A stretch of DNA of 44,182 nt, taken from Acetobacter persici JCM 25330. Its GTDB lineage: Bacteria > Pseudomonadota > Alphaproteobacteria > Acetobacterales > Acetobacteraceae. Shown here in pieces: positions 1-44,182 of this stretch; the first letter of the stretch is position 1; each line of letters opens with the position of its first letter. The notes beneath the pieces were generated by a model, which worked only from the letters and a program-made list of their open reading frames with translations, ran no database searches and had not been told where the DNA came from. The DNA is taken from assembly GCF_000613905.1 (NCBI RefSeq), contig NZ_BAJW01000027.1, forward strand, positions 1-44,182, in the 5' to 3' direction. Made by a program: the position numbers and the translations under genes.

Positions 1-415
1 TGCGGGCGTCGGATAGAACTAAGTCAGAGCTTGTTTGTTTGCAGGACTCATGTCGCCTCCCGTGCGGGGGCGTGGATAGAAACCGTTAGCCGGGACCGTT
101 GCGGTCGGGGCAGCAGGGTCGCCTCCCGTGCAGGGGCGTGGATAGAAACACTGCCGTCCGTCGCATCATCGTGGATCCAAATAGTCGCCTCCCGTGCGGG
201 GGCGTGGATAGAAACCGGAAAGGCCAGCGCGCCAGTTGAAGTCTGAAGCTGTCGCCTCCCGTGCGGGGGCGTGGATAGAAACAGACGCCACCCAATAATG
301 AGCTTCAAAATCAAGCGGTCGCCTCCCGTGCGGGGGCGTGGATAGAAACTCGGCAAGTTTGGCGAGGGCGTCTGATTGGCGGAGTCGCCTCCCATGCGGG
401 GGCGTGGACAAAGAT
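1..415 (+). CRISPR. CRISPR array, type I-C-like repeats, trailing end
   Basis: Five near-identical 32-nt repeats begin with GTCGCCTCC and end with GGATAGAAAC, at 52-83, 118-149, 184-215, 251-282 and 318-349. A sixth, at 384-415, keeps the first part but has a decayed 3' end. The repeat at 118-149 has one G-to-A change. The five spacers are 34, 34, 35, 35 and 34 nt. Positions 1-19 look like the 3' half of a further, damaged repeat, so the array enters from the left. The repeat resembles known type I-C repeats, which have a GC-rich stem and a GAAAC tail. The decayed copy at 384-415 marks the trailer, so the leader and any cas genes should lie to the left, outside the window. Confidence 0.95.
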
Positions 416-463
416 AAAAGAGAGCGCGCTTTTTTGCGTCCTCGCGACGTTATCGGGGTGCAG

Positions 464-493
464 CAGGCTGGGTGCAGGGTGGCATCCAGCCTG
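464..493 (-). terminator. hairpin after the phosphoesterase gene, possible terminator
   Basis: CAGGCTGG at 464-471 pairs perfectly with CCAGCCTG at 486-493 across a 14-nt loop, starting 14 nt past the phosphoesterase stop codon. No clear U-tract follows on the minus strand, so termination is only a suggestion from position. Confidence 0.35.
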
Positions 494-507
494 AGTGTTT
501 CAGGCAG

Positions 508-2157
508 TTAGTGAGACGCGGGCTGAGGCAGAGGTGTGCCGGTTTCCGGGTCAAGCAGAAGGGGGCTGAGGCGCGGGGGGCTGGTGAAGTCAAACAGATC
601 TGTCAGATCATGCGCGACAGCATCAAAGGAGCCGCTGCCAAGACGCTGGCCCTTCAGCCAGTTATCTTCGATAAAGCGCGGGATCGAGCTTTGCGTGATC
701 TGAACATGGCTCACAGCGTTGGTGCGTGCCCATGGGGAGATCAGAATAAACGGGATGCGGGTGCCCGGTCCGCACCGCCCGTTGACAGGCTTGCCGCCAA
801 CCCCGGCAAAGGCTGTGCCCGTGCCACAACGCCCCGGAGCATTCAACTGATCAACTTCCGGATCAAAAGACCCATGCTGAGGCGGGATAAAAGCGTGGTC
901 ATACCAGCCGTCTGAATCGTCGTACGCAATCAGGATTGCGGTATCGCGCCATTCGGGCCGCTGTTGCAGCATGTTGACAAGCGGCACGATGCCCTGCTGC
1001 TCATCCAGCGGGTCAGAATAGCCGCCATGCCCGTCCTGAAACGCGGGCAGCTTGATGAATGACACGGCCGGGAGACGACCCGCTGCAACAACGGCTTTAA
1101 AATCTTCCAGATCATATTCATGATTTGCAGGATCGCGTGTTTTGCCATCCGCGCTCAGGGTGTGGCCAATAGCGGCTAGGGAGCCGGGGCGTGCATGCGT
1201 CGGGTTAGCGGTGCTGGCGTAATACTGGAACCAGTTATGATGTGAAATATAGTCTGGGATGAGTTCATGCACCACGGGTGAGTATGTGGTACGGAGGCAG
1301 CCGGTGGAGCCATCGCTGTTTTTAATATTCAGATTGAAACCGCCCATAAACCCGCCCCAGGAGACATTTGCGGCGGTCAACAGGTCCCCGATATTTTTGC
1401 CGGTCATCATGACCTGATTGCCTTTGACGGAGCAGACGTCTCCCGCCGGGTCAATGTCATTGATCATCGTCCAGCCGCCCTGGCCATCCGCAATAAAGGG
1501 CGAGGCAATTTCCTTTGTGGCGGGTTTCTGCGTGGTGGCAATAATTTTCATGCCGTTGGTCTGGCCGGAGACAGCCTCCAGCGCGCCGGGGGTGGAGGGG
1601 CCGTAGGTGTCCGTATAGGCGGCATCACTCATGGCAAAGCGCTGCGCGTAGTTCCACAGCGCCGTGACGGTATTGCCATCAAAATACCCCATGACCTGCC
1701 CGCGTGTGCCAAAGGCCCCCGGACCACCGGACGTGCCGCGTCCTGTATAACGTGGGAAGAGGTCGGCCTTGCCATCATGATAGGCCATCTGCTCGGCGGT
1801 ATAGAGGTGGTTCTGGTCAGCCGTGCTGGCCTGAGTGCGGTCCAGCCGGAACGGGAGGGCGGCGTTTTTCCCGTTTTCCGGGTTGGTATTCGGGTTTGTT
1901 TCCAGCAGATGCGCGCTGAGCAGGGTGTTGGCGGCAGGGGTTTGCGGAGACGCTTTGAAAACAGGTTCGCCTGCCGGATTGCTGGCAACGGGGTAGGTGC
2001 CGAAATAATGGTCGAACGCGACGTTTTCCTGATAAATGACAACCAGATGCTTGATGGGTGTTCGGGGTGTTGTATCAGGCTCTGCTGCCCATGCGGAGGG
2101 GAGAACTGTCAGCATTGACGTGCTGAGGCACACAATGCTGCAAAAAATTTTAAACAT
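508..2157 (-). CDS. secreted phosphoesterase / acid phosphatase (phospholipase C-like family)
   Basis: The 549-residue product has an N-terminal signal peptide (hydrophobic stretch, then AWA-A near residue 24), so it is probably periplasmic or secreted. The motif ENVAFDHYFG (about residues 44-53) is the metal-binding signature at the N-terminus of the phosphoesterase family that includes phospholipase C and AcpA-type acid phosphatases. The later AYDDSDGWYDH and RIPFILISPWAR segments also fit the family. These enzymes hydrolyse phosphate esters; the substrate here cannot be told. I chose the ATG at 2157-2155 over one two codons earlier because an AGGG sits 6 nt before it, whereas it abuts the earlier ATG. 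The gene is intact and lies alone between the CRISPR trailer and a long hairpin. Confidence 0.88.
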   Translation of the reverse strand: MFKIFCSIVCLSTSMLTVLPSAWAAEPDTTPRTPIKHLVVIYQENVAFDHYFGTYPVASNPAGEPVFKASPQTPAANTLLSAHLLETNPNTNPENGKNAALPFRLDRTQASTADQNHLYTAEQMAYHDGKADLFPRYTGRGTSGGPGAFGTRGQVMGYFDGNTVTALWNYAQRFAMSDAAYTDTYGPSTPGALEAVSGQTNGMKIIATTQKPATKEIASPFIADGQGGWTMINDIDPAGDVCSVKGNQVMMTGKNIGDLLTAANVSWGGFMGGFNLNIKNSDGSTGCLRTTYSPVVHELIPDYISHHNWFQYYASTANPTHARPGSLAAIGHTLSADGKTRDPANHEYDLEDFKAVVAAGRLPAVSFIKLPAFQDGHGGYSDPLDEQQGIVPLVNMLQQRPEWRDTAILIAYDDSDGWYDHAFIPPQHGSFDPEVDQLNAPGRCGTGTAFAGVGGKPVNGRCGPGTRIPFILISPWARTNAVSHVQITQSSIPRFIEDNWLKGQRLGSGSFDAVAHDLTDLFDFTSPPRLSPLLLDPETGTPLPQPASH

Positions 2158-2199
2158 GGGCATCCCTGCAAAATAAACGTCAAAGCCGGTCTTATACCA

Positions 2200-2238
2200 T
2201 AAGCCCTCTTTCATGCCGAAGAGCAGAAAGAGGGCTTA
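2200..2238. other. 13-bp perfect inverted repeat (stem-loop)
   Basis: TAAGCCCTCTTTC at 2200-2212 pairs exactly with GAAAGAGGGCTTA at 2226-2238 around a 13-nt loop. It lies between the satP stop and the phosphoesterase start, 43 bp upstream of the latter. It could end satP transcription or act in the phosphoesterase 5' leader; no good U-tract follows on either strand. Confidence 0.6.
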
Positions 2239-2372
2239 GGATGTATAAAAATTCAGGTTTTTGCAGGGGCAGGAAGTCTTTGTGGAAAGGCAGGCTGAGT
2301 GGGGGCGTGGACACTGAAACGTCCGTAAAAACAGGGCCCCTTTCAGATAGGGATTTTTGCAGTCTTGCCCGC

Positions 2373-2908
2373 TCAGCCCTGAGCGTGCAGCAGTTCTTTC
2401 CCGGCAAGATAGATGGCGGAAAAACCACAGAACAGGCCCTCATACCCGGCAATCGTGCCGAAAATTGCCTGACCGGTGAATTCTCCTGCCGCCAGAAGCA
2501 GGAAGAGAATAACAAGGGTTGAAAAAATAACCTGAAGCTCTCTGGAGGCTTTCAGCGTCGCGACAAAAAGAATGGCGGTGAAAAGTCCCCAGATGGTCAG
2601 ATAGCTGCCAATAAGAGCGGGGGAAGAGGCCGGAATAACGCCAAAATGCGGAAGAACAATGAGCAGAACAAAAGAAATCCAGAATGCGCCGTAAGAGGTA
2701 AAGGCTGTCAGGCCAAACGTATTGCCTTTAAAAAATTCCAGTATGCCTGCAAAAATCTGGCGGTACCGCCAAAAATAATGCCCATGGCGAGAATGGCTGA
2801 CCCCATGGAGACCAGTCCGGCATTATGAAGGTTGAGGAGAACCGTCGTCATACCAAAACCCATCAGGCCCAGAGGGCCCGGATTAGCGTAGGATTTTTCG
2901 CTCGTCAC
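2373..2908 (-). pseudogene. satP: acetate/succinate permease, SatP/YaaH family, frameshifted
   Basis: The N-terminus, with ANPGPLGLMGFGMTTVLLN and then MGIIFGGTA, is diagnostic for the GPR1/FUN34/YaaH family of acetate and succinate channels or proton symporters (six membrane helices, inner membrane). After about residue 48 the frame breaks. One missing base at 2759-2760 (GG on the plus strand where GGG is expected) turns AQIFAGILEFFKGNTFGLTAF out of frame. With that base restored the frame runs to the stop at 2373, giving 178 residues, the usual family length. The start is GTG at 2908-2906, with CAGGAA about 8 nt upstream. In an acetate-producing bacterium this protein would move acetate across the membrane. 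The lesion may be a sequencing error. Confidence 0.88.
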
Positions 2909-3120
2909 CGTATTTATTCCTGTTTCTTATGATTGTTATTCCTTACCTTATGGCCGGGCTGTGGGGGAAAGATATTAAAATCGGAATTAACGCTGATCAC
3001 ATTCATGATTGCTCACAAACCCGTCATGCTCAGCAAGAATCAAAATCCGGGCGCACGGGCACCGCCCAGGAAACGCGGCGTTTCATGATTTAAAGGGGGA
3101 CTAAATTTTGAGAGGAAAAG

Positions 3121-3156
3121 AAAGTGAAAAGGCAGGCCCCGGTTAAGGAGCCTGCC
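3121..3156 (-). terminator. intrinsic terminator of the aldehyde dehydrogenase gene
   Basis: GGCAGGC at 3131-3137 pairs with GCCTGCC at 3150-3156. On the minus strand the stem is followed by TTTTCACTTTC, a reasonable U-rich tract. It starts 13 nt past the dehydrogenase stop. Confidence 0.65.
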
Positions 3157-3168
3157 GATAAGCGTTGA

Positions 3169-4560
3169 TCAGGCCGGAGCGTCAATATCGACGATGTTGA
3201 TCAGCTTGTGATTAACAAATTCCTTGATGCCAAGACCAACCAGTTCGCGCCCGAAGCCGGAGCGGGCCACGCCGCCGAAGGGCAGGTCTGCCTTGGGGAT
3301 CAGCGGATGGTTGATGTTCACCATGCCAGTGCGGATTTTGCTGGCAACGCGAACGCCGCGTGCTTCGTCTTTCGTGAAGACAGCGCCACCAAGACCATAC
3401 GGAGAATCGTTGGCGATGCGGATGGCGTCCGCTTCATCCTTGGCGCGGTAAAGCTGCGTCACCGGGCCAAAGAATTCCCAGTGGCGGGCTTCATTTTCAC
3501 CGTCCAGACCGGTCATCAGCAGCGGGCGGAAGAAGGTGCCTTTTTCCGGCACTTCCTGACCAATCACCTCAACTTTTGCACCGTGCTTGACGGCTTCTTC
3601 AACCTGACGGTGCAGGTCTTCCACTGCGGCGCGGGAAGACAGGGGGGCCAGTGTGGTGGACGGGTCCATCGGGTCACCCGCTTTAAGCTCGGCAACGCCT
3701 TTTTTGTAAAGCTCTACAAAGCGGTCATAGATCGTGTCATCCACAATCAGACGCTTGGCGGATACACAGACCTGACCAGCATTCCAGTGGCGGCCCATGA
3801 CGGCCCATTTGACGGCTTTTTCAACATCCGCGTCATCCAGAACCAGGAAGGCATCTGCGCCACCCAGTTCCATCATGGATTTTTTCAGCGCCTTGCCTGC
3901 AACACCGGCAATAATGGAGCCAGCACCTTCAGACCCGGTGAGTGCCACGCCGCAGACGCGGGGGTCATTCAGGATCAGGGCTGTGTGAGAACGCGCGGCA
4001 TACAGGTTCCGGAACAGGCCTTTGGGTAACCCGGCCTCGTTCATCAGGTCTTCACAGGAGGCAGCGCACTGCGGCAGGTTGGATGCGTGCTTGAGCAGCA
4101 CCGCATTCCCTGCGGAAAGCTGCGGCGCAATGATGCGGACAACCTGATAGAACGGGAAGTTCCACGGCTCGACAGCAAACACGATACCAAGCGGTTCATG
4201 CACCAGTGTGGCTTTGCCCGTTGCCGGGTCTGCCACGGGCAGGGATTCAGGCTTCAGAAGGTCTTCTGAATATTTACCGTAATATTCAAAAATTTCGGCG
4301 GAGAGAATAACTTCGCCTTTAGCTTCAGCAAATGTCTTGCCCATCTCAAGCGTCGCAAGACGGGCATATTTGTCAATATCACGCCGCAGAATAGCGGCGG
4401 CGGCATTCATAATACGCGCACGTTCAGCAAAAGATGTATCACGCCATTTTTCAAAGGCGGCGTGGGCTTCAGAGAGTGCAGTCTGGACTTCCTGATCTGT
4501 AGCCTCAGGGAAAGTGGCAACCACCTCCTCCGTGTAAGGGTTTGTCGTCGCGTAAGCCAT
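3169..4560 (-). CDS. NAD(P)-dependent aldehyde dehydrogenase, succinate-semialdehyde dehydrogenase (YneI/Sad-like)
   Basis: The 463-residue protein is a full-length soluble aldehyde dehydrogenase. The general-base glutamate lies in MELGGADAF (E231) and the catalytic cysteine in GQVCVSAKR (C265). The cofactor-binding PWNFP segment is near residue 130 and FGGVARSGFGREL is near the C-terminus. Length and sequence style match the E. coli Sad/YneI group of succinate-semialdehyde dehydrogenases, but closely related enzymes oxidise other aldehydes, so the substrate is uncertain. The start at 4560 is preceded by GAGG five nt upstream; an in-frame start seven codons earlier has no better ribosome site. 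It appears to be a single-gene transcript, with a terminator at 3121-3156 and an AT-rich upstream region. Confidence 0.88.
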   Translation of the reverse strand: MAYATTNPYTEEVVATFPEATDQEVQTALSEAHAAFEKWRDTSFAERARIMNAAAAILRRDIDKYARLATLEMGKTFAEAKGEVILSAEIFEYYGKYSEDLLKPESLPVADPATGKATLVHEPLGIVFAVEPWNFPFYQVVRIIAPQLSAGNAVLLKHASNLPQCAASCEDLMNEAGLPKGLFRNLYAARSHTALILNDPRVCGVALTGSEGAGSIIAGVAGKALKKSMMELGGADAFLVLDDADVEKAVKWAVMGRHWNAGQVCVSAKRLIVDDTIYDRFVELYKKGVAELKAGDPMDPSTTLAPLSSRAAVEDLHRQVEEAVKHGAKVEVIGQEVPEKGTFFRPLLMTGLDGENEARHWEFFGPVTQLYRAKDEADAIRIANDSPYGLGGAVFTKDEARGVRVASKIRTGMVNINHPLIPKADLPFGGVARSGFGRELVGLGIKEFVNHKLINIVDIDAPA

Positions 4561-5337
4561 TGTTACCTCATAAAAACTCAAAAACAGGAATAAGGAGAGC
4601 GATCCCGCATCCGCGGTATCCGATCAGGAAGAGCAGAATGTCCCATTCTGCTTTATCGCCAACCCTTGCACCGTGACTAAATATAGACCGGCGACTTTCT
4701 GGCAGAAAGGGGGTGTGCCTTGTGGGCATATAGGAGAGGTGGATAAAAAATGAAGTCTGATGGCGCAGGAATGATCTAATGTCTGAGAGTTTGTTATATT
4801 TATCCACATACTGACGATGGTCTAAAAATATAAAATTAGACGTAATAAAAATATATGTTTTAATAAAAAATTCAATAAAAATTACATTGAGACTATTTTT
4901 TTATGAAATTTATTAATTTTTATTTTCATAAAGATGTCATTAATTGAATATATTTACGATATATGATTATTTTAATTAGAATTTATTTCTAAAAAACCAT
5001 TTTTTAATTTTCATATATTATTTTGTATTTTTGTCATGGAATATTTAAAGCAAATTTCATCCGAAGTGATAGCTGGTAAAAATAATGTGATCTATTCATT
5101 TTTTTTATCTAACGAGCTGCTCAAATATGTCGATTTTTTTCTCTTAAGGGACAGAAATGCGAAGATTTTCCTTCTGGAAAGATATTCTGTGTCGTCTTCC
5201 CATGCAGCCAGTGGCTTATGGGGCGATTATCTATGTTTTATGAAATATGGTGAATACTGAAAATCGAGGACGCTGTGTTGTGTGTATAACCGGCGCAGGG
5301 CCGACGATTGAACCAGTCTCCTGTCGGTGCTTCATGC
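4561..5337. other. 777-bp gene-free stretch with an AT-rich island (about 4808-5260)
   Basis: No recognisable gene lies between the aldehyde dehydrogenase start and the TetR gene end. From about 4808 to 5260 the base composition falls far below the rest of the window, with long runs of A and T. A 74-codon open frame on the plus strand at 5036-5260 starts MEYLKQISSEVIAG. It has no clear ribosome site and matches nothing I recognise, so I do not call it a gene. The island could be promoter and regulatory DNA for the aldehyde dehydrogenase, or remnant foreign DNA. Confidence 0.6.
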
Positions 5338-6029
5338 TCAGTGTTCTGGGGGCGGGTTGCAGAGAAACGCTATGGCACCCCGGACATTCCCGGCCGCCAT
5401 GCTGCCAGACAGGCCGGAAATCTGCTCAATATCCAGCAGAGGGTTCCGTGCCATGTAGAGCAGGGATTCCAGCCCCATGGTCAAAAGCGTGGCGGCAATA
5501 AAGCTCAGCCGGTCCGGAGAAATGCTCTCAACGGGCATCAGACGCAGAATATTCTGTTTGAGGTCCTCCAACATGTCCCGCGTCTCCTTCATGGTGAACA
5601 GCCGGGCGCGAATATGGTGCTGGTTCAACTCAAAAAACGGGGGGCCCCGTTGATGCTGATCAGTTCCCGTAAAACGGCCTGATTGCTTCTGGTCAGCATC
5701 ATGTCCAGATTGTCAGTCGGGCAGCGGGATTGCTGGACAACGGTCCTGACGCGGTCAGCAACTTTGATCAGCAGAATATCAAAAATCTTTTCCTTGGTTT
5801 TGTAATAATTGTAGAAGCTGCCGGGGGAAACCGCGCTCAGGGAGACAATGTCCCGCACGGTTGCCGCATCCAGCCCGAGGGTTGAAAACACAGTCCATGC
5901 CGCCCGCTCAAAAGCCTCTTCCTTGAAGGCTCTTGTCATTTCTCTCTTCCGGGAGGTCCGGTAGGCTTTGCGTCTCGCGGGTGCGTCTGTGGGGGCATCC
6001 GGGGGAGAAAGCTGCGGGTTTGTCTTCAA
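5338..6029 (-). pseudogene. TetR-family transcriptional regulator, frameshifted
   Basis: The N-terminal half holds a TetR helix-turn-helix: AFERAAWTVFSTLGLDAATV, then SPGSFYNYYKTKEKIFD. The C-terminal half continues in another frame. The break is at the six-G run at 5639-5644 (plus strand); one extra base there gives a continuous product of about 230 residues. The listed start is a TTG at 6029 with AAGGAG about 11 nt upstream; an ATG 30 codons later, preceded by GGAAGAGAGAA, is an alternative. The gene follows the NodT-type outer-membrane factor on the same strand, so it is probably the local repressor of the efflux operon. Its likely operators are the palindromes at 12564-12605. Confidence 0.8.
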
Positions 6030-6194
6030 CGCTCGTCGGGCTCCTTCAGGCCTTTTCAGGCAGGGCGGGCGGCATTTTGCCCAAACAGGAAATGATCACA
6101 GAATAATCTTTGTGTTCCAATGTCATACGGAAAGCAAGCGGGTCAGCAGTGTCTTAGGCGCGCGTGGTGGTGCGGACCAGAGGTGACTTTCGGG

Positions 6195-7637
6195 TTAGGA
6201 TGGCGGCTGGTTGCTCCACCCTCCGCCCAGAGCGCGGGCAAGCTGCACGGTGGCGAGGGCCTGCCGTGTCTGCGCGGTAGCCAGATCATCCTGTGCTGCA
6301 ATCTTTTTGATGCGTGTTGTCAGCACGTCCTGCATGGTAAAACGCCCGCCTTCATACAGTCCGCGCGCCTGCATGGCGGCCTGAGAAAGGGCGCTGACTT
6401 CCGCCGTCAGACTGGTGATGGATTGGTCCGCACTGCTCCGGTTTTCATACGCATCTTCCACTTCCGCCAGTGCTGTCAGTACTGTCTGATCATAGGTGGC
6501 GAGTGCCTGATGGAGTTGCGCATCGGACGCATGGATTTTGGCCTGTATCCGGCCCGCATTGAAGAGGGGCAGATAGGCGTTGACCGCCATCAGGCCGCCC
6601 GAGCCGGACACGCCGGGAATCCCATCAAAACGCAGGCGGCCATCGCCGCCAAAAAACTCCAGCCCAAAGCGGGGCAGGAGGTCGGTTTTGGTGCTGATAA
6701 GCCGTTGCAGACTGGCGTCCAGCAGGTGTTTTTCAAGCCGGACATCTGGTCTGCGCTCCAGAACGGTGGAGGGCAGCTCAGTCACCGGCGGAGCCGGGAC
6801 ACGATACTGCGCCGGAGCGGAAAGATCGGGGGCCTGTTCGGGCGGCAGGCCGGACAGAATGGCCAGCCGGTGGCGGCAGGCGTCCACTGCTGCGACCAGC
6901 AACGGCCGTTGTGCCTGCGCTGCGGCAATCTGGCCCCGGATGGTTTCCAGATCCGCCTGCGTGGTCTGCCCGGCATCAAAACGCGCACTGGCATAATGCA
7001 GCAGGGACTGAAGCGTGCTGACGGACTGGTCCAGCAGGGCAATCCGCTTTTGCAGCCCGCGTGCGGTGACGTAATTGGCTGCTACATCTGCCGCAATGGC
7101 CATATGGGTGCCGTGCAGAATGTCTTCCGATGCCAGAGCCATCTGCTTTGCCCCTCGCGCTCTTGCCCGGTTACCACCCCAGATATCTGGCTCCCATGCC
7201 ATGGTAATGCCCGCCAGATGGCCGTCCGTCGCAGGGTCCTGTATATTGGGTTCCGCCATTTTCAGCAGAGGCGGCACGGGATGCCGCCAGTCCATCCCGC
7301 CACCCATCATGCCGGCTGTTGCGCCAAGCGTGGGATACAGGGCCGATTTTGTCATTGTGGTGTAGGCGCGGGATTCCTGCACACGGGCCTGCGCCACCCG
7401 GATCTCCGGGTTGGCGGCCAGAGCCTGCTGGATCAGGCGGGTTAGCAGCGGGTCCTGCCATGCCGTCCACCATGTCGTCAGGTCTGTTGCCTCTGTGCTG
7501 GCCGGGGCAGCCGTGAACTGTACGGGCAGAGTGACCTGCGAGGGAGGCATCTCGGTTTTAAAAGGGGAGCAGGCCACAGCGCCTGAGCACAGGAGCGTGG
7601 TCAGCAGAAGGCGGGAGGGAGGGGCTGAAAAAGACAT
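6195..7637 (-). CDS. outer-membrane efflux lipoprotein, NodT/OprM-type TolC family
   Basis: The 480-residue protein has a lipoprotein signal: LLLTTLLCSGAVAC, lipobox AVAC near residue 23. Two OEP repeats follow, each with long helices such as NPEIRVAQARVQESRAY and the periplasmic-barrel signature STVLERRPDVRLEKHLLDAS. Such proteins form the trimeric outer-membrane channel of tripartite exporters. The start lies 6 nt past the stop of the upstream ABC permease, so the two are co-transcribed. This supplies the outer-membrane exit for the HlyD/ABC components encoded upstream. Intact. Confidence 0.9.
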   Translation of the reverse strand: MSFSAPPSRLLLTTLLCSGAVACSPFKTEMPPSQVTLPVQFTAAPASTEATDLTTWWTAWQDPLLTRLIQQALAANPEIRVAQARVQESRAYTTMTKSALYPTLGATAGMMGGGMDWRHPVPPLLKMAEPNIQDPATDGHLAGITMAWEPDIWGGNRARARGAKQMALASEDILHGTHMAIAADVAANYVTARGLQKRIALLDQSVSTLQSLLHYASARFDAGQTTQADLETIRGQIAAAQAQRPLLVAAVDACRHRLAILSGLPPEQAPDLSAPAQYRVPAPPVTELPSTVLERRPDVRLEKHLLDASLQRLISTKTDLLPRFGLEFFGGDGRLRFDGIPGVSGSGGLMAVNAYLPLFNAGRIQAKIHASDAQLHQALATYDQTVLTALAEVEDAYENRSSADQSITSLTAEVSALSQAAMQARGLYEGGRFTMQDVLTTRIKKIAAQDDLATAQTRQALATVQLARALGGGWSNQPPS

Positions 7638-7643
7638 CGGCAG

Positions 7644-8770
7644 TCAGTCCTGACGGGCAAGCATGGAGCGAAAGCGGAGCAGCGCCATGGCAAGAAAAAG
7701 AGTGGAGGAAAACACAATGGCCAGCAGCGAGGGCCAGATACTTTCAAAGCCCGCGCCGCGATACAGGATGGATTGTGAGATTTTCACGAACTGGGTGGTG
7801 GGGAAAAACCGCACCAGAGACTGCACAAGGTCCGGCATGCTCTCCACCGGGGTCGCGGCCCCGGAGAGCAGATAGGCCACGGCATAGACCGGCACCACCA
7901 GAAGCCCGAACTGCGGCATGGTCGGCGCAATGGTGGCCAGCATGATGCCCAGAGAGGTGACGGAGAACAGGTACAGCACAAGGCAGGCGGTAAACAGGAA
8001 CAGATTGCCGACAATGGGCACGCCCAGCCACAGATGCACCGTCAGCCAGAGGGACAGCAGGCTGGCCACCAGAATGACCGCCCCGTTGGCCAGAATTTTC
8101 CCGACGGCGATCTGGCTGGCCGAGACCGGCAGCACCAGCAGATGCTCTATGGTGCCGTGTTCTCGCTCACGGATCACCGCCGCCCCCACCAGAACAATGG
8201 AGAGAACCGTCGCGTTGGTGACAACCTGCATCACAGAGGTAAACCATGCGGACTCACTGTTCGGGTTAAAGCGGATACGGCTTTCCCCGTGGAAGGGCAT
8301 CAGGCGTTCAGATCAGGCGTATGGAGTTGCGCCTGTGCCTCCGCCATAAAAATCTGTTGCAGATAGACAGCCCCCAGACCGGCCTGTGTCATGGCGGTGG
8401 CGTCAATCAGTTCCTGAATATCCGGCGTGCGGCCTGCCAGTGTGTCGGCCTCAAAACGGGGCGGGATATCAATCACAAAGTTATAGGTGCCGTTATCCAT
8501 CCCGGCTTTGCTGCGGGTGCGGTCCGTCAGTGTTGGCGGCTTGAAATATGGCGGTAGCACGACGGAGCGAAGCTGGCGGGAGAGGGCGGAATGGTCTTCA
8601 TCAATAAACGCCACAGTGGCGTTGGAGACATCAATCCGCACGCCATGCGCCACCAGTACAACGGCAAAAGAGAAGGAAAAGACAATCAGCCCCATCAGGA
8701 CAAAGTCCCGCATCAGGCTGTAAAATTCCTTGCGGCACAGCAGGCCGACATTCATGACCCAGCGCAGCAT
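7644..8770 (-). pseudogene. yhhJ: ABC-2 type transporter permease, YhhJ-like, frameshifted
   Basis: An N-terminal piece of 156 residues (one membrane helix and the start of a periplasmic domain) is followed in another frame by 218 residues. The second piece holds PFHGESRIRFNPNSESAWF and about five membrane helices, with VGAAVIREREHGTIEHLLVLP, the typical ABC-2 permease signature. The pieces meet at GCCTGATG; one extra C (plus-strand GG at 8303-8304 becoming GGG) joins them as LNALMPFHGES in a 375-residue protein, the normal YhhJ length. The start overlaps the RbbA stop as TGATG at 8772-8768. It should pair with the RbbA protein in the inner membrane. Confidence 0.85.
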
Positions 8771-11505
8771 CAGCTATCCTGCTTTTTAAGGAAAAGGCGC
8801 GCCCCGAGCATGTAGACGGCGGCAAAGGTGGCCAGTGCGGCATACATGGACAAAAAGGACCCGACCCCAAGCCCCTTGGTAAAGCTGCCCAGACAGATAA
8901 GCTGGAACCATGAGGCCGGGAATGTCTCTGCCAGATAGTAGGTCGCGCCCGTCAGGGTGGAAATGGGGTAGAGCAGCCCGGAAAAATTGGCGGACATGAT
9001 CAGGCAGATAATAGCCGTGCCGAAAATAGCCGCGACCTGAGAGCTGACAAAGGTTGAAATCAGCAGACCCAGCCCCGTGCAGGCCAGAATATACAGCACA
9101 GCCCCCACCGTAAGGCCGAGGAATGACCCTTTGAGTGGCACCCCCAGCACCGTGACGGACAGGACAACCAGCACCAGATAGGCAAGGATGGCCAGCCCGA
9201 CATAAGGCAACTGCTTGCCCACCAGATACTGCCCGGAACTGGCCGGGGAGGCGTAGAGGTTCATGATGGAGCCAATTTCTTTCTCCCGTACCACGCCAAG
9301 GGCTGTCAGCATGGTGGGGATCAGGATAAGGGCCAGCATGATGGTGCCCGGCGTCATGGCGTAAATGCTGCGGAATTCCTGATTATAGGCAAAGCGCGGC
9401 ACAATAGTGATGGGCATCAGACCGGCGGTAGTGGAGGCGGGCAGGGCTTTTTGCAGACTGGCTGCGTATGTCAGCAGCACGGCATCCACATAGGCGCGGA
9501 CATTGGCGCTCAGGAACGGCATTGCGCCGTCAATCACCACCCCTATAGCAGGGTTGCGCCCTGCCGCCAGATCCCGCCCGAAGCCATCCGGAATATCCAG
9601 CCCGAGTGCCACCTGCCCCTGCCGGATACGGGTTTCCAGTGTTGCGCGGTCCGGGGAGTAGGCCGTCTCATGAAAATAGCGGGAGCCACGGAACTGCTCG
9701 GCCAGTTCCCGGCTGGCGTGGGTATGGTCATAATCCGCGACGGTATAGCGGATGGTATTGATATCGAACGAGACGCTGTAGGCGGAAATCAGCAGCAGGA
9801 TGGTCGGGCCAAGAATGGCGAACATCAGGCGCAGGCGGTCCCGCGTCAGTTCCACGGCTTCTCGCCGCGCAAAGGCCCAGCAGCGGGAAAACCAGCGGAG
9901 CCACGCGGGAATTTCCCGCGCAGGTGCTGTGCTGGTCTGAGCCTGCTGGGGTGTGCTGGCCGCTGAGACGCTGTTTCCTGCATGTTCAAGAAACGTGATG
10001 AAGGCATCTTCCAATGTTGCGGCGTGGGCGTCCTGAATGATCTCATCCGGGGTGCCCATTGCCAGAACCTTCCCTTTGTCCATTAGGGAAATACGGTCAC
10101 AGCGGGCGGCTTCATTCATAAAATGCGTGGAGACAAAAATCGTCACATGCTGCTCACGGGAGAGCGCGACCAGATGTTTCCAGAACATATCCCGCGCGGC
10201 GGGGTCCACGCCGGAGGTGGGTTCATCCAGAATGAGGATGTCCGGAGCATTGATACAGGCCGCCGCCAGTTGCAGCCTTTGCCGGATGCCCAGTGGCAGG
10301 CCGGTAGGGCGGGCGTCTGCCTGTTCTTCCAGCCGGAAGTCTGACAGCATTTTAGCAACGCGGCGTCTGGCTTCCGCGCCGGAGAGGCGGAACAGTTCCG
10401 CCTGAAGCATGAGGTTCTGCCGGACTGTCAGTTCTTCATAAAGCGAGAAGCCCTGAGACATATAGCCAATGCGCATTCGCGTGGACATGTCCCCCGGCGT
10501 CACCTTGCGGCCAAACAGGGTCGCGGTGCCGCTGGTAATGTCCAGCAGGCCGGTCAGCATCTTCATGGTTGTGGATTTGCCGCAGCCGTTGGAGCCGAGG
10601 AAGCCGAAAATCTCGCCCCGCCGGATACGGAAACTGACATTATCCACGGCTTTGAACGTGCCAAACTGGCGGGTCAGGTTTTCAGCATCAATAACGGGCG
10701 GGCTGCCATCATTCTGATAGGGAGGGATGGTGAAGTCAGAAATTTCTTTCTGGTCCGCCTCTGGCAGCAGGGAGGTATAGGCGGCCTCGACTGTTGTGGT
10801 GCCGGTCTGTTTTTTAACGTCCGCCGTCGGGGCGGAGGCCAGAATACGGCCGTCATTCATGGCGACAAGCCAGGAAAACCGTTCGGCTTCATCCATATAG
10901 GCTGTGGAGACAATGACGGTCATGGATGGCCGCTCGGCCCGCATCTGGTCCACCAGTGCCCAGAACTGGCGGCGGGAGAGCGGGTCCACTCCTGTCGTCG
11001 GTTCATCCAGAATCAGCAGGTCCGGGTTATGGACCAGTGCGCAGCACAGGCTGACTTTCTGTTTCATGCCGCCGGAGAGCTGCCCCGCTGGCCGGTTGGG
11101 GAAGGGGGCCAGCCCGGTCGCCTCCAGCAGGTGCGTAATGCGGCTGGCGCGTGTGGGGGCATCCAGCGCAAACAGCCTGCCGAAGAAATCAATATTCTCG
11201 CGCACGGACAGGGTGGGGTAGAGGTTTTTCCCGAGCCCCTGTGGCATGAAGGCAAGGCGCGTCAGAAACGCTTCGCGCTCTGCCTTGTTGCGGATGTCCA
11301 CGCCCAGAGTGTGGATGGTGCCGGTTTGCAGGTGCCGCACCCCGGCAATCAGCCCCAGCAGAGTGGATTTTCCCACTCCATCCGGCCCGACAAAGGCAAT
11401 GGTCTGGCCTGCGGGAAGGGTGAGAGAGACGTCATGCAGAACGTCATGCCCGCCATAGGCGTGGCAGACACCTTCCACACGGATTTCAGACGGAGGGGTG
11501 CCCAT
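8770..11505 (-). CDS. rbbA: RbbA-type fused ABC transporter: two ATPase domains plus ABC-2 permease
   Basis: From the ATG at 11505 the product is 911 residues, the same length as E. coli RbbA (YhiH). The first nucleotide-binding domain has Walker A GPDGVGKST (residues 40-48) and signature LSGGMKQK. The second has GSNGCGKST and a degenerate signature (PLGIRQRLQLA) before LILDEPTSG. The C-terminal third is an ABC-2 permease with one helix, a large periplasmic domain and about five more helices. An upstream in-frame ATG at 11541 is possible, but the chosen start overlaps the HlyD stop as TAATG, and the GPDGVGK variant and length fit RbbA. In E. coli this family has been described both as a ribosome-associated ATPase and as a transporter; the operon context here favours export. 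Confidence 0.92.
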   Translation of the reverse strand: MGTPPSEIRVEGVCHAYGGHDVLHDVSLTLPAGQTIAFVGPDGVGKSTLLGLIAGVRHLQTGTIHTLGVDIRNKAEREAFLTRLAFMPQGLGKNLYPTLSVRENIDFFGRLFALDAPTRASRITHLLEATGLAPFPNRPAGQLSGGMKQKVSLCCALVHNPDLLILDEPTTGVDPLSRRQFWALVDQMRAERPSMTVIVSTAYMDEAERFSWLVAMNDGRILASAPTADVKKQTGTTTVEAAYTSLLPEADQKEISDFTIPPYQNDGSPPVIDAENLTRQFGTFKAVDNVSFRIRRGEIFGFLGSNGCGKSTTMKMLTGLLDITSGTATLFGRKVTPGDMSTRMRIGYMSQGFSLYEELTVRQNLMLQAELFRLSGAEARRRVAKMLSDFRLEEQADARPTGLPLGIRQRLQLAAACINAPDILILDEPTSGVDPAARDMFWKHLVALSREQHVTIFVSTHFMNEAARCDRISLMDKGKVLAMGTPDEIIQDAHAATLEDAFITFLEHAGNSVSAASTPQQAQTSTAPAREIPAWLRWFSRCWAFARREAVELTRDRLRLMFAILGPTILLLISAYSVSFDINTIRYTVADYDHTHASRELAEQFRGSRYFHETAYSPDRATLETRIRQGQVALGLDIPDGFGRDLAAGRNPAIGVVIDGAMPFLSANVRAYVDAVLLTYAASLQKALPASTTAGLMPITIVPRFAYNQEFRSIYAMTPGTIMLALILIPTMLTALGVVREKEIGSIMNLYASPASSGQYLVGKQLPYVGLAILAYLVLVVLSVTVLGVPLKGSFLGLTVGAVLYILACTGLGLLISTFVSSQVAAIFGTAIICLIMSANFSGLLYPISTLTGATYYLAETFPASWFQLICLGSFTKGLGVGSFLSMYAALATFAAVYMLGARLFLKKQDS

Positions 11506-12487
11506 TACCCGGCATTGCTCCGCAGGGCGGTTTTGGGCCATGCGGCGTCCGGACGCTGCCTGATATAGCCTTCACCCGTCATGCCTGCTTTGAGAAGCGC
11601 GCCAAGATGCTGCTGTTCTTCCGGCGTGACGCGGAGTTTGACACGATAGACAAGCTGCTCCCGCTCTGTCGCGGTTTCCACATATTTAGGCGTGAACTGG
11701 GCCTGACTATCAATAAAGGAGACGGTCGCCAGAACGGGGGTGTCGATGCCATCAAACTTGATACGCGCGTCATCTCCCACTTTCAGGCTGTTCACGGCGG
11801 CTGTCGGGAAAAATAGCGTCATATACGGGTCAACCGGGTCCAGCATGGAAAAAACGCGGCCGCCCGGCGCCACCACGCTGCCTGTTTCCACAATACGGTA
11901 TTCAATCCGGCCTGCGACAGGGGCCCGCAGGTCATGTCCTCCAGAACGGTCTGAATCTGGCGGACCTGCGCCGCGGCACCGTCCTTTGCATGCCGGGCTT
12001 CCTGCACGGCCTGCGCCGCAGCGGCCACGGCAGCCTGAGCAGAGTCAACCTGTGTGCGGCGCTGTGTGACTTCCATGTCTGAAACAAGGTTTTGGCGGCG
12101 CATGGTCTGGGCATGCCGCAGTTCATCCTGCGCAAGGCGCAGAGCCGCCTGATGCGCTGAAAGCTCCGCACCGGCCCGTTCTGCGGCACTGGCTGCCCGG
12201 TTCTGCTGGGCGGTCGCCTGATCATACTGGCTCTGTATGGTGGCGGTATCTTCCTGCGCCAGAACCTGATTGGCGGTAACGCTATCCCCTTCATGAACCA
12301 GAAGCTTTGTGATCCTGCCCGGATATTTTGCCGCAACGTCTATCCGCGTTAATTCCAGACGCCCGTTTCCGTAAAGAATGCCGTCCGGCACCCGTTCCGC
12401 CTGCTGATGCTGGTGCCATGTAAAGGCCCCTCCTGCAACAACAAGGAGAGACGCCGCAATAATCGTGATTTTTACAGGAGCTTTCAC
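11505..12487 (-). pseudogene. HlyD/EmrA-type membrane-fusion (adaptor) protein, frameshifted
   Basis: The product begins with one membrane anchor (ITIIAASLLVVAGGAF). A lipoyl-like segment follows (IDVAAKYPGRITKLLVHEGD), then a long alpha-helical hairpin rich in Ala and Gln. After VLEDMT the frame breaks. Restoring one base at 11930-11931 (plus-strand GG to GGG) gives LRAPVAGRIEYRIVETGSVV, the second lipoyl half, and the frame then runs to the stop at 11505. The corrected length is 327 residues, matching YhiI-type adaptors. It is the first gene of the efflux operon and is translationally coupled to rbbA. It would bridge the inner-membrane ABC complex and the NodT channel. Confidence 0.88.
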
Positions 12488-12563
12488 AATGGACCTTGTC
12501 TGGCAAAAAACGGATGAAGGTGGAGGTGGTGTGCGTTAAAGACGCGGCACTATGCTTAATTTA

Positions 12564-12605
12564 TGACGGAATCGTCAAGTTATTAATGCGTCATTTATAT
12601 GACGC
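12564..12605. promoter_or_regulatory. two palindromic operator candidates for the TetR regulator
   Basis: TGACG-GAAT-CGTCA occupies 12564-12577 and GCGTCAT-TTAT-ATGACGC occupies 12588-12605. Both are perfect inverted repeats with 4-bp centres built from the same TGACG half-site. They lie 77 to 118 bp upstream of the HlyD gene, where a repressor of the efflux operon would bind. Assignment to the TetR protein is inference. Confidence 0.65.
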
Positions 12606-12672
12606 TATACAGAACCGTTCAGGTCTTGATTATAGGCGGTTTCGTTAAGGTATTTTCGTGCTCCCGATTAAA

Positions 12673-12686
12673 TTGACCTAAATCAA
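12673..12686 (+). promoter_or_regulatory. FNR/Anr-type box upstream of the pyruvate-acetate operon
   Basis: TTGAC-CTAA-ATCAA matches the FNR consensus TTGAT-N4-ATCAA at nine of ten positions. A possible -10 element at 12713-12718 puts the box centre roughly 40 to 46 bp before the likely transcript start, the activating position for FNR. Confidence 0.7.
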
Positions 12687-12842
12687 TGAACCCATAAAAA
12701 ATCTTCATTTTTCATAAAGTTGTAAAGTTGACAGATCGTTCGTTTTTTATATGGTGTGCTGCAACATGACGTGTCGGGCGTGCCTGCTGCCTGTTTTGCT
12801 TAGAGCCTTAAAATTCGTGCCGCACGTGACGGGAGAACGATA

Positions 12843-14539
12843 ATGCCGATGAAGCTCCACGATATGACGCAGATTATGCAGGACACTGCGCGGCGCGGCG
12901 TAGGAAGCCGAAGGTGGCAGCGCCCTGTTTACGAACATTTTCTGCCCCCCTGTAATCAGGCGTGCCCGGCGGGGGAGGATATTCAGGGCTGGTTGGCTCA
13001 CGCGCAGGCTGGCGCATATGAGCAGGCATGGCGGGCGCTTGTAGCCAATAACCCGATGCCAGCCGTGCACGGCCGCGCCTGTTATCATCCATGTGAGAGC
13101 GGTTGTAACCGCGGGGCGCTGGATGAATCCGTGTCTATCCATGCGGTAGAGCGGTTTCTGGGGGATGAAGCCCTGAAAAATGGCTGGGCGTTTGAAACAG
13201 CGCCGGCCAGTGGCAAGAAAGTGCTGATTGTTGGCGCAGGGCCTGCCGGGCTTTCCTGTGCTTACCATCTGGCGCGGCAGGGTCATGCTGTTGAGATCCG
13301 TGACGCCGCTGCCGAGCCGGGCGGCATGATGATGCACGGAATTCCGGCCTATCGTCTGCCTCGCGCGGAACTCCAGCAGGAAATCGCCCGGATTGTCGCT
13401 ATGCCCGGCGTCACCCTGACGTGCGGCGTCAAGGTGGATGATCTGGCGAAGGCTGAAGCCGAGGGCGGGTTTGATGCGGTTTTTGTGGCGGTGGGCGCAC
13501 AGCTTGCCAACCACCTGAATATGCCCACCGGGGATGGAAAACGGCTGGTGAATGCTGTCAGCCTGCTGGACGATGTCAGCGCACAGAAAAAACCACAGCT
13601 TGGCCGCGTGGTGGCGGTTGTAGGCGGCGGGAATGTGGCGATGGATGCCGCCCGCACGGCAGAACGCCTTGGTGCGCGGGATGTGGTGATTGTCTTCCGG
13701 TATGATCAGGACCACATGGAGCGCTGCCGGGTGAGGCGGCGGAGGCCTTTGCTGAGGGCGTTAAAATCCGCTGGCTGAGCGTGGTGGACCATTTTGGGGC
13801 GGATGGCATTACGGTCGAGACCGTTACCATGAATGAGGATGGCAGCGTCACACCGACGGGGGAAACCACAACGCTGGCTGCGGACTCTGTGGTGATGGCT
13901 GTCGGGCAGCATAGTGATCTGTCCTTACTGGCGACAATACCTGATGTGACGGTGCAGAAAAACGATACGGTTGCCGTGGATGCCACAACGCTAATGACCG
14001 GCGCTCCGGGCATTTTCGCGGGTGGGGACTGCATTGGCGGGGCCCGCACCATGACGACGGCCACCGGGCACGGCAAACGCGCAGCGCATGCAATCCATGC
14101 CTATCTGAAGGGTGAGGCCTACGTGCATCCGGAAAGCCATCCGGTTGTCAGCTTTGATATGCTGCATCTGCCGGACTATCGGGATGCGCCGCGCAGCAGA
14201 CAGCCCGAACGCACGCTGACAGACCGGGCAGGGTTTGAGGAAGTGACTGGGGGTTTAACCGAGCGTCAGGCACGGTATGAGGCCGGTCGCTGCCTGTCCT
14301 GCGGCAATTGCTTTGAATGTGACAACTGTTTTGCCGCCTGCCCGGAGCAGGCTATTACGCGGCTGGGGCGCGGGAAGGGGTATGAGGTGTCCATGGACCT
14401 CTGCACGGGCTGTGCGCTCTGCGCCGCCCAGTGCCCCTGCCACGCCATAGACATGCAGCCAGAACCACCGGATGACCACGCCGCAACGGGGAACCTTGGG
14501 GAGCCTATTGCTCCGGCCAGCTTCAAAGTGCGTGCGTGA
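12843..14539 (+). pseudogene. GltD-like NAD(P)H:ferredoxin oxidoreductase with C-terminal 2[4Fe-4S] domain, frameshifted
   Basis: Domain order: an N-terminal iron-sulfur domain (CNQACPAGEDIQGWL and CYHPCESGCNRG), a FAD site (VLIVGAGPAGLSCAYHLA), an NAD(P) site (VVAVVGGGNVAMDAARTA), the GIFAGGDCIGG flavin-end motif, and a C-terminal ferredoxin-like domain with two cysteine clusters (CGNCFECDNCFAACP and CTGCALCAAQCPC). One base is missing at 13718-13719 (GG for GGG); corrected length is 565 residues. The protein resembles the small subunit of glutamate synthase, but no large subunit is present. The gene directly precedes nifJ, so it more likely passes electrons between ferredoxin and NAD(P)(H). 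It is the first gene of an operon under an FNR-type box. Confidence 0.85.
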
Positions 14540-14553
14540 GAGGAAAAAGCGTC

Positions 14554-17500
14554 ATGACCGACCAGAGTGTGACCGTAAAAAGTGTGACCATGGATGGCAA
14601 CACCGCCGTTGCCCATATTGCCTACCGCGTGAATGAAGTCTGCGCCATTTACCCTATCACGCCGTCCTCCACCATGGCGGAACTGGCGGATGCGTGGTCA
14701 GATCAGGGGATACGTAATATCTGGGGCAGTGTGCCGGTGGTGCAGGAAATGCAGGCCGAAGGCGGGGCCGCCGGATGTGTGCATGGTTCCCTGCAAACCG
14801 GCGCTCTGACCACGACCTTTACAGCATCACAGGGCCTGATGCTGATGATCCCCAACATGTTCAAGATTGCGGGCGAACTTACATCGACCGTTTTCCACGT
14901 TGCTGCCCGTGCGCTGGCAGCCGGGGCGTCCTCCATTTTTGGGGATCATCAGGATATTATGGCTGTCCGGGCCACGGGGTTTGCCATTCTGGGGGCCAGC
15001 ACCGTGCAGGAAGGGCATGATCTGGCCCTGATCGCGCAGGCCGCAACGCTGGAAGCCCGCGTTCCCTTTATTCACTACACGGATGGGTTCCGGACATCGC
15101 ACGAATATAACGGGCTGCATCTGGTGCCGGATGAAACCATTCGCGCCATGATTGATGACAAGCTGGTTCTGGCGCACCGCAAACGCGGCCTTAGTCCGGA
15201 AAATCCGTTTATTCGCGGCACATGGCATAATCCGGATACATATTTCCAGAGCCGTGAATCCGTGAACCCGTTTTATCAGCGGGTGCCGGATATCGTGCAG
15301 TCCGCCATGGATCGTTTTGCGGCACTGACTGGCCGCCAGTACCACCTGTTCCGGTATGAGGGCGCACCGGATGCCGAGCGGGTTGTGGTGTGCATGGGCT
15401 CCGGTGCGGAAGTGGTGCGTGAGACGGCAAAATGGCTGTGCCAGCAGGGGCAGAAGGTCGGCGTGTTGCAGGTGCGCCTGTTCCGGCCGTTCTCGGTGAA
15501 GCGTTTTCTGCAAGCGCTCCCCAAAACCGTCCGCTCCATTGCAGTGCTGGACCGCACGAAGGAGCCGGGCGCGCCCATGGAGCCGCTGCATGCGGATGTG
15601 GTGGGCGTTCTGGCCGAGGGCGTAGGGGAAGGGCTGTTTCCGCATATGCCGCGCGTTATTGGCGGACGGTATGGCCTGTCCTCCAAGGATTTCAACCCGG
15701 CGATGGCGCGGGCGGTGTTTGATGAACTGGCAAAGCCAGCCCCCAAAAACCATTTTACCGTCGGTATTCTGGATGATGTGGGTCAGACCAGCCTCACATA
15801 TGACGAGAATTGTGACATTGAGCCGGAAGGCACGGTGCGGTGCCTGTTCTACGGTCTGGGCGCGGATGGCACGGTGGGGGCCAACAAGAACAGTGTTAAA
15901 ATTCTGAGCGAAAAACCCAGCTGGTTTGCGCAGGCCTATTTTGACTATGACTCCCATAAATCCGGCGGGGAGACAGCCTCGCACGTCCGGTTTGGCAAAA
16001 GCCCGATTACGGCGCCGTATCTGATCCGCCATGCTGATTTTATTGCCTGCCACAAGTTTGATTTCCTGTTCCGCAGGGATGTGTTGGGGGCCGCGAATGA
16101 CGGCATTTCTTTCCTGCTGAACAGCCCGTATGGGCCGGGTGAAGTCTGGGACCATCTGCCCCGTAAGGTGCAGGATCAGATCGTTTCCAAAAAGCTACGG
16201 TTTTTTGTGATCAACGCGTCGGACGTTGCGCTGAAGCTCGGGCTTGGCCCGCGCGTAAACACCATTCTGCAAACCTGCTTTTTCCATCTGTCCAATGTGC
16301 TGCCAGCGGATGAGGCTATTGCGGAAATCAAGTCGGCCATTCAGAAATCTTACGGGGCAAAAGGGGATGCTGTCGTTCAGCTCAACTTCCGTGCTGTAGA
16401 TGCCGCACTGGATGCGCTGCATGAGGTCAGGGTGCCTGATCAGGCAACGGGTACGGTGCCGATGCCGCCGGTTGTGCCGGAGACTGCGCCGCTCTTTGTC
16501 AAACAGGTGACTGGTGAAATTATTGCGGGGCGCGGGGATATGATCCCGGTGAGCCATATGCCGGTCGATGGAACATTTCCCGGTGGCACCACGCAGTATG
16601 AAAAACGCAATATTGCGGTGGAAGTGCCTGTCTGGGACCCGGATACCTGCCTGCAATGCGGCCAGTGCAGCATTGTCTGCCCGCATAGCGTCATTCGCGC
16701 CAAAATGTATGATGTGGCGGATCTGGAGGGCGCGCCTGCCGCTTTCAAATCTGCGGACATCAATGCGCGGGGGTATCCGGACTCCCGTTTTACTCTTCAG
16801 TTCTATGTAGAAGACTGCACAGGCTGTGGCGTGTGCGTGGAAAACTGCCCGGCGATTGTGCCGGAAACGGAAAAACGCGCGATCAATATGGGTGAAAAGC
16901 TCCCTATTCTGGAACAGGAACGCCAGAATATCGCGTTTTTTGAAAAACTTCCTGATATGGACAGGACAAGCATTAACGAGGCCAATGTCCGTGGGGTGCA
17001 GTTCCTTGAGCCTCTGTTTGAGTTTAGCGGGGCGTGTGCGGGGTGTGGTGAGGCCCCGTATCTGAAGCTGATTTCCCAGTTGTTTGGTGACAGGCTTCAG
17101 ATTGCAAATGCCACCGGCTGTTCCGCCATTTTTGCGGGAAATACTCCTGCCCATGCCTGGAAAGCGAATGCTGAAGGGCGCGGGGTGGCATGGTCCAATT
17201 CCTTGTTTGAAGATAATGCCGAATTTGGTCTGGGCTTCCGCATCGCGGCGGATGAACAGACCAGTCTGGCCCGCCAGCTTGTGCAGAAACAGTCTGCTCT
17301 GGTGGGTGAGGATCTGGCGAAAGCCCTGCTCAGTGCCTCGCTGCATACGGAAGCAGATTTTGCTGAACAGCGGCAGCGGGTTGTAGCGCTCAAGCAGAAG
17401 CTGGAAGGGGTGGACGTTCCGGACGCGATCATGCTGCTTTCCGTGGCGGACTTCCTGATCCGCCGGTCTATCTGGATTGTCGGCGGGGATGGCTGGGCGT

Positions 17501-18186
17501 ACGATATTGACTCAGGCGGGCTGGACCACGTGCTGGCACAGGGCCGGAACGTGAATGTGCTGGTGCTGGATACGGAAGTCTATTCCAACACTGGCGGCCA
17601 GTCCTCCAAGGCAACGCCGCTGGGGGCCTCCGCCAAGTTTGCGGCAGCAGGCAAGCGGGCGCCGCGCAAGGATCTCGCCATGCAGGCCATTTCCTACGGG
17701 AATGTGTATGTGGCGCAGGTTGCTATGGGGGCAAACCCGGAGCAGGTGGTGCTCGCCATGCGGGAAGCCGAGGCGTATGAGGGGCCATCCATCATTCTGG
17801 CCTACTCCCAGTGCATTGCGCACGGTATTGAGATGCGTACAGGCATGAAGCAGGCGGCGCGTGCGGTGGCCTCCGGCTACTGGCCCCTGTTCCGCTTTGA
17901 CCCGACCATGCGGAAAAGCGGGCTGAACCCGTTCCGGCTGGACTCAACGCGCCCGCGTATTCCGCTGGAAGACTATGCCTATAAGGAACTGCGCTACAAA
18001 ACCCTGACCCGGACGCATCCGGAGGCAGCGGCGCATATGCTGCATCAGGCACAGGCGGCGCTGAATGAACGCTACCGCCTTTATGAGGATCTCGCCGCCC
18101 GTGATGGCAGCCGCTTCCTGCCGCACTGGAAGATGTGGACTGAAGTGACCCGGAACATGAGGAACAAGGGAGTTCAGAACTTATGA
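14554..18186 (+). CDS. nifJ: pyruvate:ferredoxin (flavodoxin) oxidoreductase
   Basis: The 1210-residue, single-chain enzyme oxidises pyruvate and CoA to acetyl-CoA and CO2 while reducing ferredoxin or flavodoxin. Visible parts in order: the pyrimidine-binding domain with YPITPSSTMAELADAW near residue 30, the CoA and gamma domains, two [4Fe-4S] ferredoxin clusters (CLQCGQCSIVCP near residue 700 and CTGCGVCVENCP near 755), and GACAGCGEAPY near 826 for the third cluster. The thiamine-diphosphate region is GGDGWAYDID and DTEVYSNTGGQSSKATP near 980-1020. All cluster cysteines are present and the frame is intact. I chose the ATG at 14554 because GAGAGG lies 10 nt upstream; a GTG at 14536 overlaps the preceding gene. 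The stop overlaps the next start (ATGA). Confidence 0.95.
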   Translation: MTDQSVTVKSVTMDGNTAVAHIAYRVNEVCAIYPITPSSTMAELADAWSDQGIRNIWGSVPVVQEMQAEGGAAGCVHGSLQTGALTTTFTASQGLMLMIPNMFKIAGELTSTVFHVAARALAAGASSIFGDHQDIMAVRATGFAILGASTVQEGHDLALIAQAATLEARVPFIHYTDGFRTSHEYNGLHLVPDETIRAMIDDKLVLAHRKRGLSPENPFIRGTWHNPDTYFQSRESVNPFYQRVPDIVQSAMDRFAALTGRQYHLFRYEGAPDAERVVVCMGSGAEVVRETAKWLCQQGQKVGVLQVRLFRPFSVKRFLQALPKTVRSIAVLDRTKEPGAPMEPLHADVVGVLAEGVGEGLFPHMPRVIGGRYGLSSKDFNPAMARAVFDELAKPAPKNHFTVGILDDVGQTSLTYDENCDIEPEGTVRCLFYGLGADGTVGANKNSVKILSEKPSWFAQAYFDYDSHKSGGETASHVRFGKSPITAPYLIRHADFIACHKFDFLFRRDVLGAANDGISFLLNSPYGPGEVWDHLPRKVQDQIVSKKLRFFVINASDVALKLGLGPRVNTILQTCFFHLSNVLPADEAIAEIKSAIQKSYGAKGDAVVQLNFRAVDAALDALHEVRVPDQATGTVPMPPVVPETAPLFVKQVTGEIIAGRGDMIPVSHMPVDGTFPGGTTQYEKRNIAVEVPVWDPDTCLQCGQCSIVCPHSVIRAKMYDVADLEGAPAAFKSADINARGYPDSRFTLQFYVEDCTGCGVCVENCPAIVPETEKRAINMGEKLPILEQERQNIAFFEKLPDMDRTSINEANVRGVQFLEPLFEFSGACAGCGEAPYLKLISQLFGDRLQIANATGCSAIFAGNTPAHAWKANAEGRGVAWSNSLFEDNAEFGLGFRIAADEQTSLARQLVQKQSALVGEDLAKALLSASLHTEADFAEQRQRVVALKQKLEGVDVPDAIMLLSVADFLIRRSIWIVGGDGWAYDIDSGGLDHVLAQGRNVNVLVLDTEVYSNTGGQSSKATPLGASAKFAAAGKRAPRKDLAMQAISYGNVYVAQVAMGANPEQVVLAMREAEAYEGPSIILAYSQCIAHGIEMRTGMKQAARAVASGYWPLFRFDPTMRKSGLNPFRLDSTRPRIPLEDYAYKELRYKTLTRTHPEAAAHMLHQAQAALNERYRLYEDLAARDGSRFLPHWKMWTEVTRNMRNKGVQNL

Positions 18187-19202
18187 ACCTTGAAACACAG
18201 TATCTGGGGCTTTCCCTGCGGCACCCGATTGTGGCGTCTGCATCCCCTCTGACGGCCGACCTGGACCATATTCTGCGCGTAGCGGATGCCGGGGCGTCCG
18301 CCATTGTCATGGCCTCCATTTTTGAGGAGGACATTGCCGCTCAGGAGGTGCGTGACGCCGCCCTGTTTGAAACCGGGGAGGATAGTCACCCCGATGTGAA
18401 TGGCGGCTATTTTCCTGCCGTGCCGGAAGCCACCGTGCTGGACGGGCGGCTTTCCGTGTTACGGCGGGCCTCGGAGCGGGCCGGGGTGCCGGTTATTGCC
18501 AGCCTGAATGGCTGCACACAGGCGGGCTGGGTCCATTTTGCCCGCAAGCTGGAGCAGGCCGGGGCCGCGGCGATTGAGCTGAACTTCTGGCACATGGCAA
18601 CCGACCCGGATGAAACGGGCGCTGAGGTCGAGGCACAGTTTATCGCTATCCTCAGGGCGATAAAAGCGGACGTGACACTTCCTGTCAGCATCAAGCTGCC
18701 GCCATTTTTCAGCGCGCCGGGCAATATGGCCAAACGGCTGGTGGAGGCTGGGGCTGCGGGGCTTGTTCTGTTCAACCGGTTTTATGAGCCGGGGCTGGAC
18801 CTGCATCCGGTAGCGCCAGAAGCTGATGCGCAGCTCAGCACATCCTACGAGCTTCGGCTGCCCCTGATCTGGACGGGCCTGCTGTCCGGCAGACTTAGGA
18901 CCAGTTTTGCGGTCTCCGGCGGTGTGAACTCCGGTGAGGATGTGGTGCGGTGCCTGCTGGCCGGGGCGGATGTGGCGATGGTCACCTCCGCGTTGTTGCG
19001 GCATGGCCCGGCATTTCTCACCACCATGCTGGCGGATATGCAGGCGTGGATGGGCGCACGGTCTGTTGAGAGTATCGCCAGCCTGAAAGGGCAACTGGCC
19101 GCACAGGGCAGCGCGCAGACAGCCGAAACATTTCTGCGGGACCAGTATCGGCGTATTTTGTCATCCACGCCAGTTTTTGGCACACCGGTTTTTGGGCAGT
19201 AA
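18183..19202 (+). CDS. dihydroorotate dehydrogenase-like flavoprotein
   Basis: The 339-residue TIM-barrel protein resembles class I dihydroorotate dehydrogenases. The N-terminus is YLGLSLRHPIVASASPLTAD. Substrate and FMN-phosphate loops are AIELNFW, VSIKLPPFF and AVSGGVNSGEDVVRCL. It starts inside the nifJ stop (ATGA), so translation is coupled. Its place inside a pyruvate oxidoreductase operon argues against a main role in pyrimidine synthesis. An FMN-dependent redox partner of the neighbouring iron-sulfur proteins is an inference. No iron-sulfur motif is present in the protein itself. Confidence 0.85.
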   Translation: MNLETQYLGLSLRHPIVASASPLTADLDHILRVADAGASAIVMASIFEEDIAAQEVRDAALFETGEDSHPDVNGGYFPAVPEATVLDGRLSVLRRASERAGVPVIASLNGCTQAGWVHFARKLEQAGAAAIELNFWHMATDPDETGAEVEAQFIAILRAIKADVTLPVSIKLPPFFSAPGNMAKRLVEAGAAGLVLFNRFYEPGLDLHPVAPEADAQLSTSYELRLPLIWTGLLSGRLRTSFAVSGGVNSGEDVVRCLLAGADVAMVTSALLRHGPAFLTTMLADMQAWMGARSVESIASLKGQLAAQGSAQTAETFLRDQYRRILSSTPVFGTPVFGQ

Positions 19203-19209
19203 GCGCACC

Positions 19210-20252
19210 ATGTCTCAGCAGGATAATCAGACCATGCCGTTGCCTCCTTCCGTGCCGGGGGGTGCCCCGCAGCATTATGTGCAGGACAGTGCGGATATGC
19301 CCGCAGCCTCCGGAGCCCGGAGCCATGAGGCCTTTGAAATTCTGATTGAGCGCGCCAGACAGCTCCCCGGCAAAGTGGGGATTGGCATTGTCTGGCCGTG
19401 TGAGCCGCACGCGCTTGAAGGCGCGATGGATGCCGCGCAGCAGAATATTGTGGAACCGGTTCTGATCGGCCCGCGATCCCTGATTGCCGAGGTGGCGCGC
19501 AACTGCGGGATTGATCTGGGTGGCACGAAAATTGTGGATGTCGCGACCCCGCAGGACGCAGCCGCGCAGGCTGTGGCGCTGGTTCGCGCCGGGCAGGTAC
19601 ATGCCTGATGAAGGGGAGTCTGCACACAGATGTGTTGATGCACGCCGTTGTCTCACCAGAGAGTGGGTTGCGCACCGCCCGCCGGGTGAGCCATGTTTTC
19701 CTTCTTGCGGTGCCTTCTTATGATGATCTGATTTTTGTGACGGATGCGGCTATCAACATCTTCCCGGACCTTACGGTGAAGCGGGACATTGTCCAGAACG
19801 CCATTGACCTGCATCGTGGCCTCGGGCTGGGTGAGCCGCGTGTGGCGCTGCTCTCTGCGGTGGAGACCGTAAACCCTAAAATTCCGGGGACGGTCGATGC
19901 CGCGGCCTTATGTAAAATGGCGGAGCGCGGGCAGATTGAAGGCGGCGTTCTGGATGGGCCACTGGCTATGGATAATGCCGTAAGTCTGGATGCCGCCAGA
20001 ATTAAGGGCATTACCTCACCCGTTGCGGGGCGCGCGCAGATCCTCGTAGTGCCGGATCTGGAAGCAGGCAACATGCTGGCTAAGAACATGATTTTTCTGG
20101 CCGGAGCAGACTCTGCCGGGGTTGTGCTGGGGGCTAGCGTGCCGGTGTTGCTGACAAGCCGGGCAGACAGCGTACAGGCGCGTCTGGCCTCCATTGCCAT
20201 CGGCGCACTTTATGCGCGCCATCTGCACCCCGAAAGCGCGCCTGCCGCGTAG
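19210..20252 (+). pseudogene. pta: phosphate acetyltransferase (PTA/PTB family), frameshifted
   Basis: The enzyme would convert acetyl-CoA and phosphate to acetyl phosphate, feeding the acetate kinase downstream. The N-terminal piece ends with DAAAQAVALVRAGQVHA and the C-terminal piece begins MKGSLHTDVLMHAVV. Both are family signatures that should be continuous (VHALMKGSLHTD). One C is missing at 19604-19605 (GCCTGATG for GCCCTGATG). The corrected protein has 347 residues and carries the conserved GPLAMDNAVS and NMIFLAGADSAGVVLGA segments. It has no MaoC-like hydratase domain, unlike some longer relatives. ATG at 19210 follows the DHODH-like stop by 7 nt. Confidence 0.9.
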
Positions 20253-20294
20253 CAGCGGATGCAGGCAGGAAGAGCCAGAAAAAGGAAGTCATGG

Positions 20295-21485
20295 ATGCAG
20301 GACGTTATTATTGTTTTTAACAGTGGCTCTTCCAGTCTGAAATTTACAGTTTACGATACCGCTGACAGCCAGAAAGCGACGGTGCTTCTCAAGGGTGAAA
20401 TTGAACAAAGCCCGGCAGGGGCGCGTCTGCATGCCAAACATCATGAAGGCGTTGCGCTTCCGTCCGAAGACTGGTCCGAAACGGGCTTAGATATTTTTGA
20501 CCATCTGTTCCGCTGGATGGAGCAGTTTTCCGGCAAAGGGCGCGTTGTGGCTGTCGGGCACCGGATTGTGCACGGTGGCGCGGATTTTCTGGAACCTGTT
20601 AAAATTACGGCCGAGGTTTTGCACAAGCTGGATCAACTGACGCCGTTTGACCCGCTCCATCAGCAGGCCACACTGGCTCCTGCAAAAGCCATTGCGCAAA
20701 AGCGGCCAGATCTTCTGCAGATCGCCTGTTTTGACACCACATTTCACAGCACCATTCCCAGAGTGGCCCGGCTTTTGCCTCTTCCTCGCCGATATGAGGC
20801 GCAGGGGGTGGTGCGCTATGGTTTTCACGGTATTTCTTACAGCTATATCGCCCAGCGTCTGAGGCAGATTGACCCGGTGCTTGCAACTGGCCGCACCATT
20901 ATCGCGCATCTGGGCAGTGGCGCGAGCCTGTGTGCGTTGAAGGACGGAAAAAGCCTTGAAACCACAATGGGGTTTTCAGCGCTTGATGGGCTGATGATGG
21001 GTACGCGCTGCGGGGCGATTGATCCGGGTGTGCTACTCTATATGGTGCAGGAAGAAAAGGCGGACTGGCGCGTGCTGGTGCAGACGCTGTACCATGAGTC
21101 CGGTCTGCTCGGCGTCTCTGGTGTTTCGCCGGATATGCGGGTTCTGCGCGAGATGCTGGCGCAGGATCAGGCGTCTGCTCAGAGTCAACAGATCGCTGAA
21201 GCCCTGAGCCTGTTTGTATACCGTATCCGGCAGGAGATTGGCGCTTTGGTGTCCGTCATGGGTGGGCTGGATGGATTGGTCTTTACCGCAGGAATTGGTG
21301 AGCATGATGCCGCCTTGCGGCAGGAAGTCTGTCAGGGTCTGGAATGGGCGGGAGTGACGCTGGATGCTGAGGCAAACTGCCAGAATGCAGCCGTTATCAG
21401 CGCCCCCGACAGCCGGGTAAAGGTGCGCGTCACACCGACGGATGAGGAACGTGAGATTTATCTCAGTGTCCTGAAATTTCTCTGA
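20295..21485 (+). CDS. ackA: acetate kinase
   Basis: The 396-residue protein carries the family motifs in order: VFNSGSSSLKF at the N-terminus, GHRIVHGG near residue 90, FDTTFHSTIP near 145, YGFHGISYSY, the phosphate-binding AHLGSGASLCA, MMGTRCGAIDPG, and GIGEHDAALR near the C-terminus. It transfers phosphate from acetyl phosphate to ADP, giving acetate and ATP. It is the last gene of the pyruvate-acetate operon, 42 nt after pta. AGGAAG lies about 6 nt before the ATG at 20295; an in-frame start 12 codons earlier has no better site. Confidence 0.95.
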   Translation: MQDVIIVFNSGSSSLKFTVYDTADSQKATVLLKGEIEQSPAGARLHAKHHEGVALPSEDWSETGLDIFDHLFRWMEQFSGKGRVVAVGHRIVHGGADFLEPVKITAEVLHKLDQLTPFDPLHQQATLAPAKAIAQKRPDLLQIACFDTTFHSTIPRVARLLPLPRRYEAQGVVRYGFHGISYSYIAQRLRQIDPVLATGRTIIAHLGSGASLCALKDGKSLETTMGFSALDGLMMGTRCGAIDPGVLLYMVQEEKADWRVLVQTLYHESGLLGVSGVSPDMRVLREMLAQDQASAQSQQIAEALSLFVYRIRQEIGALVSVMGGLDGLVFTAGIGEHDAALRQEVCQGLEWAGVTLDAEANCQNAAVISAPDSRVKVRVTPTDEEREIYLSVLKFL

Positions 21486-21574
21486 TGTTGTAAAACTAAT
21501 GCGTTAAAGGCTGTAAGCATCCGCGCAAAACTGGCTTTGTGCGGGTGTTTGGGTTTGTAAACTGAACTGGCCAG

Positions 21575-21611
21575 AAAAAAGGCGCCGTCCCATAGAGGGA
21601 GGCGCCTTTTT
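21575..21611. terminator. bidirectional terminator between ackA and the phosphate transporter
   Basis: AAAAAAGGCGCC (21575-21586) and GGCGCCTTTTT (21601-21611) form a GC-rich stem with an A-run before and a T-run after. It can end both the plus-strand ackA transcript and the minus-strand phosphate transporter transcript. Confidence 0.85.
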
Positions 21612-21684
21612 GTTGGGGCTTGATGGCCGTCTCTGGTCCCTCCGGCTCGCGTTCTGGAAACGGGGCCGGAGGGCAGGCTGGTCA

Positions 21685-23309
21685 TCAGAAAATCTGACGG
21701 AACAGCACGTAGAGGAAGCCGGAGATTGCCATAGCAGCGGGAAGGGTGGTGACCCATGCCAGCGCCATGGAGCGCAGCGTGGATAATTGCAGACCGGACC
21801 CGTTTGACCACATGGTGCCAGCTACACCGCTGGACAGAATATGCGTGGTGGAGACGGGCAGACCATATCGCTCAGCCAGGCCGATGGTGGTCATGGCGAC
21901 CAGTTCAGCAGAGGCGCCTTCAGCGTAGGTCATGTGGGTCTTGCCGATTTTCTCACCCACCGTCACCACAATGCGTTTCCAGCCAACCATGGTGCCAAGC
22001 CCGAGCGCGATGGCGACGGAGATTTTCACCCAGAGCGGGATAAAGCGCGTGCCGCTGTAAAGGGAAGACTGGAAGGATTTGAGAGACTTCTTTTCGTCCG
22101 CATTAAAGCCCTGCGCATCCCCCATCACGCGGATGGCGTCTGCAACCAGATACATGTCTGTACGAACGTTGGGGACGGCAGCCGCCGGAACGGCCTTCAT
22201 GGAGCCATAGGTTTTGACGGAGGTGGAAATATCCGTGCTCAGAACGGACAGAGCACCGAAGATTTCAGGGGAGGAGACCGCTTTGGCACGCAGAGCGGCA
22301 CCAACAATGTCACGCGCCTGCTGCTCTGTCAGGTCCGCCGGGGTGCCTGTGCCGTGGCTGGCGAAAATCTGCTGCGCATGGCCTGCAGATTCAATAAAGG
22401 CAGGCATCGCACTTTCCGGCATGGCGCGGTTGAGCGCGTAGGCCGTGGGGGCAGCGCCAATCAGAATGAGCATGATCAGACCCATGCCTTTCTGGCCGTC
22501 ATTCCCGCCATGGGAGAAGGAAACACCCGTGCAGGTAAAGATCAGCAGACCACGGATCCACAGCGGCGGCGGTTTATCACCTTCCGGTGCGCGATACAGG
22601 GCTTTATTTTTCACCAGCAGCTTCATGACAAACAGCAGAAGAGCCGCCATGAGAAAGCCGCAGGCGGGGCTGAACAGCAGAGCGGAAAATACCTTCTGGA
22701 CCTGACCCCAGTCCACACCCTGCGTGGCGGCACCTGCCGGAGCAAGGATCTGGTTGGCCAGACCCACGCCCATGATGGAGCCTACCAGCGCGTGTGAGGA
22801 ACTGTTGGGAATACCAAAAGCCCATGTGGCGAGGTTCCAGACAATGGCGGCAATCAGCAGCGCGAAGATCATGGCATAACCAGCGTTGCTGCCAGCCTGA
22901 AGGATCAGTTCAACCGGAAGCAGGGTGACAATGCTGTACGCCACCGCGCCGGTGGAGAGCGCAACCCCCAGAAAGTTCCAGAACCTGACCACACAACCGC
23001 AAACAGTGGCGGAAGGCTACGGGTGTAGATTACGGTGGCAACGGCGTTTGCGGTATCGTGAAAGCCGTTTACAAATTCAAACCCCAGAGCAATGACCAGC
23101 GCAATGCCCAGCAGCACAAAGGTGCCGACGGCCAGCGGGCCTTCCCCTGCGGAATGCATGTCCTGAAGGATGCTGAAGGCCGCAAAGCCCAGAGCGCCAA
23201 TCAGCACGGCGAAGAAAATAATGACATGAAGAGGTTTGTTGCCGACGTCCATATTCGGGCGTGTGGCCTGCATACTCTCTTCAGAAGAATTCATGACTGT
23301 CTGGGACAT
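21685..23309 (-). pseudogene. pit: PiT-family inorganic phosphate transporter, frameshifted
   Basis: The PiT signature EFVNGFHDTANAVATVIYTR lies in the N-terminal part, and its partner SFSHGGNDGQKGMG plus TWAFGIPNSSSHALVGS lie in the later part. Both are needed for phosphate:cation symport across the inner membrane. The frame breaks after AVVWSG; one missing base at 22982-22983 (plus-strand AA for AAA) restores FWNFLGVALSTGAVAY and gives 541 residues. A long middle domain separates the two transmembrane halves. A near-perfect Pho box lies 70 bp upstream of the start, so expression probably rises in phosphate limitation. Confidence 0.9.
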
Positions 23310-23378
23310 TACGCATCCATCATTGAGTGATATTGCGCTTCTTTACGAAAAATGAACGCGAAATACGATGAATGAAAG

Positions 23379-23396
23379 ATGATAGATTTATGACAG
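23379..23396 (-). promoter_or_regulatory. Pho box upstream of the phosphate transporter gene
   Basis: On the minus strand the sequence reads CTGTCAT-AAAT-CTATCAT. It matches the direct-repeat Pho box (two CTGTCAT-like 7-mers separated by 4 AT-rich bases) with a single mismatch in the second repeat. It lies 70 bp before the transporter start codon. Confidence 0.7.
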
Positions 23397-23500
23397 TTTT
23401 TTCTGGGGAATCTCTTTTTTTAAAAGGAGAAAAGTCTCTTTTTAAAACAGGATATTAGTGAATGCTTCAGCGTTACTTGCGCCGGATACGCTGCAAAGGT

Positions 23501-23524
23501 GGAGGGGAGGCAGGTCTCCCCTCC
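23501..23524 (-). terminator. hairpin after the TonB receptor gene, possible terminator
   Basis: GGAGGGGAG (23501-23509) pairs with CTCCCCTCC (23516-23524), a 9-bp GC-rich stem just past the receptor stop codon. The following minus-strand bases have only a short T-run, so confidence is moderate. Confidence 0.5.
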
Positions 23525-23530
23525 CGCCTG

Positions 23531-25956
23531 TTAGAATGAGGTGCTGACTGTACCAAAAAACTCGCGCACGGCGCCGCGTTCCATGGACTGATAATCCCCA
23601 ACCGCGGGGTTATCGTTCTGGCCCATCATGGCGATGTATTTGTTGTTGAACAGGTTATAGACGTTAAAGCTGGCCGTGACGTTCTTCAGAACGCTCAGGT
23701 CCCCAAAGCGATATTCCAGCCCGGCATTGGCAACCCAGTATCCGGCAACGGAGGTATCGTTCATAAAGCTGTAATAACGGCGGCCAAAATAGTTGGCATC
23801 AAAATGTGCTGTGGCTCCTTTCCATGTATAGGAGAGGCTGTTTTGTACATCCACGCCGGATAGTTGACGATATTCTTGCCTGAGAGCGCGTAATAACCGC
23901 CGACGGTATCGACGTTCCGGTCATACGTGCCTTTGTTGTAGCTCAGCGTATTGGTAAAGTTCAGGCCGGGGATGGGGGTCAGGGTAATGGCCCCGTTGGC
24001 GCCCGTCATGGAGATGTGGCCAAAGTCGATCACCTGAGAGACCGGGTTGGTCAGGGACCCGACGGCTGCCGCCAGAAGCGGATGGATCAGGCTGGCGTGA
24101 TAAACGGTCGCGTTTGCCTGAAGGTAGCGGGAGGTATAGCGATAGCCGCCCAGATAGACCCACGCCTTGGACGGTTCGAGCGCCTTTTTCTGGGCCTGAA
24201 AGGTTGCCTGATCCTGCACGGAGTAGATGGAGTTGGCCACACCGTACGCCGAGACTTCATAGGCGCGCATGTTTTCAGCCACGTCCACATAAAATTCGTG
24301 GTGGTCGTTGAGGTGCCAGTCCAGATTGATGTGCGGCAGGAAAGCCTGTGAGGCTGTCAGAGAGCCATTGGGCAGGGCATCCGCCCCCGTCCAGTCGGCG
24401 TTGTTGTAGTTTGCGCCACCGGCCGTTGTCGCCACCATGGATTTGAACCCGGCATGCAGCACCAGCCCCGGTGTCAGCTGAATGCTGTCCTGCAGATGGA
24501 ACTGCATGACGTTGGTGGTCCACTGGAAGTTGTAGCCCTGCAGAAAGGCCTTGCCGTAAACATCATACGGGCCAACGGCTTTCAGCGGTGCGCCTTCCCC
24601 CAGAACAGGCTGCTGGTAATTGAAAAGTCCGGCCTGCTGGTTGTTGTTTTCATACCAGACGCCGCCTTCAATGGTGTGGCGGCCCCATTTATAGCGCAGG
24701 CTGGTATCTATGCCGTAGCGTTCCTGACGGTTCTGCCAGACTTCTTCAGAAAATGGTGCGCCGTTGGGCGAGGGGTCTTCTGAATCCGTGTAGCTGTAAT
24801 AGCCGGTCTGGCTGTGGCCGTAGACGGTGGTGTTCCATGTCAGGCGGTCTGTCAAAGCGAGGTCAAAATGCAGACCGCCCATGAAGTTGATTTCAGACTG
24901 CCCGCCATCATACATGGCGATGTCGGCCCCGTTGATGCCCGGCACATTGTTATAGCCCGCCGGCACCGGCAGGGTGCCGTTGGCAATGCCGTAGGCCTGC
25001 GCGTAATTGGGATAAAGATGCGGGGTACGCCAGCCGAGATTTTTCAGGATGCCGATGGAGGTATCCGGGTAGTTCCACTGGGCCAGACTGGACCAGTTGA
25101 AGAAGGCGGACATGCGGCTGCGGTGGCCGATGGGCTGCACCAGCTTGGCATCAACCTGCTGCATGAACTGGTCGCCCCGGCCCATCCACATCCCTTCATC
25201 CGTACGGGCATAGGACGTATAAAAGCGTGTGCCGGTATCATTCAGTTTGCCAGAATCCAGCCGCACATAGGTGCGATAGGAATTGTAGCTGCCGAAAGAC
25301 TGGCTGATCTTGCCGCCACGCTTTTCAGACGGGTCGGACGAACCAATCTGGATGGTGCCGCCCAGCGTGTTGGTGGAGGGCAGTTCGACCGATCCGGCCC
25401 CCTGTGACATCCGCATGGACTGGATATCATCCGGGATGATGGAGGAGGCGAGGCTCATGCCGCTGACAGACTGGTATGTCTGGTCATTCAGAGGAACGCC
25501 GTCCACCGTAACGCCCATCTGGTTCATGAAGAACCCGCGCACGTAAAGATTAGCGCCAAAACTGTCGATGCCAAACGGGTCTGTAGAGGAGAAGCTGACC
25601 CCCGGCATCCGGTCCAGCATTTTATACGGGCTGGTGCCCGGCACATACTGCCGCATGATGGCTTTGGTGACAGCCTGTTCCGCATCACGCCCCGTCAGTT
25701 GGCGGGCGGTGACGGACACACTTTCTGTGCCGTGCGATTCCAGATCGGCCGGTTTGCTGTGGTGACTGGTGGCGGGCCGGGCTTTGGTCGTCGGAGTGCT
25801 CACCGCCTTTGCCGGGGCATGAGCGGAAACCGGCTGCGCATGGCGTGGCGCATGCTTGTGCTGTGCGGTGGCTTCAGCGGCCAGAGCCGGGCGTTCGACA
25901 GCGAACAGCGTGATAGAGGACAAAAGCAGGTGTTTGGTGCGCACTTCGGTCAGCAC
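23531..25956 (-). pseudogene. TonB-dependent outer-membrane receptor, frameshifted near the C-terminus
   Basis: A signal peptide (LLLSSITLFAV...ALAAEA) and a His/Ala/Pro-rich linker come first. Then the plug domain with YVRGFFMNQMGVTVDGVPLND and a full beta-barrel end in a C-terminal Phe (FFGTVSTSF). One missing base at 23856-23857 (plus-strand CC for CCC) breaks the frame; restored, NYPGVDVQNSLSYTWKGA continues to the stop, giving 808 residues. The listed GTG start at 25956 directly follows GGAG; a GTG four codons later is better spaced, and an in-frame stop lies upstream. Ligand unknown: receptors of this family carry iron chelates, vitamins or sugars, and no neighbour decides between them. 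Confidence 0.88.
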
Positions 25957-26149
25957 TCCGGGGGGTGATGCGGGTCAAAGAGAAGCGGTCTCTTAGCCGT
26001 TGAACCTCCAGATATGCAAAGCCTTCAAGGAAGGGTGTGATGTTTTTGTGACATTTTAAGACGGTTTTTCCCCCGGTCTGTTGCACAAACATCGCGATTT
26101 GTGGCGTGGGGGCTGCACAAGGCTTTGCCCGCATGAGGGAAAAGCGTGA

Positions 26150-26189
26150 GCCTCCTCCCTGCACAGAGTGCGGGGAAGGAGGCTTTTTT
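26150..26189. terminator. stem-loop terminator between the MFS and TonB receptor genes
   Basis: GCCTCC (26150-26155) pairs with GGAGGC (26178-26183), extended by inner pairs, and is followed on the plus strand by TTTTTT. On the minus strand, the direction of the MFS gene, the stem is followed by CACGCTTTT, a weaker tract. Confidence 0.6.
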
Positions 26190-26206
26190 CAGGAAAAAGC
26201 TGAATT

Positions 26207-27442
26207 TTAGAGAATGGGGCTCCGCTCTTCCTGCTGTCCGCTTTTTTTCAGCAGAGCGAGGGCCAGCAGATAGACCAGCAGGCCACCAACGGAGAGAATG
26301 GCGCCGCCCACGCCAAGTGACCCATAGCCGAACTGGTTTGCCAGCAGCACACTGCCAAGAGATGCCCCGAGTGCATTGGCGATATTAAAGGCGGAATGGT
26401 TGAGCGAGGCGGCGAGTGTCTGGGCATCGCCCGCAAAATCCATCAGCCGGGTCTGAAGTGCCGGGCCAAGGCCATTGACAAAGGTAGGGACCAGAAAAAC
26501 AATGACCATGAGGCTGATATTGCTGTGCAGAACCGCGGAAAAAGCCAGCATAATCACAGCGCTCCCGGCAAGAGCCAGAATGGCGGCAAGGTTGATGTTA
26601 CGGTCCACCAGCCAGGCCCCGCCATTTGCGCCAACCAGCATGCCCGCGCCCCAGATGACCATATAAATCATGATCTGCCATTCCGGCACGTGCGTGACGT
26701 TTTGCAGAACACTGGTCAGATAGGTGTAAATGCCAAACATGCCGCCAAAGCCGATGGCTGCCGTCAGCAGGGTCAGCAGGACCTGTGTGTTGCCCAGTGC
26801 GGTGACTTCCCGGAGCGGAGAGTTTTTCCGGTTGGGCTTATCGGCCGGAATATAGCGCAGCACGCCCAGAAAGGTCAGGCCGCCAAAGACGCCGATAATC
26901 AGGTAGGCAATCCGCCAACCAAAATGGTCTGCCGCAAACGTGGAAAATGGCGCGCCAATCAGCGTGGAAATGGCAATGCCGGACAGCACCCGGCCAACCG
27001 CCCAGCCCCGGCGGGAGCGTTCCACCATGGAAGCCGCCACCAGTGCCGAGATGCCAAACAGGGCGCCATGGGGCAGGCCTGTCAGAAAACGCGCGACTTC
27101 AACCAGCCCCGGTGTCGGCATGACAATGCTCAGGAAGTTGCCCAGACAGAACATGATCAGCAGAACCAGCAGGAGTTCCTTGCGGGAGAGGCGTGCCCCC
27201 AGAATGGTAATAAGGGGGGCGCCAATCACCACTCCCAGTGCGTAGGCGGTAATGGCATAGCCTGCATCCGCCAGAGAGAGGTTGAGGGACTGCGCAAATT
27301 CAGGAAGCATGCCCATAATGGCGAACTCCCCGGTTCCGACAACAAACGTGCCGAATGTCAGGGTAAGAAGGGCTGCGGTTCTGCCGTGCGGCGGCGGAAC
27401 CACAGTCATGGTGCCCTCGGGCAATACGGTTTCTGTTGTCAT
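26207..27442 (-). CDS. MFS transporter, AraJ-like (DHA1) efflux family
   Basis: The 411-residue protein has twelve hydrophobic helices and the drug:H+ antiporter-1 style N-terminus: LTFGTFVVGTGEFAIMGMLPE, then GYAITAYALGVVIGAPLIT. This subgroup includes AraJ and similar sugar or drug exporters of the inner membrane. The substrate cannot be read from sequence. It starts 23 nt after the stop of the GlcG-like gene, so the two are probably one transcript. Intact. Confidence 0.87.
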   Translation of the reverse strand: MTTETVLPEGTMTVVPPPHGRTAALLTLTFGTFVVGTGEFAIMGMLPEFAQSLNLSLADAGYAITAYALGVVIGAPLITILGARLSRKELLLVLLIMFCLGNFLSIVMPTPGLVEVARFLTGLPHGALFGISALVAASMVERSRRGWAVGRVLSGIAISTLIGAPFSTFAADHFGWRIAYLIIGVFGGLTFLGVLRYIPADKPNRKNSPLREVTALGNTQVLLTLLTAAIGFGGMFGIYTYLTSVLQNVTHVPEWQIMIYMVIWGAGMLVGANGGAWLVDRNINLAAILALAGSAVIMLAFSAVLHSNISLMVIVFLVPTFVNGLGPALQTRLMDFAGDAQTLAASLNHSAFNIANALGASLGSVLLANQFGYGSLGVGGAILSVGGLLVYLLALALLKKSGQQEERSPIL

Positions 27443-27465
27443 AAAGGGTCTCGGCTAAAAAACGT

Positions 27466-27864
27466 TCAGGCGTTCAGAGTGCGGGCTGCGACGGTTGCAA
27501 TGGCAATATCATCAGCGGTGCTGGCACCGGAGACACCAATGGCTCCCACAACGGTTCCACCAGCGCCTTTCAATACAAGGCCGCCACCAAAGCTGATCAG
27601 TCCGCCATTAGTATTTTCCAGCGTGTAGGCATGGGCATTGGGGTGGGCAATTTCAGCAAATTCGGCACTGTCCATCTGGAACAGGACGGCTGTGCGGGCT
27701 TTTTTATTGGCAATATCAATGGCCCCCAGAATGGTGTTGTCCATGCGCAGGAAGGCGACAGGCCATGCTGCGGCATCCACAATGGCAATACAGACGGAGA
27801 CATTCATGCGGTGTGCTTCAGCCAGAGCGGCGTTCAGCATGGCGTGAGCGGCAGTGCAGTTCAT
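27466..27864 (-). CDS. GlcG/HbpS-like (DUF336) protein
   Basis: This small protein (132 residues from the ATG at 27864) has the family features: an N-terminal helix (AHAMLNAALAEAHRMNV), the strand CIAIVDAAAWPVAFLRMD, and the glycine-rich segment GGLISFGGGLVLKGAGGTVVGAIGVSG. Family members include the haem-binding HbpS and the glycolate-operon protein GlcG of unknown role. A TTG at 27915 could extend it by 17 residues; neither start has a strong ribosome site, and the shorter form lines up better with the family N-terminus. It is co-oriented with the MFS gene and with the IclR regulator upstream. Confidence 0.82.
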   Translation of the reverse strand: MNCTAAHAMLNAALAEAHRMNVSVCIAIVDAAAWPVAFLRMDNTILGAIDIANKKARTAVLFQMDSAEFAEIAHPNAHAYTLENTNGGLISFGGGLVLKGAGGTVVGAIGVSGASTADDIAIATVAARTLNA

Positions 27865-27951
27865 AACGGAAAAATCGCTTTCTGGAAAAAGGCGCAGAGG
27901 CGTTGCGCCGGTCAATAAGGGAATGCAGCGCGCAAGGGAAAGCTTATTTGT

Positions 27952-28679
27952 TCAACAGTTCTGGATATCCATGCGCTCGACCTGCTTCATCATCATCCAT
28001 GCCAGACGGCTGAGGCGGTGGGGCGGAAGCGTGCTGGCTGGCCCTGTCAGGCAGATGCTGGCCCGTACCTCGCCGTTGTCGCGCCAGGGAATGGCCACCC
28101 CGTTTACGCCGGGTGATAGGTTTGCAGATCCAGCGCAAAGCCCTTGATGCGGACAGTGTCTATCTGGGCCAGAATGTCACTGTTCAGGGCATTGGCGCGG
28201 GTGCTCAGCACCCGTTTGCCAAGGCCGGGCACAAAGGCCAGAAAGACCAGACCCACAGCGGAGCCTTCCAGCTTTTCCCGGCGCGGAATGGTTCCCATCA
28301 GTGCCGGATCCGGCAGGTTGATAATATCCAGATAGGCGGCCTCATCCCCGCTGGGAACGGCCAGCCAGACGGTGGCGTCACTGTCCTGCGCAATGGCTTC
28401 CAGCGTTGGGCGGAGGCGTGCGCGCAGCGCATTATCGTCGCCTGCAATGCGGGAGAGATTGAGAATGCGGCCGCCCAGATGGTAGCGCATGTCCCCCGTC
28501 CGGCGTTGCACATAACCCAGATGGTCCAGCGTCTGGAGAATGTTATGGACGGTGGTTTTTCCAATCCCCGAAATGCCGGAAATCTGTTGCAGGCGTGCGC
28601 TGCCACCCTCCTGGGCAATAATTTCCAGAATGGCGGCAGAGCGTTCAATGGACTGAATCAGTTTCGGGGTTTTGCCCAT
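27952..28679 (-). pseudogene. IclR-family transcriptional regulator, frameshifted near the C-terminus
   Basis: The N-terminal winged helix-turn-helix is SIERSAAILEIIAQ, then GIGKTTVHNILQTLDHLGYV. It is followed by the IclR effector domain (TVWLAVPSGDEAAYLDI, GSAVGLVFLAF). The frame breaks after LQTYHP; one missing base at 28109-28110 (plus-strand CC for CCC) restores GVNGVAIPWRDNGEVRASI and runs to a stop at 27952, giving 242 residues. AGGAG lies 9 nt before the ATG at 28679. It probably controls the GlcG-like and MFS genes just downstream on the same strand; its ligand is unknown. Confidence 0.87.
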
Positions 28680-28842
28680 GGGACAGGTCTCCTGATGTTC
28701 ACGCTTTATCGTGAGCAACCTGTCTTTGGGAACGGGGGCGTGTTCAGTATGGATGAACTTTTGCGGATTTTTTTCTGGCTGTCTGCCGTGCTGGCCGGAC
28801 CAGCTTGTATGGCGCGCGCGTGCTGGCCAGACCGCTCAGAGG

Positions 28843-30315
28843 CTAAACCGTCGCCTGATGACGATCTTCCAGAGTGTTGAGCATCCGGGCCAGAAGGAGG
28901 GCAACGCTGACCAGCCCGAGGCCGCACAGGCACAGAATGCCAAACAGTGCTTCATAATGATGGCTGTGGAGCGGGACGGCTGTTGCGGGCGGGCTGGCGA
29001 GGCTGGCAATCTGACTCCCTAAATACATCCCGGCTCCGACTGTCAGATAATAGGCCCCGACCATCAGGCCATTCAGGCGGGCGGGCGCGTAGCGGGCAAT
29101 AACGGCCAGCCCTAAGCCGCCAATCAGTAACTCCGCCGTGGCAAGAGCAAAATAACCGCCCAGCATGGGCCATGCGCTGGTCAGGCCGGGGCCAGCAAGA
29201 TAGGTGCCGCCCCACCAGATAAAAAAGGCCAGGGCTACAAAACCGAAGCCTGCCGCGAATTTTGTCGGCAGGGAGAAGTCCCGGTTCCGGCTGGCAAGAG
29301 CGTGATAGAGTTTGGCGAGAAGGGGGCTGAGCAGAATAATGAAGATCGGGTCAAGCGCCTGAAACTGAGCGGCTGAAAGTGTGAACAGGGCATGCCCTGC
29401 AAGCCGGAACGTGCCATCAACATGGGTGAGGGCAAACAGGGTCAGGGAAGTTTGCATCTGCTGGTAGAAGCAATAGAACGCAATGCTTTGCAGCAGCATG
29501 ACCCCCATGGTGACCAGATTCAGCCGCTCCCGTGAGGCCGCACGGCGGTAGAGTGCCCCCCAGAGTAAAGCCACCAGCGCGAGGCAGCCCAGAACAGCCA
29601 GTCTGGCGAAAGAGGCGCTGGAAAGCACGGCCATAACCGCGAGCGCGCAGAACGCAATGGCTCCCGCACCCGCAGCCGCGGAGCGGAACTGGAGGGGAGT
29701 GTAGTCTGGTGCGGAACCAGTAAGGCGTAAGGCCCGCGTGCGGGACAGCAAAATCAGCAACGCGCAGGCAGGCCCGGCCACACAAAGCCCGAATGCGGTG
29801 AGGGACCCGGCATGGTCCCGCACCCACGGAATACACAGCATGGAGAGAGCGGAGCCGACATTGGCGGCCATATAATAGAGCGTAAAGGCGGAATCCCGCT
29901 CCTGCGGCTGGTCTTCATAAAGGCAGCGGATAAGCTGGGCGGCGTTGGGTTTGAAGAGCCCGTTGCCGGTTGCAGCCAGTGCCAGTGCGGGCTCAAACAG
30001 CGTGCGATACACAGTGGACAAAGCAAGCAGGCCATAACCTGCACTCAGCAGAATGGACCCCAGCACCACCGTGCGCCGGGCCCCATAAACGCGGTCTCCC
30101 AGCCAGCCGCCCAGCAGAGGTGTGGCGTAAATCATGGCAGCGAAAGCCCCTACCAGCAGATCAGCCCCCATATCGGCCATGCCAAGCTGTTGCACCATAA
30201 ACAGCAGCAAGATGGCTTCCATGCCGTAAAACCCGGCACGTTCCGCCGCTTCCGTGACCAGCAGGGTTAAAAAAGCGGAGCGTCGGGCTGTCAGGGGAGG
30301 GGCGTCTGGCTGCAC
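28843..30315 (-). CDS. proton-dependent oligopeptide transporter, POT/PTR family
   Basis: The 490-residue membrane protein has the POT signature TEAAERAGFYGMEAILLLF in helix 1, a variant of the ExxERFxYYG proton-coupling motif. It also has GGWLGDRVYGARRTVVLGS after helix 2 and FTLYYMAANVGSALS for the PTR2 motif. These carriers import di- and tripeptides with protons across the inner membrane. The promoter region shared with the exported glycosidase gene contains a GTATACGAT site 95 bp upstream of this start. That ties the carrier to the hydroxyproline/arabinoside region to its right. Intact. Confidence 0.9.
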   Translation of the reverse strand: MQPDAPPLTARRSAFLTLLVTEAAERAGFYGMEAILLLFMVQQLGMADMGADLLVGAFAAMIYATPLLGGWLGDRVYGARRTVVLGSILLSAGYGLLALSTVYRTLFEPALALAATGNGLFKPNAAQLIRCLYEDQPQERDSAFTLYYMAANVGSALSMLCIPWVRDHAGSLTAFGLCVAGPACALLILLSRTRALRLTGSAPDYTPLQFRSAAAGAGAIAFCALAVMAVLSSASFARLAVLGCLALVALLWGALYRRAASRERLNLVTMGVMLLQSIAFYCFYQQMQTSLTLFALTHVDGTFRLAGHALFTLSAAQFQALDPIFIILLSPLLAKLYHALASRNRDFSLPTKFAAGFGFVALAFFIWWGGTYLAGPGLTSAWPMLGGYFALATAELLIGGLGLAVIARYAPARLNGLMVGAYYLTVGAGMYLGSQIASLASPPATAVPLHSHHYEALFGILCLCGLGLVSVALLLARMLNTLEDRHQATV

Positions 30316-30407
30316 AGAGAGGGTCCTTACATCGTCACACGCGCAGAGGAAGCTATGCGGCTAAGAAGCTGGCGCGGAAGAGCGGGTCGAAAGTCTGGTT
30401 TCTTATT

Positions 30408-30417
30408 TCGTATACGA
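30408..30417. promoter_or_regulatory. GntR-type operator candidate near the peptide transporter
   Basis: TCGTATACGA is a perfect 10-bp palindrome centred on GTATAC, the core found in many FCD-type GntR operators. It lies about 93 bp upstream of the POT start codon. Confidence 0.55.
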
Positions 30418-30541
30418 TCATACAGAGAAGATCGGTTCGGACAAGAAATTAGTCTGAAAAAGTGACTGATATTTCCAGCAACCCGTTTTCTGATTTTGTT
30501 GAAAGCGCGTGCGATAAAATCTACCTCTCTTGCCAAAAATG

Positions 30542-30550
30542 GTATACGAT
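30542..30550. promoter_or_regulatory. GntR-type operator candidate near the glycosidase gene
   Basis: GTATACGAT here is identical to 30410-30418 and overlaps the likely promoter of the plus-strand glycosidase gene. Confidence 0.5.
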
Positions 30551-30652
30551 ATATTAAAGATATTCCCGTGATTGAGAGGCTTCAGCACAGTGAGACGATG
30601 TTTTGCAGGGCAGGCGGGCCGCCCCACCGGAAGGAATACGGTTTCCGGGTGC

Positions 30653-33486
30653 ATGGGCTTCCAGACACGGATGCTCTGGCAGCGTGTTCCCTGCGCTCTC
30701 ATACTGGCGGGGTTAGGCGGGGCAGGCCTTGTGGGGCCGTTATCGGCTTTTGCGCAGGGTGGGTCTGCTGTAGGGCAATCCGATAAGTCTGATCAGCCTG
30801 TGTTCCACTGTAATGCTGCAAAAAGCCTGACTCTTTGCGATGCCGGGCCGTTTTTTCTCCGGTTTCAGGCATCGGACGGAACGTTGCGGGCGCTTTCTGC
30901 TCTGACAGATAAAGACGCGGATTATCTGCCATGGCGCATAGAGGGGCGTCGGCAGGGGAATGGTTTCGCGCATCTGGGTGACATTGATTTCCGGCTGAAA
31001 ACCGAAGGGGAGACGGGTTGGCAGGATTATGCCTCATGGCATGTCAGGCAGCCCGTAACACAACGCCCCACCCGGAACGGGGGGCAGGAGAGTATCCTGC
31101 GGCGGGACGATATGAGTGCCTCTCTGGGGCATGGGTTTCCGTTACAGGTTGTTCGTGCATGGAGGCTCTCCGGGCAGGATCTGGTTTTGGAGTTTTCTGT
31201 CACCAATCCCGGCAAACAGACCGTGACCATTGGCGGTTTGGGCATGCCGATGGTGTTCGGAAATGACTTTACCGATGAAACACTGGAAGAGGCACACCAG
31301 CACGAAGTGTTTGTGGACCCGGCGATTGCGCGGGATGGGGGGTATATTCAGGTCACGCGGATGAGCGGGGCGGGGCCTGTTTTGCTCGGGGTGCCGGAGG
31401 GGCACACACCACTGGAAGCATATCGTCCGATTATGGATGCGCCTCACGCAGTGCCCAAAGCAAGTGCCGTGCTGACGGATGGCACGCCCCGGAGCCAGAC
31501 GTTTGAAGGGTTTTATGACTGGATGCCCGCCAGCGCCGGTTTTGCCGCGCAGGAGTGGAAAAACGCGGGCGCGCAATGGAATACTCCGAAACAGTTTAGC
31601 TTGCACCCCGGTGAAACACGCAGTTTTGGCATCCGCTTTACGTTTGCGCCCGGTGTGCGCGGGATTGAAAAAACACTGGCAGAGCATGGGCGGCCGGTTG
31701 CCGTCAGCCTGCCGGGCTATGTGGTGCCGCAGGACCTGCCCGCTACCCTTTACCTTCAGGCACCGCTGCCTGTCCGGTCTTTTTCCGTGGAGCCGGAGGG
31801 GGCGCTGAGCCTTGTCCCGGAAGGCACGCGCGGGGTCTGGCAACGTTATCGGGTGGAAGGCACAACATGGGGCCGGGCGCGCCTGTCCGTCACGTACGTT
31901 GATGGCAGTGTGCAGACGCTGAACTATTTTGTCACCCGTGCGGCCCGGACGGCTGCTGAGGAAATGGGGCGTTTCCTGTTTTCCCGGCAGTGGTATGAAA
32001 ACCCGGCAGATCCGTTCCATCGTAGCCCGTCGATCATGACGTATGATCGGGAGGCCGGGCATATCGTCACGCAGGAGCCGCGTGTCTGGATTGCCGGGCT
32101 GAGTGATGAGGGCGGGGCTGGCAGCTATGTTGCCGCAGCCATGAAAGAGCTGGACAACCCCGACCCGCAGGAAGTTGCGAAGCTGGAGCGGTTTGTCAAT
32201 GAAACTGTGACTGGGCGCTTGCAGGTTGCATCAGGGCCCGCAGAGGGCGGTGTCCGGAAAAGCCTGTTTTATTATGATCCGGCTCATTTCCCCGATTTGT
32301 ATAAGACAGGCGAAAACTGGAAAACATGGGCGTCATGGTCGCGGGAAAAAGCGGCGGATATCCAGCGGGCTTATAATTACCCGCATGTCGCTCTGGTGCA
32401 CTGGGTTTTGTATCGGCTGGCACGCAACCATACCGGCTGGTGCAGCAGCATGATGCGCTGTGGTATCTGCATAAGGCAGCTGTCACAATGACCGCCATGA
32501 TGCAGCAGGCCCCGTACTACACGCAGTATGGCCTGATGGAGGGGGATATTTTTGTTGAAATCCTCAGGGATTTAAAACGGGAAAACCTGACAGAAGAAGC
32601 GGGCGTAATCGAAACGCTTATGAAAAAGCGTGAGACTGTCTGGAAAGGTCAGCGCTACCCGTATGGGAGTGAAATGGCATGGGATTCCACCGGGCAGCCG
32701 GAAGTGTATGCGTGGCTGACCTATTTTGGTGATACGGCACAGGCGGCGGAAACGCGGGATGCCATTCTGGCGTATGATCCGGCTTTGCCAAGCTGGGGTT
32801 ATAACGGAAATGCCCGCCGGTACTGGGATTTTCTCTACGCCGGAAAACGTGCCCGGATAGAGCGCCAGATCCACCATTATGGCTCTGCACTGAATGCCGT
32901 TCCGCTGTTTTCGGCTTTTCAGGCTCAGCCCGCAGACTTGTATATGCTCCGTGTGGCCTATGGCGGCCTGATGGGTGCTTTAACCAATATTGACCAGCAG
33001 GGGTTTGGATCAGCCGCATTCCATTCTGCCCCGGATGCCATGCAGTTTGATGCCTATTCCGGAGATTACGGCATGGGGTTTTATGGGCATGCTCTGGCAA
33101 CGCAGGTTGATGTGATCAAAGACCCCACGTTTGGCTGGCAGGCTTTTGGGGCGCTCTTGCAGGAAGGCCGTGATGGCAGTGTGATTATTCTGCCAAAAGA
33201 TAGTGCCAGAACACGTATTTTCATCGCGCAGGCGGGCGTCTTCCTGACGCTGGAAAGCGGAAAGTTTGAAGCGGTGCAGTATCATCCTGCCTCTCAGGAT
33301 ATTGAGATCACACTCGCAGCGGCAGACCGCTGGACCCCGATTGCGCGCCTGCGCGCTGACTACCCTGCCAGAATCCCTGCGCATCCCTACGTTCTGAGCC
33401 CCGTAGCACCAGACGTGCGGGGCGCGTGGGAAATACCTTTGCACAGCACGGCGACCGTTCTGCATCTGCATGCAGGGCAGCCTTGA
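30653..33486 (+). pseudogene. exported DUF5695-like putative glycosidase (six-hairpin type), frameshifted
   Basis: A signal peptide (VPCALILAGLGGAGLVGPLSAFA) is followed by a large beta-sandwich-like half (FLRFQASDGTLRALSAL, VTNPGKQTVTIGGLGMPM). An alpha-rich half comes next (YPYGSEMAWDSTGQPEVYAWL, SWGYNGNARRYWDF), typical of (alpha/alpha)6 hydrolases. I recognise it only loosely as a DUF5695-type protein; activity is unknown. One missing base at 32435-32436 (GG for GGG) separates the halves; restored, HTGLVQQHDALWYLHKAA joins them in a 944-residue protein. The ATG at 30653 gives a good signal peptide but its ribosome site (GGAAGGA) is about 14 nt away; earlier non-ATG starts exist. It precedes the GH127 gene by 71 nt, so the two likely act together outside the cytoplasm. 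Confidence 0.72.
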
Positions 33487-33557
33487 GACGGATTACATTC
33501 TGAGAGCTTTATTTTCGGAAACAGAAGATAGTTTTTGCACGGTGGGAAGGGAAGAGT

Positions 33558-35952
33558 ATGGGGATCAGACTGAACAGGCGTTTCCTGCTGACAAGTGCGG
33601 CTCTGGGTGGCGTGGTATCCGGTGTGCCCGGAATACGCCGGGCATTTGCCTCAGGGGGTGGGGACAGGGCGGGCGGAGCTGGAGAGGCTGTAACCCCGGT
33701 GCCGCTGCAGGATGTTCGGTTGCTTCCTTCCCCGTGGCTTGATGCGGTTGAGAGAAACCGAGCTTATCTGCTGAGCCTGAGCGCGGACCGTCTGTTGCAT
33801 AATTTCCGCACACAGGCGGGGCTGCCAGCTAGAGGCGCAGTTTATGGCGGGTGGGAGAATGACACGATTGCCGGGCATACGCTCGGCCATTACCTCTCTG
33901 CTCTGGCTCTGATGTACGCGCAGACAGGGGATGCCGAATGCCGCAACAGGGTGGCCTATATTGTGCAGGAATTGGCGCTTGTTCAGACTAAATGGGGCGA
34001 CGGGTATGTTGCAGGCTTTACCCGCAAGGAAAAAGACGGAAAAATTACCGGCGGGAAAATAATTTTTTCTGAAATTGAAAAGGGCGATATCCGCTCAGGT
34101 GGATTTGACCTGAACGGAGCATGGTCTCCGCTTTATAATATCCATAAAACATTTGCCGGTCTGTTTGATGCACAAACCTACTGCCAGAATACGGATGCGC
34201 TGGCCGTAGCGGTCAGGCTGGGTGGTTTTTTTGGGGTTTTTTACAGCAAACTGACAGACGCGCAGCTCCAGAAAGTTCTGACCTGCGAATATGGTGGACT
34301 GAACGAGAGTTTTGCCGAACTGGCTGCCCGCACAGGGGATGCAAAGTGGCTGAAACTGGCAAAGCGCACCTATGACCCCCCGGTGCTTGACCCGCTAATG
34401 GCGCGGCAGGATGATCTGGCCAACCGGCACGCCAATACGCAAATCCCGAAGCTGATCGGGCTGGGGCGGATTGCGGAGGTAAGCGGGGATAAAAGCTGGC
34501 AGGTGGGGCCGCGTTTTTTCTGGCAGGCCGTGACCCGGCACCATAGTTACGTGATCGGCGGGAATGCGGACCGGGAATATTTCTCGGAACCAGACACAAT
34601 TTCTCAGCATCTGACGGAGCAGACCTGCGAGCATTGTAATACGTATAACATGCTCAAGCTGACGCGGCAGGTTTACACATGGCAGCCGGACAGCACGCTG
34701 TTTGACTATTACGAGCGTGCGCATCTGAACCATGTTCTGGCGGCGCATGATCCACAAACCGGATTGTTTACCTACATGACCCCGACCATCACCGCCGGTG
34801 TGCGGGAGTGGTCAACCCCTGAGGACAGTTTCTGGTGCTGCGTGGGCACCGGCATGGAAAGCCATGCCAAACATGGAGAGTCCATCTGGTGGCAAGGGGC
34901 TGAGACGCTCTTTGTGAACCTCTATATTCCCTCCCGCCTGCACTGGGCGGCTCAGGACGTTGTCTGGCGAATGGACACACGTTACCCGTATGACGGGCAA
35001 ATCACTCTGAGCGTGGAAGAGGCGAAAGCGGCCGGGCATTTCCGTCTGGCTCTGCGGGTTCCGGGCTGGGTTGAGGCACTATTGCTAAAGGTAAACGGTG
35101 AGACAGTCCCGGCGCAGCCCGAAGGTGGATATGTTACTCTCAACCGGGTCTGGCGTAAGGGGGATACCGTCGCCCTGACATTGCCTCTGGCACTGCGCAC
35201 GGAAGCCCCGGTGGAAGCCCCGCATCTTGTCTCGCTCCTGCACGGCCCCATGGTGCTGGCTGCTGATCTCGCCACAGCCGAAGGCGCTTATGATGCTATG
35301 GACGGCACTTGTGACATCGGATGTTGTGCGGGATTTTGTGCCGGTGGCAGGGCAGGATGCGGTCTATCGCACGACCCAGGCCGGACGACCGGCGCAGCTT
35401 GAATTCAAACCTTTTTATGCGCAGTACAAGCGCCGCAGCGCCCTGTATCTGCGGTGTTTTTCAGAAACGGACTGGACGCAGGAAGAAGGTGTGTATCGTG
35501 AGGAACAGCGCCGCCAGAAGGATATCGCGGCCCGCACGATTGATGTCATTCATCTGGGTGAGATGCAGCAGGAGCATGATCACGGCCTGAAGGCGGATGA
35601 GTCCTGGCCGCTTGTCTATCGCGGGCGGAACGGGCGGGATCTGCGCGCGGGCGGGTTTATGGAATTTACCCTCAAGGCTGCTCCGGGGCCGCTGGTTTTA
35701 CAAACGACATTGTGGAGCAAGGATAGTCCGCGCACACGGGGCACGCATATTCTGATTAACGGTAAAGCCCTTTCCGGCCTGAACTGGCCTGCGGAGACGC
35801 CAGCGCGGTTTGTGGAGATGGAGGTTGCGCTTCCGGAAGCATGGACACGCGGAAAAAAGAGCCTGACGGTGCGTATTGTACCCGGTGGGTCCCGTTCCAA
35901 TGGTCCGTTCTTTGGGGTGCGTTTGCTGGCGGCCCGTAAAAAAGCGGAGTAA
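33558..35952 (+). pseudogene. Tat-exported GH127 beta-L-arabinofuranosidase, frameshifted
   Basis: The protein opens with a twin-arginine signal (NRRFLLTSAALGG). The GH127 core shows GGWENDTIAGHTLGHYLSAL near residue 100. The Zn/thiolate active site is EHCNTYN (E358, C360) and FWCCVGTGMESHAKHG (C427, C428). In characterised HypBA1 these correspond to the Glu and three Cys that bind zinc, one Cys being the nucleophile. That enzyme releases beta-L-arabinofuranose from hydroxyproline-linked arabinosides. A C-terminal DUF4986-like domain (ESWPLVYRGRNGRDLRAGGF) follows. The frame shifts somewhere in 35227-35402, equivalent to two lost bases, probably two single-G losses near 35298-35304; corrected length is about 798 residues. 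AGGGAAGAG precedes the ATG. Confidence 0.87.
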
Positions 35953-36053
35953 CGCACTCAGGCCGGTATTTTCAGCCATCTTTATGTGTATTGGTTGTTT
36001 CGGCGTGGGGAATGCCTTAGCTATACAGACAAGATCTGAGCGATAGAAGTGAA

Positions 36054-36064
36054 GTTTGTATACT
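36054..36064. promoter_or_regulatory. GntR-type operator candidate overlapping the gntR start
   Basis: GTATAC at 36058-36063, within TTTGTATACTA, ends one base before the start codon of the GntR gene. It shares its core with the two sites near 30.4-30.5 kb and suggests autoregulation. Confidence 0.5.
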
Positions 36065-36724
36065 ATGAGCACCCCACAGAAGACGCGACTTGTGTCGCGG
36101 TCTATTTCAGACCAGCTTTATGATGTTCTCCGCGAGCAAATCCTGAATGGCGAGGTGGGGGAGGGCGAACCGATCCGGCAGGACGGGATTGCCGCAGCGT
36201 TTGAAATCAGCAAAATCCCGGTGCGTGAAGCACTGGTGCGCCTGCAACAGGATGGTCTTGTTTCTCTGCATCCTAAGCGCGGATTTTTCGTCACGCCGCT
36301 GACGCGCAAAGAAGCGGAGGATGTTTTTCACCTCCGCTTGCTGATTGAGCCGGAGGCGACGGCTCTTGGCGCGCAGAGTGCAACGGAAGAAGATGCAAAA
36401 AAGGCGCAGGCCTGTCTGGAAGAGCTGGAAAACGCCGTCGCACGGCAGGACCCCCGGCGGGGCGTGTATAACCGGCTTTTTCATCTGGCTCTTGTCCAGC
36501 CTGCGGCAGGCCCCACGACCATCCATGTGCTGACCCTGCTCAACGTGACGGCGGACCGTTATGTACGCTTCCATATGCACATGCAGGATATTGATACCCG
36601 CGCTAATCAGGAACATCGTGAACTGATGGCCTGCTGGCTGGCAGGCAACAAGCGCGAGATTGAAAAGCTGATGCGCAAACATATTCAGACGACGCTGGAT
36701 GATCTCCGCGGCGCACTGAAATAA
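36065..36724 (+). CDS. GntR-family regulator, FadR subfamily (FCD domain)
   Basis: The 219-residue protein has the winged helix-turn-helix of the GntR family (YDVLREQILNGEVGEGEPI, then AFEISKIPVREALVRLQQDG). An all-helical FCD domain follows, with the metal/ligand residues in NRLFHLALVQPA and EHRELMACWLAGN. FCD regulators often respond to small organic acids or amino-acid derivatives. The gene sits 112 nt after the GH127 gene on the same strand and is convergent with the permease/hydroxyproline operon. It is a plausible controller of both. Its start codon is preceded by a GTATAC palindrome rather than a strong ribosome site. Intact. Confidence 0.88.
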   Translation: MSTPQKTRLVSRSISDQLYDVLREQILNGEVGEGEPIRQDGIAAAFEISKIPVREALVRLQQDGLVSLHPKRGFFVTPLTRKEAEDVFHLRLLIEPEATALGAQSATEEDAKKAQACLEELENAVARQDPRRGVYNRLFHLALVQPAAGPTTIHVLTLLNVTADRYVRFHMHMQDIDTRANQEHRELMACWLAGNKREIEKLMRKHIQTTLDDLRGALK

Positions 36725-36792
36725 AATTCCAGCCTGCGAGAGTCGTCTGCCTGTAAGCGGGGTTATCAAGTGCAGGCAATGTGAAATTGCTT

Positions 36793-36832
36793 TGCCTGCC
36801 TGCCTGCCTGCCTGCCTGCTTACTTGCTTACC
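36793..36832. repeat. TGCC tetranucleotide tandem repeat
   Basis: Six perfect copies of TGCC occupy 36793-36816. Degenerate four-base units (TGCT, TACT, TGCT, TACC) follow to 36832. It lies between the stop of the GntR gene and the stop of the convergent permease gene. Confidence 0.85.
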
Positions 36833-36856
36833 TACCGCCTGAACTGCCGCCGTTTT

Positions 36857-38416
36857 TTACCGGGCTGTTTTTACGCCGCAGAGGGCTGCCCAATGATGAA
36901 TAATCAGTGCAAAGGCAATCACTGCCACATCATCCCATACATGGTTCAGCAGGCCCGTGCCTGAAACGGGCCGCACCATGAGAGACCAAGCAGCCCCAGA
37001 AAATATACCGGCATCCACAGGCTGCTGCGGAGTTCCTGAGACCACGCGGCACTGGACAGGTTGCGCCGCACAAGCATCATGAAAATACCCGTCAGCACCA
37101 GCAGGGCGGGCATCAGCCAGCACAGGGTGCTCCACCCCGTCCAGATAACAATCAGGGAGGCGATGGCAAACGCCAGAGGGGAGAGCACGGAAAACAGGGC
37201 AGGCGGAAAGGGCGGGGCAAGTCAGGCTGACAGCGGCGCAGGGCCGCTGCCGATGTAGGGGCCATGGCATAGCTGAGCATGAGTGCGGAAGACACGACCC
37301 CAATCAGCGCCTGCCATGAGGGGAAAGGAAGAGTCCAGAACAGCGCCAGCCCGAATGTCAGTAGCAGGGCTTTGTCCGGCACGCCGCGCTGCGTGTCCAT
37401 GCGCTGAAAAACCGGAAAGAACGTGCCGCTTCTGGACCACGCATAAACCACACGGGCCGTGGCCGACATGTAGATATTACCTGTGCCGGTGGGGGAGAGG
37501 ATGGCATCTGTCACAACCATCAGCGCCAGAAAGCCCAGACCAAGCTGCACGGCAATATCATGGAAGGGCAGGCTGAGCCGGGTCGCGATCCCGTTCCAGC
37601 CGTCCGTCAGCAGGGCTGGAGGCAATGCGCCGATAAATGCCGTTTGCAGCAGCAGATACACCAGCATCGCCAGCGTGATGGAGGCCACCAGTGCAATGGG
37701 AATGGTGCGCTGCGGGTTGCGCACTTCACTGGCAACCGAGAGGATGGGGGTCAGCCCCAGATAGGCAAAAATAACGCCACCGGCGGAAATGGCGGTTTCC
37801 ACACCCTGAAAGCCATGCGGCGCAAAGCCATGCAGGCTGAAGTTGCCGGGGTGCATGGCGGCCAGAAGCAGGACGACAACGAGTGTCGGCACCAGAAATT
37901 TGAAAACCGTCACAATATTGTTGATAAGTGCAAAACTGCCAATACCGCGCCGGTTGATGGCATACAGCAGCCCCATGACGGCAAGCTGGACCAGCCACCC
38001 GGCCAGAGTAGGGTCTCCGCTGGCATTGCGGGTCAGGCCCCCTGTCCAGGCATCCGCATACTGGCGAGCGGCCACGATCTCGATGGAGATCAGGCTGGAG
38101 AAGGCGATGGTCGTCATGGCACCGGTCAGAAAAGCCGCGGTCGAGCCATGTGCCTGTTCCGGGTAGCGCACGACGCTGCCTGCCAGCGGCAGGGCCGCCC
38201 CCAGTTCACAATAGACCAGCCCGATCAGCAGAACCGCAATCCCGCCGATCAGCCAGGAGACGATGCTGGCCGGACCTGCCATATCCGCACGTGTGCTGCG
38301 GCAAACAGCCAGCCGGAGCCGAAGATGGAGCCGAAGCCGATCATTGTCAGATCAAACAGGCCAAGGCGTTGCCTGAAGTGGCCTGAGTCATCATGCTGTG
38401 TGGCGTCATGCGGCAT
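36857..38416 (-). pseudogene. APC-superfamily permease, aspartate:proton symporter (YveA/AspP)-like, three frameshifts
   Basis: The reconstructed protein has 520 residues and about twelve membrane helices. It closely tracks the Bacillus YveA family as I remember it: LGLFDLTMIGFGSIFGSGW, LIGLVYCELGAALPLAGSVV, SGWL-type loops, and a C-terminal LIIHHWAA segment. Three single-base losses break it: 38288 (plus-strand C for CC), 37197-37199 (GGG for GGGG) and 36960-36961 (CC for CCC). AGGA lies about 8 nt before the ATG at 38416. It is the last gene of the minus-strand operon. The family imports an amino acid with a proton; proline or hydroxyproline is an inference from neighbours. Confidence 0.85.
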
Positions 38417-38460
38417 GAAGGGTTCCTGTCGTCCGTCTCGGGGCTGGCTGGCGGTGGGCT

Positions 38461-40020
38461 TTAGTGGCTGGTCTGGCGCGGCAGCTTCAGCGGGTTTGTG
38501 CTGCGAAGCCCGGCTGGCAGAAGTGCGTCCGGCAGATCCTGATAGCACACGGGGCGCAGAAAGCGCTCAATGGCCGCCGTGCCGACGGAAGTGCTGCGCG
38601 GGTCCGTTGTGGCGGGGAAGGGGCCGCCATGCACCATAGCTGCACAGACTTCCACGCCCGTAGGCCATGCATTAGCCAGAATACGGCCAACCTTGCGTTC
38701 CAGAACCGGCATCAACTGGCTGGCGGTGGCAATGTCGGCGTCGTCCATGTGCAGGGTCGCGGTGAGCTGGCCCTCAAGGCTGCGGCTCAGACGCAGCAGC
38801 GTCTCCAGATCCGGGCAGGCGACAATCAGGGAGCAGGAACCAAAAATCTCATGCTGCATCACCGGGTCTTGCAGGAAATGCGCGGCATCCGTCGTGAAAA
38901 CGGCAGCCTGACAGCCGGATGCCTCACCGTTTGGCCCACGCCCCAGCAGAGTGACGCCCGGACGGCTACCGAGTGTTTCCACGCCAGCATCGTAAGACGC
39001 ATGGATGGACTGTGTGAGCATGGTGGGCGCAGGGGCGGTTTTAAGAGCCTCCTGCGCGCTCTGGCAGAAGCGATCCAGATCCGGGCCGCTGAGGGCAAGA
39101 ATAAGGCCGGGATTGGTGCAGAACTGGCCTGCCCCCATGGTGAGTGACCCAATAAAGGCCGCGCCCAGAGCGTCTGCACGGGTCTTCAGGGCTTCTGGCA
39201 GCAGATAGACGGGATTGATGCTGCTCATTTCCGCATACACCGGAACAGGCACCGGGCGGGCCGCCGCAATCTTGCTCAGCGCGATGCCGCCTGAGCGCGA
39301 GCCGGTATAGCCAACAGCCATAATAGCGGGGTGTCGGACCAGTTCTGCGCCAAGCGTATAATCCGGTCCGCCCAGCAGGGAAAACGTGCCCTCCGGCAGG
39401 CCGCATTTTTTCACGGCGGACTGAATGGCGCGGCCGACCAGTTCACTCGTGCCGGGATGAGCCGGGTGCGCTCTTACCACCACCGGGCAGCCAGCGGCAA
39501 AAGCGGACGCGGTATCGCCTCCGGCAACGGAGAAAGCCAGCGGGAAGTTGCTGGCTCCAAAAACAGCAACCGGGCCAACGCCAATGCGGATCTGGCGGAG
39601 GTCCGCGCGGGGCATGGGTTTGCGGTCGGGCAGGGCTTCATCAATCCGGGCGTCAAGGCAGCGCCCGACCCGCAGTTCCTGCGCAAACAGGCGGAGCTGG
39701 CCGGTTGTGCGGCCCCGCTCCCCCGTCAGGCGGGCCAGAGGCAGGCCGGTTTCCGCATGGGCGCGGTCCAGCAGGTGCTGCCCGATCGCTTCAATTTCCT
39801 CTGCAATACAGTCCAGAAACTGCGCGCGGGCTTCCGGCGTGGTGGCGCGGAAGGTGTCAAAGGCCGCATCCGCCAGCGTGCAGGCGGTCCCGGCATCTTC
39901 GGCGGTTGCGCAGGAGAACGCTGTGTCCAGCGCCTCACCCGTTGCGGCATTCAGGGCCTGAAAGGTTTCCGGGCGGTTGACCGTATTCTGGCCGATCAGA
40001 AGAGCGCCTGTCAGAGTCAT
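38461..40020 (-). CDS. alpha-ketoglutarate semialdehyde dehydrogenase (type III-like)
   Basis: The 519-residue enzyme is an aldehyde dehydrogenase of the subgroup that oxidises 2,5-dioxopentanoate (alpha-ketoglutarate semialdehyde) to 2-oxoglutarate. Recognisable parts are [20 protein letters not shown] in the cofactor region, [19 protein letters not shown] holding the general-base glutamate, and [11 protein letters not shown] with the catalytic cysteine. The C-terminal [17 protein letters not shown] is typical of this subgroup. This reaction is the last step of both hydroxyproline breakdown and the non-phosphorylative L-arabinose route. AAGGA lies 7 nt before the ATG. It is 9 nt after the D-amino-acid dehydrogenase gene, in one operon. 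Intact. Confidence 0.9.
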
Positions 40021-40029
40021 GGGGTGTCC

Positions 40030-41280
40030 TTATATGCGGGAGCCGGAGCGCAGGCTGAACCTGTCCGGGCTGAAAGCTGTTGGGAGGGGCGCGCCACGCA
40101 GGATGTGGGCGCTCAGTGCTTCTGCGGTTACAGGGGCGAGGGTCAGCCCCAGATGGTTGTGCCCGTAGGCAGCCACAAGGCGTGGCGCGTGGCGGAAGCT
40201 GCCGAGGGCAGGCAGGTAATCCGGCAGGGTGGGGCGAGAGCCATGCCAGCGTGCAAAATCAGACGCCACTGGCAGGCCAAGCGCGCGGACATGCGCTTCA
40301 AGCCGTTCCCATTTCCGTGGATCGGGTGGAGAGGAATCCTTTGTAAACTCAACAAAGGAGGTGGCGCGAAGCCGGGAGCCAAAGCGGGTGACGACAACGG
40401 CCCGGTCTTCAAAAACCGCATTGGGCAGGTCCATCGTCCGCCATGAGTCCATTCCACATGGTAGCCGCGTTCCGCCACCAGTGGCACCGGGACATCAGGC
40501 AGCAGAGAGCCCGAACGCACACCGCAGGCCACGACGACGCGGTCTGCCGTCAGGTCGCCCTGCGTGGTGCTGACACGTACCGTCTCCGCTGCGTGGTCGA
40601 TTTTGAGTGCGCGTGCGGAAAGCACTATGCCACCGGCCGCCGTAAAGCGAGCCAGAAGCGTGTCCAGCACGTCCCGCGGGCTGGTGATGTGCGCGGTCTC
40701 TGCAAAATGCACTCCGGCTCTCACCGGGGAGGAAAGAAACTGGTTAAAGGCCGCAACCTGCGGTGCCTCCATGCGGATGGCGCGTGCAGGGCCGTGGTCG
40801 GCCTGAAGCGCACTGGCGGCTTTCTGCTCGGCGTCATCCCCCTCCCACAGTTTCACAATACCGCGCAGGTCAAGAAGGTCTGGTCTGTCCAGTGTTGTGA
40901 TCAGCCTTTTCCATGCGGGCAGGGCGTTGAGCATCAGGCCGCGCAGGGCGTCATCCCCCCGGTGGACTGTGCCCGGCAGGCAGGCACGGAGGAAGCGGAC
41001 TGACCACGGCAGCCATGCGGGCAGGCTGCGCCAGTCCAGTGCGACGGGCCCACGGGGGAAATGGTCAGACAGCACACGGGTTGCCGTGGCAAGGCGGGCC
41101 AGAACCTCAACCTGTTCCGTCGCGATATGTCCGGCGTTCCCCCAGGATGGCGGCGTGCTGTCCGGCTCAGCCACCAGTGTTACGGCGCAGCCTGTTCCTG
41201 AAGGCGCAGGGCGCAGGCGCGCGCAATGATGCCGCCCCCCAGAACGAGGACGGAGCGGGGGGAGGGAGAGCCTCCGTCAT
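40030..41280 (-). pseudogene. FAD-dependent D-amino-acid / D-hydroxyproline dehydrogenase (DadA-like), three frameshifts
   Basis: Reconstructed, the 417-residue protein starts with a Rossmann FAD motif (VLVLGGGIIARACALRL). It has WGNAGHIATEQVEVLA and ends with AAYGHNHLGLTLAPVTAE, hallmarks of DadA-type oxidoreductases. Three single-base losses break it: the six-G run at 41257-41262, 41183 (plus-strand C for CC) and 40435 (C for CC). The ATG at 41280 overlaps the stop of the upstream peptidase gene (ATGA), which strongly supports this start. In hydroxyproline catabolism such an enzyme oxidises cis-4-hydroxy-D-proline to pyrroline-4-hydroxy-2-carboxylate. The adjacent semialdehyde dehydrogenase supports that role, but other D-amino acids are possible. 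Confidence 0.85.
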
Positions 41281-43037
41281 AGCGGTGCGCACGCGCGTTG
41301 CAGCCAGCTCTGCTCTTCAGCCGCAAGATGCGGGCCAATCTGTTCCAGAACATGCGCGTGGTAGCTGTTCAGCCAGTTCCGCTCAGCGTCCGTCAGACGT
41401 TCGGGCATGATGCCGCGTGTATCGATTGGGGCCAGTGTGAGGGTTTTGAAGCGGAGATACTCTCCGGTTTCAGTTCTGTAGGCCACACAGGTCTCCATCT
41501 GGTTTTCCAGACGCATGCCGTGGGAGCCGGGGGCGTAGAAGCCGGGTTCATTCGTCATGACCATCCGATCATAGAGCGGGTCAAGCACCGGGCGGCGGGT
41601 GAAGCCGAGAGGCCATTCATGCACGGAAAGGCAACTGCCGACGCCATGGCCTGCCCCGTGGTCAAAATCCAGCCCTTCTTTCCACAGCGCCAGCCGCGCC
41701 AGTGGGTCCAGCCTGTACCCATGCGTGCCTGCCGGGAATATGGTCTGATCCAGCGCAATCAAGCCCTGAAGCACACAGGTATACTGCTTTTTCCATTCCT
41801 CCGGTGGGGCGCCGGTGCCCATCCAGATCGTCCGGGTGACGTCTGTCGTGGCGCAGGTATACTGCCCGCCACTGTCAACCAGCAGAAAAGCATCGTCCTG
41901 CACCCTGCTGCATGCCTCCGTAGTCGGTGCGTAATGCATGATGGCCGCATTCGGGCCTGAGCCTGCGATGGTATGAAAACTTGGGCCGATACAAAGGGCG
42001 GACTCACGGCGCAGAGCCAGCAGATGGTCTGCTATGGCGGCTTCTGTCTGGCCGATACCATTGCCTTCCACCCAGTACAGGAAGCGGCACAGGGCGATGC
42101 CATCCAGCAGATGCGCCCGCCGCATCCCTTCCAGTTCTGCTGGCGTTTTGCAGGCTCTGGGCATCAGGCAGGGGTCTGTGCCATCTACGAGTGTTGCATC
42201 GACGTCTCTGAGGATGCTGGCGAACCAGACAGGGCAGCGGCCTGTATCCAGCCGGACGGTCTTGCCGTGCATGGTCTGCAAAACCTGCTCCATGTCCGCA
42301 GGCATATGCACACGGACGGCGGTGCCAAGGTGTGCGCGCACCGCGCCATCAATCCGGGTGATGTCAATAAACAGATCAACCGTGGCATCGGCATGCAGAA
42401 TGGCAAAGCAGAGCACGACCGGCAAAAAGGGCAGATCACGCCCGCGGATATTCAGAAGCCAGGCAATGCTTGTCGGGTCAGGCAGAATAACGGCGTCCTG
42501 CCCGCCTTTGCGCAATGTTTCCGCAATGGTCAGGATTTTTGCATGGGTTTCAAGCCCGGTGAGGGCAAGAGGCTGAACACAGGCCGGGGTGGCCGGAGCC
42601 GGGGGCCGGTCAGCCCAGAGGGCATCAATCGGATTGCAGGAGAGTGCGACCATATGGCATCCGGCCTGCTCCAGCGCCTCAATCTCCCGAACGCTGACGC
42701 TGCGCGGGTCAAACCCGATGGACAGGCCCCGCCCATGCTGCGCCAGCCACAGCGGCGGCGGTGTTTCATACATATGCTCAACAGACCAGAGGGAGGCGTC
42801 CACCTGCTGGCGCATCTGCACCTGATAACGGCCGTCAGAAAAGACAGCCGCCTTTTTTGGCAGGACGACGGCCAGTCCGGCGCTCCCTGTAAAGCCGGTC
42901 AGCCATGCCAGACGTTCCGCGCAGGCGGGAACGTATTCGCCAAGATGTTCATCACCGCGCGGCAGGAAGAAGCCGTCCACGCCAAGGCCGGACAGGGCGG
43001 CGCGAAGGGCCGTCAGGCGTTCTGTGGGGGTGGGCAT
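41277..43037 (-). CDS. pepP: Xaa-Pro aminopeptidase (aminopeptidase P, M24B)
   Basis: The 586-residue protein has two N-terminal creatinase-like domains (GVDGFFLPRGDEHLGEY, WLTGFTGSAGLAVV) and a C-terminal pita-bread metallopeptidase domain. The metal ligands are in LVDSGGQYTCATTDVTRT, DHGAGHGVGS, TNEPGFY and MRLENQ. Such enzymes remove the N-terminal residue from peptides whose second residue is proline or hydroxyproline. Length and three-domain layout match the long eukaryote-like aminopeptidase P type. No signal peptide, so cytoplasmic. AAGGA lies about 11 nt before the ATG. It overlaps the DadA-like gene and follows another M24 gene by 24 nt. Intact. Confidence 0.92.
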   Translation of the reverse strand: MPTPTERLTALRAALSGLGVDGFFLPRGDEHLGEYVPACAERLAWLTGFTGSAGLAVVLPKKAAVFSDGRYQVQMRQQVDASLWSVEHMYETPPPLWLAQHGRGLSIGFDPRSVSVREIEALEQAGCHMVALSCNPIDALWADRPPAPATPACVQPLALTGLETHAKILTIAETLRKGGQDAVILPDPTSIAWLLNIRGRDLPFLPVVLCFAILHADATVDLFIDITRIDGAVRAHLGTAVRVHMPADMEQVLQTMHGKTVRLDTGRCPVWFASILRDVDATLVDGTDPCLMPRACKTPAELEGMRRAHLLDGIALCRFLYWVEGNGIGQTEAAIADHLLALRRESALCIGPSFHTIAGSGPNAAIMHYAPTTEACSRVQDDAFLLVDSGGQYTCATTDVTRTIWMGTGAPPEEWKKQYTCVLQGLIALDQTIFPAGTHGYRLDPLARLALWKEGLDFDHGAGHGVGSCLSVHEWPLGFTRRPVLDPLYDRMVMTNEPGFYAPGSHGMRLENQMETCVAYRTETGEYLRFKTLTLAPIDTRGIMPERLTDAERNWLNSYHAHVLEQIGPHLAAEEQSWLQRACAPL

Positions 43038-43061
43038 GCTGGTGTCCGTCCTTCCAGACGA

Positions 43062-44182
43062 TCAGTTAAACGGAGCCGTAAAGCTGTGAGCGGGTTCGGT
43101 AAACCAGCGGGGGCCGTCTTCCGTCATGTAAAAATGGTCTTCAAGCCGGATACCAAATGTTTCAGGGATAACGATCATCGGCTCGTTAGACATACAGTGC
43201 CCGACCTTGAGCGGGGTAGTGTTGCCCCGCACCAGATAAGGAGCCTCATGGATGGAAAGTCCGATCCCGTGGCCTGTGCGGTGTGGCAGACCGGGGAGAT
43301 TGTAACCCGGGCCAAGGCCATGCTGTTCCAGCACTGCGCGGGCGGCGTCATCCACCACATGGCAGGGTGCGCCAACGCGGGCGGCGTGGAAAGCGGCATA
43401 CTGGGCCGCTTTTTCAATTTCCCATATCCGCTGCTGTTCCGCGTCCGGTTGCCCGAAAGCGTAGGTGCGGGTGATGTCGGAATGATATCCGTCGAGACGA
43501 CAGCCGGTATCAATCAGAACAAGATCATTCTCCGCCAGAACCTGATCCCCGGGGATGCCATGCGGGTAGGCCGTGGCATGTCCGAACTGAACTGCACAGA
43601 AATAGGACCCGTTATCGGCGCCGAGTTCCCGGTGGCGTGCGTCAATAAAACGGCGGATCTCGCTGGCCAGAAGGCCGGGCTTTAAAAACGCATAGGCGTC
43701 CTGATGCACCTGGAGCGTGATGGCCATGGCGTGTGTGATGAGGGCAATTTCTTCCGCCGTTTTGCAGGCGCGCAGGCTGGAAATCAGTCCGGCATCATCT
43801 TCCAGCACAAGGTCAGGCCGCGCTTTGCGCATGGCGGTGACAAACCCGAAGCTAAAGTCCGGGTCCAGTGCGATGCGGGCCCCTGCGGCATACGGTGCTA
43901 AAGCGCAGAGGGCCGGATTTTCGTCCTCCTGCCATGTGGCAATCTCGACATCTGTGCGCAGGCAGGCCTTGAGAGACCCCGTTTCAAAATGCGGGCAGAC
44001 CACAACAGGCGCGCCCTGCCGGGGGATAACCAGCGTTACCAGCCGTTCTGTTGCATCCCACGGCACACCGGTAAAATAGCGCAGGCTGTTTCCGGCATTC
44101 ACAGCAAGGGCGTCAAGTCCGGCTGTTTCCAGATGCCCCTGTACTGTGCGGATGCGCTGCGCAAAGGTTGCGCGGCCAATGG
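43062..44182 (-). CDS. M24 family Xaa-Pro dipeptidase/creatinase-like peptidase, 5' end outside the window
   Basis: The frame is open to the right edge, so the N-terminus is missing. About 373 residues are visible. The creatinase-N domain part (GNSLRYFTGVPWDATERLV) is followed by the catalytic domain with metal ligands in DTGCRLDGYHSDITRT, HRTGHGIGLSIHE, NEPMIVIPETFG and RLEDHF. It belongs to the prolidase/Xaa-Pro dipeptidase part of the M24 family; DoeA-like hydrolases are similar and cannot be excluded. It is the first visible gene of the minus-strand operon. A dipeptidase for Xaa-Pro or Xaa-Hyp would supply free (hydroxy)proline to the enzymes downstream. Confidence 0.87.
   Translation of the reverse strand, partial: IGRATFAQRIRTVQGHLETAGLDALAVNAGNSLRYFTGVPWDATERLVTLVIPRQGAPVVVCPHFETGSLKACLRTDVEIATWQEDENPALCALAPYAAGARIALDPDFSFGFVTAMRKARPDLVLEDDAGLISSLRACKTAEEIALITHAMAITLQVHQDAYAFLKPGLLASEIRRFIDARHRELGADNGSYFCAVQFGHATAYPHGIPGDQVLAENDLVLIDTGCRLDGYHSDITRTYAFGQPDAEQQRIWEIEKAAQYAAFHAARVGAPCHVVDDAARAVLEQHGLGPGYNLPGLPHRTGHGIGLSIHEAPYLVRGNTTPLKVGHCMSNEPMIVIPETFGIRLEDHFYMTEDGPRWFTEPAHSFTAPFN

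Follow-up and report, generated by a model that had tools for sequence, protein, structure and literature searches.

A predicted utilization locus for plant hydroxyproline-rich glycoproteins in Acetobacter persici and its relatives

Gene content of the locus

The window, a stretch of 44,182 nucleotides, is contig C210 of Acetobacter persici JCM 25330, and it terminates within the second of two M24 peptidase genes. A PTR2/POT di- and tripeptide:H+ symporter is encoded on the reverse strand at 28843..30315 (PF00854, E 5.5e-51). It scores 264.2 bits with TIGR00924, above the cut-off of 130.2, in agreement with the peptide importer proposed in the first-pass annotation. Three genes follow on the forward strand. 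The first encodes an exported DUF5695 protein (PF18951; 30572..33486) in two frames, with a break near 32433. The second encodes an exported protein predicted to be a GH146-type beta-L-arabinofuranosidase with a DUF6805 tail (PF07944, PF20736, and PF20620; 33558..35952, break near 35302), and the third a GntR/FCD protein that is the candidate regulator of the locus (PF00392 and PF07729; 36056..36724). The remaining genes are on the reverse strand. An amino acid permease, a candidate hydroxyproline (Hyp) or proline importer, lies at about 36869..38395 (PF13520) in pieces with three frame breaks, and the pieces match a whole protein of A. cerevisiae. It is followed by an aldehyde dehydrogenase, predicted to be alpha-ketoglutarate semialdehyde dehydrogenase (KGSADH; PF00171; 38461..40020), and by a predicted cis-4-hydroxy-D-proline dehydrogenase of the FAD-dependent DAO type, also in pieces with two frame breaks (PF01266; 40042..41266). 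The peptidases are of the M24 aminopeptidase P type (M24b; PF00557, PF16188, and PF16189; 41277..43037) and the M24 PepQ type (M24a; 43062..44182), the latter cut by the contig end and matching NF040821 at E 4.9e-41, below its cut-off. Both peptidases and the DadA-like dehydrogenase gene had been recognized in the first pass, while the GntR/FCD regulator and the permease are additional to the genes listed there.

Contig C189 of the same genome begins no more than about 10 bases from the end of C210 when mapped on two relatives, and there are relatives with the whole gene set on a single contig. We infer that the two contigs adjoin in the A. persici genome. C189 carries a DHDPS-family gene that is the deaminase candidate (PF00701; 297-1149), a DUF885 gene, a GH42 gene, a hydroxyproline 2-epimerase gene of the Pro_racemase family (PF05544, 387.3 bits; 5410-6378), a TonB receptor gene, and a second DUF885 gene. 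The first reading was to be given up if an epimerase and a deaminase were missing both near the window and elsewhere in the genome; an epimerase gene and a deaminase candidate are in the genome, on C189. The GH146, epimerase, and deaminase genes are linked in 18 genomes, with A. persici counted through the inferred join.

Predicted carbohydrate-active enzymes and candidate substrates

The predicted arabinofuranosidase is closest to a member of GH146. The best of its six PDB matches is 5opj (E 2.7e-128), which we take to be BT0349 of GH146, while 4qjy, named as GH127, matches at E 1.3e-24 and no recognised HypBA1 entry is among the six. The motifs of the Zn-Cys3-Glu site (ExC and CC) are kept, with EHC and CC aligned to ETC and CC, and the N terminus contains the twin-arginine-like sequence NRRFLL. 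BT0349 belongs to GH146 (PMC10850190). Of the Tat-exported GH127 described earlier, the GH127/146-type gene and the twin-arginine-like start stand, and the HypBA1-type GH127 identity was dropped because 5opj is by far the better PDB match. Xanthomonas euvesicatoria reportedly has a HypBA1/HypBA2/HypAA-type system, with a GH127/146-group arabinofuranosidase for Hyp-linked arabinose. The HypBA1/HypBA2/HypAA system of Bifidobacterium longum resembles the locus in having an enzyme of this group for the same sugar (PMC6085000). In contrast, the GH121 and GH43 partners of these systems are absent from the Pfam-scanned proteins of the Acetobacter locus, and the systems, as far as the cited account describes them, concern the sugar rather than Hyp or peptides.

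The DUF5695 gene adjoins GH146 in 11 of 12 genomes and is in one whole frame in locus L057. A profile of nine DUF5695 sequences matches 5no8 (BACCELL_00875) in three stretches at E 1.3e-11, and 5no8 belongs to PL27 and releases rhamnose from gum arabic (PMC8377490). The profile match to the PL27 L-rhamnose-alpha-1,4-D-glucuronate lyases is distant; DUF5695 is in another Pfam family and has low similarity. DUF5695 is predicted to be a carbohydrate-active enzyme and a distant relative of PL27. The first pass had called it a second exported glycosidase-like protein; the export holds, and the family is PF18951. A DUF5695 structure predicted with AlphaFold from three aligned rows had a mean pLDDT of 35.9 and was discarded. 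X764, an exported family without a Pfam model, gave no matches in a PDB profile search, and it may fill the place of DUF5695 where DUF5695 is missing.

Extensin, the target proposed at first, is one of two candidate substrates, beside arabinogalactan protein, and naming it outright is not supported. Extensin-type Hyp-arabinosides are the preferred candidate, and arabinogalactan protein is possible. If arabinogalactan protein were the target, DUF5695 would take off the caps, a beta-galactosidase would trim the galactan, GH146 would remove terminal beta-arabinose, and the Hyp core would then be used. The profile match of DUF5695 to an enzyme acting on gum arabic points this way, as does the finding that 12 of the 18 linked genomes have a beta-galactosidase type; three of these carry GH42, seven a GH35-like type with DUF5597, and two GH2. 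Members of GH146 are reported to be active on Araf-beta-Hyp, and one bifidobacterial member is active on the beta1,3-arabinose of arabinogalactan protein (PMC10850190). However, the protein found here matches 5opj far better than it does the beta1,3-specific 8k7x/8k7y (432 versus 152 bits), the scanned locus proteins include no endo-galactanase or glucuronidase, and DUF5695 is missing from many versions of the locus. Arabinogalactan protein is a tentative and somewhat doubtful choice of target.

Predicted hydroxyproline catabolism

Compared with A. malorum DsW_057, four window genes contain seven frame breaks (one each in DUF5695 and GH146, three in the permease, and two in DAO), and the deaminase gene on C189 contains two. 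These breaks are probably sequence errors. They could instead be real and show that the locus is decaying in A. persici JCM 25330, although relatives have the same genes without breaks. However, genes beyond the locus appear to be cut too (12843-13778 beside 13781-14539), and the genes at 19608-20252 and 21685-22992 begin only far inside their models. The assembly has 236 contigs and 91.45% completeness. At 76-97% identity to A. cerevisiae, the pieces of the permease, DAO, and deaminase resemble the unbroken M24b and M24a, which are 84% and 90% identical. Decay is unlikely on this evidence.

The epimerase on C189 is 93% identical to its A. cerevisiae ortholog, which scores 515.7 bits with NF010578 for 4-hydroxyproline epimerase (cut-off 376), and a motif check found both Cys motifs. 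The locus thus includes the 4-hydroxyproline 2-epimerase of trans-4-hydroxyproline catabolic clusters. In profile scans none of the other three enzymes scores above a curated functional cut-off. The DAO-type protein matches the superfamily PF01266 with no specific model above cut-off, and the DHDPS-type protein matches PF00701 and scores below the cut-offs of all seven NCBIfam models listed. The aldehyde dehydrogenase matches PF00171 and reaches 74.2 bits with the KGSADH model, for which the cut-off is 770; its nearest solved structures are 3v4c and 1eyy, and the GQFC motif is present. The KGSADH of the first pass is accordingly an aldehyde dehydrogenase gene that passes no KGSADH cut-off. Clusters for trans-4-hydroxy-L-proline contain 4HypE, a DAAO-type oxidase, a DHDPS-type deaminase, and KGSA dehydrogenase (PMC4113996). 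The same four superfamilies are clustered here, together with transporters and a regulator. The Acetobacter locus differs from those clusters, as the cited text presents them, by the addition of a TonB receptor, PTR2, M24 peptidases, and exported GH146, DUF5695, beta-galactosidase, and DUF885 proteins.

The DUF885 proteins match PF05960. The HExxH motif is given for the clan of DUF885 (PMC12572635), but it is absent from both DUF885 proteins of A. cerevisiae. Because neither has this motif, a role as peptidases is doubtful.

L-Arabinose oxidation and Hyp degradation both use the DHDPS and aldehyde dehydrogenase superfamilies, and they converge on alpha-ketoglutarate semialdehyde. With arabinose as a predicted product of the locus, these two genes could belong to arabinose oxidation, but that route has no step for the epimerase or DAO. 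Apart from the C189 copy, a single further DHDPS-family gene is found in the genome, at C235. This assignment is very unlikely, although the last step may be in common use by the two routes.

Conserved linkage and a common palindrome

The 18 linked genomes comprise Acetobacter, Gluconobacter, other Acetobacteraceae, Sphingomonas changbaiensis, a second alphaproteobacterial family (seven genomes), and one genome of another class, and gene order differs among them. In the six named loci with KGSADH identity of at least 80%, the epimerase, deaminase, DAO, permease, both M24, and DUF885 genes are always present, and GH146 and PTR2 are present in five, the sixth being cut by a contig end. In G194 and G212 the two M24 genes flank GH146. 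Other versions of the locus are found in G076, S. changbaiensis, G854, G784, and six more genomes of the family of G854. Among the 249 genomes of that family the epimerase is found in 32, including all ten with DUF5695 (Fisher 3e-10, relatedness ignored). In three of the 12 DUF5695 genomes the epimerase is unlinked; it is encoded elsewhere in them, and wider stretches around DUF5695 contain none. Hyp genes occur without GH146 in view in A. cerevisiae and in G099, which has Hyp and M24 genes and no linked GH146, and GH146 occurs without the epimerase in G223 and G350. KGSADH alone was rejected as a marker of the locus, since tblastn found neither GH146 nor the epimerase in 72 of the 74 loci with weaker KGSADH relatives, some of which are short.

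The palindrome TATCGTATACGATA precedes sugar genes and hydroxyproline genes alike. It is found upstream of GH146, DUF5695, and PTR2, and of the deaminase, epimerase, DAO, and M24a genes. In the window a motif scan places two sites, each with two mismatches and each a proposed operator, in the gap between PTR2 and DUF5695 (30406..30419) and directly 5' of DUF5695 (30538..30551), and a GTATAC core lies at the start of the GntR gene (36058). When 24 locus sequences were scanned with up to three mismatches, 77 of 89 sites fell at the starts of locus genes. Outside Acetobacter and Gluconobacter the figure is 46 of 54, in 17 sequences from 16 genomes that had no part in shaping the pattern. In 71 KGSADH loci used as a control there are 15 sites in 1.32 Mb. 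No palindrome was found within the 40 kb scanned in G1289 or G1261, in both of which the epimerase is unlinked. Because the palindrome is common to sugar and hydroxyproline genes, they probably form one regulon. The conserved linkage and the common upstream site speak for more than a chance arrangement of the genes. An alternative is that the Hyp genes serve general Pro/Hyp peptides (e.g., collagen or insect) beside an unrelated arabinan module of GH146 and DUF5695, as the separate occurrences in G099, G223, and G350 might suggest, but GH146 within the M24 row, linkage across 18 genomes of differing order, and the palindrome all argue against it, and the palindrome result lowered it from improbable to barely credible.

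Overall, the gene content, protein families, conserved linkage, and common site computed here make it highly likely that the genes form a single locus, and probably a single regulon, for the use of plant hydroxyproline-rich glycoproteins, a reading that was somewhat less firm before the palindrome test. Exported GH146, acting together with DUF5695 and in many cases a beta-galactosidase, would strip Hyp-linked arabinose and other sugars, and exported DUF885 proteins might cut the peptide. The TonB receptor, PTR2 symporter, and permease would take up peptides and Hyp, and the two M24 enzymes would cleave X-Pro/X-Hyp bonds. The 4-hydroxyproline epimerase, DAO dehydrogenase, DHDPS-type deaminase, and aldehyde dehydrogenase would convert trans-4-hydroxy-L-proline to 2-oxoglutarate, and the GntR protein would govern the gene set through the palindrome. 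Arabinose removal, use of Hyp peptides, and formation of 2-oxoglutarate had already been proposed in the first pass; the epimerase and deaminase candidate, the linkage, and the palindrome support this, with GH146 replacing GH127.

An in silico analysis of Latescibacteria likewise proposed GH127 and peptidases for the degradation of hydroxyproline-rich glycoproteins, but the cited text, in the part considered, names sugar release and general peptide use and no Hyp pathway or single locus (PMC4454575). The combined locus as one system was not found in the literature searched, which left most subscription journals and preprints outside. The novelty would lie in a new combination of known modules and in the predicted role of DUF5695. 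A broader proposal has about an even chance of being correct: an end-to-end regulon with one palindromic operator, spread over at least two alphaproteobacterial families and also present in one genome of another class, in which the core is fixed and the glycosidases around it are interchangeable, and with DUF5695 (PF18951) as an uncharacterized PL27-related family dedicated to Hyp-linked plant glycans.

Extensins and arabinogalactan proteins bear sugars on their hydroxyproline residues, and this shields them from ordinary proteases. If the regulon is real, sugar removal is joined to the import and burning of hydroxyproline. The context of the locus offers a testable function for DUF5695, and A. 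malorum, G. frateurii, and S. changbaiensis are strains suited to a direct test of the idea. If true, it would show how bacteria of fruit and plant surfaces use wall protein for carbon and nitrogen.

Gene content and continuation on a second contig

The stretch at 28843-44182 of the window has nine genes, encoding a PTR2 symporter, a DUF5695 protein, a GH127/146-type enzyme with a DUF6805 tail, a GntR/FCD regulator, an amino-acid permease, an aldehyde dehydrogenase, a DAO-type flavoprotein, and two M24 peptidases, the second interrupted by the window end. Family matches recover the PTR2, GH127/146-type, M24, DAO-type, and aldehyde dehydrogenase genes on which the first-pass annotation had built a candidate extensin-use locus. 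The epimerase and deaminase that it sought beyond the right end have candidates in the same genome, on contig C189: a Pro_racemase gene at 5410-6378 and a DHDPS-family gene at 297-1149, the latter in three frame pieces. For the epimerase of A. cerevisiae, the 4-hydroxyproline epimerase model gives 515.7 bits, above its cut-off of 376.

The window contig (C210) and C189 are taken as probable neighbours because their ends map side by side on the DNA of two relatives. On the A. cerevisiae locus (L021), C210 ends at 15750 and base 18 of C189 lies at 15726; on that of A. malorum LMG 1746 (L056), the C210 end is at 5824 and base 8 of C189 at 5810. Further along C189 are genes for a DUF885 protein, a GH42 enzyme, the epimerase, a TonB receptor, and a second DUF885 protein. 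Neither A. cerevisiae DUF885 protein has an HExxH motif, so a peptidase role for this family here is a guess. Better evidence for use of proline-rich peptides comes from the M24 enzymes and from DPP IV-type S9 peptidases, whose genes occur in the fetched stretches of genomes G854, G1328, G1315, G1376, and G194.

Comparison with A. malorum DsW_057 reveals seven frame breaks in the window: one in the DUF5695 gene, one in the GH146 gene, three in the permease gene, and two in the DAO gene; three further differences at the DUF5695 N-terminus, lying at the first base or offsetting each other, were left out. The deaminase gene on C189 has two breaks. Real decay of the locus is an improbable cause; genes outside the locus likewise look cut, and sequencing error is the favoured explanation.

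Elsewhere in the window, an anaerobic-looking block for an acetic acid bacterium lies in one run at 12843-21485 on the plus strand. It includes a split GltD-like oxidoreductase, a pyruvate:ferredoxin oxidoreductase (TIGR02176, 1689.9 bits), and dihydroorotate-dehydrogenase-like, phosphate acetyltransferase-like, and acetate kinase genes. A phospholipase C/acid phosphatase-like protein, under curated cut-offs, is encoded at 508-2214 on the minus strand.

The GH146 and DUF5695 proteins

The glycosidase was earlier called GH127. The GH127/146-type family stands, but the enzyme reads as GH146 rather than GH127 itself: 5opj is the best of six PDB matches (E 2.7e-128), and the EHC and CC motifs align with its ETC and CC. 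PMC10850190 describes BT0349 (GH146) as acting on arabinotetraose and beta1,2-arabinobiose, and XeHypBA1 and Bll4HypBA1 (GH146) on Araf-beta-Hyp; PMC6085000 has XeHypBA1 freeing arabinose from Ara-Hyp.

DUF5695 matches are found in 4 of 398 Pseudomonadota genomes, one of them (G568) weak and not relied on, in 1 of 274 in the class of G784 (G784 itself), in 10 of 249 in a second alphaproteobacterial family that includes G854, and, of 200 genomes in the window's own family, in the window alone. Strong matches come from 12 genomes, namely the window genome, G784, and ten of G854's family. GH146 lies within the fetched stretches of 11 of these (the exception is G1425), and epimerase and deaminase within those of nine, the window genome being counted through the contig join; G1261, G1289, and G1425 have the epimerase elsewhere. 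Among the 249 genomes of G854's family, the epimerase exceeds its cut-off in 32, including all ten with DUF5695 (Fisher p 3e-10; chance linkage of 7 of 10 about 2e-12, both treating genomes as independent, though they are not so). A profile of nine DUF5695 sequences has one PDB match, BACCELL_00875 (5no8/5nok; E 1.3e-11, three stretches), which PMC8377490 describes as a PL27 lyase that attacks gum arabic and is built of a beta-sandwich plus an (alpha/alpha)6 barrel. DUF5695 itself is mentioned in one paper of the literature searched.

A family of about 770-870 residues, apparently exported to judge from the look of its N-terminus, has no Pfam match except a weak TAT_signal and no PDB match. 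It is encoded at L149:11158-13452 (minus), L152:8877-11243 (plus), L142:840-3263 (plus), and L211:14207-16810 (minus), and occurs in the DUF5695-free loci of G194, G212, and G076 and beside DUF5695 in G1425.

A shared palindromic site

GTATAC occurs six times in the window (2.0 expected; reached in 2 of 100 shuffles), five times in C189:1-20000 (0.9 expected), seven times in the A. malorum DsW_057 locus (L057), and eight times in L060, one of the A. musti and Gluconobacter frateurii pair. The palindrome TATCGTATACGATA, derived from Acetobacter and Gluconobacter sites and searched with up to 3 mismatches, is found three times in the window (0.17 expected), twice between PTR2 and DUF5695 and once inside the acetate kinase gene. 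It is found four times in C189 (0.09), seven in L060 (0.19), and five in L057 (0.15); 0 of 100-200 shuffles matched these four counts.

Of the 89 sites in 24 locus sequences, 77 fall at the start of a locus gene, defined as the interval between 300 bases upstream and 130 bases downstream of its tblastn start. The same holds for 46 of the 54 sites in 17 sequences (16 genomes) that belong to neither of the two genera used to build the pattern. Part of this placement is expected because locus genes are dense. Sites most often precede the deaminase (25), GH146 (16), M24a (13), PTR2 (12), DUF5695 (11), DAO (11), and TonB receptor (10) genes, those in divergent regions counting for both. The scanned locus sequences of G1289 and G1261 have none. 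Controls gave 15 sites in 71 loci of alpha-ketoglutarate semialdehyde dehydrogenase (KGSADH; 1.32 Mb); G223 gave 0, and G350 and G057 1 each. From counts divided by lengths, density is about 0.11 per kb in locus sequences versus 0.011 per kb in controls. The GntR protein may bind the palindrome.

Distribution of the linked genes

Six of the best 80 KGSADH loci among 579 relatives have at least 80% identity: A. cerevisiae, A. malorum LMG 1746 and DsW_057, A. musti, G. morbifer, and G. frateurii. The deaminase, DAO, permease, DUF885, and both M24 genes are present in all six, and so is the epimerase, which in three of them is truncated at the locus edge. GH146 and PTR2 are in five, the A. cerevisiae contig stopping just beyond the GntR gene; DUF5695 is in two, one with internal loss. 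Three have GH42 and the other three a GH35-like gene. The A. musti and G. frateurii loci (L058, L060), 97.8% identical over 20.7 kb, can hardly be counted as independent; such identity points to a recent transfer from one genus to the other or to a genome under the wrong name. By tblastn, the remaining 74 of these 80 loci (55-64% identity) include GH146 in one and the epimerase in a different one, so KGSADH alone was rejected as a locus marker.

Further stretches were inspected in nine genomes. In G194, G212, and G076, GH146 is accompanied by epimerase, deaminase, DAO, M24a, and permease genes; in the first two it sits between M24b and M24a. G099 has the hydroxyproline and M24 genes, with GH146 absent from the stretch. 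In G003, weak DAO, deaminase, and GntR matches lie beside KGSADH, and epimerase and GH146 were not found. G057, G223, and G350 lack the linked hydroxyproline set and any epimerase match in the genome, and a further stretch of G009 (C108:1-20000) has none of the locus genes. S. changbaiensis has, in one run, KGSADH, PTR2-type, DUF885, GH146, Ldh_2-type, M24a, DAO, deaminase, epimerase, GntR, permease, and TonB receptor genes.

GH146, epimerase, and deaminase share a single contig in 18 genomes, counting the window genome through the probable C210/C189 join: the window genome, two A. malorum, A. musti, G. morbifer, G. frateurii, G194, G212, G076, S. changbaiensis, G854, G1245, G1376, G1415, G1369, G1328, G1315, and G784. 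Because these were found by searches with locus genes, 18 is no frequency, and the argument for linkage rests on the changing gene order and glycosidase family. Titles and abstracts of the literature searched contain no combined sugar and hydroxyproline locus; PMC4454575 proposes use of hydroxyproline-rich glycoproteins in Latescibacteria from sugar-releasing genes. All catalytic steps of the proposed sugar, peptide, and hydroxyproline use are predictions from protein families, with the hydroxyproline steps ordered as in PMC4113996.
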